From the NCBI RefSeq assembly GCF_000149955.1, contig NC_031000.1, forward strand, positions 1,038,259-1,102,258: a stretch of 64,000 nt of DNA. Direction: 5' to 3'. The stretch's first letter is position 1. Every line of letters starts with the position of its first letter. This document shows positions 1-64,000 of the stretch, one piece after another. Under the pieces are notes generated by a model. The model saw only the letters and a list, made by a program, of their open reading frames with translations. It had not been told where the DNA came from and ran no database searches. Position numbers and translations under genes: made by a program. This DNA comes from Fusarium oxysporum f. sp. lycopersici 4287. Its lineage: Eukaryota > Ascomycota > Sordariomycetes > Hypocreales > Nectriaceae.

Positions 1-1745
1 GTTCGGAAGAAGTTCTTTCGTGGTCATTGGAGTGAGGGAAGGCTTTCCCCCTTGAATTCTAAAATGACTCGTGATCTTATCCACGAATGACGATTGCGAC
101 AGCCAAATCAGACGTTGGTTTCGGTCGCGAATAATCTCAATTCCAAGAAACCACTGTAGCGTATCTCCTCCAGAGAGTTGGTATTTTTCTCGAAGCTTGC
201 CTATTGTCCATTCGACCGATTTTTGATTGGTCTTCTCGTAGGCAACAATGAGGTCGTCCACATAGAAGAATATCAATATTCCTCCTTTCGAGAGACAGCA
301 TGGCTCATGAGGTACAGACTTGAACCCAATGTTCGTAAGGGTGGTGGTTAGTTCTTTTTGCCAAAGTAGTGGTGACTGGCGCAAGCCGTATAGTGCTTTC
401 TGAAGTTTGAGAACCAGGCCAGGCTTTCGGTAGCCTCCGGGCATCCGCATGTAGACGTCCTGTTTCAGTTCAGCATTGACAAAGGCGTTGACGACATCAT
501 ACTGGAGAAGTTCTAAATCAAAGCGAGCAGCTATAGCCATGAGTGTTCGGAAAGATCTGCCGGCAAGTGTGGATGCATAGGTATCCTCGTGTGTCGACTT
601 GGCCTGTTGATCGCCTCGTACAACGAGCCGGGCCTTGCACTTGGTGAACCATCCGTGCTTGTCGAACTTGTACACATAAACCCACATGCAGTCCAGGAGT
701 TCCTTACCTGCGGCTTCTTCTCTCTGAACCTCACGCCAGGAGCGCATTTCTTTATGGCTTTCAAGATGAGTCTTTTCTGCCTCGCGGAATAGGTCACCTA
801 GTGGATGGTTCTTGAGGTCTTTATGCCTTTTTGGCAATATTGGCATGTCTCGTCGGTGTATTCGGCGTTGGCCGTCACCTAAGTCTGTCAGCTTTGCAGA
901 TTGTGTTTTGCGATTGGGAGAATCCATCAGCTTAGTAGATTTCCCATGGCTTCCCGTAGACTGAGGTTCTCTGCTATCAGGGTGGCAGCTGGCCGAGCTC
1001 GCCTGCTTCTCGAGCTTCCGCTTACTCACCACCTTGCCATTCCAGGTCCCTTTCACAGATGCGAGTCGACCGGCATTAAATGCGGCCTCCCAGTAACTGC
1101 TCGGAGTTGAAATGACACGAGAGGCTCCATTTGCGCCGTCTCGTCCCGGGGAAGTGCCAGCGCTAGGTGGGACATGCACCATCTTGGCAGCTCGTAACTG
1201 AGGGGGGTTTTCCCCCTCCTTCCTCACGGGAGGTTCTCTGATAGTAGCGACCAGAAGGGCAGCAGGCCGTAGAGGGCAAGTCTCCGGGGTCAGGTAGGGA
1301 GTGAATCGAGCGGTCGTGTAGGGGTGATCAGTCCCGTCAGGCTCTTCTCGATTGCGATCTCCTACGACTAGTGTCCTGCCAGTCTCACCCTGCGTAATCG
1401 TGAGATCACGTTCAAACCCTCTATGTGGATAACTTGCAGCCTCCCGCTCAAACGCTAGTCCTTCAGGCAAGGCGCTTAATTCCTCGTCTTCTTCTTGGGT
1501 AGAAGCATCCAGATTGATGCTAGATCCCTGTGGGACCTCTGCATCAGTGAGATGCTGAATAAGTTCTTCCTCGTTTAGTTCTTTTAAATCATCCTTGAGG
1601 TGTTGGACATCCCCAGAGAACGTCTCCTTCTCGTTGAAGATCACGTCTCTAGTGGAGATGACCTTGTTGGTCAACGGATTCCAGACCCTGTAGATGTTTG
1701 TCGAGTTATACCCGACCAGGTATCCTATCCACCCTCGGGATTGAG
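1..1745 (-). pseudogene. copia Pol, integrase C-terminus and reverse transcriptase, frame-shifted and cut by window edge
   Basis: The frame continuing from the integrase is open from about 1745 to position 1. It first reads the integrase C-terminal part (GYLVGYNSTNIYRVWNP), then a linker rich in charged and proline residues, then the RT domain. RT landmarks are WVYVYKFDKHG and KARLVVRG in the fingers, DVVNAFVNAEL with a catalytic aspartate, the MPGGYRKPG and LYGLRQSP motifs, and the YVDDL catalytic box encoded around 240-275. It has no ATG of its own because it is the downstream part of Pol. RNase H lies beyond the left edge. Confidence 0.85.
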
Positions 1746-3062
1746 TCGTTGTCGCCGATTCTTCTTTTTCAAAGCATCGGTCGTCATCGCAAAGGCTTTA
1801 CAGCCATACACGCGTAGGTGTGTTTGATCGGGCTTACGCTCCGTGACAACCACGCCGTCCCTAAAGGCAAAGTAAGTGTAGAAACGCTCATATGGCGTCT
1901 TCCAATTGTAGATATACTTGGGTGTCCTATTGTATAGGTATACGGCAGCACGCCAGATCTCAACCCAAAGGAACGAAGGCAGCTTTGCTCCGATTCTCAT
2001 CGCGCGAGCTTTCTCCTTGATCACACCCCCCGAGCGCTCTGCGCCGCCATTTTGACTTTGGGCATATGGCGCGGAGGGCTCTAGGCGCATCCCGTTTTTG
2101 ATACTGAGGAAGTCACTTACCTGGTGACTATCCGGGATCTCGTTATCACACTCGATGACTTCGGGCCTACACTGGAGTTGTCGCTCTAGTGTTCTGAGTA
2201 GATGCTCAAGTGCACCGATAAGCGTTGGTGCAGTTCGATCGGGAAGATAATAGTCCCAGATATAGCCAGAGTAACGGTCGGTGACCAGCATAGCTGAAGT
2301 GTAGCCTGGATCCCCACTCATGTCGTGGAAATCAATAGCGAGTCGGATTCCAGCCTTCTCAGGTGGAACTCGTCTTTGTCGACGGACTTGGCGCTTCACC
2401 TTCGCCATTCCACAAGCATCACACTCAACCGTGGAGATCCCTCTGATCTTCACCCCCCGACATTGGCCCACGAGGTGCTTGAGTGCTTCAGGCCCTGGGT
2501 GTCCAAGTCGAAGGTGCCAAAAGGTTTCGTCTCCACTGCGAGGAGGGCGTTTAGTCCACGAATCATACTGTTTCCGTTTGGCTAGGAATGCCGCTGCCGT
2601 TGTTGATTTGTCGATATACTCCAGTACGTACTGGTCGAAATGATCCGTCAATGTGCAGAGGATTGAATCATCTTTCCTGCGGATTTGGTTGTTGTTCCCT
2701 TTGGTATCCCAGTAGTAGCCCCTTTTCCGCAACTGGCGGTATGACACAATATTGCATGCAAAGTTTATGCAATGAGCTACATCTCGCAATCTGAGAAGAG
2801 AGGGTCCTTGAGGTCCTCGAACGCGAATATCCACGTTCCCGTACCCGTGAATGGCCACTGGTGACTCCCCTGCGTAGACGAAGTCTCCAGACGGCGCCGG
2901 TCGGTAGTTGAGGAACCTGCATACTTCATTGAAGATATGGATTGTCGATCCAGAGTCAAGGATGGCAGAATGTCTGAGAGGGTAGGGGGCACAGTTGAAG
3001 GCTGCGATAAAGTTGTGCATCACTAGGTAGCTTGCCTTGACGTGTGCCATACCCCGCCCAAG
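1725..3062 (-). CDS. copia Pol, protease and integrase part
   Basis: This is in the same frame as the upstream Gag ORF; the first ATG is at 3050. An aspartic-protease motif ILDSGST lies near residue 30. A GAG-pre-integrase zinc finger follows (H in HLRLGH, then CDACG) near residues 178-215. The integrase core has its catalytic acidic residues visible: D in AIDFHDMSGD, D in VIECDNE and E in GGAERSGG. The frame closes at TAG near 1725, after RLNPEGG. One base of frame change there restores the conserved GWIGYLVGY continuation of copia integrases, so the stop reflects a one-base deletion or a -1 shift. Sequence quality looks good on both sides. Confidence 0.88.
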   Translation of the reverse strand, partial: LGRGMAHVKASYLVMHNFIAAFNCAPYPLRHSAILDSGSTIHIFNEVCRFLNYRPAPSGDFVYAGESPVAIHGYGNVDIRVRGPQGPSLLRLRDVAHCINFACNIVSYRQLRKRGYYWDTKGNNNQIRRKDDSILCTLTDHFDQYVLEYIDKSTTAAAFLAKRKQYDSWTKRPPRSGDETFWHLRLGHPGPEALKHLVGQCRGVKIRGISTVECDACGMAKVKRQVRRQRRVPPEKAGIRLAIDFHDMSGDPGYTSAMLVTDRYSGYIWDYYLPDRTAPTLIGALEHLLRTLERQLQCRPEVIECDNEIPDSHQVSDFLSIKNGMRLEPSAPYAQSQNGGAERSGGVIKEKARAMRIGAKLPSFLWVEIWRAAVYLYNRTPKYIYNWKTPYERFYTYFAFRDGVVVTERKPDQTHLRVYGCKAFAMTTDALKKKNRRQRLNPEGG

Positions 3063-4304
3063 TCACTCGTCCTGAGTGGTTCTGTCTCTACTTTTGGACA
3101 ATCGTTTGACTTCCTCCGCCAAACCAGTATCGTTCTTGAGACGGTCATTTATTAATCGTTGTATCGCTTGGTTGGGCTCCCATCCTTCGGCTTTCTGGGC
3201 TGGGAATAAGTACCAGCAGCCTCTCCAGTCATGGAAACCCAAACATCCTCGACAAGTAGGGCCGTCCGGGTTCGGATTGACGGTCGTCTCTGCTCGTTTT
3301 CGTTTTGTTGATACTCCTCTTCCGCCGCCTCGTGCTCTACGCCCACGGCCTTGGCCTCGCGTATCTCGATGTGCATAGGATGTTTCGTCCGTCGCCCAAT
3401 CTGAGGCGTCTCCTTGGACTTCAATAGTGTCATTATCGCGGTCTGTGATTTCAGGTCTGTCGTTCCTGGATGCAGCGCCGTATGTGGCTGCGAATGCGCC
3501 TCTCTTGATTCCTGACGGCCTTCCGCTAGCGTTGGCCATTTTGGCTTCGTATCGAATGTCGGCAGCGACCTCTCGATAGTTGAGGGAATTGTTGAGGATT
3601 TGAGGACGTCGGTGTTGTCGGAAAGTAGATGCCCAGCTGGGGAGGACGTGATACATTGCTCGGTTCAGGTCTTCCGCCCAGCATTGCGCGTCGAGGGCAT
3701 CGGGGACTTTCTTGCTGATCGCTTCGGCCATGGTCGTCTCCCACTCCGTGACCCACTCGTTGAGTTTGTTGATCTTCGGGGCTGTATGTACGGCTTTGTG
3801 GTACTTGTCGCGCGCTTCGGGTCGAAGGCGTTCGTTGTATACCGCTCCAGATCTTCGTAGCTCCTGATACCACTTGTCTAATCGGTCTCCCGTGACGCAG
3901 GATGTTTTCTGATACGTGGCCGAGACCGTCTTGAGGACAAACTCGACCAGCTTCTGCTCCTGTTTCTTCGTCTCTCTATACGCCGTTTCTTTCAGAGAGT
4001 AGATCCTGATATCATGCTCGTATTCCGCTCTTCCTTCAGACGTCAACTCTCCGATTCGCCGGGGCGGTACGTAATCTGAGCTGGGCGTCATTGTGCCACT
4101 ATCGGGATCGTCCGGATCTGCTTGTCTGGGGTAGTCTCGGATTTCTGGAAGTTCTGGTCGCTGAGGCCATCGGATACGATCGGTTGGATCAATATACTGC
4201 CACAGGTCGTAGGCGTGCGCCAGTTTCTTGAATTCGTTGGACCAGGAGTCCCAATCCTCCGGAGACGCGTAGCTAATGGTCCTCTCGGCGTGTTTGGCCG
4301 ACAT
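3063..4304 (-). CDS. Gag-like capsid/nucleocapsid protein of copia element
   Basis: A 413-residue open frame starts at an ATG whose first base is 4304. The middle (about residues 50-260) resembles the UBN2/Gag-polypeptide region of copia elements: charged, helical and tryptophan-rich. A basic RGRGRRARGGGRG tract near residues 320-335 precedes a CX2CX3HX4C knuckle (CRGCLGFHDWRGC) near residue 365, suited to RNA binding during particle assembly. It ends in TGA at 3065-3063, directly followed by CTT. The pol frame continues in the same phase, so Gag-Pol could arise by stop readthrough; alternatively the stop is a mutation. Not similar to any host gene I recognise. Confidence 0.85.
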   Translation of the reverse strand: MSAKHAERTISYASPEDWDSWSNEFKKLAHAYDLWQYIDPTDRIRWPQRPELPEIRDYPRQADPDDPDSGTMTPSSDYVPPRRIGELTSEGRAEYEHDIRIYSLKETAYRETKKQEQKLVEFVLKTVSATYQKTSCVTGDRLDKWYQELRRSGAVYNERLRPEARDKYHKAVHTAPKINKLNEWVTEWETTMAEAISKKVPDALDAQCWAEDLNRAMYHVLPSWASTFRQHRRPQILNNSLNYREVAADIRYEAKMANASGRPSGIKRGAFAATYGAASRNDRPEITDRDNDTIEVQGDASDWATDETSYAHRDTRGQGRGRRARGGGRGVSTKRKRAETTVNPNPDGPTCRGCLGFHDWRGCWYLFPAQKAEGWEPNQAIQRLINDRLKNDTGLAEEVKRLSKSRDRTTQDE

Positions 4305-4435
4305 GGTGATAGAATGAACCGAAAGTCGTATGCATTTGGGTGCGCGGGTCGCTGAGATGCAATTGAGACTCTTAATTGTTAGACATTACGTGTATTCGGT
4401 TCATTGATGTGAATTGGTGTATTCATCTTGTGTTC

Positions 4436-4526
4436 TGTTGAAATCTACCCCTTAGAGGTTTTACCATTTCGGCTGTAATCTTAAAGTATCCCTGCTTGCA
4501 CGTGAGACCCCAGCACCTGTTCAACA
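4436..4526 (-). repeat. possible 5' LTR remnant of the copia element
   Basis: On the minus strand this 91-bp stretch begins TGTTGAA and ends TTCAACA, a perfect 7-bp terminal inverted repeat of the TG...CA type expected for an LTR. It sits at the correct, gag-proximal side. It is very short for a copia LTR, and no clear primer-binding site follows. The partner LTR is outside the window, so identity cannot be tested here. Confidence 0.3.
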
Positions 4527-4529
4527 GTA

Positions 4530-4957
4530 ACGTGGTTGATAAGTATGTGTCCCAAACAAGTATGTGTCCCACTTGAATTTATATCTTAAAAGTTGGATTT
4601 AAAAAACTAATATAAAATTAAAGCTAACCCTAAAATAGCTAAAATTTAAAAGTTATATATTTAACTCTATAAGAAAGCTATATTGTTAATAAAATAATTC
4701 TAGCTAATTTATTTATAGCTAGTATATAAAGAAGCTTATTCACACTGTATAATTAAGCTTTACTATATAAAATAAAATAGCTAAAAACCTTAAAGAAATA
4801 TTTTTATAAATAAATAGCTATAGTTTATAAGAATATATTTTTATAGGATTTTTAGCTATTTTATTTAAGGTAGCTAGATGTTATAGGGTAGGCTATTTTT
4901 AGTTGCACAGTGTGGTGGGACACATACTTGTTTGGGACACATGCTTATCAACCACGT
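4530..4957. mobile_element. MITE of the pogo family, copy 1
   Basis: A 428-bp non-coding AT-rich element is flanked by TA (4528-4529 and 4958-4959), the usual Tc1/mariner/pogo target duplication. Both tips read ACGTGGTTGATAAG inward, followed by two copies of a 17-bp direct repeat with core TATGTGTCCCA (one right-hand copy starts CATG). The tip is identical to that of the autonomous pogo element 200 bp away at 5153-7002, so that transposase family could mobilise it. The interior is homologous to the MITE at 58821-59241 and not to the transposase genes. Confidence 0.85.
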
Positions 4958-5152
4958 TATCTCTCTATATAAAGATTAACTTAAAATGCTACGTCAAGAC
5001 TACAGTCTATATGTTATAGGCCTAAATACCTATTTAGCAGCTTATTAACTTAATAGTTCCTTTAATAGGTATAATAAGTTATTTATAAGAAGGATATATG
5101 AACAGTTCAATACTTTAATTATGGTTAACTTATAGTAATATAACGTGGTTGA

Positions 5153-7002
5153 TAAGTGAGTGGGTCAGACAAGTGAGTGAGTCAAAAACCCCTCATCCTA
5201 CAACATTACCATCTAATCAAATACTTCTCAACCACCAAGCATGCCTCAATCATCAAATGAAGCTAGAATCCTTCTTGCACTTCAAGCCCTTCAAAATAAC
5301 CCAAAACTAAGTCTCCGACGTGCCTCAACTATATATCAGGTTTCTTTTGAGACCTTACGCCGCCGCCATAATGGCATTCAATCACGACGCGATTGTATCC
5401 CAAAGTCACGGAAACTATCTGATCTAGAGGAACAGATAATAGTCCAATTCATTCTTGACCTAGATTCGCGAGGATTTCCCTCGCGATTGCGTTTTGTGGA
5501 AGAAATGGCTAATTCTCTGCTTGCTGACCGCGATGCGTCACCTGTCGGCAAGCGCTGGGCTCATAACTTCGTCAAGCGACAACCAGAGCTAAAGACGCGG
5601 TTATTTCGGAAATATGACTACCAGAGAGCTAAATGCGAAGATCCATCGATTATTCGTGGCTGGTTTAGGCTCGTACAGAACACAATCGCAAAGTATGGTA
5701 TCCGATCAGATGATATCTGGAACTTTGATGAGACTGGCTTTATGATGGGCATCATTATGGCCGGAATGGTCGTCACCGGTTCAGAAAGGCAAGGAAGACC
5801 AAAATCAGTCCAGCCTGGAAACCGGGAATGGATTACTGTAATCCAGGCGATTAATGCAGAAGGTCAATCGATCGCGCCGTTTATCATTGGTGCAGGCCAA
5901 TATCACCTTGCCAATTGGTACCGAGAATGCGACCTCCCGGGCGATTGGGTTATTGCAACGAGCCAAAATGGATGGACAAATAACCAGCTAGGCCTTGAGT
6001 GGCTAAAGCACTTTGATCGGTCTACAACTAAGCGATCGGTTGGTTCCTATCGTCTTCTGATCCTTGATGGCCACGAAAGCCACCACTCCGCCGATTTCGA
6101 GAGATATTGCAAGGAGAACAAGGTTATCACGCTCTGTATGCCTGCTCATGCATCTCACCTACTCCAGCCTCTTGATGTTGGGTGTTTTGCAGTACTGAAA
6201 AAGGCATATGGTCGAGAAATAGAGCATCTGATCAGATGCTCTATAACCCATATTTCTAAGACCGAATTCTTTTCCGCCTTTTATGCCGCATTTAAAGCCA
6301 CTTTTACTGAAAGCAATATCCAGGGAGGTTTTAGAGGAGCTGGGCTTGCTCCTTTTGACCCAGAAAATGTAATCTCAAAGCTTGATGTACAGCTACGGAC
6401 TCCAACGCCTCCCGAGGAGGCTGCTAAACCATCGACCTCTTGGACTTCAAAGACCCCAAAGACGGCAATTGAGGCCCAATCTCAGTCTGAATACCTTGAA
6501 AGGTGAATCAGAAGGCATAAGAGCAGCTCCCCAGAGTCAATAATTGAAGCTTTAAAGTCAAATACTAAAGCAACAAAGGCAGTTATGCATGAGGTTGTCT
6601 TATTGAGGAGTGAGCTCCGAAATCTTCGAGATGCAAATGAGATACTAAGCCGGCGCCGAACGACAAAAAGGACTAGATTACAGCAAGGAGGGGCGATGAC
6701 TGTACAGGAAGCATCACAAGTAATTGATCAGATGGATGTTGATACACAGCTAGTGAGGGAATCATCGAGAAGTGGTAATCAAGCAAGGTCGATGCGACCG
6801 GGTATTCGGCGTTGTGGGGTATGCGGCAAAGCCGGCCATAATGTAAGGACCTGTCAGGTAGTTATTGAGACCCCTGGGGAAGAGTATAGTGAGTGATTTT
6901 AATTGATCAGATAGTTTATGTTGTTTTTAAATGGATTGAAAGTATAAAGGTTGAGATTTTTGACTCGCTCACTTGTCTGACCCACTCACTTATCAACCAC
7001 GT
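5153..7002 (+). mobile_element. pogo/Fot1-type DNA transposon A, near intact
   Basis: A 1850-bp element is flanked by TA duplications at 5151-5152 and 7003-7004. Its terminal inverted repeats of about 43 bp are almost identical. Each has the tip ACGTGGTTGATAAG, then a 17-bp direct repeat pair with core TGAGTGGGTCA / TGAGTGAGTCA. One transposase gene fills the interior. The size and organisation match Fot1/pogo-class elements of ascomycetes. Confidence 0.93.
5241..6896 (+). pseudogene. pogo-type transposase with one internal stop
   Basis: The reading frame begins MPQSSNEARILLALQALQ, with an N-terminal psq-type helix-turn-helix (residues about 5-50). A CENP-B-type DNA-binding domain (about 60-130, KRWAHNFVKRQ) and a DDE_1 catalytic core follow. 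The three catalytic aspartates lie in NFDETGF, LILDGHESH and LQPLDVGCF. The frame closes at TGA (6504-6506) after EYLER, where sister copies have an arginine codon. It continues in the same frame to 6896 with a coiled-coil-like stretch and a CCHC knuckle, CGVCGKAGHNVRTC. The product is therefore either truncated to 421 residues without the knuckle, or made by readthrough. One substitution separates it from an intact gene of about 551 residues. Confidence 0.9.
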
Positions 7003-7729
7003 TATGTGGAGAAGTACCTTTAGTTTTATCTATTTTGATTGGTTTGATACCCCTGTCGTGACCCCGCCTAAGGGCTGTGGCACTCAAAGGATAGTAAAAA
7101 TATAGTGACTTATTATAGCCTTATGCTACTTAAAGAGACAATATTAGCCTGTATATAGCAAATGCTACTACATCTTGTGGTTAGGTATACGAGTTCCACC
7201 TTTATTACCCTGGGGGCTGTATCAGAGGTGCTCCAGGAAGATGTGGGGTGTCGCGTCGGCGCGGGACCATAAGCGCTGCCTTTATTTCTGGGTCATTAGT
7301 CTATTATTATCCGCCGGAACACTGGTCCACGCCCCGGCCTTTTCACCTCGGTCGTTTAAATGCCATGCCATATATGCGAGGTGAATCGGGGAGTGGGAAA
7401 TAGGATCAAAGCATATGTGTTCAGTAGGACAAACCTCTAATGCTCGGATGTAATTGGTGATGTGCAGAAACGAGGAATGCCATTTGTTAACCTACTATGC
7501 GCCCGGTTGACCTATTCTCAACAGAGAAGGTGGTCGAGCGATCGCTGTTCTAGAAACAACAAAATCCGACTATGACTCACGCGGTGAGATTCCCGACTTG
7601 GCGTCGAGATCGGTGAGGGCGAAAACTCTTCCAGAAGATATATACTTTATAGACCTGTATTTATCCTCAGGAATTGATGTCAATAGCATAGACTCGTAAG
7701 ACAAACCGTTTTCTTATTTCTGCTGTGAA
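7003..7729. other. intergenic, promoter side of the MFS gene
   Basis: No open frame with coding character, RNA gene or repeat recognised. The last 150 bp should hold the promoter and 5' leader of the transporter at 7730. Confidence 0.5.
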
Positions 7730-9446
7730 ATGGTCACTCCCAACGCAATACTCACTCCCCATTCCCCCGTCCTCGCATCCGCAGCGACAAAAGAACTAAA
7801 GGACGACGCCCCCGATGCCATAGAACTAGGCGCCCCCGTGCAAAGGCGCGAAAACACATCCATCTTCTCGCGATGGCAGAAGCGATGGATCTCCCTCATA
7901 ACCTCCTTCGCAGCCATGTTCTCGACCCTCAGCACCTTCGTCTACCTCCCCGCCCTCACCCCCATATCCCGCGACCTCAGCGTCTCCATCACGCTCATGA
8001 ACCTCACTGTCACATCCTACCTAGTGGTCGCGGGCATCGCGCCCGCGTTCATAGGCGATATTGCAGACCAGAGCGGCCGCAAACCCGTCTACATCCTCGT
8101 GTTCCTGCTCATGCTGGCGGCGAACCTGGGCATGGCGAATCTGACTAAGTGGAGCGTGCTGCTGGTGCTGAGGATGATACTGAGCGCGGGGGCTTCAGGT
8201 ACGGTGAGCGTTGCGTATGGTGTTGTTGCGGATATTACGACTGCTGGGGAGAGGGGGTCGTTTATCGGGACCATCTTTTTGTTGTAAGTGGCGGCTAACA
8301 ACCCACGATAGGGTTTGGACTAATGAGAACCCAGCACGACAATGGCGCCGAGTTTGGGGCCTGTATTGGGAGGTATACTTGCAGAGAAACTCTGCTGGCG
8401 CTGGATCTTTTGGTTCCTCTCCATCCTCACTGGAGGAACCCTCGTGATACTAGCCCTCCTTCTTCCCGAGACGCAGAGAAAGATTGTCGGAGATGGAAGT
8501 CTGCCAGCCAGAGGGATATACTGGAGTGTGGTATCCCCAAAGGCCTCAAGGTCAACTCGGCAGAGCCAAGGAGATGCCGAGCCTCGTGAAAAGAGAGGCT
8601 GCCGATTCCCCAACCCCCTTACCTGCCTCCCGGTGCTCATGGACAAGGGGTCTCTCTTCTCGATCCTGATCGGAGCCTTGCAGTATGTCAATGTGATGAC
8701 GCTGCAGACGTCGCTTGCATCGCTGAGCATCGAGGTATACAACCTGAACTACCTGCAGGCAGGCCTCATCTACATCCCCTGTGGAGTATGCTCAGCAGTG
8801 TCTGCAAAAGTCACAGGTAAACTTGAGTCGAGCACCCTAACCACAGTAGCTGATTGATAACAGGCAAGTATATCGACTGGAACTTTCGCCGAACCCGACA
8901 CAGACTAGGCGTAGAAGATGCCCGCAGCGTGGGAGACATCGAGGGCTTCCCTCTTGAACATACTCGCCTCGAAGGAGCCTACCTCCTCACGATAATATGC
9001 ACCCTAACAACAGTAGGCTACGGCCTGATCGTCGAGTTCAAAACAGTGAGATCCTAATCCTCTTATAGCCCTTCTAGAACTCACACTGCCAAGCATATAT
9101 CATCGATGCTAGCGATGCAAGCCCTAGCAGGTCTCACAGCGGGAGCCTTATTCACGGTACTCTTTCCCCTCCCTAGTCGATCCTTTTACCCGCTAATCTC
9201 GTCCCGCAGATGACAGCCACCCTCATCACAGACTACAACACACACCGCTCTGCAACAGCCCAAGCGGCGTCCAACCTCATCCGCTGCATGGGTGCAGGAG
9301 CAGGCACAGCGTCGTTCGAGCCCCTCATCCGCGCGATCGGTTCTGGTTGGGCGTTCGCGATCTACGCCATCCTGGTCCTGCTCCAGGTGCCGTTGATCTG
9401 GGGATTGAAGAGGAACGGCATGGCCTGGAGGAGCAGGAACAAGTGA
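7730..9446 (+). CDS. MFS transporter, DHA1-type drug:H+ antiporter
   Basis: Likely exons are 7730-8283, 8335-8816, 8864 to about 9035-9045, about 9069-9156 and 9210-9446. The protein starts MVTPNAILTPH and has a hydrophilic N-terminus of about 55 residues, then twelve predicted membrane spans. Family marks are DQSGRKPVYIL (the loop 2-3 motif) and the antiporter motif C region GPVLGGILAEK with WRWIFWF after it. The C-terminal spans include YNTHRSATAQAASNLIRC, typical of fungal QDR/DTR-like DHA1 carriers. It should be a plasma-membrane exporter of small toxic molecules, but no substrate can be read from the sequence. The fourth intron is uncertain: the obvious donor at 9046 leaves the wrong phase, while a donor at 9036 works with acceptors near 9068 or 9077. 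Confidence 0.85.
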
Positions 9447-9599
9447 GACGGACGACTCAGATAAGAGGGGGAAGCCCACTAATACGTAATTCGAAAAGTG
9501 GTCTCCGGGGGAGGCTGGACAGGGATGTTGCTGATGGCCTGCAATATCCACTTTAATAAATGAGCATAACAGCAGCCTCCCCCGCAAAAAGGGGCGTGA

Positions 9600-9790
9600 C
9601 AGGTCTTGTCCTCAGCGAGCACGAGCAATGAAAAATATTATATATATTAGCTAATAGTAAGTTAATACTTTTATATCTAGGATAATATATAAAATAAGAT
9701 AATTAAGAATATTAAATTTAACTTAGCTTAGCTAGGAGTATAAAGTAAATTAGTATGATTTAGTAATAAAGAAATAGGGGAATAATAATG
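9600..9790. other. AT-rich block
   Basis: About 190 bp of TA-rich sequence (ATATATATTAGCTAATAG and similar) stands between two genes of normal composition. It looks like RIP-degraded repeat debris, but no parent element is recognisable. Confidence 0.4.
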
Positions 9791-10035
9791 GACCCGCGAA
9801 CCCTTAGAGCGTGCACGGATCAGAATATGTGCATTGCGTCGCAATGTTCGCAGCAATCATTGTAGTGGGGCTCGATGTTCTATTGTGCCGATTCCGGCGG
9901 GGGCTGACTGCCGATGTCGAACCAGAGGTGATCTGAAAGCTCATAATCTCCTCTCTTCTCCCCTGAACATTGTTCCCAGACGCTCAAGTTTGGCCACAAG
10001 CTTTGGATGGGCAACAATTCCCTTCCAATGTGACA

Positions 10036-10723
10036 ATGCCCAACATGGATCCAGCCCATCGTCAAGGAGAAATTAGGGCACAATGCCAGGTATATCAACC
10101 ATTGAGCCCTCGGCAGACAAGAACGCTTCGAGTTCATCCTTCGGCCGACTCCGATGTCGAGATTGAATGCGACCTATTCACGGTAGACCTCAAGAAGAAA
10201 TCAGGCGCAACAGTTGCGGGAAGCTCCAAGAAGGCCGGGTACGAGGCATTATCGTACACTTGGGGGGATCCCGAGCCAACCAAGAGAATCTTGGTAAATG
10301 GGCTACCGTTCTGGATCTCTGCAAATCTCTTCGCGGCGTTAAGACAGCTTCGGCTCCNNNNNNNNNNNNNNNNNNNNNNNNNNNNNNNNNNNNNNNNNNN
10401 NNNNNNNNNNNNNNNNNNNNNNNNNNNNNNNNNNNNNNNNNNNNNNNNNNNNNNNNNAGTACAATCTAGCTAAACATCGCTGCCTAGTATTTGTGTCGCA
10501 TCTGGTGCGAGAGGGAGATATCATGATTCATCCGTCTGGTGCCGAGATGCCTTTCATCTTGCGGCCGGATACAGAAGCAGGACGCTTCAGCTTTCTAGGT
10601 CCAGCTATCATCGCGATGGGAGTGGTGAGGAAACTAAAGGACAGGGATATGTTCACATATGCTTTTCCTCGCCGTGGAAGTGGCTGCGATGTTGGCTCGC
10701 CCGAGAGTTTTGTGCTCATCTAA
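10036..10723 (+). CDS. HET-domain protein (heterokaryon-incompatibility type), interrupted by assembly gap
   Basis: The N-terminal part before the gap reads YQPLSPRQTRTLRV, an acidic stretch and then GYEALSYTWGD, the first block of the HET domain (PF06985). After the gap, one frame reads RCLVFVSHLVREGDIMIHPSG...MPFILRPDTEAGRFSFLGP to a stop at 10723. This resembles the usual C-terminal GD...V...PF.LRP...Y.F.G block of HET proteins. The total seen is about 190 residues, against about 600-750 for the family, so most of the protein is missing in the 100-N gap. Start chosen at the ATG at 10036; an upstream in-frame stop precedes 9970. HET proteins trigger death after non-self hyphal fusion; most paralogues have no proven role. 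Confidence 0.75.
10358..10457. other. assembly gap of 100 N
   Basis: Exactly 100 N bases, the placeholder for an unsized scaffold gap. It falls inside the HET gene, so the true distance is unknown. Confidence 0.99.
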
Positions 10724-11014
10724 GGCGAACTTTGGTCTAGCTATAACGTAGCTCACAAGCGAGTTGGCCAGCATACTGTGCAGCTAATAATAGCTTACCC
10801 TATAGCATTCTAAAGCTTAAATAAATTAGCTAAAAATTAAATAAAAGGTGTTCCTAAAATAGTATAGTTAACTTTATTAGAAGGTATTTTTAAAAGATTT
10901 TTAAGTATTTTAGTTTATATAGAAAACCTTAAAATACAGTGTATTTTATAGTGCAAATAGACTTTAAAGTTTATAGCTATAGTTATAAATTCAAATTAAT
11001 AACGAACCTTATTA

Positions 11015-11335
11015 TTATCTCTTTCTTTAGATTAAATAGTTTCTATAACTCTTAAAATATATTATATTATAATTAAATACTAGTACAATAGTAATATAGC
11101 TTCTATAATATAGCTTTTAATAGTTAACTTGAGAAATATTTACACGATGTTAGAGGCTTAATTTAAAGTTATTCTAAAGGGATTAAAGTGTAAAAAGAAA
11201 TTTAACTTCACTTAATAATTAAGATATATTTAGTAGTTAAGAAGTATTTAATTATATAGAAATATTATAGAGTGAGGGATTTTTAATGTATATGCTTATT
11301 TAGTACACTTACTTATTAACTACATTAAAGTATTA
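11015..11335 (-). mobile_element. RIP-degraded pogo 5' end
   Basis: Reading the minus strand from 11335, the tip is ATGTAGTTAATAAG. It equals the intact tip ACGTGGTTGATAAG changed only by one C-to-T and two G-to-A transitions. TA follows at 11336-11337. Inward come the 'tgaggga' leader and a degraded N-terminal transposase region ending near the conserved tctagattaaatag block. The rest of the element is missing or unrecognisable. Confidence 0.7.
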
Positions 11336-11794
11336 TATATTACACGAAAGAATATAATAATAATTAATTTAACTATAATTATTCAATTAATATAGTTAAT
11401 ACCTATAAAATTAATATTTTAATAGACTTTTATAGAATTAAACTTAAATATAGTTTAATACTATAATCTTTTTTAAAGTATTATAAAATTATAAGAGAAT
11501 ATTTACTCAATATTAATAAACTATTAAAAATATAGTAAGTTAATTTTATAATCTTTAGCTATTAAGTATAAGTACTTTATAATGAGCTTAATACAGCTAA
11601 AGTTAACTTCTTATAATTATACTTATTATAAAGTTAGTTTTCTTAAAGTTTAATGACTACTTAATAAAACTAATATTTTAGCGCTTGCTAACTGATAATG
11701 CATTATAATTAGCAAGCAGTTAATAATATTTCTTTAATACTATAATACTAAGTAGAAAGTCTTTAGAAACCGAGATTAAGAAAATACTAAACTA

Positions 11795-12089
11795 TAGTTT
11801 ATTTCTATAGATTAAATAGTTTTCATAACTTCAGGATAGTATCATGTATAGAGAGTATGCTTTTACATTAGCGCTATAGTTTTATAGGGTTACCTTTATA
11901 TATCTGTACAGTTTATTAAAACTTTAATTCACAGTTATTTTAAGCGCCCAAAGAGAAAGAAAAACTCTTACCTCTTCATTTAATTAAAATATATTAAGTA
12001 ATAAGAATTAATTAATTAAACAGAAAGTGAGGTATATAAGGGATTTTCATAACCCTCACTTATCTATAATACCTACTTACTGTCTACAT
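11795..12089 (-). mobile_element. second RIP-degraded pogo 5' end
   Basis: This parallels the relic at 11015-11335: a decayed tip (minus strand, near 12089), the leader, and the same N-terminal transposase stretch ending at tagattaaatag near 11808. It is less AT-rich in places (tcaggatagtatcatg, gcgcccaaagag), so a few original bases survive. Confidence 0.6.
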
Positions 12090-12213
12090 TTTATAGAAGT
12101 TTTTATATATTTTCTTTAAAAATTATTACTCATTATACCATTCAGCCAGTCTCTAGTTGTCATCTTGTAAAGTTAAATTTCTTAATATCAGCCTGATGAT
12201 TGCTAATTCAACA

Positions 12214-13624
12214 TTAATCTTCATCTCTCTTTAGTGAAAATTCAGGAAACCTTTCTTCATAGACATTGGCTAGAACACCATCCCTCCAGACGCCCTCAAC
12301 TGGAAGACAGCCTTGTTGTATATCTGACAGCACTGAGTCTGCATCTCCCTTAAGAAGGACAAAGTCGGCCTTCTTCCCAACTGCAATTTCGCCCCTATCG
12401 TTGAAGCCAAACCGTTTGGCCACGTTAGAGGTGGCCGCCTTGAGTACATCTTCGAGTGTCATTCCAATCTCATGCTTGAGCAGGTACATCTCAATATGCA
12501 TACCGAGGCCATAGGCCACGCCAAACTCCTGACCGCCAGCATCACTTCCAGCTACCAAAGTGATGCCCGCCTGGTACATCTTTCTGGCTGTTTCATAGGC
12601 ATTTTGAACCCTAACTCTAGGTTTCTGTGTTTCTGCCAGTCCTAGAGGCTGGTCTGGAGACTTACGTAACATCATGCGATCAGCCAGGGGATCTTTTCTG
12701 AATTCTCGCTGCCACTCCTGCCGCTCAACAGTCTGTGATGCACACAGTACCAAAGTAGGGTTACAATGGATATTGCGTGTTAGCATGATGTCAATGAAGT
12801 CATCACTAGGCGGCTTATCGAGGAAACAATGGGTAAGGCCGTCGACTCCAGCGTCAAAGAGGTCCTTTGCGCCAGCGTAACCCAAAGCGTGGCCAACAGC
12901 GATGACTCCTGCTTTGTGAGCAGCCTCTACCACAGCCTTCTGTATGTCCATCGAGGGCCGCGGAAGGTCGTTCATGCCCAGGCTATCCCCTAGCTCATGG
13001 AACAACTTGATATAGGATGCGCCATGCTTGTTGACTTGTAATTGCACGAAAGGTTCGGCGTCGGCTGGAGACTTCAACAAAGGCCATTTCGAGACTATGT
13101 TGTGAACCAGTTGATCACAGTGTGGATGAGATGAGAATCCCTTCTTCATCACAGGGATTGGCCATCCTCCGTCGATAATAGCTCCAATTCCAGAGAACTT
13201 ATAATCGGCGTATTTATTCTTGTTCTGGGAATCACTTGTTGACTGAGTGTTCTGTTAATTTTGCTTTCTTGTACGCTTAATATTAAAAGGAGACGGATAA
13301 AACCTTTTTGAGTTGTTCGATGTCATCCACCTCGCTATGCATGTCGCAAACCGTTGTGACGCCGAACCGCAGTGATTGCTCAACACAGTCGTGAATATCA
13401 CCTGGCATAGGCATGGCATGTATATGGGTATCAATCAATCCTGGAATAAGTGTATATCCTGGACGAGAGAAGCGGGGGAAGTCCTGTTCAGACGGCACAT
13501 CTCGGTTTGTACAGCCAACCTCGGCGATGAGCCCACGCCGAACAACAACATACCCATCGGCTACAAATTTATAGCCATCGAAAAGGTTGACATCTGCAAT
13601 GATAAAGCTGTTGTTTTCCTGCAT
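12214..13624 (-). CDS. amidohydrolase (imidazolonepropionase/prolidase-like), paralogue 1
   Basis: Exon 1 is 13624-13304, the intron 13303-13252 and exon 2 13251-12214, giving 452 residues. It is a metal-dependent TIM-barrel hydrolase of the amidohydrolase superfamily. The HxH metal site is in GLIDTHIHA. A barrel lysine (YIKLFHELG) is the candidate carboxylated bridging lysine. Histidines in VGHAL and LTHCF follow, then the aspartate in AGSDAGG. The C-terminal GEIAVGKKADFVLLKGD block is the standard end of the family. It has no signal peptide, so is probably cytosolic. It is colinear with the gene at 34867-36286 at nearly identical length and intron position, so the two are paralogues. The substrate (amide, carbamate, lactam or dipeptide) cannot be told. 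CGGAA-type repeats lie about 350-470 bp upstream. Confidence 0.88.
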
Positions 13625-13819
13625 TTTAATAGATTTATCAAGGTCCTGTTTACTAGTAAGTCGTAGTCGTCAAATAGAACTGGATGTCATGTACGCCGGA
13701 CTGAATAAATAGTGCTAGGGAAGAAATTCGGAACTTCCGAACAAGGTGCACATTGGTACGGGATATAAACTACAGAACTCTATCCAGGTCACAGGCACTA
13801 AAACTGACATAAACAAATA

Positions 13820-14290
13820 CTAATATATATAATTAGTATATCCAAGTATTATAGTAAGTAGATTATTATATAAAAAACCTAAAAGTAAAAATATATTTAC
13901 TTTAACTTTTATTAATAGATAAGTATATTGTATTTTAAGGGAACTTTCTTTAAGCAATTTATCTAAAGTCAAATAATGCTAGGTACAACATTTGTAGATC
14001 TGTAGTTCCGTTTCGCTATAGCTCCTGTTCCGCTGTAGTTCCTGTTCCGCTGTAGTTCCTATTCTGTTCCGCTATAGCTCCTGTTCTGAAAGCCATCTTT
14101 TTAGAAAAATCACAGCGGAATCAGTTCTTTCTAAGTGATAGACAGTACTATACACTAGGGTCAATAAATAACCTGAAGTCTTAAGCTAAGAAATAAAGTT
14201 TCTATAAAAAGAAAGAATTTACATCTATAAACACTTTATCTTTCTGCATTTAAAGTAACTTATAGTAATAAAAAGTAAGCTTATATAGCT
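13820..14290. repeat. dispersed repeat A, copy 1 (RIP-mutated)
   Basis: Homologous over about 450 bp to 21270-21670. Both copies contain an array of about 18-bp units of the type cctgttccgctgtagtt (13995-14090 here). Outside the array, differences are mostly C-to-T and G-to-A in this copy. No coding frame, ends undefined. Confidence 0.65.
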
Positions 14291-14408
14291 ATTTATTATT
14301 AAACTAAAAAGACTAACTTTAATAATATGAAAATATTAATATAAAGAAGTAAGTAGTTATTATTAAGTATTGTATACTATATAACTATTGTCTTTTACAA
14401 TAAAATAA

Positions 14409-15366
14409 CTTATAGTTAATAAGTAAGTTTATTAAATACGTATGTACACTAAAAATCCCTCACCCTATAATATTTCTATTTAATTGGATACTTCTTAACT
14501 ACTAAGCATATCTCAATTGTTAAATAAAGCTAGAGAAGAAATAATAGTTAAGCTTATTATTAATTTAAATTTATAAAGATTTCTTTTATAATTATATCTT
14601 ATAAAAGATATAGCTAATTCTCAACTAGCTAACTGTAATACGTTACCTATTAGTAAGTGTTAGACTTATAACTTCATTAAAGTCATTTTGATGGTGAAGG
14701 TTGGTGTAAGGAAATCTTTTTCTTTTGTTTTTCTTTTTGCTAACTTGGTGTACGTTGGGGCCGTTTGTATGAATGACGGAAATCATACAAGTAATGACAG
14801 CGATGGCTTTAATACGATGATACCCGAAAGTAAACTTCCGACCATCTACTCATTAGACTCGGGTTTCTCGGCACATACAAAATGCCGTTGAAATATCCTC
14901 ATCAGCTCTTAACTGGCCACCCCTGTTCCTTGCACTTCGCCTAAGCCTCGCTGTCTGCAAGACACCGAGGCCGAAGAACGGAGTGTTAAACATAATATTG
15001 GAATCCCCACCAAGCTTTTTCGGTATGTTTCTCCACGGTGACCCCGAACCTTTCGCTCTATTCCTATCATCCAAGCCGAAGTCTTCGCCTTTACGCAGCG
15101 CGCACACCGTCCAGTCAATTAGACTCGGAACCGCGACATAGTGCATTGTATGCCGCCACCGCAAGGTTCAATACCCTGTGGAACGTGCGGCAAGACAGGT
15201 CATAACACGAGAACATGCCAGATAGTCGTCGTGATGGATGGAGAGGAGTATAGTGATTAGTTTTGATTGATTCAATAGCCCTGTGCATCTTTGTCATAGG
15301 TTCAGAAGGAAGGGTTGAGATTTTTGATCCGCTCACTGATTTGATCCACTCACTGATGGTGTACGT
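14409..15366 (+). mobile_element. decayed pogo element with replaced interior
   Basis: The left part (14409-14680) aligns to the leader and first quarter of the pogo transposase gene, changed by many C-to-T and G-to-A transitions. The right part (about 15150-15366) still reads CGTCGKTGHNTRTC, the C-terminal CCHC knuckle, and then a clean 3' end with two 17-bp repeats and tip ACGTACACC before TA at 15367. Between them lies unrelated repeat B (14682-14940). The left half is heavily mutated and the right half hardly, so this is a recombinant or a composite of two copies. Confidence 0.7.
14682..14940 (+). repeat. dispersed repeat B, copy 1
   Basis: Aligns in inverted orientation with 24421-24690 over about 260 bp, including gatggctttaatacgatg and gactcgggtttctcggcac. 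A poly-pyrimidine tract follows the start. It is not recognisable as a known element and has no coding frame of significance. Confidence 0.7.
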
Positions 15367-15826
15367 TATGAGTCGTTTTTGATTGATGACCTTGTGTTTG
15401 CTTACGATCTCATTGAGAAGTCAAAAGAAAGTGAATTACGGCTAACGGCCGCGGATGCCGTTCGACTCGGAAGTATTTCCTAACAACCCCACAAACTCGT
15501 GGCTGTACGGAACCTACCGTACCGGAATGACCAGGCGTTAGCTGACTGTACGGCGTGCACGCCTGCTCTGCTCATGACGCTCAAATAAACCAATCATGTG
15601 AGGTGGTCGCGGCCCCAGTTCCGGTTCCTTGAAGGCGGTTTCGGCAAGCGAGGTTGCCATTACCACCGCACGAAGCTTAACCCGCAAGGAGTCTTGACTG
15701 GCAGCTGGCTATGGTTATAAACAGAGATTCTCGCTTTGCTAAATCAACCTAACTCCTGACACTGCTAACTAGCAATTGATCGTTTATTACATTCGAATTT
15801 TGGGAACTGACCAACAAAAGACATCG
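15367..15826. promoter_or_regulatory. upstream region of the RidA-like gene
   Basis: About 460 bp of balanced composition between a pogo relic and the start at 15827. It contains CCAGTTCCGGTTCCTTG near 15615, another TTCCG pair of the kind seen upstream of other metabolic genes here. No TATA box stands out. Confidence 0.35.
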
Positions 15827-16282
15827 ATGATGGCATCCCAGAACGGTGAGGCTTATATTCTTCCGGCGCAAAAAGCTAAAACCCTCGCGAACTATCCCCA
15901 CGCTCGGGTGATACATCAATCAGCCAAAACTATTTTCGTTTCTGGTACCTCGTCACGCCGTGGCGACGGAACATTCGCGGGTTGCACCACAGGCGCTGAT
16001 GGAACGCACCATCTCGACATTTGCCTCCAGACGGAAGCCGTGCTGCAAAATATCGGAGTCATCATTGACGGGGCAACAAACGGCGCATGTGGACTACAGA
16101 ATGTGATCAACGCCACTGTTTTTTTGACCGACATGAAAGATTATGATAGGATGAACAAGGAGTGGAATAAAGTGTGGCCAGATAAGGCCAAGGCGCCTGC
16201 GAGAACCTGTATACAGGTTGCGGCCTTGCCGAATGAAAGGTTAAACGTCGAAATCCAGTGCACTGTTCTGTGGGCAGACTAG
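15827..16282 (+). CDS. RidA/YjgF-family protein, 2-aminomuconate deaminase-like
   Basis: An uninterrupted 151-residue protein starts MMASQNGEAYILPAQKAK; the ATG at 15827 or 15830 is chosen because the open frame upstream has no ATG. NYPHARVIHQSAKTIFVSG and TSSRRGDGTF in the first half, VINATVFLTDMKDYDRMN in the middle and the APARTCIQVAALP arginine block near the end match the fungal and bacterial 2-aminomuconate deaminase branch of the Rid family. Those enzymes act on enamine/imine intermediates in ring-cleaved aminoaromatics; many Rid proteins instead clear reactive enamines. A trimeric cytosolic protein is expected. It stands alone between repeats, 2.2 kb from amidohydrolase 1. Confidence 0.82.
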   Translation: MMASQNGEAYILPAQKAKTLANYPHARVIHQSAKTIFVSGTSSRRGDGTFAGCTTGADGTHHLDICLQTEAVLQNIGVIIDGATNGACGLQNVINATVFLTDMKDYDRMNKEWNKVWPDKAKAPARTCIQVAALPNERLNVEIQCTVLWAD

Positions 16283-19150
16283 CCTGTTAGCTTTAAGTAG
16301 GGAAGAGGTTTTAATATGCGGTACTATCGGCGGGTTGGAACTGTGAGTTTGAGGTTATCTAACTGGAATCAGGGTGACGCTATTGGTCTCTGAGATTGCG
16401 GGTTGATAGCTGTCTTGTTAACGGAATAAGCAAACCTGGCCCTATCTACGTGAATAGCATGTTGTTGGGAATTTTCAGCAGGACGTATAAGACATAAGAG
16501 ACTGAGATTGTAACGTTAGAGTCACAATGCAAGCCTGGTATACCCTACAGCAAAAATATCACTTCGTATCCTCCGCTCATGGCGAACTCTCTCCTGTAAA
16601 AGTTTTTCCTTGGCACCCGATGTTAGCGCTCTGCTAGGGTAGAGAATTTTTGCAGGCTAACATGATAACAAAAGCAGCTGTGGGGCTAACGGGACCCTAA
16701 CAGCTGCCTTAAGAAAGGGATTCAGAGAGTTGACCTTTCTTCGCGACGAGTGTCTGCAACGACATTGAGCTTCGCGAGCTCTTGACATCGCCTTCGGGTG
16801 CTACTTCTCACGTGTTATTTGCGGTTTCTTCTTACCTCGACATTCCGGCTTCGCGAGCCTTCGACAATCCGGGCTCTGCGCCCTCGATTTTCTCCCGTAC
16901 GACCGACCTCTGCAGCTTTGGCTGCCCGAACAACACCAGCAGCCCTCAGCTGCTCGACTTTCTGGGTCCTTTGGTGCCCCGACCTCGACGCACGGGCCCC
17001 ACATGGCTCGCTGCCCTTTTTGCAGCTCGGAAGCTGCATGACCGATCTCTGCAGTCTCATACTGCCCAGAGACCCTCTTCTTCTTTTCAGCCCCGGCTGC
17101 TGCCCGGAACGCAACCGGGCTTCGACAATTTGTCTCACTGGCTGGGACCACTTGACAAAACCGCTGGGTCGAATGGTACAGAGCTTACCTGGAGACCATG
17201 GAATGAGGCGACCACCTCGTCCACAGAGCAGCGTTCTAGCCGCTTTGGGGTTTTCTCCTGCGAGGGTTTTCCCCAAGGATGCACGGTTATAGGTTGCAGC
17301 TACTGGCAATCTTAGGGGTCATGGATTTCCTGCCTTAGGGTATGGAAAGCTACTTGATCTATCTGTGCAAGAGAATTCTGGGCTGGAGAGGGATCTGTTC
17401 CCGCTGACGGGATGCCCTCTTGAAAGTAATGCGCCTTTGTGCCGATGATATGCTGGATGAACTAGATGGAATAGCGGTTGCATGCAACTTTGCCAGGACC
17501 ACCTGCTTTGACGTCCAAGACGATGTGCTTGAAACTACGGTAGGGCTGGCTACAAGTAGGGCAGGTGCCACTTGGGGGAAAGGGCGTCCGGCGCTCTCCG
17601 TTGATGCAAGTGGACATTGCGGGTTTTCTAGGTAGATTCGGATGCGACAGCAATTGTAGGTAGTTTAGCCCAGCACGTCCTGTGCCCCAGCAGGGGACTT
17701 TTCGGGGCCGATGGCCCCCCGGACGAAAAATACACATACATACATCTTCCGCTCATGGTCGGCATTACGTACCGATATTGTAACGGTTGGGTTCCCAAGG
17801 GATAACCTAGTCCGTACAAGGTCCATGTTTGCAACTTTGCAGAGTCATAGGGCGTGATGCTGAGCCAAGTGAAGTGTTACGTCTCTTAATAGTCAATGTA
17901 GGTGAGGCTTATTGAGGTAGACAGGTTTTAGTGATAGCTGGTAAGCTAGAGTCTATGAAAGTGCTAATGAGTGTGATCCATATACTTGTGGTGGTCATGA
18001 TATCATAGGAGAATCACTTTGTGATTCCAAGAAACACAGAAACACGAGTGATTCTCGAAGCCTGCTCGTGCCTGGGTTCTGGACAGTCATGGTTTAACGT
18101 GAGTGCGGGAGTGGCTGCGTTTGATTGAAGATGGTCAGAGATCGACTATGCCTAGTTGCGCAGTGATCCGGTTTGTACTCTGTTTACAGATAAGTAGGGT
18201 TGGTTTTATAGAAGCTTTTAATATTACATATTGTCGCAGGCCGGGCATTGTCTCAACGAGCCTCAGGAACAACAGCCCTTAGTAATCAAGCTAGGTGATT
18301 AAAGTAGAAGCTATGGGATAGAATACCCTACACAGACACATTTTGCTGCTGCTCATCATATTCACTTTCGCCCTTTAAGCACGCTCAGTGCGATACATAT
18401 ATATGAAACAAGGCAGGGTGACATTTGTTCATTCCGGTTCCGGAATTCCGCTTCGGAATCACGGTTCGGAATCGCTTTACGTCCCACTGGAACTGAATGA
18501 ATGAATGAATGAATTTATTCCGCTCGGGAGGATATGCCTCACGTGGCCCACAAAGTTGAATCTCGTTACATTATTTTCCGACTTCTTGTCCTGAAACCCT
18601 GAAACCTCACCAATCCCTACTCTTCACCACATTTCCCAGCCTCTCTTGTCCCTGCGCTACGACGGGCCTGCTTGAAGGCCAACTTCTTCAAGTGTTCAGC
18701 GTCCCATCTTCAGCGGCTGAAGCCTGGTCTGTCTACCAGAGGATGTACTATGTTAGCTCTTATTATCTTGTCTTGTTGGTATGTTTTGCGTGTCTGTATA
18801 GCATCCAAACGGCCTGTGCTTATTGCAAACTTGGTCGCTACTCGCACCGCTCCCAAGTTTGGGCTCCACCTGTGTGAAGTCGACAGGGGTACGCGACAAT
18901 TGGAAAAAGAAGAGTAGGCGTTTTCACCGCAGTTGGGTAACAAGTCTAAAAGCAAGAGGAAATGGAATAAACTAAGTAATTAGATACAGGTTAAATAAGC
19001 CTGAAATGCCTATTAATATGAGTAATAATAATAATAATAATAATAATAATTAATACTTAATAATAATAAATAGATATAGAAAATACACTAATAAGTATTA
19101 TAACTGATATATTAAGAATATAAAATAATACTTTTATAAAATGTATATAA
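16283..19150. other. long gene-poor region
   Basis: About 2.9 kb without a supportable gene. 16740-17330 is GC-rich and open in several frames on both strands, with many short inverted words (cttcgcgagc, gcagctcggaagctgc), but no recognisable protein. 18430-18490 has a cluster of ttccggttccggaattccg motifs. 18489-18515 is a GAAT microsatellite and 19020-19050 an AAT microsatellite. A 22-base sequence ending agcacgctcagtgcga near 18370-18392 recurs at 26777-26798. Confidence 0.5.
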
Positions 19151-19409
19151 AGAGAGATAAACTTAAAACTCTTCTTATACTTTAAACACTTTAAAATAAT
19201 TTAAAACATAGTATTTAATGTACTGTAAAGAAGTATAAGATTGACGAAAAGTAACTAATTATATTACTATTAGAATAGCATTTAATTGTAATATAGTTCT
19301 ATTTTAAACTTATAAAAACTAATTAATTTAAAAATAAATAATAGTTTAATTTATATTTGATTTAAATTTATATGAATTTCTCTTATAACTGTATTTTATA
19401 AAAGATATA
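19150..19409 (+). mobile_element. RIP-degraded pogo N-terminal relic, left flank of element B
   Basis: The stretch ctcttcttatactttaaac and the following bases track the LLALQALQNNPKLS coding region of the intact elements with C-to-T and G-to-A changes. They end in tataaaagatata, the decayed form of the coding sequence for VEEMA. The younger element B begins at 19410, exactly at a TA of this relic. Confidence 0.65.
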
Positions 19410-21249
19410 ACGTACATGATAAGCTTATGTCACAGACAAGCATGTGTCACAAAAATCCCTCATTCTCTTCTCTGTACATTTGATCAATTGATTCTCAACC
19501 ATTAAAGATGTCCCAGTCAAATGATGAAGCAAAAATTCTTCTTGCCCTACAAGCCCTTCAAAATGATCCAAAACTAAGCATCCGAGGCGCTGCATCAATA
19601 TACCAAGTCTGTCATCAGAAGCTAGGTTGCCGTCAGCGAGGCATGCAGTCTCGATGCGATTGGGTGCCTAAATCACGCAAACTATCTGATCTAGAGGAGC
19701 AGATCATAGTTCAGTTTATCCTCGACCTGGATTCGCGAGGATTTCCCCTGCGACTGCGTAGTGTGGAAGAAATGGCCAACCGATTGCTCGCTGACCGCGA
19801 CGCGCCACCCGTCGGCAAGCGCTGGGCTTCTAACTTCATCAAGCGACACAAAGAGCCCAAGACGCGGTTTTTTCGCAGGTATGACTACCAGAGGGCTAAA
19901 GGCGAAGATCCAACCGAGATTAGAAAGTGGTTTAAGCTCGTAGAAAACACAATCGCGAAATATGGTATTAATCTGGCTGATATCTATAACTTTGATGAGG
20001 TTGGCTTTCTAATGGGCATGATCGCAAGCGGAATGGTTGTCACAGGCACAGAAAGACGCGGAAAACCAAAATCAGTGCAGCCTGGAAACCGTGAATGGAT
20101 TACTGTGATCCAGGCGATCAATGCGGAAGGCTGGGAGATCGCGCCGTTCATCATAGGTGCCGGCCAATATCACCTCGCCAACTGGTACCAGGAAAGTAAC
20201 CTCCCGGGCGATTGGGCTATTGGGACGAACCCTAATGGCTGGACAGATAACGAGTTAGGCCTCGAGTGGCTAAAGCACTTCGACCGGTGTACTACCAAGC
20301 AATCAAAGAATCGCTATCGTCTCCTGATCCTCGACGGACACGAAAGTCACCACTCGGTCGACTTTGAGAGATATTGCAAGGCAAATAAAATCATCACGCT
20401 TTGTATACCGCCTCATTCGTCTCATCTGCTGCAGCTTCGTGATGTCGGGTGCTTTGGCGCAAGAAATCGAGCATTTAATCAGATGCTCTGTAACCCACAT
20501 TTCCAAAACCGAGTTCTTCCTGGCTTTTTACACCGCCTACCAGGCCACAATGACAGAGAAAAATATTAAAGCAGCCTTTAGAGGAGCCGGACTTGCTCCT
20601 CTCGACCCAGAAAGTGTAATCTCGAAGCTCGATATGCAGCTGCGGACTCCGACGCCTGCGGAGGCGGTAGTTAGCCCCTCGACCCCTTGGGTTTCAAAGA
20701 CCCCAAAGACTATCCTCGAGGCAGACTCTCAGCTTGAATATCTTGAAAGGAGAATCAAAAGGCATAAAAGTAGCTCTCCAGAGTCGATTCTAGAAGCATT
20801 GAGGTCTTCTTCTAAGGGAACAAAGATAGTTATGCATAAGGTTGCCTTGTTAGAGGCCAGGGTCCAAGATCTTGAACAGGCAAATGAGATAGTAAGCCGC
20901 CGGCGTAGGGCAAAAAGAACCTGGTTACAGAAAGGAGGTGTGATGACAGTAGAGGAAGGAAGGCAAGTAATTGACCAAACGGATGTTGATGCGCAGGCGG
21001 TGGATGGACCATCGAGAAGTGGTGGTCAAGGAGGGCATGCGCGAAGAAAGGAAAGGCGCTGTAGAGCGTGCGGCACGACAGGACATAATGCAAGGACCTG
21101 TCAGATAGTTGTGGCTATGCCTCTGGAAGGATATAGCGATTAATTTTACTTAATTAATAGTCTATTGTGTTTTTATGGCTATTCCTATTTGTGATGTTGG
21201 GATGTTGTGTTGCACTCGCTTGTTTGTTGCACTCGCTTACCATGTACGT
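19410..21249 (+). mobile_element. pogo/Fot1-type DNA transposon B
   Basis: A 1840-bp element with TA duplications at 19408-19409 and 21250-21251 and tips ACGTACATGATAAG / ACGTACATGGTAAG. Each end has the 17-bp direct repeat pair, but the cores differ between ends: ATGTCAC-type on the left and CGAGTGCAACA on the right. The interior holds one transposase gene with a deletion. Confidence 0.9.
19508..21143 (+). pseudogene. pogo-type transposase, frame broken by a deletion of about 20 bp
   Basis: The frame opens MSQSNDEAKILLALQALQ and carries the same HTH, CENP-B and DDE_1 domains as the other copies; NFDEVGF and LILDGHESH hold the first two catalytic aspartates. Near 20455-20465, after RDVGCFG, about 20 bp are missing compared with the copy at 30896, removing the LKKAYG region and shifting the frame. 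The downstream frame then runs to 21143 and ends with the knuckle CRACGTTGHNARTC. LQLRDVGCF also replaces the usual LQPLDVGCF. The protein as encoded should be catalytically dead, although the DNA ends look usable in trans. Confidence 0.9.
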
Positions 21250-21269
21250 TACTAGATAGTTTACGTGTA

Positions 21270-21670
21270 TAAAATATAATAATATATAGTAAATAAACTA
21301 GTATAAAAAGCTCCTATTAATAAAAAGATATTACTTTAACTTTTATTAATAAACAAGTATATTTTATTCAAGGAGATTTTCTTTAATCAATTTATGTAAA
21401 GTAAATAACGCAAGACAAAACATCAGTAGATCCGTAGTTCCTATTCCGCTACAGTTGCTATTCCGCCGTAGTTCCTGTTCCGAGAGTTATGCCTTTAGGA
21501 ACAGTTACAGCGCAATCAGTTATTTCTAAGTGATACGCAGTAACATGCGCTAGGAGTCGATAAGTAACCCGAAGTCCCGAGCCAAGAAATGAAAGTTTTT
21601 GCAATAGGGAGCGATTTGCATCGACGAGAACCTCGCATTTCCGCATCTGGAATGACCTGTAGTGACGAAA
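21270..21670. repeat. dispersed repeat A, copy 2 (less mutated)
   Basis: The better-preserved partner of 13820-14290. The GTTCC/CCGTAG array is at 21430-21480, and the conserved blocks around gtgatacgcagtaacatgcg (21531-21550) still keep their C and G bases. Confidence 0.65.
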
Positions 21671-22655
21671 AGCAAGAGCTCGCGTGCCCATCTGTTGTCA
21701 AACCAAAAAAACCATCTTCAACAAGATTGATGTGTGCCAACATTGAGAAGTGAACAGCTGCCGTCAGACATTCTATGCTGTGCAACCGTTGCCTTTTGTG
21801 ACAAAACACAAACCCAAATTAGCTGATCATTAGAATTTGGCCTGTGTAGATTTCCTAACTCCTAAACAACACAGTTAGTCCACCAGGATATTACCCATCT
21901 TCAGCGAAACGTACTTCCAAGGCTTTTGCACGCAATTACATTTCTTCAAAAGCTCCTCACAACGGTCCAGCCGTGCCAGTATTTCCTTCACAGGTTTGCG
22001 ATGACTGCGCTTGGGAGCTGGCGTACTTGGGATGCATTCTATTCCGGCCTGCTAATAGTTAACTCGTGTCTTACATGGGTGCAAGACAGCTTACCTCGGT
22101 GCAAGATGAACATGGCCTTTTGCGATCGCACTTCTTCTTGCGTTGGTGACAGAGCACACAAGTGAGAATACGCGGTGGACGTTGTTGTTCAGGCGCCATG
22201 ATTGTTTAACGAATATAGAATGAAAGCAATAAGAAGACTGGTGATGGTATTCCGAAAGTCCTGAATCTATCGGGATCTATCCGAAGGGGACAAGCCGGGT
22301 ATTTTCTACATGCGCTTCACACCCAATCTTGACCTGCTACTCTCCATCCCTTCGGCAGCGGGCTCTCGACACGATCCGATCTCCACTCGGGGTCGGGAAG
22401 TCGAAGGGGTCCGCGAGCTGACGGCCGGGTTTCATACACCTTTGGTGCAACCCGGACGGCAACGCCCAGGTTAAGCTTCGTATTAAGGCCTCAAAGTCGC
22501 CTCTCGGTGGGCGGTTTGGTTTTATAATAGCATTCCCTTTCATTCTACTCTACTCTTATATACATATTATACCTTTACTGTAAACCTTCTTTTGTTAATA
22601 CCTTCAACTGTCCTTTTGATACTCAAGGCAAAATCTGTATGTTACTCGTGCATTA
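21671..22655. other. intergenic, no gene seen
   Basis: Balanced composition with no long or family-like open frame. 22320-22530 is GC-richer (ggtgcaacccggacggcaac) and could be the end of an unrecognised element. Confidence 0.4.
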
Positions 22656-22725
22656 ACGTGATCTACATGCGAGTGGATCACACAATTGAGTGGATAAAAA
22701 AATCTCTCAGCCTACATTATTCATG
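22656..22725 (+). mobile_element. pogo 5' tip fragment
   Basis: TA then ACGTGATCTACATGCGAGTG, with the 17-bp repeat pair (cores GCGAGTGGATCA and TTGAGTGGAT) and the leader aaaaaaatctctcagcctac. The sequence then switches to unrelated DNA, so only about 70 bp of a pogo element remains. Confidence 0.6.
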
Positions 22726-22970
22726 TTGGTGCATCGTCGTCTGCAGAATGCTGCACACCCATTAGAGATGTAGCATATGTCTTCTGATCGTTCCGATCCA
22801 TGCTGTATGCAGGAAATGGAGGTTCGTAAGTGCTGGGCTTGCCGCGAGCCTGCACTTTCTTTACAGGGGATTGCATAGTTGAAGGGGTTTGTATTGTTGC
22901 ATTGGGTGCTTTATTTAGCTGCGTTGAAATGGCTCAATAGTTTGTGGATTGGACAATGGTTGCAGCGCTC

Positions 22971-23071
22971 ATATGTCAATCAAATCAACTTTGAAGTCAA
23001 AGTTGATTTCATTGATAGCCCTCAAGCTCGAAGTTGAGTTGATTGATTTGATTGAGTTGACATATGATGAG
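22971..23071. repeat. fold-back (inverted) repeat
   Basis: The flanks catatgtcaatcaaatcaac and its near complement at 23035-23068 can pair. Inside lies a perfect inverted repeat with 13-bp arms and a 2-base loop (22982-23009, AAATCAACTTTGA and its complement). It lies at the broken 5' end of the hAT transposase relic. Confidence 0.6.
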
Positions 23072-23995
23072 CGGTGCTGCTTGATGCCGCTCTTGATAAG
23101 GAGGAGCATATCAAGCGGTATCAGGGCAAGTACTACGACGCCCTTGTGGACGAATACTTAGCACCACAGGATTGGCAAAACCTTCGTGAGACGCGGAACT
23201 TCTTACAGCTGTTTTGGAAGGTAACTCTCCTCACTGAGGGGTATCGTTCAACGCTCGATCTTACATTATTTACCATGGATGTTCTTCACAAGCATTACCA
23301 GCAAGCATTCAGCAGATACAAGATGAACCAACAGTTACTTGCGTCCAGTACTGACTAACTGGCATGTCTTCGACAAATATTACCGGCTCTCCGATGAGAG
23401 TCCGGCATACGCTGCAGCGCTTATTCTCCATCCATGCTGAGGAAAGGCTCATATACAGAAAAATTGGCTAAAGGCCCGGCATAAGAAGATCTTTCCAGTG
23501 GTGAAGAAGTTGTGGAAAGGCAAATACAAGAACCTGCTAACCGTTTGTACTACTCCTTCCGTTGTTCCGGCACTGGAGCTGGATGGGTATGACCTGCTTG
23601 CAAAGGAGCTTAATGTCATAGGCACAGACCCCGGCGTTGCTGAATACGAAACCTACACCTCCCAGCCGCCTATTCCGATTGACTGCTCCCGCCTTGTCTG
23701 GTGGCTCCACGATGAGCAGAAGGAGCGCTTTTCCCGACTGTCAAAGATAGCAATAAACATTCTCTCAATACCCGTCATGTCTGCTGACCCTGAGCGTACA
23801 TTCTCTGGATTAAGGCGTACAATTTCGTGGGATCGAATGCTCTTTGGAGCATCGACAATTGAAAAGGGGGAATGCTTGGAGAGCTGGATTCGCAGTGGTA
23901 GAACGGCGGGGCTACAATTAGACGAGGTTGAACAATATGAATACATGGCAGAGGAGGGAAGCACCAGCGCTCTAGAGGAAGATGTGGGCCATTGA
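23060..23995 (+). pseudogene. hAT-family transposase relic
   Basis: Pieces of one hAT transposase read in order: QGKYYDALVDEYLAPQDW (helical central region), then TEGYRSTLDLTL and MDVLHKHYQQAF. Across a frame change follow NWHVFDKYYRLSDESPAY and LILHPC with a stop, and finally ILSIPVMSADPERTFSG to the end. That last block is the hAT C-terminal dimerisation domain (PF05699). The N-terminal BED/DNA-binding part is missing. At least one frameshift (near 23357) and one stop (near 23439) make it non-functional. Confidence 0.85.
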
Positions 23996-24129
23996 CCGGT
24001 TTGGCGTCATTTGCCGTATGGGCAGTATATGGTTTAGTTCGACAAACGAGAATAGATCATACACCATAAACCATTCAGGTCCGTATGGCGTATGGCGCAT
24101 GATTAGAAAGCCTGCATTGTGTGCTATAG

Positions 24130-24256
24130 AATGGCCGAAAGCAGGAAAAGGGAAGACGGAAAGGGAATACCCGAAAGGGAGCGGAAGACGAGACTGTTCC
24201 AAAGTTTTAAATTGGTTCCGGCAAAGCCCCTGTTCCGAAAACCGGAACTTAAACTA
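24130..24256. repeat. dispersed repeat C, copy 1 (possible hAT end)
   Basis: This segment, from gggaagacggaaaggga to gaaaaccggaacttaaacta, closely matches 42595-42735. It has GTTCCGG and CCGGAAC words facing each other across about 20 bases. It directly follows the hAT relic, so it may be its subterminal region. Confidence 0.55.
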
Positions 24257-24420
24257 GAGCCAACCAACTATGGAAGCACAGATAGATAGAGTGTATTACG
24301 CCCGAGAGAACAAATCTCATAGGGCCAGTAGGTACGCTAAGACATTTACGATTCCTCCGCATCGATCCGGTCTAAGGAAGTATACCTGCACGGTTACCTA
24401 TACATACAAGGCAGTCAATT

Positions 24421-24690
24421 GGCGAAGTGCAAGGATTAGTGGTGACCAGTTAAGGAAGATATTGCAACTGCGTCTTCTATGTGCCGAGAAACCCGAGTCT
24501 AATGAGTAGATGGTCGGAAGTTTAATTTCGGGTACCATCGTATTAAAGCCATCACAGTCATTTCTTGTATGATTTCCGTCATTCATATAACAGTATACAA
24601 AAGGCCCCGGCGCACCCCAAGTTTCCAAAAAGAAAAAAAAAAAAAAGAAAAAGACTTCCTTACATCGACCTTCACCATCAAAACGACTTT
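24421..24690 (-). repeat. dispersed repeat B, copy 2
   Basis: The inverted partner of 14682-14940, including a long A-rich tract at 24637-24660. It ends about 65 bp upstream of the transporter start at 24755, so part of that gene's promoter is repeat-derived. Confidence 0.7.
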
Positions 24691-24754
24691 AACTAGATGA
24701 CCCTTTCCTTTCACTGCTCGAAGTGGCCACCAGTCTCTGAATTCACACAATAAC

Positions 24755-26188
24755 ATGTCAACAAATAGCGACGACCTGGTGACGCCATCCCTGGCTTCAC
24801 AGGCAACAGGCATGGCTCTCCAACAGGCTGAGGATGCTATGACCAACAAGACCGAAGACGTTGAGCCTAGTACAGAGGAGAACGCCGGCAGAGAACCAGA
24901 CCCCGAGGCAGCTCCTCCCCTGGCCTCACAGCAACCGGAACCCCCTAACGGCGGCGTCGCTTGGTTCGTCGTTCTAGGAACATGGTGTGCCTCATTCTGC
25001 AGCTTTGGTTGGATCAATAGTGTTGGAGCATTTCAGGAATACTTTGAGAATGAACTACTTCCCAACTATTCATCAAGTACTATCTCCTGGATTCCCTCGC
25101 TTCAGATCTTTTTTATGATGGCCATGGGACCTATTGTCGGCAAAATATATGATTCTTATGGTCCTCGGTATCTGCTCTTTGGGGGATCACTTCTTCATGT
25201 TTTCGGCCTAATGATGGCATCTCTCGCTACTAAGTATTATCAAATTCTACTTAGCCAGGGTGTCTGTTCTGCTGTTGGCGTTGCTGCCATTTTTCAAGCT
25301 GGTAAGAATGATATCTACCTTTTACCCTGAATAAAGACTAAGTCATTTATAGCTTTAAACGTTATCCACGGTTGGTTTACCACAAAGACAGGAGCTGCTT
25401 TCGGTATCATGGCCACAGGCTCAAGTCTGGGTGGCATAGTCTTCCCAATCATGGTTACCCGCCTTATTAAAGACGTTGGCTATAGCTGGACCATGCGTAT
25501 CTGCGCCTTCCTCATCCTCGGCCTCCTCATCGTCGCTAATCTAACGGTGCGTACGTTCCGCAGACCTCAGCCCGCCAAATTGAGCCATAATCAAGTAAAG
25601 CAGCTATTCAAGGAGCCAGGGTTTGTCTTATGCCTTCTAGGCTTCTTCTGCTTTACTTTTGGGATCTACGTTCCAATTACTTATCTGCCTGTCCAAGCAC
25701 TCGATATCGGTATAGACGCTTCTATCACTGAGTATCTTATCCCTATACTCAATGCAGGCAGTCTCTTTGGGAGAATTCTATCCGGCTTTGCAGGAGATCG
25801 CATTGGTTGCTACAATACTTTCACCATTGTATGCTATCTTACTGCAATCTGGATCCTCGCTCTTTGGATTCCTTGTTCCACTACAGGCGGCGTTATCGCG
25901 TTTGCTGCGCTTTTTGGCCTCTGTTCTGGCGCATATGTCTCACTTATCTCCCCTTTGGTTGCGCAGATTTCGCCCATGTCTGAAATCGGCTTCCGTACTG
26001 GTGTTATTTATTGCGTGTCCTCTATCGGTGGTCTTACAACAAGCCCTATCAGCGGCGTAATCATTGATGGTGCTGGTGGATGGACAGGTGATAAGGTTTT
26101 TGCTGGCGTACTTTGTCTGGCTGGCACTACATTTGTCCTTGCAACAAGACTCTACAATACTGGCTTTACGCTTGCTGTTGTTTTTTAG
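24755..26188 (+). CDS. MFS transporter, monocarboxylate (MCT)-type
   Basis: Exons 24755-25301 and 25353-26188 give 460 residues. The first 65 residues are hydrophilic and acidic. Twelve membrane spans follow, starting PNGGVAWFVVLGTWCASF, the [D/N]GG-W entry of fungal MCT-like proteins (TC 2.A.1.13). GPIVGKIYDSYGPRYLL is the loop 2-3 region and GRILSGFAGDRIGCYNT the corresponding loop 8-9 region. It should sit in the plasma membrane and carry monocarboxylate or other small anionic substrates; many fungal members are of unknown substrate. It is 2.3 kb upstream of an aldehyde dehydrogenase on the same strand. Confidence 0.88.
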
Positions 26189-28300
26189 ATATATTGATGA
26201 ATCCTTGGAATGTATGTCTATCCGTCGAGCTATGGAAAACCTCCCGGCCGTACCGAGCCCAACATGCGCCCCAGCTTTTAAAGGGTATATGAAGGAAATC
26301 GTATCCCCTCAATTATCGAAAGGCTCCCGCCAGATCACTCCAGGGATGTCTGCCCAATTAATATGCGAGAAGAAAAGGTACATTATTCTGCACCTAAATT
26401 AGCCTACGATAGATGTCCAAACAATACTTTGAGTTACAAATCGCGACATCACACTGCTCCTTCATATTATTGATGACTGGCGCCAAAGGCTTCCTCAAAC
26501 TTCCTGACCTTGACTGCCCCACCCGGTGGTCCTGACAAGCAACGTAATTAGCTTCCCCCCCCCCTTCAGATAAGTTTATGATGTGCCATAGGTGTAGATT
26601 CGTCTCCAGTCCGAAACATCTGCCTTGACTGACTTTTTGTCGCAGGGTAGACATGATCTTCACGGCCTAAGGAAACAACTGTATTAGTAACCTAGCTATG
26701 TGTTTTAAGTAACTCTGCGGGATGAAATACCCCCAAAAGAGAAGAAGAAAAAAAAAACAATCAATCAACACATTTACTTTAACCCTTAAAGCACGCTCAG
26801 TGCGACACTTTCCCCATGGAACCCCTTGAACAGGTCGTTATAGATACATCAGCGCCACTCCTGTTGGCTCGTGTATTGTCTCTAGTTAGGCTGTCTGTGG
26901 CGTTGTAGCAGATAACTATTCACAAGGACCATATAAAGTAAGAGGATCCAAATTAGAGCCTGCCAAGCGCCGCGGCGGATAGGATGATCATAGCCTTAAT
27001 ATGCCCTCATCTGGTCTCTACAATCGACATGGTTCATCTCATCGTTATATGTAGTAGTCACTGTAGGAATTGATATTGTTCAACGGATCGCATGCGCCTT
27101 AATGTCCTTGATTGTACTTTTACTTTGGGACTCTCCCCTACCTCCCTCAAAGAGGCGTCTGCTTGTTGTGTTTTCCTAACCAGGCCTAGTGTCGTTGACA
27201 GATGGCCAATAGGTCATGTGATGCACTTTTCGGCTACCTTAGTTTAATAGTACCATTCTGTCTACATGAGGATTGAACTAGTCTTGAAGGGTAAATTTAC
27301 TTAGACTTATTAAGAGGATACATAAAATGGCTACTTATAAAATACGGTCTTGATCCTAATAACTATATTAAAATTATTTCCCTAAACTTTGAACTTTTTG
27401 TTGTTACGACCTTAGCCGTTACCCCGGGTATACCCCCATCACACTTTCACCAATTATGTAGTGGCTCACGCCTTGACCCACTACAACCGTGAGCCTTCGT
27501 ACAGAGCCTGACATAACGACGACTCACGACTCGAGTCGCCCAACAGGTATATAGACAACATTCATCAGCACTTTCATAGAACTTATCTCACCAGCTGTTA
27601 ATAAAACATTTTTACATCAATACGCCACACCAACTCTATTGACTATTAAGAGACATGACGTTACGCTACACTAAGATTATATCCTACGATCCTACCAACA
27701 TAAACCTAGAACGGACTAGTTTATCCCGTATGATACCCAAACGTCACAATTGTAATACTGTAATTTAGCTTTCAAATAGTTTATATATTAGGGATCCTAA
27801 TGAAGACTGCTTCTAGCTATTTTAACCCTCTCGTTTCAATAATCTTACCCTCCACAGTTTAATAGTGCCATTTCTTTTGTCTAGGGGTTTAGATGATCTT
27901 AAGGGGTAAATTCACTTCGAGTTGTTAATAGGCTTAACCGGCTTGTTATTTTGCCTGAAGGTAAATTAAAAGTTGCATTGAAGTATAACTTTAATATATA
28001 TCAGGCTCTATATTATCTTGACTTATACACTATAGCATGCAATAGAGGAACAGCCGCACTGCGTTTCGTCATTTTCACTGGACCCGTGGAATTGTTAGAA
28101 TTACAGATACCCATAGGCATATTGGCTCCCCCCTTAGTTTCCAGACGGAACTTTGTGGCCCTTCCTGTATAGTGCAACTCGATAACACCTAACCTGGGAA
28201 AGTCAATGAGACCTTAGGAATCTTTCCGTTGGCGAGTTCCATTGCTTCCATCTCAAATCCGAGGTTCCCGTAGCTTCGGAAGTGAGTTGCAACTGAATGT
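26189..28300. other. intergenic with degenerate direct repeats
   Basis: No supportable gene in about 2.1 kb. Two related stretches of about 75 bp (27241-27315 and 27853-27930, both starting agtttaatagt and containing gggtaaat) stand about 610 bp apart in direct orientation and could be remnants of LTRs or a duplication. A C10 run lies near 26557. Confidence 0.4.
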
Positions 28301-28360
28301 CGGAAGCTGGCACATTCCGATGGAAACTAACACATTCCGACGGAAGCTAGCACAATCCAA
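28301..28360. repeat. three tandem 20-bp repeats with CGGAA/TTCCG
   Basis: Three exact-length units are cggaagctggcacattccga, tggaaactaacacattccga and cggaagctagcacaatccaa, with a partial fourth (cggaa). Each unit starts with a GGAA word and the first two end TTCCGA. The array ends 160 bp before the aldehyde dehydrogenase start. Confidence 0.85.
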
Positions 28361-28520
28361 CGGAATAATGGGTCTGCACAGAGGCGTGAAATGGCGTCCC
28401 CAAAATTTCTAGTTATCGCTACTCATCCATCATATAGATACAAATATTCTACATAGATACGTCTCACATCAGATCCTAACCTCGCGTTTACCCTCTATAA
28501 TATTTTAGAACTTAGTTTCA

Positions 28521-30162
28521 ATGCTGACAACATCCACCAAACGGGCAGCTGCCCTTTCAAGCCACCATTCCCTATCGCTTTATAGACGATATGGAAGCAC
28601 AGCGACCCAGCCTACGATTCCGCTCATAATCAATGGCCAGCAGGTGCATGGTTCTGAATCTTCCCCCGTTATCAGCCCTTTGACTGGTAAAGAAGTATGG
28701 TCTTTCTCTTGTGCCAGCAAGCATCAGGTGCAGGAAGCTGTGCAAAATGCCCACGACACCTTCCGCGACTGGTCTCGAACCAAAGTTTCCTATCGACGCG
28801 ATATATTTCTCAAAGCCGCTGAGATAATGGAAAAAAGGCTTGATGAGCTCGGCGGATATATGCATCACGAGCTAGGCGCCAATAAATTTTACCAAGACTT
28901 CGTTCTTGGACTGACAATTGAAGGGTTGAAGGACACAGCTGGTAGGATAGCTGGGGCTGTGCAAGCGTTTGCACCGGAGTCAACCCATGAAGGTATGAAA
29001 GCTCTGGTGCAAAAAAAACCTTATGGAGTCGTTCTGGGAATTGCACCTTGGTAAGATAAATCTTAGGGAGTCATGCCGTGGCTTAGTAGCCCTGCTAATG
29101 TCTACCGTTACAAGGAATTCCCCTTTTCATCTTGGACTTCGATCTGTTCTTTTTGCCTTGGCTGCTGGAAACACTACTGTTCTGAAAGGCTCTGAGTTTA
29201 CGCCCCGTTGTTATTGGGCGATCGCCGATGTCTTGCGAGAGGCCGGCTTGCCAGACGGGTGCCTGAACTTGATATTTCATTCACCTACCGAGGCGGCTAG
29301 TACCATAAATACCCTGGTTTCGCACCCGCATGTTAAGAAGATTAATTTTACAGGCAGTACCAGGGTTGGGAGAATTATATCCTCTCTCGCAGGGAAACAT
29401 CTGAAGCCTGTTCTTATGGAACTTGGCGGAAAGGCGAGTGCGATTGTACTCAAAGACGCCGATCTGGACCAAGCTGCTCTTCACTGCGCCCGAGGAGCGT
29501 TCCTCAATGTATGTGACTCTGAACCCCCAAGTGTATGACTCAGAAGATTTTATTGACAAGGACTTATATAGGCTGGCCAAATCTGCATGTCCACGGAGCG
29601 TATCCTGGTTGACGAATCTATCTCATCTGAGTTTCAGGAACGTCTTGGTGAAGCAATTAGAAAGCTTTTCGGTGCCGCGGATGACACACCTGCCGTCGTG
29701 ACTGCAGCCTCAGCCACTCGTAACCGGGGCCTCATTCAAGACGCTATATCCAAAGGCGCACAACCACTGAAGATTTTTGAGGATAAGCATGCTTATGAGA
29801 CAGATACAAAAATGAGACCTGTGGTCCTTGGCAATATCAAAAAGGACATGGACCTATACGCAACAGAGTCGTTCGGCCCCAGTGTGTCTCTCTTCACTTT
29901 CAAGACAGAAAAGGAAGCCTTAGAATTAGCGAATGACACGGAATACGGCTTAGCGGCTGCCATTTTCTCGAAGGACTTGAGGGTGGCATTCCAGCTGGCC
30001 GATGGCTTGGAGTCAGGGGCCGTACGCATTAATTCTATGACGGTGCATGATGAATACTCTCTCCCCCATGGAGGTGTGAAGGATAGTGGATTTGGTCGTT
30101 TTAACGGTTACCAGGGATTGGACGAGTTTCTTTACTTCAAGTCGGTTACTTGGATGGATTGA
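28521..30162 (+). CDS. aldehyde dehydrogenase (NAD(P)+), salicylaldehyde/vanillin dehydrogenase-like
   Basis: Exons 28521-29050, 29115-29508 and 29572-30162 give 504 residues. The N-terminus MLTTSTKRAAALSSHH...LYRRYGS is basic and serine-rich and may be a mitochondrial presequence. The cofactor region includes GIAPWN and KINFTGSTRVGR. The general base lies in LMELGGKAS. The nucleophile cysteine is in GQICMST at the exon 2/3 junction, so splicing is needed to build the active site. ESFGPSVSLF and GGVKDSGFGRF are late family motifs. The closest type is the aromatic-aldehyde branch, so it probably oxidises an aromatic or semialdehyde intermediate. All catalytic residues are present. Confidence 0.9.
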
Positions 30163-30797
30163 TATTTTTAGAGTTCAGGGTCTTAATGTTCCAGAGTGTC
30201 GCTGTTAGTGTCCTGTGTTATTATCCTGCGTATTACGATTTGTGTCTGTAACAGCGGACCTTCCGAGCAGATGCTCTAGTTCTCGACCATATGCCTTTTA
30301 AGCGGTCCAAATCACCCGAAATCAAGTGGCTGGAGTATATGCGATGAATGGAGCGGCATATAGACCGTGATAATCTTATTACCCTTGCAATATCTCCTAG
30401 ACTCGGCGGAGTGGTGGCTTTCGTGGCCATTGAGGATCAGGAAATGATAGCGACTATTTAATTATTTAGCTGCAGATCAATCAAAGTGCTTCAGCCACTC
30501 TAGGCCCAGCTGGTTATATATCTAGCTATTTTGGCTCATTGTGATAGCCTAATGGCTAGCAAGGTTGCATTCTCGGTGCCAGTTAGCAAGATGATATTAG
30601 CTTGTGCCAATAATGAATGGTGTAATGGATTGACTTTCCGCAGTAATGGCCCGGATTATTGTAATCCATTCCCGATTTCTAAGCAGCACTGATTTTAATC
30701 TTCCTTGCCTTTCTGAACCTATGATGACCATTCCGACCATAATAATAACCATTATATAACCAGTCTCATCAAAGTTTCAGTATTATCTAATCGGATA

Positions 30798-32640
30798 ACG
30801 TACATGATAAGCGAGCGTCGCAGACAAGCGAGCGTCGCACTTTTCCCACCTACATCTTACTTTTCATTTAACCAATTGATTCTCAAGCATAAACTATGCC
30901 ACAGTCTGATATTGAGGCAAATACTCTTCTTGCCCTTCAAGCCCTTCAAAATAACCCAAAACTAAGCACCCGACGAGCTGCAAATATCTATCAGGTTAAT
31001 GAGCATAGGCTACGTCGCCGCCAGCAAGGGATTCAACTTCGACGCGATACCATGCCTAACTCACGAAAGCTATCAAATCTAGAAGAAGATACTCTTCTTG
31101 AGTTCATCATCGACCTAAACTCACGAGGATATCCCCCGCGATTGAGTGGTGTTGAACAAATGGCCAATCGACTGCTTGATGCCCGCGACGCGCCACGCGT
31201 CGGCACGCGCTGGGCTATGAACTTCGTCAAGCGACAACCATTGCTCAAGATACGTTTTCAGCGGAGATATGACTATAAGAGGGCCAAATGTGAAGATCCG
31301 ACCGTTATTCGTAATTGGTTTAAGCTGGTACAGAACACAATTGCGAAATATGGTATCCAATCAGATGATATCTGGAACTTTGACGAGACTGGCTTTATGA
31401 TGGGCGTTATCTCAAGCGGTATGGTTGTTACATGTGCTGAAAGGCATGGACGACCTAAATCAGTACAGCCTGGAAACCGGGAATGGGTTACAGTAATCCA
31501 GGCGATTAATGCGGCAGGCTGGGCGATCGAGCCGTTTATCGTGGTTGCGGGCCAAAATCATCTTACCAACTGGTATCAAGAATGCAACCTCCCGCGCGAT
31601 TGGGCTATTATAACGACCCAAAATGGCTGGACGGATAACGACACGGGCCTCAAGTGGCTAAAGCACTTTGACCGATGTACAACTAACCGATTAGGTGGTA
31701 CCCATCGTCTTCTAATCCTCGACGGCCACGAAAGTCACCACTCCGTTGACTTCGAGCTATATTGCCAGGAGAAGAAGATTATCACGCTCTGTATGCCGCC
31801 TCATTCATCTCATCTACTTCAGCCACTTGATGTTGGGTGCTTTGGGCCGCTTAAAAAGGCCTATGGTCGAGAAATCGAGCAATTTATCAGAAAGTCTGTA
31901 ACCTATATCTCCAAGACTGAGTTCTTTCTGGCCTTTCACGTCGCATTCCAAGCCACTATGACAGGGAGTAACATCAAAGGGGGTTTTAGAGGAGCCGGGC
32001 TTGTTCCTATTAACCCCGAAAGTGTGATTTCAAAGCTTGATGTGCAGCTACGGACTTCAACACCTGTTGACGAGGAGGCTAGCGCATCCACCTCGTGGGT
32101 TTCAAAGACACCAAAGACAGTCCGCGAGGTGGAATCTCAGTCTGAATACCTCGAAAGACGAATTAGACGGCATAAGAGTAGCTCCCCAGAGTCAATTATA
32201 GGAGCATCAAAGTCTCTTGCAAAGGCAGCAACTAAAATATATCATAAAGTTACCTTATTGACTGCTGAGAACCAAGAACTTCGACGGCAAATTGAGGCAC
32301 TAAGCCGACGCCGCAGGGCAAAAAGAACCCGATTACAGAAAGGAGGGGTACTGACAGTAGGGGAAGGTCAGGAACTAATTGATCAGATGGATGTTGATAC
32401 GCAGGTAGTGGCCGAATCGTCGAGAAGCGGTGGTCGGGGAAGTTCGGCGTGACCGAGGGAAAGGCGCTGTGGAAGATGCGGCAAGACTGGACATAACGCA
32501 AGGACCTGTCAGGTAGTGATTGAGGCATCTGGGGAAGAGTATAGGAAGTAATTTTAATTGATTGAATAGTTTGTTATATTTTTATATTGGTTTCTATCTA
32601 GAATGTTAAGAAAAGTGCGACGCTCGCTTATCATGTACGT
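30798..32640 (+). mobile_element. pogo/Fot1-type DNA transposon C, near intact
   Basis: A 1843-bp element with TA duplications at 30796-30797 and 32641-32642 and both tips ACGTACATGATAAG. The left end has two 17-bp repeats with core CGAGCGTCGCA; the right end has one. It is nested inside an older copy in opposite orientation. Confidence 0.93.
30896..32551 (+). pseudogene. pogo-type transposase, stop just before the zinc knuckle
   Basis: An open frame of 518 residues starts MPQSDIEANTLLALQALQ and includes the HTH, the CENP-B domain and a complete DDE_1 core, with aspartates in NFDETGF, LILDGHESH and LLQPLDVGCF. A TGA (32450-32452) follows GRGSSA where element B has an arginine; beyond it the same frame reads CGRCGKTGHNARTC and ends at 32551. 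This is the best-preserved catalytic domain in the window. If the knuckle is dispensable the protein could still be active. Confidence 0.9.
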
Positions 32641-33522
32641 TACCATGTTTCATAATAACATCTTCTATAAGCCTAAACCACGCATAAACAATAATGAAAT
32701 CTTTATATTTAACTCTCTGGTAGTTATGTTTCTAATATAAATGGGTTTTTAGCCCTAGTTATTGCTTTACGAGGTTATAATCCTAGCGATTGTCGATAGG
32801 TGACGCATTGCAGTCAGCCCCCAGGGGATTAGCTATTTCTTCCGCAAAAAGCAGTTGCGAAGGAGAACCCTCGTGAAGCTAGGTCAAGAGCAGATTGAGC
32901 TATAGTATATTCTTCTAGATTAGATAGTCCTCATGACTTTTGGAAAGTATTACGTCGCGATTGAGTGCCATGTTAGCGACGTAAGGCTAAGCGGTCAACT
33001 TTGCAGGTACTTGCGGCACCTTGAAAACTTGTTTTTGGGTTATTTTCAAGCGCTTGGAGTGCAAGATGCATTCTGGTCTCATTTGAAGAGTGTGACGTGC
33101 TACGTGTTGGGTCGTTGAGAAGGACCCGGTATCTGATTGAATAAAAATGTTGGAGAATGAGAGACTTTTGGAGCACTTGCTTATCGCACACATTATGTCG
33201 CAATGTTATCAATATAAAGAAATAAATAAGGCTCAGGGAGCCCGTGCTAGGCTCGTGAGCTAGTCCGAGCACACGTGATTGGGAATTACAGTGATTCTTA
33301 TTCATGCTTAACAGAACATCGCTTCTAATTCCCGAACACAGTTAGACTTCTGATGTAGCAAAGTAAGTCGAGCCAACGGGCGTTTGTATCAGCTATATGA
33401 ACGGTTTGAACTAGGTAAGACAGTTGATGCCGATATCCTCAGCATTGGAGTGCAATAAGTATTGTTATATTCTTGTCCTCCATCATGGCCTCTCATCCGT
33501 TTGCCGCCAAGTAACCTATTAC

Positions 33523-34380
33523 CTAGGCAGTGCCTGTCTGAATAGCTGGAACCACTGGGTAGTTCGGGACTGTATGGTCGGCTCCACCCTTTGCCAGAGA
33601 AAGGGGGAGCCATATGGTCAAAAGGATACTGGCACGATCAAACTCTACTAACGCTGTAAGCTTCGTTGCCAACACCCGGTCAAAACCAGATTTCTGCTTG
33701 ACTTGAACCAGATAGTCGTTGAGAGAAACCCCTTCAGCAGGTTTGCGATATGCCAGCTGGACGGCGATCATCTTATCCTCAGGTTGATGCAGCAACCAAA
33801 CAGCAACTGCCCCCTGGGCTTCTGCAATAGATTTGATTTGAGGATAAACCTCATGCAGATAAGCCTCGATATTATTGGAGGTATAAGACCAGCGCTTGAA
33901 GTGTCCAATAGCATGATGCTCGATAGGGGCGAAATTATAAGCACCAATGACTTTCCAAGCAAAGCGCACAGGTGAATCAAACGCCGACTGGCTCCAGAAC
34001 TTTGTTCCTTCCTCATTAATTGTATACTCATTGGTCGTCCAATGGCTATAGTCGACAGCTTCTTCCCACTTGTCGAATAGATAGGCTCCGCCGGTGAGGA
34101 GCTTACCGGTGACTTCATCAAAACGGGTGGGAAGATATTTGAGCTGCATTCCAGGGCGCTCCATCATCTCCAAGCTCTGCGGGTACTGGGAGTTGATGAT
34201 GTCCGACAGAGACAAGCCGGCCTTGGCGAACGTGATTTCGGAGCTGAAGGCTCCTTTAGCCTTGATTTCGCCAACATTATAGCCGGTGACAGCCTTTGAG
34301 GGAATTTGAGAAGCAGCTATCTATAGTTAGCTTGTTTGTGATCGAGGGACACCTTGCTATTCAAACGCACCCATTGTCAT
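33523..34380 (-). CDS. unknown conserved-looking protein in the metabolic block
   Basis: A 10-base first exon (34380-34371, ATGACAATGG), a 54-bp intron with a gctaac branch site, and exon 2 (34316-33523) give 267 residues. The start was chosen because the longer open frame without it lacks an ATG and the splice restores a clean N-terminus (MTMAASQIPSKAV). Two halves each look like a short beta-alpha-beta unit: one around LTGGAYLFDKWEEAVDYSHW, the other around AEAQGAVAVWLLHQPEDKM. A dimeric alpha/beta-barrel (ABM/EthD-like) fold is therefore possible but unproven. No signal peptide. It is divergent from amidohydrolase 2, sharing a 486-bp intergenic region. Confidence 0.75.
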
Positions 34381-34565
34381 AATGAACTTGCAGCAAGTAA
34401 ATATTATTGGGAAAGTAGGTAGATAGTTTTGGATTTATAAGGATAATGTTGAGTTGAGGTGAGATTAAGAGGTATATGTCGGGCTATGGGATACTATCTA
34501 TATATCAGTCTGAGCAGCTATGTAGCTCCTAAGATACCAACTATAAAATCAAGAGCAAGAGGTCG

Positions 34566-34660
34566 ATTTGTCAGAGCAATGTAGCATATCTCCTAATTTC
34601 CCTCGTAATACGGCATCACATTTGTGCCGAATGTCTAATTTGTTAATAATCGGGCCCGGA
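34566..34660 (+). repeat. dispersed repeat D, copy 1
   Basis: About 90 bp matching 45825-45925 in inverted orientation, including cggcatcacatttgtgccga. It lies in the promoter region between the two divergent genes. Confidence 0.6.
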
Positions 34661-34714
34661 TCGGTGGGATTTTGGTTCAACACGTTAGAAGAAACCCGAG
34701 TGGAGCATGAAGCA

Positions 34715-34766
34715 ATTCCGAACCCGGATTCCGAACCCGGATTCCGAAGCTGGATTCCGGAACCGG
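34715..34766. repeat. four tandem 13-bp repeats (attccgaacccgg type)
   Basis: Units at 34715-34727, 34728-34740, 34741-34753 and 34754-34766 read attccgaacccgg twice, attccgaagctgg and attccggaaccgg. The array ends 100 bp before the start codon of amidohydrolase 2. The TTCCG word is the one enriched upstream of other metabolic genes here. Confidence 0.85.
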
Positions 34767-34866
34767 CATGAACAAATGTCAGCCTACCTTGTTTCATATA
34801 GTGAGGGGCCCATTCCCCGTAGCTCATCTCACTCACGCAACCTTTCGTGCGTTTATTGATCCAAGC

Positions 34867-36286
34867 ATGGCAGAGACGAGCGATTATCAGTCATCGATAA
34901 GCACCTTCATTGTCGAAGATGTCAAAATCTTTGACGGTCATAAGTTTATTGCCAATGGCTTTGTCTATGTTCGTGACGGACATATCGCCGATGTTGGCAG
35001 CGGCAAGCCAGACAGAATTATCGGACAACATACCTTGAGGATCTCTCGACCACAACATACGCTCATCCCGGGACTGATTGACGCCCATATCCATGCCCTT
35101 GCTGGTAACACCAACAGTGTTGAACAGTCGCTTCGCTTTGGAGTCACAACCGTATGCGACATGCATAACGAAGTGGAAGATATCATGCGGCTGAAACAGG
35201 TTTGTTTGTCCTTTGACTGGCACAGCGGATGATGTGAAAGACTAAATATGAATGCAGTGGGTCGCCGAGCCGCAAAACAAGGCCAGGTACTCGGATTATA
35301 AGTACGCTGGAATCGGAGCGGTTGTCGAAGGAGGATGGCCTATCCCCGTCATGAAGAAGGAACTGGAGTCAGTTCCTCAGGGCGAGAAAGTTCTAGACGC
35401 CATCGTCTCGGCCTGGCCCAAAATAAATACAGGTCATGATGCAAAACCATTTGTCCAACAGCAGGTCAATCAGCATGGCGCATCATATATCAAGATGTTT
35501 CACGAACTGGGAGACACTCTCGGCATGAAACTACCGTCACCTTCTATAGATGTGCAAAACGCTATAGTAAAAGCCGCTCATGACGCGGGAGTCATTGCTG
35601 TTGGTCATGCCCTCAGCTATAGTGGCGCCATGGATCTCCTCGAGGCTGGAGTCGACGGCTTCACGCATATTTTCCTAGACGAACCTCCCAATGACCACTT
35701 CATCAAGATTATGAAGTCGCGCAATGTTCACTGCAACCCAACGCTGAGCTTATGTGCATCGCAAACCGCCGAGCGACAGGAATGGCAGCAAACATTCAGA
35801 AGAGACCCCTTTGCTCGGAGTATGCTGATTGAGAAAACATTCGAGAAGCCACTTGGACTAGCCAAGGCAGAGCGCCCAAGAGCCGGTGTACAGCACGCGT
35901 ATGAAACCACGCGAAAGCTGTACCAGGCAGGTATCCCTTTGATAGCAGGCAGTGACTGTGCTGGTCAAGGGTTCGGTGTAGCATATGGTCTTGGCGTACA
36001 TATTGAGATGTACCTTTTTGCCCATGAGATCGGCATGTCGCCCGAAGATGTCCTCAAATCTGCTACGTCTACTACAGCTGCTCGGTTTGGGTTCGAGGAT
36101 AGAGGAGAGATTTCGGTTGGAAAGAAGGCAGATTTGGCGCTTGTCGAGGGTGACATTGCTGATGTACTATCTGATCCAAAGAACCGCTGTTTGCCAATCG
36201 TGGGTGTTTGGAGAGATGGTGTTCTGGCGTCTATTTATGAGCGGGGTTATCCTGAATTTGTGCAAATATTTGATACGGATATCTGA
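34867..36286 (+). CDS. amidohydrolase (imidazolonepropionase/prolidase-like), paralogue 2
   Basis: Exons 34867-35199 and 35258-36286 give 453 residues. Metal ligands and barrel motifs are all present: HxH in GLIDAHIHA, the lysine in YIKMFHELG, VGHAL, FTHIF and the aspartate in AGSDCAGQ. The end GEISVGKKADLALVEGD matches paralogue 1. An in-frame ATG at 34768 would add 33 residues, but the shorter start aligns with the paralogue. The predicted reaction is hydrolysis of an amide-like bond with one or two divalent metals, substrate unknown. It is divergent from the unknown gene at 33523-34380 and convergent with the decarboxylase gene. Confidence 0.9.
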
Positions 36287-37197
36287 TACGAGTATTCCCC
36301 TACGCCAAGGCTTCATTTTGTGAAAGAATTCAATAAATAGTGATTTGTTTCGTCTGCTGATGGACCAATACAGCATTGTGTTGATATTTTCACGACATTA
36401 CATGCACCTACAGTCAATGGAAGGGACTGCAATCAGCGACCATTGGGTGATGGCACTTGCTATAGCTTCACATGTAAAGCTAGGCACAAATTAAAGAGCC
36501 CTTGAGTAACATCATGGATCACAAATATAACCCAATAGCCATACCACTATTTGGTATTCACAATATCATATATAGTCCACTACAATTTTCCATATATCCA
36601 GCCCACCGACGACGCAAATGCATATGACTCTAAAAAGTCTTGAAGTTAATATTGGAAACTGTGGTTATTGTAAGAAAATTGTTTTACATTGAAGTATGTG
36701 TTTGTGCATCCATTTCAGCAGGATTTGAGTCATCGTCAATCGCCATTCAAACATGTCACGGCCTCATAACTGGTCGAATAACGTTCCTTAACGCGTGACA
36801 CTAATACTGCCGGTTTGCAATTCTGCATGATGCTTCACACAGCGTTGTGCTTCTGTAAAATTTGCGACATCGGCGCGTTCGTCGGAACTTGAGGCGATGA
36901 CCAAAAGGCGGCTTAATAAAGCGAAGATACGCATTATTCTTCCCGTCCTCCCCCGATTTTCCTAAGTCATTGAGCCTCAACAAGAGTAGTCCGGAGCTAC
37001 AGTTACAATAACTGCTGTGTTGCATTCAGACGTTCAGGGTTTCCTATCACGCATATTCAAGAACGCTCTATGGTTTTAGATGTATCTAAGACTGAAGATT
37101 TCGGGACCATCGAAATCGAGGCATGACTTGTTATGCAATAAAATAGTAAATCCGAGAGGAGCAAAGAAACCATCTGCCAAATATATGTTCTAATCTA
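36287..37197. other. intergenic between convergent genes
   Basis: About 900 bp holding the 3' ends of amidohydrolase 2 and the decarboxylase gene. No gene, repeat or RNA recognised. Confidence 0.5.
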
Positions 37198-38847
37198 CTA
37201 AACTGCATCAAAGCCCATTTCCATCCACCTCCCTTCAATCTTCTCCTGAAGCTCTGGCGGATACGAAGATCGAAAATCCACAGATCTAAAAATTCTTCCT
37301 CTATCGTATTCCATAACTAAAAGGCAGTTAGATACCATTTTGCCTCCCTTAACAGAACTTCCGCGACCGTATTTCCGATATGGAGTAAGTGGAAGACCCA
37401 TCACCTCGTCAAACACATATTCGTCAATACCTGGTCGGCAACGGGACGTGTACGCCCATATGACATCTGCCCAGTCATGTATGTCCACGTCGTCCCCGAT
37501 CAATAAGATGCGATTAATTAGCATGGTTGCCTTAGAATTGAAGGCTATGTTGCCTATAGTTGTGCAGAGTTCATCAGGGTTCGTCTTCATCTCGGCAAGC
37601 TTCTTACTGTCAACCTGTAGTATGCACCAAGTTGCAAGGGTCTCCAGGGGGGCGACTGCGTCTTTGATTGGAAGATCATGTTGTTGCAACGTCTCCAGTA
37701 ACTGGACTGACGCCATGGAAGCCGTTGTGTGCTAGAATAATATAGTCAGTATGCAGCCCTAGAGAAGAACTTGGCTTTGCAAACTTACCGATTCGTCTGT
37801 CAGCCGGCCGGGCACAGAAACGGGCAGAATGGCACCATCGCGATAGGTGATAGCATCCACGGTGAAGAGGGGCTGATTGCCAGCTTCACCCTCAAAGTGC
37901 ATACCAATGTAATCCTCAAATGGGCCTTCAAGAGCCTTGTCCTTGAGAGAAAATGTGCCTTCAAGGATGATCTCGCTATTTGCGGGTACGAGAAGATCAC
38001 TCAATTCGCATTTCACCATGTCAAGTGGCTTTCCAGCGAGTGAGCTCACGTAATCTCTCTCCGAAACACCAGGGGGTATAGGAATCGATGCAGCAATGGT
38101 TGCTGCTGGTGGAGCGCCAAGAGATAAAGCCCAGGGGACCTCATCTTTTCCAAGTTTCAGCCACTGATCCCTGATCATAGAGTTGTGTTGTCCTGGAATG
38201 ACGAGACATGACAAACGTCTCTTGTCATGGACCATGCCTCGAAAGACAGACCAGTTCGTCCATGATTTATCTGGTGTCTCTAAGATATGTACTCCCCAGG
38301 TTTGAAGATATTTGCCGCCATCACCTTGATGCAGCAGCGGAACTGGTAAATTCGTGAGATCTATGTCATCGCCAAAGATTTTATTTTGCTTGCATAGGCC
38401 CGTCGAAAGAATATTTGGAGGTAAGGGGTCTCGAGTTGTAGCAAGGCGCATCTTTTCGAGGATATCCTTCCAATTTGAGTCAGGGGGAAGACCGAGGCTA
38501 CGTGCAATTCGACCGTATCGGAACTTGCTGTCATTTCGAAGGCTGGCAGCGTTTCCAAACATCTTCCACAGGCCATTTCGAGTGCCTTTAACGTTGTGGA
38601 AAAGCGGCGCCTTAGCGTTGGTTTCACTAACTCTTCTCACAACCGCCCCAACTTCGAGATTGGGGTCAACTTCCTGATAAATATCGGCAAGATCTCCATC
38701 TTTGCGAAGGACCTCCACAAAGCTGCGGAAGTCAAGTTGCGGGTCGCCTTGATTCGAGTTTAGTGATGCTTTGCTAGAATAAAGGCGAACCCTGATTGAT
38801 GTAGGTTTTAAAGATGACAGAATCTGATGGTGGGTTAATCGGAACAT
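37198..38847 (-). CDS. UbiD-family prFMN-dependent decarboxylase (Fdc1-type)
   Basis: Exon 1 is 38847-37789, the intron 37788-37732 and exon 2 37731-37198, giving 530 residues (yeast Fdc1 has about 500). The N-terminus MFRLTHHQILSSL...RVRLYSS looks like a mitochondrial presequence, as in yeast. LDFRSFVEVLRKDGDLADI is the family start. LPVPLLHQGDGGKYLQTWG and WTNWSVFRGM fall in the cofactor-binding core. EGPFEDYIGMHFEG is the region of the catalytic glutamates. It removes CO2 from an unsaturated or aromatic acid using prenylated FMN. Divergent from a Pad1/UbiX gene, which supports the call. Whether the substrate is a cinnamate or a hydroxybenzoate type cannot be decided. Confidence 0.9.
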
Positions 38848-39224
38848 GGTTGTGACAAATTATGGGAGAATACAGTTACACTATCGCTAAAACCATTGGG
38901 TATCTTTAAGGCCAGAATCGAACTTAGGGCTCTTTCTTAACAACAGAGGCCTAGTTCACGCATTACGGACCTTGAGGCATAGTTCCGGCGGACCGGAACG
39001 GAAAGCAGGAATAGATTACAAGGCATTGCGGGACTCCGGAAACAGAACAGATGGCCACTCCGGGCGGGAAGGATGCTATGTTTCCGTAGAGTTGAAGGGA
39101 TTGGAATAAAAGGTGTGTTTTCTTTTTGGAATAGTATTACCCGGATAAAGGTTGGTAGTCGAAAGTATATGGAGAGCACTAGATTTTCCTCATTGCCTAA
39201 CCCCTACACGACATTTTATTTACC
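38848..39224. promoter_or_regulatory. bidirectional promoter of the decarboxylase and prenyltransferase genes
   Basis: A 377-bp divergent intergenic region. It contains the palindrome GTTCCGG-N4-CCGGAAC at 38982-38999, with further CGG/CCG words next to it (cggaacgg, actccggaaac, ctccgggcggg up to 39070). Zn2Cys6 factors bind CGG/CCG pairs, so this is the most likely operator for the regulator encoded at 40099-42564. Confidence 0.6.
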
Positions 39225-39998
39225 ATGAAAGAAGTCTCTTCCGCCACACGCCAACTTCTTGGAGTGTCTTCAAAAAGGTTCACGTTCTACCACCCTACTC
39301 ACTTCATACAAAGACCTTATGTCAGGTTGTTCTCCACAAGCCAATCGTACTTGAGCTGGAGTGGAGCACAAGACCAGGTTCAAGAGAATGCCCTCCCATC
39401 TTTGGAATCAACAAGGCCGAGGAGGATCGTTGTCGGAATTACAGGTGCAACAGGTGCCCCGTACGCCATCCGCATCTTAACTCTTCTTCACCACCTAGGT
39501 GTGGAGACTCATCTTATCATTAGCAAATGGGCATTAGCCACACTCAAATACGAAACATCCATGAGCGAAGCTGATATTCGAGGCCTTGCGAGTAGATCAT
39601 ACACGGCAAAAGATCTCTCAGCACCAATCGCTTCAGGATCCTTTCAGCATGACGGAATGATGATTGTTCCCTGTAGCATGAAAACTCTTGCTGCAGTACG
39701 ATCTGGTTACTGCGATGACCTAATATCAAGAGCCGCCGATGTCACACTCAAGGAAGATCGCAAACTACTCCTAGCTATTCGGGAAACACCTTTGAGTTCT
39801 ATTCATCTTGAGAATATGCTTGCTCTTCGTCGTGCTAACGCCATCATCTTCCCTCCTGTTCCGGCTTTCTATACCAGGCCTGGGGGTATCGACGATATTG
39901 TCGATCAAAGTGCTGGAAGGATGTTGGATATGATAGGAATATTCACTGATGGGTTTGAGCGATGGGAGGGGTTCAAGAAAGCTCAGACTGAGATGTAG
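39225..39998 (+). CDS. PAD1: flavin prenyltransferase (Pad1/UbiX family)
   Basis: An intronless 257-residue protein. The first 60 residues are basic and serine-rich (MKEVSSATRQLLGVSSKRF...RLFSTSQS), a likely mitochondrial presequence. RIVVGITGATGAPYAIRIL is the FMN-binding P-loop-like start of the family. Then come the serine/threonine-rich GMMIVPCSMKTLAAVRSG block, SRAADVTLKEDRKLLLAIRETPLS and the C-terminal PPVPAFYTRP. It makes prenylated FMN from FMN and a dimethylallyl phosphate, the cofactor of UbiD enzymes. Head-to-head with the UbiD-type gene, as in other ascomycete PAD1/FDC1 pairs. Confidence 0.92.
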   Translation: MKEVSSATRQLLGVSSKRFTFYHPTHFIQRPYVRLFSTSQSYLSWSGAQDQVQENALPSLESTRPRRIVVGITGATGAPYAIRILTLLHHLGVETHLIISKWALATLKYETSMSEADIRGLASRSYTAKDLSAPIASGSFQHDGMMIVPCSMKTLAAVRSGYCDDLISRAADVTLKEDRKLLLAIRETPLSSIHLENMLALRRANAIIFPPVPAFYTRPGGIDDIVDQSAGRMLDMIGIFTDGFERWEGFKKAQTEM

Positions 39999-40098
39999 CC
40001 GGGATATGAGCAAGATGTCGGCTGAAATATTTCATAAGCTGATATGAGCTTCAAGCATCCCGAAATCAAATCATATTACTTTCATTTATAAGCTTTAC

Positions 40099-42564
40099 TT
40101 ATTGAAAAAGAAAACTGTGTGAATTAGCAGGCCACCCTCTTAATACCCATGGCGGAGTATCTTGCGGACCATGATCACCTTCCATCGGCAACTCGAAGCC
40201 GAAGTTCGCGCCGAAGGAGTTCATTTCGGCCTCGAAAGTACGATCTGTCATAGGGACAAAGGCCTCTTCTCGAGGCTCATTGTTAAGACCAATGTCTTGT
40301 GATGTCGCAGAGGGACCTGTAAATGTGGTGCTGCTTTGGAATGCAACGATTGTAGACGGAATCGCTTCCTCAGAGGCTTCTCTCTGTGCTTTACCATACG
40401 TTTCCATAGCGTGGCAAAGTTCTCGAATCCTTTTCCCTAAATCTTTTGCGGCCGTGGACACATCTCCGTACTTCTGTGATAGATTGCGTGCTCGTACAAA
40501 GCATTCACGGATTTGGTCGTCATATCCTGGGGTCAAATACGGTAACATGGTTGAGCGATGCTTCTCAATGTAGCCCACCACTAGAAACATCAGAGCACAA
40601 ATGGACGCGAGGATGTGCTGGTAGTACGGTCGCTGGTTACGGTACATGTCCGTGACATTGTCCACTTTGAATAGTGACCCTGTGACCCTGACTGCTAATT
40701 CCATGGCCTGTGGAAGGTATAGTTTGCTCTTCTCGATATCCGACGTTGGAAAGAAATAAGGACGTAGCAGAAGGCTCTTTATCGACGCAGCTCGGTAGAT
40801 CAGCAATAAGAGCCATGACGGAGGTAAGTTTGATGGTTCATCAAACCAAACCTCCATGTCAGAAAGGTCTTTGTCCCCGACGCACTTTTTCTGCCACTGT
40901 TGAATCTGGAAAACCAATAGTTCCATCACATCATCATCGATACGAGTATTTCCCCTGGCCGCGATGGATATAGGTTCGTCAAATCTGTCGCTGATGTGAA
41001 TGAGCATGTACATAGCCTTTGCATATGGCATATCGTCCTATAGCATTCCAAGTTAGCGGATAAGCTCAGTGTATTTCATTGATGTTTCTAGGGATGTTGC
41101 GAAAAGCAAAACTAGGTGACTCACTATGAATGTAGGCGTGAGACTGAACGCGGCGTTGGGGAAGTTTGCGGGCAAGCCAGTCATAGCGCTCCATTGACGA
41201 TCGAGTATAATTACGGAGCACATGATAGCAGAAGCCTCTCTACGTTGAGAATCGGTCTTGAGAATGTGATTCAACATGTCGCTATTGTGGAAGCCAAGTT
41301 CCATCAACATACGTCCAGCAATGCCACATAACCTTAATGCAAGCCTTGAGAGGTCGTGGGAGAAATAATAGTAGCCCTTGATCAGATATGTTAGCATGCT
41401 CTGATAGGGAATTAGCTGACTGGGTTTGTTTACCAGTAGTAAGGCGATGGTGACTTGTTTGATACTAGTTGTAGAAGATGTAATTGCGGCATTGGCTGAG
41501 GGCATAAAGTTAGAATGAAGGACGGATGCCATCGTTGCAAGTAAAGTGTCTTTTGAGACTTGTGCTACTACAGCCAGCATAAGTACCAAGATGATCAGGT
41601 CATCATCGTCAGGTTGGTTGCTCTCTCCACCCAAAGATTGGTTCGTATCACTGGAATAGCATGATTCCAGTTGCCTTCTAACTCTGTCAATGTTGACAAA
41701 TGGGTGCAGTTCTCCTATGACTCTGTGATATGTATCTGCAGCATCTTTGGCTTCCTGTAGCGATAACCATGACCGGAATTGCAATAGCTGATAGCGGTCA
41801 AAATGACGCCTGGACGGCCAATGTGGTATGGGCGGCAATACAGCATCGTTACCATTTACACTTGGTAGCATGGGTTGGTGCGATGATGATGCGAGATAAC
41901 CCAGTTGTCGCAAAGTGATTTGTACCAGGTTCATGCTGTAGTCTGGACTTGTAGGACCATAAAAGTAATGACTAGCATAGCTTGGAGTGGTATCTGTTTG
42001 AGTGGCATGCGGCCGTCTGTTTGACAAACTTGTGTGGTCACCAGGTGCATGCAATGTGTGGGGTGAAGCAACTGAACCTAGGCTGTGGGTCCCATTACTT
42101 TGCGCTTCAACCATGGCCTTGACTTGTTGCAACTCGGTGCGAAGACTTGCAACAAGACTTGTAAGGTCACTGTCATTGCCGCTTCCGCATCCATTACTAG
42201 GTACATCTGGTGCCCCTGAACTATTTGGTAGAATGGCTGGAGACGGCGGACCATTGGCTGCGGCTGGTGTCAGCGGCGGCGAAAGGCTTCGATTAGACTC
42301 GTCGCTTTGGAACGCTGATGGTTGTGCCGGAGCTCTAGTAACGCTCGCTGTAGCTGTAACTGTTTCTATACCTGGAGAAACAGTTTCTTCATCGTAGAGG
42401 CATGTCCGACCCCGGTTTTCGCAGTAGTCGCATGGCTGCCGGCCGTCGCATTTGCCTTTCCGTCGTCGGCAAGCGATACATGCACGAGCAGCATACGGAG
42501 CTCGTCGTTTGCTGGTAACAGTGGGTAACGAGTTCCCTGTTCTTTTAGTGGCGCGTGAAATCAT
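40099..42564 (-). CDS. Zn(II)2Cys6 transcription factor, probable cluster regulator
   Basis: Exon 1 is 42564-41125, the intron 41124-41038 and exon 2 41037-40099, giving about 792 residues. The zinc cluster is near residues 28-55: CIACRRRKGKC then CDYCENRGRTC. A serine/proline/threonine-rich linker follows, then a coiled-coil-like stretch (DLTSLVASLRTELQQVKAMV). The fungal-specific regulatory domain comes next (PF04082 type; GIAGRMLMELGFHNSD, DRQWSAMTGLP). It lies tail-to-tail with PAD1, about 100 bp apart, and divergent from the carboxylesterase. The position suggests control of the decarboxylase pair and the esterase. Expected nuclear, binding CGG triplets. Confidence 0.88.
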
Positions 42565-42960
42565 TCTGTTGCTTGGTAGGGAATGGTCAAAAGTAGAAAC
42601 AGGGAAGGCGGAAAGGGAAGACGGAAAGAGAAGACGGAAAGGAAATGACTGAAAGGGAGTAGAATATGAGACTGTTCCAAAGTTTTAAATTAGTTCCGGT
42701 AAAATCGCTATTCCGAAAACCGGAACTTAAACTAGCGCTAACAAAGAAGTATGTAAAGCTAATAACGCCGGCGAATGCGGCATTAGCTGCGGCATAATTA
42801 ACCCCGCATAAGCCGATGTCTGGAAGACCGCCCCGCTGCCAAATCTGCCAAGTATTTAACCACGATCAATTGGTGAACCGCCAGATAGAAATTCCTGTCA
42901 ACATATCGCTAGTACGACACTTTCCTTACATTTGGCGTGTTCTCTCTATCTCTCTGAATT
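42565..42960. promoter_or_regulatory. divergent promoter of the regulator and the carboxylesterase
   Basis: A 396-bp region. The regulator-proximal half (42595-42735) is repeat C, with GTTCCGG/CCGGAAC words. The esterase-proximal half has a CGG/CCG cluster including CGG-N11-CCG at 42790-42806, the spacing class used by several Zn2Cys6 dimers. Confidence 0.55.
42595..42735. repeat. dispersed repeat C, copy 2
   Basis: Closely matches 24130-24256, including gttccaaagttttaaatt and gaaaaccggaacttaaacta. Here it stands without a transposase, in a promoter, so it could be a solo hAT end or a hAT-derived MITE. Confidence 0.55.
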
Positions 42961-44778
42961 ATGTTTAATTTTGCCTGTTTTATAGCATGGCTGCTCCTGG
43001 TCTTTGCAGTTGACGCCAAGTCGCCGTCAACTTCCTCGTTAGGACCCCGAGGCCCTCCAACTGTGACCATCAAGAATGGCACCTTGAGTGGCATTTTTAA
43101 TAGCCACTACGACCAGGAGTTCTTTCTCGGTATACCCTATGCGGCGCCGCCTGTAAATGACCTCCGTCTGCGCAAACCCCAGCCTGCACAACCTTGGGCC
43201 GGCATTCGGAAGTCAGAGTCATATGGAGCGCGCTGCCTTAGAAACGATATTCGACTGGCTGGATTTAGTCAAAACGTCACAGACCCGGTCAGCGAAGATT
43301 GTCTCCACATCAACATTATACGGCCAGCAACCCAGCGTTCACCACTTCCCGTGCTCGTATGGATACATGGGGGGGCATTCCAGGAGGGCAGCGCCAGCGA
43401 CGGCAGGACCAATGGAACCTTTCTCGTGCAGACATCCGTGGAGATGGGAACACCAATCATTTTCGTCAGCTTCAATTATCGTCTCGGTGCTTTTGGCTTT
43501 CTGGGTGGCCTGGAAATAGAGGCGGCTGGCGTATCTAATATTGCCCTTTACGACCAACGGCAGGCTCTCCATTGGATTCAAGAAAACATCGGATATTTTG
43601 GCGGAGATGCATCACAGGTTACGATAATGGGCCAGTCAGCTGGTGCTATGTCAGTCGGATTTCATCTCCTCGCCTTCGGAGGCCGAAACGATGGTCTCTT
43701 CAATGCCGCAATCGCACAAAGTGGAGGTCCCTATACGGTACCCGTTCTCAGCCGTGAGATATCGGATCGAGAAGCCGATTTCAATATGGTACTGAACAAA
43801 ACTGGTTGTTCAGACTCTAAAGACTCACTGAATTGTCTACGCGCAGCTCCCGCTGAGTTATTGCAACAAGCTGGTTCTCTCTTGACACCTTCATTTGTTG
43901 TTGATGGCGGAATAATTACAGCACCTAGCGAAGAGCTCTTACACTCGGGCCGCTTTGCTAAAGTACCTTTACTCATTGGTTCGACGAGGAATGAGGGAAC
44001 ATCTCTACTGCAGCAAATATTGGGTACGACGGGCTCATTTGAGACTGAGGAGCACTTCAAATCGTTCATCAAGACTTCTTGGATAAGAGGCCCAATTAAT
44101 GATACAGTCGCCCAACATTGGGCGCAACTGTACGCTCAGGAAATCAATACTCCTTCGACAGCTGGTCTAGGTACTGTGAAGCCGAACCCCGGTCCAAAGT
44201 ACGGCAACTATTATGGCCAGGCAACGTTGTGGCTGGGTGACATGACATTCACTGCTGGAAGGCGTTTTGCAACCCAAGCATGGGCTAGAGAAAACGTGCC
44301 GAGCTATAGTTTCTTATTCGACGGTGTACCAGCAAACATGGATCCAGATACGCTTGGAGCTGCCCACTTTTCAGATGTGGCATATACGTTTAGGGACACG
44401 GAAGGCTTTGGCTGGGAGATAAACCCTTTCCCAGCCGAGCCTAACCTGAAGGAGAAACATGTCAAACTCGCCGAACTCATGAGCCGAATGTGGATCAGCT
44501 TTGCAACCAAGCGGAACCCGAACTTCCACAATGGTCAGTTACGTGTTACCTTATGGACCACCTTCAGACACCTCCTTTCCTTGAAACTAACTTATAATGT
44601 GTTTTTAGTATCCGATTTTCATACGACTTGGCCAACATATACTAATAAACGCCTCGTTAATATGGTTTTTGAGACTACTCAAAGCCATTTACAGGCTGAT
44701 GACTGGCGAGCCGAAGCAATCAGCATGATGTCTCTTGTGCCGGGTACTCATCCAACGAGAGGTAATAACAATTGTTAG
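42961..44778 (+). CDS. secreted type-B carboxylesterase/lipase
   Basis: The signal peptide MFNFACFIAWLLLVFAVDAK precedes an alpha/beta-hydrolase of the carboxylesterase-lipase family (PF00135). The oxyanion region is PVLVWIHGGAFQEGS. The nucleophile serine is in MGQSAGAMS, the acid is probably the glutamate in GSTRNEGTS and the histidine is in LGAAHFSDVAY. EDCLHINI is the family N-terminal signature. A 75-nt stretch (44534-44608) has GT, an actaac branch site and AG. It is a likely intron although its length keeps the frame open: removing it joins NPNFHN to SDFHTTWP cleanly. The product is about 580 residues when spliced. Secreted, so it could cleave an ester before uptake. Confidence 0.9.
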   Translation: MFNFACFIAWLLLVFAVDAKSPSTSSLGPRGPPTVTIKNGTLSGIFNSHYDQEFFLGIPYAAPPVNDLRLRKPQPAQPWAGIRKSESYGARCLRNDIRLAGFSQNVTDPVSEDCLHINIIRPATQRSPLPVLVWIHGGAFQEGSASDGRTNGTFLVQTSVEMGTPIIFVSFNYRLGAFGFLGGLEIEAAGVSNIALYDQRQALHWIQENIGYFGGDASQVTIMGQSAGAMSVGFHLLAFGGRNDGLFNAAIAQSGGPYTVPVLSREISDREADFNMVLNKTGCSDSKDSLNCLRAAPAELLQQAGSLLTPSFVVDGGIITAPSEELLHSGRFAKVPLLIGSTRNEGTSLLQQILGTTGSFETEEHFKSFIKTSWIRGPINDTVAQHWAQLYAQEINTPSTAGLGTVKPNPGPKYGNYYGQATLWLGDMTFTAGRRFATQAWARENVPSYSFLFDGVPANMDPDTLGAAHFSDVAYTFRDTEGFGWEINPFPAEPNLKEKHVKLAELMSRMWISFATKRNPNFHNGQLRVTLWTTFRHLLSLKLTYNVFLVSDFHTTWPTYTNKRLVNMVFETTQSHLQADDWRAEAISMMSLVPGTHPTRGNNNC

Positions 44779-44859
44779 GGCTGTTATTGCGTTAACTACA
44801 TATTAAAATAGAAATCTAAAGTAGACTAACTTACCCTTTATGTGTCATCTTAATTAATT

Positions 44860-45415
44860 AATATCTAATAAAGTACACTATCAGCAGGTTAATCAAAAAT
44901 CTCTCACTCTCTCCCCTCTCTTTCGCCACACATGTCGCAACCACCAAGCATGTCACAGATAAATCAAGAGGCAAATATCATTCTTGTTCTTCAAGTCCTT
45001 TGAAAAGACCCAGTTTTGGGTCTTCGTTGTGCCGCAAGGACCTACAGGACGCCGTACAGTTCGCTCTGGCGCCGATACCGCGGCATCCCTGCTCGGTGCG
45101 ATGTCACTCCGGAATTACGTAGATTATCCGATCTAGAAGAACAGAGTATTGTTCAATTCAATCTAGACCTTGGCTCGCGAGGTTTCCCCCTTGAGACTGC
45201 GTGATGTAGAAGAAATAGCTTACTGAGTGCTGGCCGGTCGCGATGCGTCACCTGTTGGCAAGTGCTAGACACGTGGATTCATTAATTACCACTCAGAACT
45301 TAGAACGCACTTTAATTGTAGATACGACTATCGGAGAGCTAAACGTAAAGGTCTGACCATTATCTGCAATTAGTTCTTACTTATAGAGAATATAATTGCA
45401 AAGTATGGTATTAGC
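44860..45415 (+). mobile_element. decayed pogo element, 5' third
   Basis: After a degraded left tip, the leader aaaaatctctcactct and start MSQINQEANIILVLQVL match the pogo family. The frame then breaks by stops and shifts but can be followed through a RKLSDLEEQ-like and an RYDYQRAK-like block to about 45415, where it ends abruptly. Confidence 0.75.
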
Positions 45416-46828
45416 TCTGCCATTACGAAACCTCTGATAGATCGATATCCTAACCTTAGTCAGAGGGGGCGTGAGATGACATAAAGCCCCTCGCGAGAAA
45501 AAAGGGGGCGGGAGGCATGCTTCATTAATACAATCATTATCTTTGTTCTCCACATCGGATTGATCCCTATTAGCTTTATCGAATGTGCCTACATTATGCA
45601 TGCTAGGACTGATCAAAGAATCAAGTCAACAATTAATAACATCACAACATTCTGCTCCACATCTTAATACACTCACCCCATCGTATAGCTGCCTATCCAA
45701 CAGGTAATGTGTACAGTTTGCTAGTGGAGTGGAGAAAAACAATCCTTGATATAGCCCAGTGTCTCCGGCGGTTAATGAGGTTTACGAATACCGAGATGTC
45801 AACAAAATCAGCATATATGGGGCCTATTATTAAGAGGGTAGACATTCGGCACAAATGTGATGCCGACCTGCGAGGCAAATTGGGAGAAGTGCTCCATTGG
45901 TCTGACGAATCGGGCTCTCCCTTTCAATTTTCACAGCCAGTGTGTCTTGTGGCTCTTTGTATTACTCCTAGAACCTCTCTTACAAAATATATAAAGGGAA
46001 ATCAACATATTATCACATTCTAATAGTAAATGAATGTCTTGATACTGTTTGCCGTAGCCTAGCTAATGTAAGTATACAAAGCTTTTATTGTATTGTAGTA
46101 GAGCTAGATGCCATCTAATTGCTATATCCATTGCCTGGAAAGCCTGCAATGGCTTAGAATTGTTATCAAGAGGGGAATCCTTCAGCCTTATACCTATCGT
46201 CAAGACGCGGGCCCTTGCACAACTATTTATGTCGTCTCGGTGTGACAGTTTAAAAACAAAAGAGAATGGGGTGGACACATACTGATTAATATTGCTTGCA
46301 GGTACCGGACACAGAATCAAGCTAGTTTAGCGAAGTACGCCTGCCTCTAAACTCTGTTGAACGCGTAGTGTTCAAGTCCTGACTTGATTTGGAAAAGCAC
46401 GACTGCTTGAGAAGAAGTCCAATACGGCATAAAAACGATCTGAATATAGAGTTCATGCTATAGGTTTTATTAGTAAGGGTATATATGTCGGGATCGACCA
46501 ATTCATTACCAATACTTGACAAACTCGAGGGCGGAAATACACAAGCCATCGTTACATCATCCAATGGGAGGCCGCCCTCGCTATAGGTGACTGATTAAGT
46601 TTAGTGCATTATCCCACTTAGTCGCGATCAGACAGTACCTAACCCTTATCGGTATTAGGAGGCTGGTATACATGCTACTCCCGATGTCTACGAGGCATTC
46701 ATTATAAAGGCATCGCGTTATCCAGCCCATTCCAATTGATCAATGTCTAACCAAGAAATCATATCAGACTTCTCCCATTCTTAAGCATAAGCTCATCTGC
46801 AGAATTACCCTTTCCTGTGCTTATTACC
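45416..46828. other. intergenic with repeat D
   Basis: No gene seen. Repeat D copy 2 lies at 45825-45925. The last 100 bp should hold the promoter of the GFA gene. Confidence 0.45.
45825..45925 (-). repeat. dispersed repeat D, copy 2
   Basis: The inverted partner of 34566-34660; about 85 aligned bases, centre tcggcacaaatgtgatgccg. Parent element unknown. Confidence 0.6.
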
Positions 46829-47294
46829 ATGTCTTCTGGTCATTGTCTTTGTGGTGGAGTCAAAGTCGAGGTCTCGGGTGACCCTGTCGCCGTTGTATGA
46901 ACTTTCCTAACCCTCACTTTCCTTTTGCCGTTACTAATGTATAAGCAAGGTCTTGTGCCATTGTTTGGATTGCCGCAAAACATCTGGTAGCACTCATGGC
47001 CTCAATTGGGTTGTCCCTGGTGATCTGGTTCAACTTGAGGGACCGTCGAAGACGTTCACAAAGCTGAGCAAGGCTGGCAACCCTGTTACGAATACATTCT
47101 GCCCTACCTGCGGTACTACAGTGTTTCGTGATGGCCCTGCTGCTCCTGGTATCAAATTTGTCAAGGCGGGTATCTTTGATGATCCCGAGCTCTTGGCTAC
47201 CATCAAGCCTCAAGGAGAGATCTTCGTGTCTCGACGCCCGGTCTGGATGTCCCCCATTGAAGGTGCTTCTCAGAAGAAGGAAATGATGGAGTGA
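46829..47294 (+). CDS. GFA-domain (CENP-V/GFA) zinc protein
   Basis: Exons 46829-46894 and 46950-47294 give 136 residues. Zinc ligands are visible as CLCGG near residue 6, CHCLDCRK near residue 25 and FCPTCGTTVF near residue 70, the pattern of the glutathione-dependent formaldehyde-activating-like (PF04828) fold. Many fungal members have no known reaction; some handle glutathione or S-conjugates. The short intron (55 nt) falls between the first and second cysteine clusters. Same strand as the Zn2Cys6 gene 380 bp downstream. Confidence 0.85.
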
Positions 47295-47675
47295 AATGCA
47301 AGGTGGAATGCGCTCACCCCTTCTGTCTTCGCCCCGCCCATACATTTTGCGTTGAAATGCAGGATATAAGTTGAGATACTGGGATACCGGGAGGCGCGCC
47401 GGGTTTGTGCAGTTGTGTATATTGTAGTCAACGGTGTTGGACAATCACGGCTTAGCGTGGCAATTATGGCACGGGGTATTACCAAAATAAAATGTGGAGA
47501 TTGGCACGGGATGATGAGTACGGTGGCGTTTCACTATGAGGCATAACTAATCCCGATCGGTATCCTAATGTCCGTTTCACAAATTGAGTTTACCAACATT
47601 TCGTTCGTATAAAGCCCCTCCCCGTTCGACCACCGCCTCTCAGGTTATGGTAATTCATGTATTCAAGCCTTGAGC

Positions 47676-49230
47676 ATGGTTAATCTCGGACGACCAGCAA
47701 TGGGCTGTTTCAGCTGCAAAGACAGCCGTGTCAAGGTGAGGCGGCGCTTCATGCGATAGCGACACATAATCTCTCACACCACGTATGCAGTGCGATCTCG
47801 AAAAACCATCATGTGGGCGATGTAAGCGTCTCACTCATGTATGCCCTGGTTATCCGGATACCTGGAGCTTGATACACAGACAACAAAACGAGCAGGTTTC
47901 TCGCAAGGTACAATTGAGAGTGAATCGTCAGCAACGCCTGAGACAAAACAACACAGATACACCGCCCTTGACGGCATCGGCCATTCACGCCTCGCCCGTC
48001 TCAGTTTCCAGGGATATTGATCAGAACGTCCAAATTTACGCCGTTCATCGGATGTACTATGATTTGTGCTTCGACGCCAGCGTGGGCGTGTTCGTAGCCC
48101 TTCCCTTCATAGCTGTCAATACTTCTGTATCGCCTTTCATGCATGCTCTCCAAGCCGCAGCTCTAGCCCACTCGTCTGCAAATCTTAACCAATATGGACT
48201 TCTACCCAAATTGGAATATTGCGCCGCAGTTTCTGCATTGAAGAGAGATATCGCCGAGCCGGCTCAATTACAGAATGACGCCATCTTGATGTCCATTTTC
48301 CTTCTAGGCCTCTTCGAAGTCAGTTCTCTGACCCTCATCGTTCTCAATGTTCATTTATATGCTAACTAACGAAGGTCATCGTTCAACAACGGTCGGAAAG
48401 AAAGGTAGAGACAGATGGGTTAAAATGCCACCCACACGCTACAGGTGCACTCGCGCTTATTCGATACCGAACTCGGCAAAAACTAGACAGCTCTATAGAC
48501 ATAAGTGTCTTCCAATTCTATAGGCATGTTCGTGTAAGTCAATCTTTCCATGATATTGCAAAGTCTCCAACTCTAGCTGACGTTGATATCTTTCGTCTTT
48601 TGCCTGGTGCAGCTACTCGATATTTTCCTCCTAGGTACCGACCCGAGCTCACTGAAGACCGACTTTGTAAGCCCTTGGACCAATTGGGCCCAATTTCGTA
48701 CAATCGAGCCGCTTATACAAGATTGTGTCGAGCTGACCGGAAAAGTTCGCATTTTGACATCTACACTTTGCTCAAACCTCTCTTCAGCAAATATGGCTAC
48801 ACTTATCGACGAAATCATTCAGACAATTGCAAACCTTGGGCATGCCGCATCCCTTGTCGCCCAATGTCCGCGTTCTGCTACCCACCCCGGGTACTTCAAT
48901 GGATTACTAAGTCCAGATAATGAGACGAGCGTTGCAATAGCTAAGAGTCTGTACCTGACGATGCGCTTGCACATGACCGAAATGCTTTTATCTCTGCTAG
49001 AAGATGTCGGGGCCCCAGTGGAAAATGTGTTGAAAGCGACCGTAGTGGACGAGCTTTGCGAGATTATACGCAAGGTTATTGATGGCAACTTGAAGTGTGC
49101 GCAAGGGGGACCTGGTATGGCTGCTAGATTATTGCTTATGTCATGGCCCATGCTTGCCGTTCTCCAATCCCGTCTTCCCAGCTTGGAAACAAGGTCTTGG
49201 GTTCAGAGTTTACTCGATAGGAGAAGATAA
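47676..49230 (+). CDS. Zn(II)2Cys6 transcription factor 2
   Basis: Exons 47676-47735, 47791-48318, 48375-48533 and 48613-49230 give 454 residues. The zinc cluster CFSCKDSRVK then CDLEKPSCGRC..C has perfect CX2CX6CX6CX2CX6C spacing and is split by the first intron. The remainder resembles the DUF3468/Fungal_trans_2 type: QIYAVHRMYYDLCFD, ALQAAALAHSS and FLLGLFE. The start was chosen because MVNLGRPAMGC is the common N-terminus of this class. All junctions keep phase. Target genes unknown; the adjacent GFA gene is a candidate. Confidence 0.85.
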
Positions 49231-50196
49231 ATACCAAGTAGATTATTTATTTTACTTCCGGCCCCGACGTCTCAGGCATATACAGCAGTTTTTAAAAAAC
49301 AATTTAAGTCTGCCCATTTTTACCAAGAAAATTACGGATTTTTTGATTGGGATCTGCAAGCATCCTCTTTGTTGGGCCAAGCTCTTGTCAGCTAGCCCTC
49401 TCGGTTCACGAAAGTTGGACTTGTCCTTCTCTGGCCATCTTATACCGAAATCATATGAAGATTGCCTATGCAAGCCTGCTTGCTTACCGCTTTAATATAA
49501 GCATTCTACTACAAACCCACGCCTTTACTGCTTCAATCATTCTTCCAGGACCAATGCATCGAAGGGACTGAAGGTCCTTAGTCTGATTATCTGATACCAC
49601 AACATTAGACCCCTGGTAAGGGCAGCAGCCGTGTGGCATTTGGGAGCCTACCAGTTTGCACGGATGAAAAGGATGTAGTTTCACGAAAATAATGCTATAT
49701 CCCGTGTTAGAACATACTGTTTCGAAATTGAACGCTTTATGCATGTACGAGTTACTATCGTTACGTGCGGCCGCCTATACGCGTATTAGTAATATTGAGT
49801 GAACAAGTAACGTGTTAGCGCAGTTTTGCCCTGTAGCAAACGAAAAACAGGTTTCCGGAAGTCCCGGAGTCCACTAAATTCCGGGGCCTACGGGACTTGC
49901 AGCTTATATTTGTCGCTGCCGACGGGCTGTGTTGATTATCCTTGCCTTATTTATCGTGTATCATAAGCGAATGCTCCACCCAAGTGAGTGCTCAACTTAT
50001 TCTTCGTGGATATTTCCGTATTCGACCTGATTTTTCGCTATTGTATTTCTGCGTAATTGGTGTCATTACGTCAGTGCCCACCTTTTGTATAAGTTCAGTC
50101 TCTTGTAAATAAAACAGAGACCTTACAATCGAGAATTGATCTTCTAGTCTTCATCCTACTACCCTACAGGTGACATTCTGAGAAGACTCGAATACC
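49231..50196. other. intergenic, promoter side of the FAD oxidase
   Basis: About 970 bp without a recognisable gene. Balanced composition; no repeat shared with the rest of the window was noticed. Confidence 0.45.
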
Positions 50197-52304
50197 ATGC
50201 ACCCATCATATTCGCTTGCTATTGCAGGCTTCTTCCTTTCAAGTGCACTTGCCAAAGACCAATGTCGATGCGTAAGTCTACTATGGCCGTCCTAATTAGG
50301 TTGCTAACGACATCTTCAGACTACTGACGATTCCTGCTGGCCATCGACCAAAACCTGGACCGCTCTGAACTCCACCATTGGCGGCCACCTGATTCGCTAT
50401 ACACCTCCAGGCGCTGTTTGCTACAAATCTCATCCCAACTACGACGCCGAGGCTTGCGATTCCGTCATCAAGCAGTGGCCAGAGTCAAAGTTTCACTCTA
50501 GCGATCCGGCGAGCCTTCACAGCGAGTGGTCGAATGCTGGTTGTATTCCGGTCTACAAGAACGGAACTAGTATCTACGACGACCCCGAGGCGGGCGAGCG
50601 AGGATGCTCAAACGACGTGCTTCCTCCTTATGTCGTGAACGCTACTACCACGGATCATGTTGTAGAAGCGCTGAGGTTCGCCGCGGTGAAGAACATCAGA
50701 TTGGTCATCAAGAACACGGGACATGCTGGCGATGGAAGGTAAAGAATTTGAGTTGACACTTTGTGTAGAGAATACTTGCTAACAACGCACAGGAACTTAG
50801 GGTCAAGCAGTCTGTCGTACGTGTAGCCAGAACTAAATATTCCGAGCTGATGCTGACTTTTTGCCAGGATCTGGACTCACAACTTGAAGGGCATTGAACT
50901 GATTGAGAACTTCAACTCTACCTGTCCCAATTCGAAGGACACCCCAAGCCCACGCATGGCTGCCACTGTTGGCGCTGGCGTTCAGGATGGGGAAATGGTC
51001 GAAACATTGGCTGCCAGGAATGCTCTGGCTGTTAGCGGTACCAGTAACGTAAGTTTTCCCATTCCTAGTGAAGTTTTCATGGTGACTGACTCGTTATAGG
51101 ACGTTGGAGTCGCCGGTTGGTCTACTGGAGGTGGTCACGGATTCGCTACGGGCCACTACGGACAGGGTGCAGACAACATCCTAGAGGCAGAGATTGTTAC
51201 TCCATCTGGAAAAGTCGTGATTGCCAATGAATGTCAAAATGAGGACCTCTACTGGGCCATCCGCGGTGGTGGTGGTGGCACCTTTGGTGTCATCACAAGT
51301 CTCACCGTCAAAGCTTATCCTGCACCTCAAATGGTCATGGTAGCATTCGATACCAGTATCAAGAATCACACCTCGGAAGACGAGTGGTACCAGTTCATCG
51401 CAGATGCCCATGCTCTGTTCCCCGCCATGCAGGATGCAGGTATCCACGGCTACTACACGGTTGAAGGACCTCCTTCGGCCGAAGCTCTCACCTTCAGCGG
51501 CTCATTGATGATGTTTGAAGCGTCCAACAAAACCTACGAAGATGCCATCCGACCATTTGCAAAGCTGTTAAGATCTTCCAACGCAACAGTCGCCTGGTCC
51601 TTGAACAGGCTTCCTGTGAACAACTGGCAAGGTTTGCTCAAGATTTTGCCTGATATTGGATCTGTCAGCGCAGGCCATAGTATTAGAACATCCCGCCTAA
51701 TCTCACGACGTGCCGTCATAGAAAAAACTGACAAGTTCGCCGCCGTGTACAAGAAGATTGGCCCTACCAAGAAAGCACCATCGGTATGGATGGAGGATAA
51801 ACTGCATTCTCTAAGCTCTCTCACTAATAGTGTTCAGAACGGCCTGCCAAATCTCTCAATGTCCGGTACTCTCACAATCAGCCCCAAATCTGTCAACAAC
51901 TCTCTTCATCCTTCCTGGCGCAACGCAACTGTCCATCTCATCACCGGTCAAGCTTGGACGGACTCAACGAACGAAACCGAGATCCGAAGCATGATCCACG
52001 ATATGACATACCGCAAGCTTGGATTGCTGAGAGACCTCGACCCTGTTCAAGGTGCCTATCTCAACGAGGCAAGACATCAATCCTTTATTGAAGCATAGGG
52101 ACTCTACTAACGCATGAAAACAAGGCAAGCTCGATCGAACCGGACTGGCAATCGTCATTTTGGGGACCAAACTACGCCCGCCTTCGCGAAATCAAGGAAA
52201 AATATGATCCTGATGGTCTTTTGTGGTGCCCTCGGTGTGTTGGAAGTGAGGATTGGGTGCAGCGACACGATGGTAAGCTTTGCCGAGCATTCGCCCCGTG
52301 GTAA
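50197..52304 (+). CDS. secreted FAD-linked oxidase, berberine-bridge (BBE/VAO) type
   Basis: Exons 50197-50271, 50320-50738, 50793-50816, 50868-51048, 51100-52068 and 52125-52304, about 615 residues. The signal peptide MHPSYSLAIAGFFLSSALAK is followed by a cysteine-rich start. The FAD-binding PCMH domain includes RLVIKNTGHAGDGR, whose histidine is the candidate covalent FAD site, and GWSTGGGHG. RGGGGGTFGVITS follows and several N-glycosylation sites are present. The BBE C-terminal domain reads EPDWQSSFWGPNYARLR and KYDPDGLLWC. The last intron (52069-52124) uses GC instead of GT, with a perfect ctaac branch site; without it the BBE end would be lost. It oxidises an alcohol, sugar or phenolic, substrate unknown. 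Confidence 0.88.
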
Positions 52305-52509
52305 ATGTTTTACCATCCGGCGGCTTCCAAAGCCTTTTTGGGAACCTTATTTTCCATTCTGTATGGCCGTTATAATGGCCATTTCTTTTGAATCTTCGCT
52401 TCACTTTGTAATAGCAGATAGGCACATAGATACAGATAACATATCAGCATTAAACTTCTAGTTGCACCTCCTGATACATGGCGGTGGCCAAAATCTGAGT
52501 ATAGGCCTA

Positions 52510-54698
52510 CCCATGCAGTACCACCTAAAGGTAAGCAAAAAAATATTTCCTTATATAAAATGCCTAATTTCATTTACACAATACTTTATTAAAAGAAAAG
52601 GTATTTTTATAAGAGAATGCCTATTATCTTAGTAATTACATAGAATTAAATATTATAATATTACTTCTTTAGTGATATATATGGTATAGTTATATAGCAC
52701 TAATATAAAATATCTGAAATGCCCCCCCTTATTAACCAGCCTCCCTAAAGCTTTATTAAGAATTTTTGCTTTCCTATCTTTCCTTTATTACTTCTAATAT
52801 GCCTCAATAATCTTATATATAGGAGGATATTATCTAGGTTATATTAGATGTTATAGATAAAGGTCTTTCCTAGAACTAGGCTGCCTAAAAAAATATTATG
52901 CCTTAAACTACTCTCATCTAACAGGTTGAGAGGTCTACTGCTAAAATCTAAGATTACCTAACCTACTTAGCTTTTATTTAAGTTGTAGAAGTCTAGATTA
53001 GTTACCTGGATGTTTTAATAAGAGGCCTTAGGCTATGCTCCTTCCTATAGTTAAGTTTGTGCCACTGTTACTGCCCCCTTAAGATAGTAAGGCCAGGAAA
53101 GGCATATTAGTATATATTAATTAGCCAAGTTTATTAAATACTATCCTAATATCAAAGACAGGGGTAGGAAAATACCAGGAAGCTGTAAGGTTTAACTCTT
53201 TTATCTTAATAGCTATTAATTAGTATTTTAGTATCTAGGAAAGTAAATATAGTTAGATTAAGTCAGAGAATATAGTTAATATTAATAAGGGTAGTATTAT
53301 AGCTAGGTTTAGTAAGTATTAATTATTTTTCCTATAAAACTTATTAATTTATTAAAAAGCTAGGCTTAGATTCTTTAGTTATTAGCAGTAGTGATCCTAG
53401 GAGGAAGGCCTTTCTTAAGGGCTTGTAAACTTATACTTAGATTACCTTTATTAAAGCAGTTACCATAAATAGCTGTCTTTTAAATCCTGGAATTATCTTT
53501 AAAGGTAAAGACTTTTAGTAGTAGTAGTTCATAGATAAGTTTAAAATAATTGCCAACTGGTATTATATTATATCTAATAATAGCTAGATAGATAACTATA
53601 TTATAGTTACGTAGCTTAAGGAGTTCTATCTGCCTTAAATATAATCAGCAGATAAGCCTAATGCAAGGCTTATTATATTATATAGCCATAGGAGCTATAT
53701 ATCTATAGGTGTCTACTTGTTCTAAATTAGAAATACCGCTGATAGCGCTGACCCTAAATCTAGGATAAGCAGATGGCTCTATGTTTTTTAAATAATGTTC
53801 ATTGCTATTACTTGCCTATACACTGCTCTCATGGCCTGTAGCCACTGGATAATAGTATCTTTAATGCCTCTAAGGCTGCCTATTAAAAAGAACTATAGAA
53901 ACTTACCAGCCTAACTAATTCTGCGCCGGTAGATAAGGTTAACTTTATTAAGCCCTATACTAAAGCTAAAGCAGTAGGTATAATAAAGAAAAATATCCTC
54001 TTAGGCTGGAGAGTGACTAGGAACTGACCGATTTTACGACGGAAAGCGCTCCTCTATCCTAAGATTTAGCTAGATAGGAAAGAAATAATGCCCAGGTTAG
54101 ATAGCCACAGAGATAGGCAAGTCGACCCTGATTATACGCCAATGACCAGCTGCTATATCAGAGATCTGGGGAAGAACAAGAGCCTATTAACAAGAAGATG
54201 TTACTTTCTAATAATAAGAGGGTTTAAAGCTCAAGAGTCAAAGATTGCCTCTCTCGGCACCAGAATAGCTAGTCTAGAGGAGGAGGTTGACCGGTTGAGC
54301 AGAGGCAAGAAGAGGGGGGCGATACTGAATCCTAATAAAAGGTTTATGACATTAGCCGAAGCTCTAGTGGCTGGTAGTGTTATTTCTGAGCCAAAAAAGC
54401 AATTAAAAGGGCAAATGCTGTTGAGGATGTGATCGAGGTGGGAGGGATGGAAGAACATGAGAGGCCAAATTCGGAGGAGGAAAAGTTAACTGTGGTACGC
54501 ACGTGGGCAGGGCGTGAAGTTAGAATACTGCGAAAATACTAAAATCCACCTAATTTTAAAATGAAATTCGAATGTTATTTCACTCTTGTTAATTTTGTTG
54601 GATTTCCTACATCTGGTTGAAAAATTGCATTTCGTATGGGGAAATATTTTTTTTGCTTACTTGGTGGGTATTACTGGCGGTAGGTGGGTATTGCATGG
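52510..54698 (+). mobile_element. decayed Fot-like (pogo subfamily 2) transposon
   Basis: A 2.19-kb element with TA at both ends (52508-52509 and 54699-54700). Terminal repeats start cccatgcagtacc on the left and ccatgcaataccc on the right, both leading into gtaagcaaaaaaa(a)tatttcc. The interior is a transposase with many stops. GVGKYQEAVRFNSF, IANWYYIISNNS and, near the end, KKRGAILNPNKRFMTLAEAL track a different pogo branch from elements A-C. The C-terminal 110 residues (54088-54432) are still open. Composition suggests RIP. Confidence 0.75.
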
Positions 54699-55083
54699 TA
54701 TTGCTCTCTGACAGTACTACGCATAGTACCACAGTTTTGGGAGGAGCAACTCTGATAGATCTTCAGCTGAGTATACTATATATACGTAGAAGGTATAACA
54801 GATTAGAAGCCGTGCAATGTCTATACTTATCAAGGAGTAACAGAAGCCTTGTTAAGCTATAAACTTTACTGCCTAGTCATTATAAGTCCTCTGCCTTGAT
54901 AGGCTGAAGATTACCTTCTGAAATAGAACGGCCGGGTCTACTTTGGCTAATATAATTTGGATATCTCCACAAACCATATAATATAGTTAAATACTATTAA
55001 TAGCTTTAAACAACTATTTTAAAATAAATCTTTATACCTTATGGTATTCGGGATATTTAAAGTATACAAAGAGTTTATTTGCC
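54699..55083. other. intergenic, AT-rich
   Basis: No gene or defined repeat seen; AT-rich, with ctatatatacgtag-type sequence. Confidence 0.4.
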
Positions 55084-55820
55084 TTAGATTTTCTCTTCAA
55101 AGATAGAAAAAAGAGTACAAAGACTACTATCATATTTCATCGAGCTCTGCTTGACCTCTCTAGGTGCGTATAGCCCCAGGATCTGCTGCAAGGGATCGCA
55201 TTCCGCCCCCGTGAGTAGAAACTTAACGAGGTGCCCGATGGATATGATATCCCTGTCAAAAAATAGGCTGTGTTGATTCATAAATTCCATCACATCGGTC
55301 CAAATCTCAAAGACTGATTTATTATAATCGATAGAAAAGCCGCGGGCGTCTGAAGCCATTCCTACAAGGCCATATACCTTATCTTTCCTGTCTTGGCAAT
55401 CTGCTTCTTTATGGTCCTGCAGTAGCTGAAGCAAGGTGTTTGACCCGGTATATTTCTCCTCTCGCTGCCGTTCCAACCTTATAGGGCCTTTAGATCCAAA
55501 GTTGTGCATGGTGATGAACTGCGTAAACTGTTTCCATTCTGTCGCCGAGTTTCCAAAGCATACTTTAATCTTCTGGGCTAGCCCAATCTCCTGGATTATC
55601 CACAGGCGCTTCCAATAGTCGTCATTGTACAACTTCTCTGCGAAGCTGCGTTCAGCAGAGTCGGTTCGGGGTGAATCTGTTGGCAATCTCGATGTTGGCT
55701 CAGAGGCTTATACGGAGACCAGGATTCGCCCAGGTCTTGCGTTTGATTTGTCTCGTCCTTGGATTGACGCATGACCATGATGCTATCCTTCATTCTAGAT
55801 GAAATGAACTTGAACAGCAT
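55084..55820 (-). pseudogene. HET-domain gene fragment
   Basis: The minus frame to 55686 reads YNDDYWKRLWIIQEIGLA, the conserved W..R.WI.QE block that ends the HET domain. KDKVYGLVGMASDARGFSIDY follows, typical of what comes just after it. The N-terminal HET blocks (the ALSYTWG and WIDA.CINQ types) are absent upstream, and a frame change near 55680 separates a short preceding frame (55820-55690). The C-terminal half expected of HET proteins is also missing after FSIFEEKI. It is a truncated remnant, the second HET locus in the window. Confidence 0.7.
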
Positions 55821-56031
55821 ATGTTTGTCGCAGGAGGGCGGGGTAATTGTCCTGCGATATTAGGCAGCGCAGGCAGTTATTTCATCAGCGCTTACATCCC
55901 TGTTGTTTCAACCGCTGAACCAATCAGGAGAGCATATCGTCAGTGCATATTTACCAACTTTTAGCTGCATAAAGCATGAACTTGTTGATAGGAAGTGCCT
56001 AGGGAAAATATGACGCAGCAATGTCAGCTTG

Positions 56032-56217
56032 TCACCGGGGATGAGGATATTGAAGAGAGTGAGGAGAATCGGCTCGACATCGGATATTTCCATGCACCGA
56101 GTTCCGAAGCCGTCGTCGGGCGCGTTTAGCATTGACATCTTGCTTTGCTTTCTCCTTTGATGTAGCATATTTCCGTGGTCGCCCGCGCTTTTCAGGTGCT
56201 TCGGGCATAGTTATCAA
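56032..56217 (-). CDS. short AT-hook-like ORF, probably a fragment
   Basis: A frame of 61 residues with KRGRPRKYATSKEKAKQD and AKRARRRLR, an AT-hook-type core (RGRPRK) plus a basic helix. Similar N-termini occur in many fungal proteins of unknown role. The frame ends quickly and no continuation was found, so it may be the first exon of a degraded gene or debris. Confidence 0.35.
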   Translation of the reverse strand: MITMPEAPEKRGRPRKYATSKEKAKQDVNAKRARRRLRNSVHGNIRCRADSPHSLQYPHPR

Positions 56218-56673
56218 GATAAAGTATAGTTGTGATTGATTTGGGCTGTTTCGAAGCTCCTACAGCTTGATGAGATGTGCTAGCCCCTGGGTTGACCGCG
56301 AAATCCTGATTAGGCTAGTGCATGACCGCCAAAATCTAATGAAGTTAGCATATGGCCGCTAAATTCTGATTTGCTAGAAGCTGGGAGAGCTAAGACCCAG
56401 ATAGGCTAGTGCAATGACCGCGAAACTTGCAACGGCAATTTCGACTAACCTGATGGCTTCATACACAAGGGACATCACGGGGTGTAGAATCAGCAACACC
56501 GGCGCGCAATAATTTTAATCCTGTCTAAGCACATTATTCGTCACTTCTTGAACTACCCATGTGTCAGCTTCCACGGCGCGCTTTCATCTAAATAAGCTGA
56601 TGGCCACGTGCCATACATAAAGCAGCGCCTCTAATTCCATTAAGCCAGCGATTCCGCTTAGTTAGCTTCCAGC
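56218..56673. other. intergenic
   Basis: No gene seen. 56300-56420 repeats short phrases (ctagtgcatgaccgc, ctagtgcaatgaccgc, tatggccgctaaattctgat) about 45-70 bp apart, a weak tandem pattern. Confidence 0.4.
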
Positions 56674-57555
56674 ATGTCAACACCTTACGTTCCTCCCGAC
56701 GACGGAACGGCCACTTAACACGACGGTACAGACTCCTTGGCCATAAAAAATACGCTACTTCGTCGCCTGCTGACCCGCATCGCTCTTAAAACTACCGCGC
56801 GCTTGTACGAACACAATGGGCCTTGTATTCCCATTTCTAAACACCTCATCGTCAAGACGGGGCCATTTGTCCATCTTACCGAAGCAGCAACTATGAGCTT
56901 CGTCGCCGCCAATACTTCTATCCCTATCCCGGCTGTCTACAGCTCATTTATCTACAAGAATCGAGCTTTTATCGTTATGGAGCGCATTCAAGGAAATTCT
57001 CTCGCAGAAGCCTGGCCAACATTGTCCGATGCCGACCTGGACAACATTTTCGCACAGCTTCGGCAAATGTTCCAGGAACTGAGGGCTCTTCCGCCACCTC
57101 CTGGCACAGGAGTAGAAAGCTGTCGAGGCGGTTCGTTGCGCGATTCCCGCATACCACGGTCAAGACCCAGATTCGGGCCGTTCAAGTGTGTCCAAGATTT
57201 CCATCGATGGTTACGTGAAGATCTCAGGCCAGAAGAACAGCCGGACCAAATGCATGATCAAGAATGGAAGGAAATAAAAGAAATGGTGAGTAAACAGGAC
57301 GGCCCGTGGCCACCGGCGGTGTTTACTCATGGAGATCTAAATCCCTTCAACATTTTGGTTCGCGGTGGATATGTCGTCGGTATCATTGACTGGGAGTTTG
57401 CGGGTTGGTACCCTTGTTACTGGGAATACACTTCTGCATGGTGTGGGAACTATACTCGGCAAGCATGGCAAGGTTCTATTGCTCAGTTTCTTGATCCCTA
57501 CCCTGCCGAGCTTGAAATGGAGAAGACACGCCAAAGATGGTGGGGAGATATCTGA
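56674..57555 (+). pseudogene. APH-like phosphotransferase, early stop
   Basis: The frame encodes an aminoglycoside-phosphotransferase/choline-kinase-fold protein (PF01636). Marks are VHLTEAATMSFVAANT, RAFIVMERIQGNSL, the catalytic loop FTHGDLNPFNILV and the metal loop GIIDWEFAGWYPCYWEY, ending WWGDI. About 270 residues, full length for this fungal type. The only in-frame ATG near the expected start (56674, MSTPYVPPDDG) is followed by TAA at 56716; beyond it the frame has no ATG until 56892. Either a single substitution has broken the N-terminus or translation starts late at MSFVAANT. Substrates of fungal APH-like proteins are mostly unknown. Confidence 0.75.
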
Positions 57556-57656
57556 AGTCTTGCCAAATACAGTTCTAATACCCTGTCTGAAACACAATCC
57601 TACCAGATGCACGAACGAAACAGAAACAAATATCAACCAGAAACGGATCCTGCTAG

Positions 57657-58235
57657 CTAAGGTACAACCTCCTTCCCCTGGAGCATATCATATGTCGGCT
57701 TCGGCAACGCCATATCCGCGGCATTGAGATATCTTCCAGCTGCAGTCTTGCTCGCGACATATTCACGAGCAACCGCCTTGATCTTTTTCTAATCCAGTTC
57801 CGCGGTCCCAGTAGCCATGCCATCTTGAGCTATCTGGGACAAAGCTTGGGCGACCCATGTTCGGTAACGCCAGTTAGGGTCGTTTTGGGCAACGGGTGTG
57901 TTTCGAATAATGTCGACCAGCCGGCCTTCGTCTTCGATCTTGGCAATGACAATACGAGCGAGGAGATTGTTGGTACTCCGCACATTGGACAGAGGTATCT
58001 CCTCATATATCCAGCTGCGAATAGGGTGATTCTTGACATGGTGGCGTATACCAGAGACTTTGGCACCTTTTTCGTTCTTTGGTCCGATAAGAAAGCCCCA
58101 ATGATACCTATAGCTAAAATTTAGCTTTAGCTGGGTAAACAGTATCTGTAGTAATTACCTTTGCTCTTCGTTATTGACGACTCCACTGGGGTATAAGGCA
58201 ATATACAGCCGGTTTTTATTGCCACCTATCTTGAG
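57657..58235 (-). pseudogene. DUF6914-like small protein, start lost and one stop
   Basis: Exon 1 (58235-58159) reads NKNRLYIALYPSGVVNNEEQ. After an intron (58158-58108) exon 2 reads YHWGFLIGPKNEKG, VRSTNNLLARIVIAKIED and NDPNWRYRTWVAQAL, ending KEVVP and TAG. This is a fungal family I know as DUF6914 (name from memory). Two defects show: the expected start codon position is ATA, and a TAG interrupts TAELD / KKIKAVAREYV where a tryptophan is usual (TGG to TAG). Both are G-to-A changes. Convergent with the APH-like gene, about 100 bp away. Confidence 0.7.
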
Positions 58236-58820
58236 AGTTTGGAAGCAGATCAGGTACTTTATTAACAAGCCGGATTAGCAGGTTAACATATATAAAAAAG
58301 AATCAGTAAAGATAAAGTTTTAATTCCAAGGCAGTTGGCAAGTTTGACAGTGATAACTTAGTTGGCATCCTGCCTCTATTTATTATTAACTATAGGATAT
58401 ATATATAGAAATGTATGTCAGAATGGCAGGGCATAGGACGCGGGCCTCAACTTCGCTAGCGCGCGCCAATGTGATCATCCGGGGTCTCGGCCCCAATGTT
58501 ATTACCGCGCGCCAAATGAGACAGATGATCAAACTCAATAGATATAAATACATTTCAAGTTCGCCTGCATTTTTCGTCCATTCTTGGTAACTCACGCAAA
58601 CGTCCTAGCTGGCGATAACCCTCAATGTGGATGCTAAATCAATCAACACCCTATGTAGCATTGATGAAACACGAGAGAAAACAAGTGGAGGTTATATTGT
58701 AACAAGGGCTGGATGTAATGTGCCGAATTACATAAGTCTTGACTTTACCAACAGCTGCAGAACAGCAGGAATATATATCTAACCATTAAAAAGAAATATA
58801 TATTTTCATGTTTTCCAATA
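58236..58820. other. intergenic
   Basis: No gene seen; moderately AT-rich. Confidence 0.4.
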
Positions 58821-59241
58821 ACGTGTTTGATAAGCGAGCGACGCACCACCCTATACACCTTAAATCCGGTTTTTAAAAAACTCTTTAAAAATCCAAACTA
58901 CGCCTAAAATAGCTATAATTTTAATAGCATATATATAACTCTTAAAATAAGCTATCTTCTCTTCTTAAAAAATCTAAGAAAATTCTATATAGCTATAAAC
59001 CTTAAAATCTATTTGCACTGTAAAATACACTGTATAATTAAGCATTTCTTTATAAAGGAATTTTTTTCAAAATCTAGGAAAAGTATTTAACATAGCTATT
59101 ATTATACTATTACTAAAAATACTTTTTTTTATATTTTTAGCTGTTTTATTTAAGGTGTAAATTACGATAGGGTAAGCTATTTTTAGCTATACAGTGCAGT
59201 GCGTCGCTCGCTTGACTGCGTCGCTCGCTTATCAAACACGT
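58821..59241. mobile_element. MITE of the pogo family, copy 2
   Basis: A 421-bp non-coding AT-rich element with TA duplications (58819-58820 and 59242-59243) and tips ACGTGTTTGATAAG. The right end has two 17-bp repeats with core CGAGCGACGCA, the left end one. The interior (aaaatagctataatttt, tgtataattaagc, ttttatttaaggt) is homologous to the MITE at 4530-4957. Confidence 0.85.
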
Positions 59242-59606
59242 TAGCTAAGTTTCTGGAAAGAGTTATATGGGGGACGTGGGGGGGAGCTTAGTAACTGGTA
59301 GGGTATGAAAAGAAAGTCAAAAGAGTGGAACAGACTCTGCAACTGCTAACGGCGAACATGCTTTGAGTTTTCATTCTTTAAGTGCGCGGCAGTGATAGCT
59401 AGCTATTATTATTAACTTTGGCGAAGTAGGGCAATGCAAACTAATGCTAATCCGCGAGGCCTCGGCTATTTGCTGGACCCCGTTAATTAGGCATAGTCGT
59501 TTAGACGATTCCGACCGCGCAGGATATAATCAATTAATCAATCAACTGATAACGCCTTAGTCCCTCCCATCCTCTGCAACGCTGGGAGAACCTTGTCCAC
59601 CCATGA
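59242..59606. other. intergenic
   Basis: No gene seen between the MITE and the 3' end of the C2H2 gene. Confidence 0.4.
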
Positions 59607-60151
59607 TCATTTCCTCCTCCATCTTTGCTTGGTATGCACTTCCTCAATGTGACGCTTAAGGTTATCAGGGCGGGTGAACTCTCTCTTGCATTCCGAGATA
59701 GAGCATTTGAACGCATCTAGGGTGGGCAGGAACTGCCGATGGTAGACCCTGACGTGCCAGAGCATGGGCTTCTTGTCCCCAAATATCTGTCCACATCCTG
59801 CTATACAAAGCGTCCGGGGCTTATGCATTGTGCGAATATGAATACTGCGGAACTCATTAACCAACTAACCAATACTTCGACTGTCGGTAATCGAGAGATA
59901 GGCGCTTACCTCAGCTTTTTGCTTGTCAAAAAAGTCCGAGAGCACGCGGGCCAGGAACAACAATACTCCCTATTGGGCCCCCTGGCATGCCTTATATGTT
60001 TGCTCGGACTGACTGCGTGGGTCGGCAAATGCTGTTCTAGAGTTTGAGTAGACTCTATGTCACACCTGGATAGTCCAATGGCGTTGATAACATGTCCGGG
60101 ACTCTTTGCTTTGACTTCAGCGGGGACATTTTCGCAATCCTTCATAAGCAT
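59607..60151 (-). CDS. C2H2 zinc-finger protein
   Basis: Exons 60151-59910 and 59844-59607, intron 59909-59845. Splicing at ccgcag joins SKKL to SIHIRTMH and completes finger 1 (CSWPACSRTF...H...H), which confirms the junction. Finger 2 is CIAGCGQIF with H..H in LWHVRVYH; finger 3 is CSISECKREFTRPDNLKRH. A basic tail RWRRK ends it. About 159 residues from the ATG at 60151. An open frame at 60424-60200 (MELVPETAFKPHA) may be an upstream exon, but I found no junction that keeps phase. Probably DNA-binding; target unknown. Confidence 0.7.
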
Positions 60152-60737
60152 CCTCCATTCATCGTCTTCCTGACTGTTAGCATGCGAGCCACGAGAAGAC
60201 TATGCCTTCAAGCAACTAGAAGGGATAGCGGTGACAGTGCCGGTGGAAGCCGTAGCGTGTACGAGAGCCGGGTTGACTGTATGGCCTAGGGAGATCGAGT
60301 TGACAGTGATAAGGTCCCCATATTGTGGCATCCCAGGTGCCTCGGTTACAATCCCTCCGGTGTTGTTCAGGAGAGTTGGGTTCAAGGCATGCGGCTTAAA
60401 AGCCGTTTCTGGTACTAGCTCCATAATTGAGGGGTGTCTGGGAACTCATCAGCTAATGTATATGTTTCAAAGCAGCAAAAAGCGATGCCTTTTCCACACT
60501 TCATAGTTGCCGTGTATACCTAGTTGTAAGCTCAGTGTTTAAGTGCAAGTGACGAACTTCAAAAGCGCAAGACGCGCCCTTTGGCCTTTTTGGTTGAAAG
60601 TAATCCGGACCAGCATTGCGGGGGCATGTGAGATAGTTATACTTCCAGGGTCAGGGTGTCACTGCGGGGGGAAGGGTATGTAAGCCACCACTCGAATGAC
60701 GCAACTGTGTCCCGGCGGCGCGGCTTAGCTTCCCGAA

Positions 60738-61025
60738 TTAGTTTTTTAGTGAGCATCTGTTGTCAAGAGTTCTCCTGAATGATTTCTGTATCTTATCAGC
60801 TTCTTGTGGTAAATACGCTCGATGTTTACTACTCGAGTGGATATGGGAGTTCATACTAACCTGGTATCCGAAGCTGGTGTTAGCAAGTCGGGGCTTTCCG
60901 GTGGGCTTCAATAGCTCCTGGCTAATCAGACGAGGAATACCGATGCGGTGGAAAAAGCCTTTTTCGGCCAAAACCGACCTTAGTTCCCCAGCCATATTAC
61001 TCACGATTGTGTCATAGGTCATCAC
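60738..61025 (-). CDS. unrecognised short ORF, possible 5' exon
   Basis: A frame of 95 residues (MMTYDTIVSNMAGELRSVLAE and onward). The part up to NTSFGYQ looks like ordinary protein and is followed by a GT (gttagtatg), so it may be the first exon of a gene on this strand, perhaps the C2H2 gene. No family recognised. Confidence 0.3.
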   Translation of the reverse strand: MMTYDTIVSNMAGELRSVLAEKGFFHRIGIPRLISQELLKPTGKPRLANTSFGYQVSMNSHIHSSSKHRAYLPQEADKIQKSFRRTLDNRCSLKN

Positions 61026-61215
61026 CGATGATGATGCCGGCCTAGTACGAAGTATTGAAGAATTAGACTTTATTATTCATTTGCCTTAGGAACCCTGGCA
61101 GAAAACTGCTTAACTGTCTTTACTCCAGGCGTTTGATCACCATAGCTCGGCTAATGCTACATCAAGCTACCAGGCAGGAGTTCTCCCATGATAGCATCAT
61201 CACGCATCATCAAGA

Positions 61216-62787
61216 ATGACGGTAGTCCAGACTTCGGAGTTCCAATACTATGCTGGTCTCGATCCCTTCCAGCGTAGACTTCTCTACGAGCCAATCGTTC
61301 TCGAGTATGCAATGATTCAAAGTTGCAACCTGGCCCGAGAAGAACCAGAAAGCCACGCGACGGTCGACTTTGACAACCTGCAATCCGACTTCGAAGCCTT
61401 TCGTGTGCTCGTAAATAATCTCGCCCAGGTCTGTGACAATGAACGAGGCGGAAATTCGGTCACCGCCATGACAATTCTCGAAGGGACGAATGGGCCCGAA
61501 TTCGTGTTTGCAGCGAACAGGAAGGACGAAGAGGAGACTAGGGCAACCGCGAGATTCGTAACGAACTTACTACAGTTGGCCGGGCAGAACCCCCAAAATC
61601 TTAGCTCCGATGCCCCCGAGAAGAGAGTACTCAGGATGATATTAGCTTTCAACATGCCCCGAATTACCGAATACAAAGACAAACTTGATAAGGCTTTAGG
61701 CCTTTGTCTGGAAGATCACGAACGGCGACAGTCCGAAGACGGTATGACACACTACATGACACTGACTCCAACGATGCACAGAGGCCTTGAAGAGTGAGCT
61801 TCAAAAGCTCAGAGAGAAATGCAACTTCTCGGTCAACAACGTACGCGAGCAGGAGGAAATCAAGTGCAAGTCTCCCTCCTTCTGTCGACGTACTTTATAC
61901 ATACCGAGACTAACTTTACCCCAGCACTGAGAGATTGTGAAAGGCTGATCAACCTGATCCATAATGCCCAGCTGGCGATGACAGGGATCAAGAAAGCCGT
62001 CAGAACGAAAGCCAGGGGCAGCGAGTTCCTCAGGTCTGGGCCGTGGTGCGAGCTAAAACATTATCTCGGCCGTTGGCATTCCTACCGTCAAGCTGCGAAC
62101 TTTATTGTTTGTGCAGCAGCAGCCTGGCCGCTACTATTTCAGGACTTCAAGATCACCTCACTACCGTCTAGTACTCGCATATCCAAGCCCATTGCACAGT
62201 CAGACCTGACAGCTGTTGCCATTGTTCAACACATGGAGGCTTTCGAGAAAGTAAAAATGCCAGAGCTTATGCAGGATGCAGAGGATCTCCGCAGGATGGG
62301 TCTGGATAAGGCTATCCAAATTCAACTCTTGAAGAGAACTTTCAGGCCAATCGTACACGCAGAAGTCCTCATTCATCACTACCTCACCAAGAACGGAATC
62401 ACAAGGCCAAATAGATTTTGGCGGCAATGGCAATACATCGGCGCCAGCAAGCCAACTTGTCGCTTATGTCACTATTACTTCAGCTCGCACTCACAGAGTC
62501 AGATACAAGTTCGGCCGTCGCATCTGAATCTGTACCCAAATTGGCGTTTACCGGAAATCTCTGACGAGGACGATGCGGAAGCTCGAGAAGCTCACAGGAA
62601 GCTCTTGAAGTGCATCGCTGAAAAAGTGCGCAATGACGCGAAGCGGACTTTGCAGCAGAGGACCACTAAAAGCAAGCAACATGACTCAAATACCTACTCT
62701 GGTACACCGAGATACCTTGTGAAGAGATCAGAGTCAACAAATTCTGATGGTCCCGCCTATTGCGAGGTTGATCGCTGCAGTCGGTGA
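61216..62787 (+). CDS. OTT_1508-like deaminase-domain protein
   Basis: An N-terminal exon from 61216 (MTVVQTSEFQYYAGLDPFQ). Intron 61742-61781 (40 nt) joins QSED to EALKSELQKLREKC, a coiled-coil-like linker. A second intron ends near 61918-61926; two splice solutions are possible, one with a GC donor. The C-terminal half carries the zinc-deaminase signature: HAEVLIHHYL (HxE) and, about 30 residues on, GASKPTCRLCHYYF (the CxxC pair), then VRPSHLNLYPNWRLP. That combination defines the OTT_1508-like deaminase domain (PF14441), found in bacterial effectors and widely expanded in fungi. A basic, low-complexity tail follows. About 470-490 residues. Activity and substrate (nucleotide or nucleic acid) are unknown. 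Confidence 0.82.
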
Positions 62788-63373
62788 GGGGGTCAGCCTG
62801 TGGTCGCCTTGAGATGGAGTCTCTTGTACTGCTCAGTCATTAAATACACAATAAACTCAGCGGCTACGCAGAAATCTTCCTTTGTCATCATAATTTCTTG
62901 GCATACACGTATTAAGGATGTGGCCCTATCTTCACCCAAATCCTTAACAAGTGCAATGTTTATCGTTTTTGTTGGCATGATTCTTAGTCTCGACTCGGTC
63001 GTACTTGTTAATACCATTCCTTGTTAGCTCCATCACGATCGTCATCTTTATCTTCATACTTATCTCTATTACTACAGTCGCTAGGCTTATCCTTATCTTC
63101 CTTATGTCCTTTATCCACGTTCCAGTTAGAGTTCACAGCCTCGCGTTGTAGAAGAGCAACCAGATATCGTATATGACACATCATGATGGTTTCATCGCGT
63201 CCGAGTCGTAAGCTGTATATATCTTGCTGCTGATGTGTTTCAAAATGTTGAACTCTAAACACATAACAAATGAACCTTTTCCATACATCAACATATCTTT
63301 TCAGGCAGTTCTCAACTTTGAATTTGTGGGGTCAAAAGTCATCTTTCTAGTAGGTATTCAACCAGCATCGAGA
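62788..63373. other. intergenic
   Basis: 3' region of the deaminase gene. No gene recognised; the short frames on either strand have no family features. Confidence 0.4.
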
Positions 63374-63679
63374 TCAGTATGAAGTCTTGGCCAAGTTGAA
63401 CGTGGCTCGATCAACCATGAGGCCGACACCACGCAGTATAACTCGAAGCCGGGCTTCTACGGCAGCTGGACTCCGGGGTACTGTATCGTACCATTGGCCC
63501 AACAAATAGTCTTCGTTCCATGTTGGTTTGGGCTTTTTTACCGTGGCCGCAATGATGCCAAGCGGTCGGCCATGAATTAAGCGAGGCCATCCTGTATGCT
63601 GCAGCCATGGGGAGAAATATGTGGTAAGAATATGGAGATTCTGATTGGTGCAGAAGTGGAAATGCGGCGCATTTCTTGT
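63374..63679 (-). pseudogene. unrecognised open frame, probably fragment of a mobile-element protein
   Basis: A 101-residue open stretch without ATG reads HFCTNQNLHILTTYFSPW, WPRLIHGRPLGIIAATVKK and then PRSPAAVEARLRVILRGVG. It looks like real protein, unlike the competing ATG-started frame on the same strand (63752-63411), but I cannot name the family. It begins right after a TAG and ends at TGA, so it is at best a remnant or an internal exon. Confidence 0.35.
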
Positions 63680-64000
63680 CTACATGCTTGATTAGGGTTA
63701 TATCTGACTCGTTGGACTGGCTGGTTGGTTCTTGCCTGGCTAATGGAATCACCCTTATATTATACTTTTCTACATTCCCTGCTAAACATTCTCTGCTAAA
63801 TATACTATATAATACACTTATAATATGATCTAAACCTGACTGGATTTAAATATATTGAATCCCTCTGAACTGGAAACTTAACTTTGTTGGTTAATCTGCT
63901 TTTAATATATTATGGCTTGGATTGGTAACCCTTACTGCAAATCGGTATTCCCATGCTATCCCCTACCCCAAATGGCTACTTGTCTCTCCTCAATGTACCG
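63680..64000. other. right edge of window, AT-rich
   Basis: No gene seen. 63770-63920 is AT-rich with repeated taatata words. Confidence 0.4.

Follow-up and report, generated by a model that had tools for sequence, protein, structure and literature searches.

A gene block around a variant Fdc/Pad-type decarboxylase pair, probably co-regulated, in a duplicated region of the Fusarium oxysporum f. sp. lycopersici 4287 genome

What does an Fdc/Pad-type decarboxylase pair act on when it lies among hydrolase and regulator genes, and how far does such a cluster extend? The question is raised by a compact block in the plant-wilt fungus Fusarium oxysporum f. sp. lycopersici 4287, at positions 33523-44778 of the 64,000-nucleotide stretch of DNA analysed here (the window). 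The original prediction, which saw six adjacent genes forming a possible undescribed catabolic cluster, is partly supported: the FDC/PAD pair, the regulator and the esterase stand, "amidohydrolase 2" does not, the open end of the pathway need not be a puzzle, and "undescribed" holds in part. All six genes are found where predicted, as three divergent pairs with uninterrupted frames. Each has at most one GT-AG intron, and the reading frames are open after splicing; the gene models were built by hand from sequence alone, without RNA data. We take the block to be real and intact, and its genes to be probably co-regulated. A literature search found no papers naming FOXG_15123 to FOXG_15127, nor any naming this cluster among the titles and abstract openings listed, including those on F. 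oxysporum PAD1/FDC1, accessory chromosomes, styrene gene clusters, segmental duplication and UbiD, amidohydrolase or carboxylesterase topics. A study of transcription-factor repertoires (PMC9934661) contained none of the five terms looked for in it.

Gene content and protein families

The genes of the block, three linked genes and the duplication in which most of them lie are as follows.

33523-34380, minus strand: gene A, predicted tandem ferredoxin-like alpha+beta barrel, 267 aa (exons 34380-34371, 34316-33523)
34867-36286, plus strand: gene B, amidohydrolase of the PF01979 type, 453 aa (exons 34867-35199, 35258-36286)
37198-38847, minus strand: gene C, Fdc1/UbiD-type decarboxylase with a variant pocket, 530 aa (exons 38847-37789, 37731-37198)
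39225-39998, plus strand: gene D, Pad1/UbiX flavin prenyltransferase, 257 aa, no intron
40099-42564, minus strand: gene E, Zn2Cys6 regulator, 792 aa (exons 42564-41125, 41037-40099)
42961-44778, plus strand: gene F, carboxylesterase, 580 aa (assumed 75-nt in-frame intron, 44534-44608)
28521-30162, plus strand: linked aldehyde dehydrogenase, aromatic-aldehyde type, 504 aa, intact (exons 28521-29050, 29115-29508, 29572-30162)
24755-26188, plus strand: linked MFS transporter; 121 bp within its upstream region are a copy, at 85%, of the E/F promoter
12214-13624, minus strand: second amidohydrolase, B', 64% identical to gene B over 343 aa, outside the C1/C15 duplication
17474-64000: segmental duplication, an inverted match to C1:6578031-6624634 except for 515 bp (31710-32224)

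Pfam matches confirm most of the families proposed. Gene C matches UbiD (206 bits), UbiD_N and UbiD_C, all above cut-off; gene D matches Flavoprotein (PF02441, 144.5 bits) and the PAD1 structure 6qlg (E 7.5e-75); gene E carries a Zn_clus domain (33 bits), and its relative P0001 also has PF04082. Gene F matches COesterase (330 bits) and is probably secreted, as its N-terminus, judged by eye, is hydrophobic and signal-like. Gene B is not the "amidohydrolase 2" it had been called, since PF04909 is absent from its listed Pfam matches; it belongs instead to Amidohydro_1 (PF01979, 76.5 bits over residues 65-433), with PF07969 also matched, and its relatives in the PDB include the amide hydrolase LlADH and the arginine carboxypeptidase Cc2672. 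The best PDB matches of the linked aldehyde dehydrogenase are vanillin and salicylaldehyde dehydrogenases.

Gene A has no Pfam match above cut-off. The predicted structure of P0081, a 99%-identical relative (pLDDT 87.7), is a tandem alpha+beta barrel, and comparison of this model with known structures places the fold near small monooxygenases and anthrone oxidase (3mcs, 9kdp (PenE) and 5f9p). Gene A is thus predicted to resemble a small alpha+beta-barrel monooxygenase or anthrone oxidase in fold, a fold that it would share with proteins of many unrelated functions.

The decarboxylase and its altered pocket

Fungal Fdc enzymes are mostly regarded as decarboxylases of cinnamic, sorbic and ferulic acid. 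Gene C keeps the catalytic motif of the family, given as R-Xn-E-X4-(E/D) in PMC5818171, with R173, E277 and an aspartate at 282, and it also keeps the positions I187 and Q190 of A. niger Fdc1. However, the A. niger residues E282, M283, T323, I327, Y394, T395 and F437 are replaced by D, Y, S, a deletion, M, L and L, whereas a paralog on contig C12 retains all seven. The C12 enzyme scores 824 bits against A. niger Fdc1 and gene C 568. On these grounds the cdcA-like enzyme of this genome is the C12 copy rather than gene C, and gene C was rejected as a cinnamic acid decarboxylase (CdcA) proper, given its seven differing pocket or acid/base residues. Because the pocket is altered, plain cinnamic or sorbic acid would be a less likely substrate for gene C than for the C12 enzyme. 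The E282D variant of A. niger Fdc1 is described in PMC5818171 as still active and able to turn over cinnamic acid, with the apparent kcat lowered by this change alone from 9.4 to 0.63 per s.

The changes are not peculiar to gene C. A paralog on contig C5 has the same intron position and shares E282D, M283Y, the missing I327, Y394M, T395L and an altered residue 437 (leucine in gene C, histidine at C5). A comparison can also be drawn with HudA/PA0254, a UbiD-family pyrrole-2-carboxylic acid decarboxylase (PMC7976604), in which a tyrosine likewise follows the catalytic acid (E278-Y279, against D-Y at A. niger positions 282-283 in gene C). HudA is, however, more distant from gene C than the best Fdc1 entry (422 versus 570 bits), and its Trp or Asn has no counterpart shown for gene C.

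It may be that gene C and the C5 enzyme form a distinct fungal Fdc subfamily that acts on a heteroaromatic or benzoic-type acid and not on cinnamic or sorbic acid. On an accessory chromosome, such an enzyme could anchor a regulon of some nine genes, made up of the FDC itself, the PAD, the regulator, both amidohydrolases, the secreted esterase, the aldehyde dehydrogenase, the transporter and the barrel-fold oxygenase. The regulon would be joined by CGGAA arrays that spread partly by promoter copying, and would be directed against a plant defence ester or amide. We offer this full version as speculation that we ourselves doubt. A pair of paralogs with a coherent, different pocket, one at C5 and one in a duplicated and probably accessory region, offers a route to widening the substrate range of fungal prFMN enzymes, and a test of what accessory regions contribute beyond effectors.

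Promoter arrays and the limits of the cluster

Arrays of CGGAA (or TTCCG) sites precede all three gene pairs of the block as well as the aldehyde dehydrogenase, the MFS transporter and B'. Those described individually are listed here.

34716-34762: A/B promoter, five sites, spaced mainly at 13 bp, within a repeat that is also present at window position ~18400
38983-39041: C/D promoter, sites including TTCCGGCGGACCGGAA
42609-42725: E/F promoter, six sites, three at a 13-bp period, and TTCCGG-N20-CCGGAA
28146-28365: aldehyde dehydrogenase promoter, eight sites, including TTCCGaCGGAA

Upstream of other reading frames, six stretches taken as controls contain 0-2 sites each. Across five promoters, with counts of 7, 8, 5, 5 and 6, CGGAA ranks first among 512 pentamers (score 18.0, runner-up 9.5); when only the three block promoters are considered, it comes second, behind the overlapping CCGGA. 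Its score in these three was reached by 135 of 4000 random noncoding triplets when any word was allowed, and by 13 of 4000 when the word had to occur at least three times in each. The pentamer was tested against all 512 after a negative result for the hexamer CCGGAA, which had been noticed by eye as the most enriched in the three block promoters (7 in 1259 bp); in the all-hexamer test, 472 of 1408 random noncoding triplets reached the observed score, and this negative result stands. The yeast regulator Asg1 is a CCGGAA binder, for which the papers listed in our literature search gave no confirmation.

The aldehyde dehydrogenase was singled out through its C5 relative before its promoter was inspected, and that promoter has eight CGGAA sites against 1.02 expected. 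The MFS promoter duplicates that of E/F, and B' emerged from the same site-density scan. Because the arrays are partly local tandem repeats, Poisson values for them are too optimistic. At the seventh density peak (18377) no gene is present, apparently just a relic of the B promoter. Elsewhere, 3 of 11 further 10-kb stretches in the scan likewise contain peaks of six to seven sites, one of them unexplained. At the paralogous loci the array is not a general feature: the FDC/PAD promoters of C5, C7 and C12 have 1, 0 and 0 sites, the C5 aldehyde dehydrogenase has two in the 500 bp upstream, and the C5 regulator has five about 0.9 kb upstream (P 0.06).

The common element in three divergent promoters supports co-regulation of the block at the level of sequence. 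Because the same element precedes the aldehyde dehydrogenase, the MFS transporter and B', it seems sensible to set the limits of the cluster wider than 33523-44778, and a co-regulated cluster of about nine genes appears likely. Such arrays also make it straightforward to test how new genes come under a local regulator.

Related loci and competing explanations

The six-gene block recurs on contig C1, and the duplication shared with that contig probably runs on beyond the window; the region as a whole is repeat-rich and duplicated, and probably accessory. At C5:4803266-4812345, paralogs of FDC, PAD and the Zn2Cys6 regulator follow the order and orientation of genes C, D and E, at 59.6%, 76-77% and 31% identity. 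The C5 aldehyde dehydrogenase is 57-62% identical to the linked one. Among 48 scored matches, only the query, a paralog at 78% and the C1 copies of these two rank above it. The C5 locus differs from the block in that A, B and F are missing, the FDC/PAD promoter has no CGGAA array and the regulator belongs to another clade. No counterparts of A, B or F are found in the 20 kb around each of the C5, C7 and C12 pairs. The expectation of synteny beyond PAD1/FDC1 is therefore half borne out: at C5 it holds for the regulator and, through the linked gene, the aldehyde dehydrogenase, but not for A, B and F.

In other genomes, relatives of the esterase and the regulator are adjacent by locus number in none of the four with tags for both (E-type regulator versus esterase: LCI18_003085 versus 009632/012337; FSARC_14048, a fused gene model, versus 7239; FOPG_17219 versus 18421; ACKAV7_014052 versus 000005), a comparison of cluster representatives among the matches listed, taken as relatives and not as established orthologs. 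The esterase and regulator relatives of A. bombycis lie on contigs that differ in length, as do the regulator and gene A relatives of Diaporthe sp. PMI_573. Aspergillus and Penicillium have relatives of gene E at 43-49%, none of them named SdrA among the matches listed.

Part of the novelty claimed for the block falls away because a comparable cluster is known from Aspergillus. In A. niger, cdcA, sdrA, padA and the carboxylesterase NRRL3_8299 (predicted extracellular) lie side by side and serve cinnamic and sorbic acid, both of which induce all four genes (PMC6776626). UbiD, UbiX, Zn2Cys6 and carboxylesterase genes are thus adjacent in both species. However, in A. niger the regulator separates cdcA from padA, while in this block it lies outside the FDC/PAD pair, although gene order also varies among Aspergilli, and the block adds the aldehyde dehydrogenase, the amidohydrolases and the alpha+beta-barrel protein. 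None of the remaining genes next to the A. niger cluster (flavin reductase, BTB, glucoamylase, sulphatase) is found among the window reading frames scanned with Pfam. Lack of a ring-cleavage gene had been taken to leave the pathway end open; it is no puzzle if the enzyme behaves like its A. niger counterpart, which yields styrene or 1,3-pentadiene (PMC12388069, PMC9200314); a volatile alkene could simply leave the cell.

Two other systems are similar in part. The SORBUS cluster of Penicillium roqueforti (PMC9200314) resembles this region in having several padA/cdcA copies and sdrA in a large, transposon-bearing, probably transferred region, but it spans 180 kb, carries other accessory genes and is linked by its authors to sorbic acid resistance. 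The benzoxazolinone-responsive cluster FVEG_03387-FVEG_03405 of F. verticillioides (PMC10512309), likened here by gene listing and not by sequence, includes the UbiD decarboxylase FVEG_03405, an aldehyde dehydrogenase (not induced), transcription factors, a transporter and a secretory lipase, but its listed members include no UbiX/PAD, amidohydrolase or COesterase. By number it is not the C5-type locus, because the C5-type regulator is FVEG_05793.

The explanation that we favour, with some confidence, is that the cluster is dedicated and co-regulated, that it deals with an unsaturated or aromatic acid of plant or soil origin, and that it sits in a stretch of the genome that is duplicated, rich in repeats and probably accessory. 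The secreted esterase F and amidohydrolases B and B' would cleave esters and amides to release the acid or the corresponding aldehyde; the MFS carrier would move the compound; and the aldehyde dehydrogenase would convert the aldehyde to the acid. Gene D would make prenyl-FMN for gene C, which would remove CO2 by 1,3-dipolar cycloaddition to leave an alkene or a decarboxylated ring, and gene E would sense the compound and activate itself and the other promoters through CGGAA half-site arrays. The analysis shows directly that the gene models are open, that genes B to F belong to their assigned families, that gene C retains the catalytic arginine, glutamate and acidic residue, that C5 repeats the three-gene core along with a related aldehyde dehydrogenase, and that the promoters share sites. 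That gene E binds these sites, that F is secreted, which way the carrier works, what A, B and F do and how the reactions link up are inferred.

It is somewhat unlikely, though the strongest of the alternatives, that only a core of three or four genes (FDC, PAD, regulator and aldehyde dehydrogenase) forms the unit, with A, B and F as bystanders whose arrays arose from repeats and promoter copying. Of the cluster, the C5 locus repeats this core alone, the A/B array is part of a repeat, a locus at 992 kb carries an E/F promoter copy as the MFS gene does, and relatives of the esterase and regulator are not adjacent by locus number in any of the four genomes compared; however, a co-induced carboxylesterase also adjoins padA in A. 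niger (PMC6776626), and the C/D array is laid out differently from the E/F array. A second copy of the Aspergillus cinnamic/sorbic cluster, making styrene or 1,3-pentadiene for detoxification, concerns the substrate and so overlaps with the other explanations. The same kinds of genes, the retained R173, E277, I187 and Q190 positions and the residual activity of the E282D variant agree with it, but the seven changed positions, all intact in the C12 enzyme, the fall in kcat from E282D alone and the different gene order make it distinctly unlikely. That the cluster is degenerating accessory DNA and no longer has a function, as nearby transposase genes, relic promoters and a regulator fragment might suggest, is very improbable: the six genes and the aldehyde dehydrogenase are all open with clean introns, and the 90%-identity database clusters of F, A and E hold 47, 48 and 96 member sequences.

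Composition of the block and a shared promoter element

All six genes of the original prediction are present at 33523-44778, with open reading frames in hand-made models with canonical introns. These models give proteins of 267, 453, 530, 257, 792 and 580 aa for a predicted alpha+beta-barrel protein (A), an amidohydrolase (B), an Fdc1/UbiD-type decarboxylase (C, an FDC), a Pad1/UbiX flavin prenyltransferase (D, a PAD), a Zn2Cys6 regulator (E) and a carboxylesterase (F), laid out as three divergent pairs (A/B, C/D and E/F). The UbiD, flavoprotein, Zn2Cys6 and carboxylesterase assignments were confirmed by Pfam; the proposed label of "amidohydrolase 2" for B was wrong, as B belongs to Amidohydro_1 (PF01979) and is related in sequence to LlADH, an amide hydrolase, as well as to an arginine carboxypeptidase. 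In translation, F carries the serine motif GQSAGA and has an N-terminus that is hydrophobic by eye. The block is a real cluster, probably co-regulated, whose kind is known and which has a variant enzyme and additional genes; conservation of its outer genes is unsupported.

The window was scanned for CGGAA/TTCCG in 200-bp stretches, with five or more sites defining a peak. Six of the seven peaks are the promoters of B' (a second amidohydrolase), an MFS transporter, an aldehyde dehydrogenase (28521-30162) and the three divergent pairs, which together make up some 4% of the window. The seventh peak (18377-18576), which has no gene, is the densest array in the window and apparently represents the B promoter copied in inverted orientation. 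Over five promoters (MFS excluded), CGGAA ranks first of 512 pentamers, the B' promoter having joined this set via the density scan itself. For the three block promoters only, the result is less striking: CGGAA comes second, behind the overlapping CCGGA, and comparison with random triplets gives 135/4000 for any word and 13/4000 for a word present at least three times in each of the three. The cleanest independent case is the aldehyde dehydrogenase promoter, with 8 sites versus 1.02 expected; six control 500-bp stretches upstream of other window reading frames contain 0-2 sites.

Peaks of 6-7 sites also occur in three of 11 other 10-kb stretches of the genome (L047, L051 and L052). The L047 peak lies upstream of the regulator at the C5 locus, a further FDC/PAD pair. 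In L052 (G000:C15:992134-994340), an E-type promoter and the first 44 codons (68%) survive as the relic of an E-type regulator; the relic is divergent from a 78% paralog of the window aldehyde dehydrogenase, and the locus has a second copy on C1. The E/F promoter sequence GTTTTAAATTNGTTCCGG is found with zero mismatches only at E/F, MFS, the L052 relic and their three C1 copies. In L051, an array of seven sites occupies 2644-2843 (C15:982643-982842), upstream of a MULE transposase gene.

Within 46938-49230, a GFA-family (PF04828) reading frame is followed by frames that by eye resemble a second Zn2Cys6 regulator; Pfam gave no match for these frames, and the CGGAA array is absent from this stretch.

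The decarboxylase pocket and known clusters

In an alignment with A. niger Fdc1, whose numbering is used here, C keeps residues R173, E277, I187 and Q190. The altered positions are D 282, Y 283, S 323, no residue at 327, M 394, L 395 and L 437. The C5 enzyme shows the same change as C at each of these positions except 437, where it has H; the intron position is identical in the two genes. The enzyme at the C12 locus matches A. niger Fdc1 at each of the seven; its score to Fdc1 is 824 bits, versus 568 for C. The gap at 327 adjoins the intron, and a splice-site error in a single gene could produce it; this source is disfavoured because C5 has the same gap. The E282D variant of A. niger Fdc1 retains activity at a reduced rate (kcat 0.63 versus 9.4 per s; PMC5818171), site saturation of M283 and I327 made the enzyme act on acids of the benzoic type (cited in PMC8888657), and HudA has a Tyr directly after the catalytic acid (PMC7976604). 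From these precedents, we infer that C is probably an active enzyme whose preferred substrate differs.

In A. niger, cdcA-sdrA-padA is adjoined by a carboxylesterase predicted to be extracellular, and all four genes respond to cinnamic and sorbic acid by induction (PMC6776626); the SORBUS region of P. roqueforti contains several such pairs amid transposons (PMC9200314). Judged from its genes, the window cluster would resemble both in outline, but it departs from the A. niger cluster in the pocket of C and in gene order. The benzoxazolinone-responsive F. verticillioides cluster FVEG_03387-FVEG_03405, compared by description rather than sequence, includes transcription factors, a lipase, a UbiD gene whose induction is weak (log2 1.9) and an aldehyde dehydrogenase that is not induced; no prenyltransferase or amidohydrolase is listed in the part of the source consulted (PMC10512309). 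No comparable Fusarium cluster was found in the consulted parts of PMC8877037, PMC6952191, PMC12388069 and PMC8044207.

Related loci in the genome

FDC and PAD are divergent neighbours at all five UbiD loci of the genome, two of which are the C15/C1 copies. At C5, a Zn2Cys6 gene 31% identical to E follows PAD, matching the window in gene order and orientation, and is itself followed by an aldehyde dehydrogenase 57-62% identical to that of the window. Among 48 scored genome matches to the last exon of the window aldehyde dehydrogenase, the C5 gene is outranked only by the query gene's own two copies and by a 78% paralog, also present twice. Among solved structures, those closest to the window aldehyde dehydrogenase are vanillin and salicylaldehyde dehydrogenases. 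The pairs at C12 and C7 likewise have a Zn2Cys6-like gene no more than a few kb away, that of C7 scoring just below the Pfam cut-off. No relatives of A, B or F occur in the 20 kb read at each of C5, C7 and C12. The only other relative of A in the genome is on C13 (41%), and the only close relative of B is B', the remaining matches being distant.

PAD, a canonical FDC and a Zn2Cys6 gene are adjacent at G000:C12:852060-857022, likely the true cdcA-type locus of this genome.

Duplication and descent

The window corresponds to C15:1038259-1102258 in an assembly of 61.2 Mb. In this strain, chromosome 15 is probably lineage-specific, as is one end of chromosome 1. An inverted copy of window 17474-31709 (99.78%) and 32225-64000 (99.94%) is present at C1:6578031-6624634. 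This segmental duplication is very recent (99.8-99.9% identity), and markers further out suggest that it reaches to about C15:1221000. The unmatched 515 bp (31710-32224) fall within a Fot-type transposase gene; Fot-type transposases and a hAT remnant occur near the block. Across 33400-44900, the two copies differ in two places only:

36146, one base, in B
42822, one-base gap, between E and F

Distant from the duplicated segment, a 250-bp fragment at G000:C1:3274242-3274491 is 99% identical to part of E (40925-41174), intron included.

E is 98% identical to FOXG_15125 of F. oxysporum f. sp. lycopersici 4287, and has at least 80 relatives in the search. A quick tree with SH-aLRT support was built from 64 of 80 (rows of at least 630 aa, P0017 and P0072 left out). 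The C5 regulator belongs to another clade than E on this tree, and the 16 members of the E clade unite some Fusarium with Aspergillus, Penicillium, Colletotrichum, Diaporthe and Beauveria, a clade whose descent is likely patchy, via transfer or loss.
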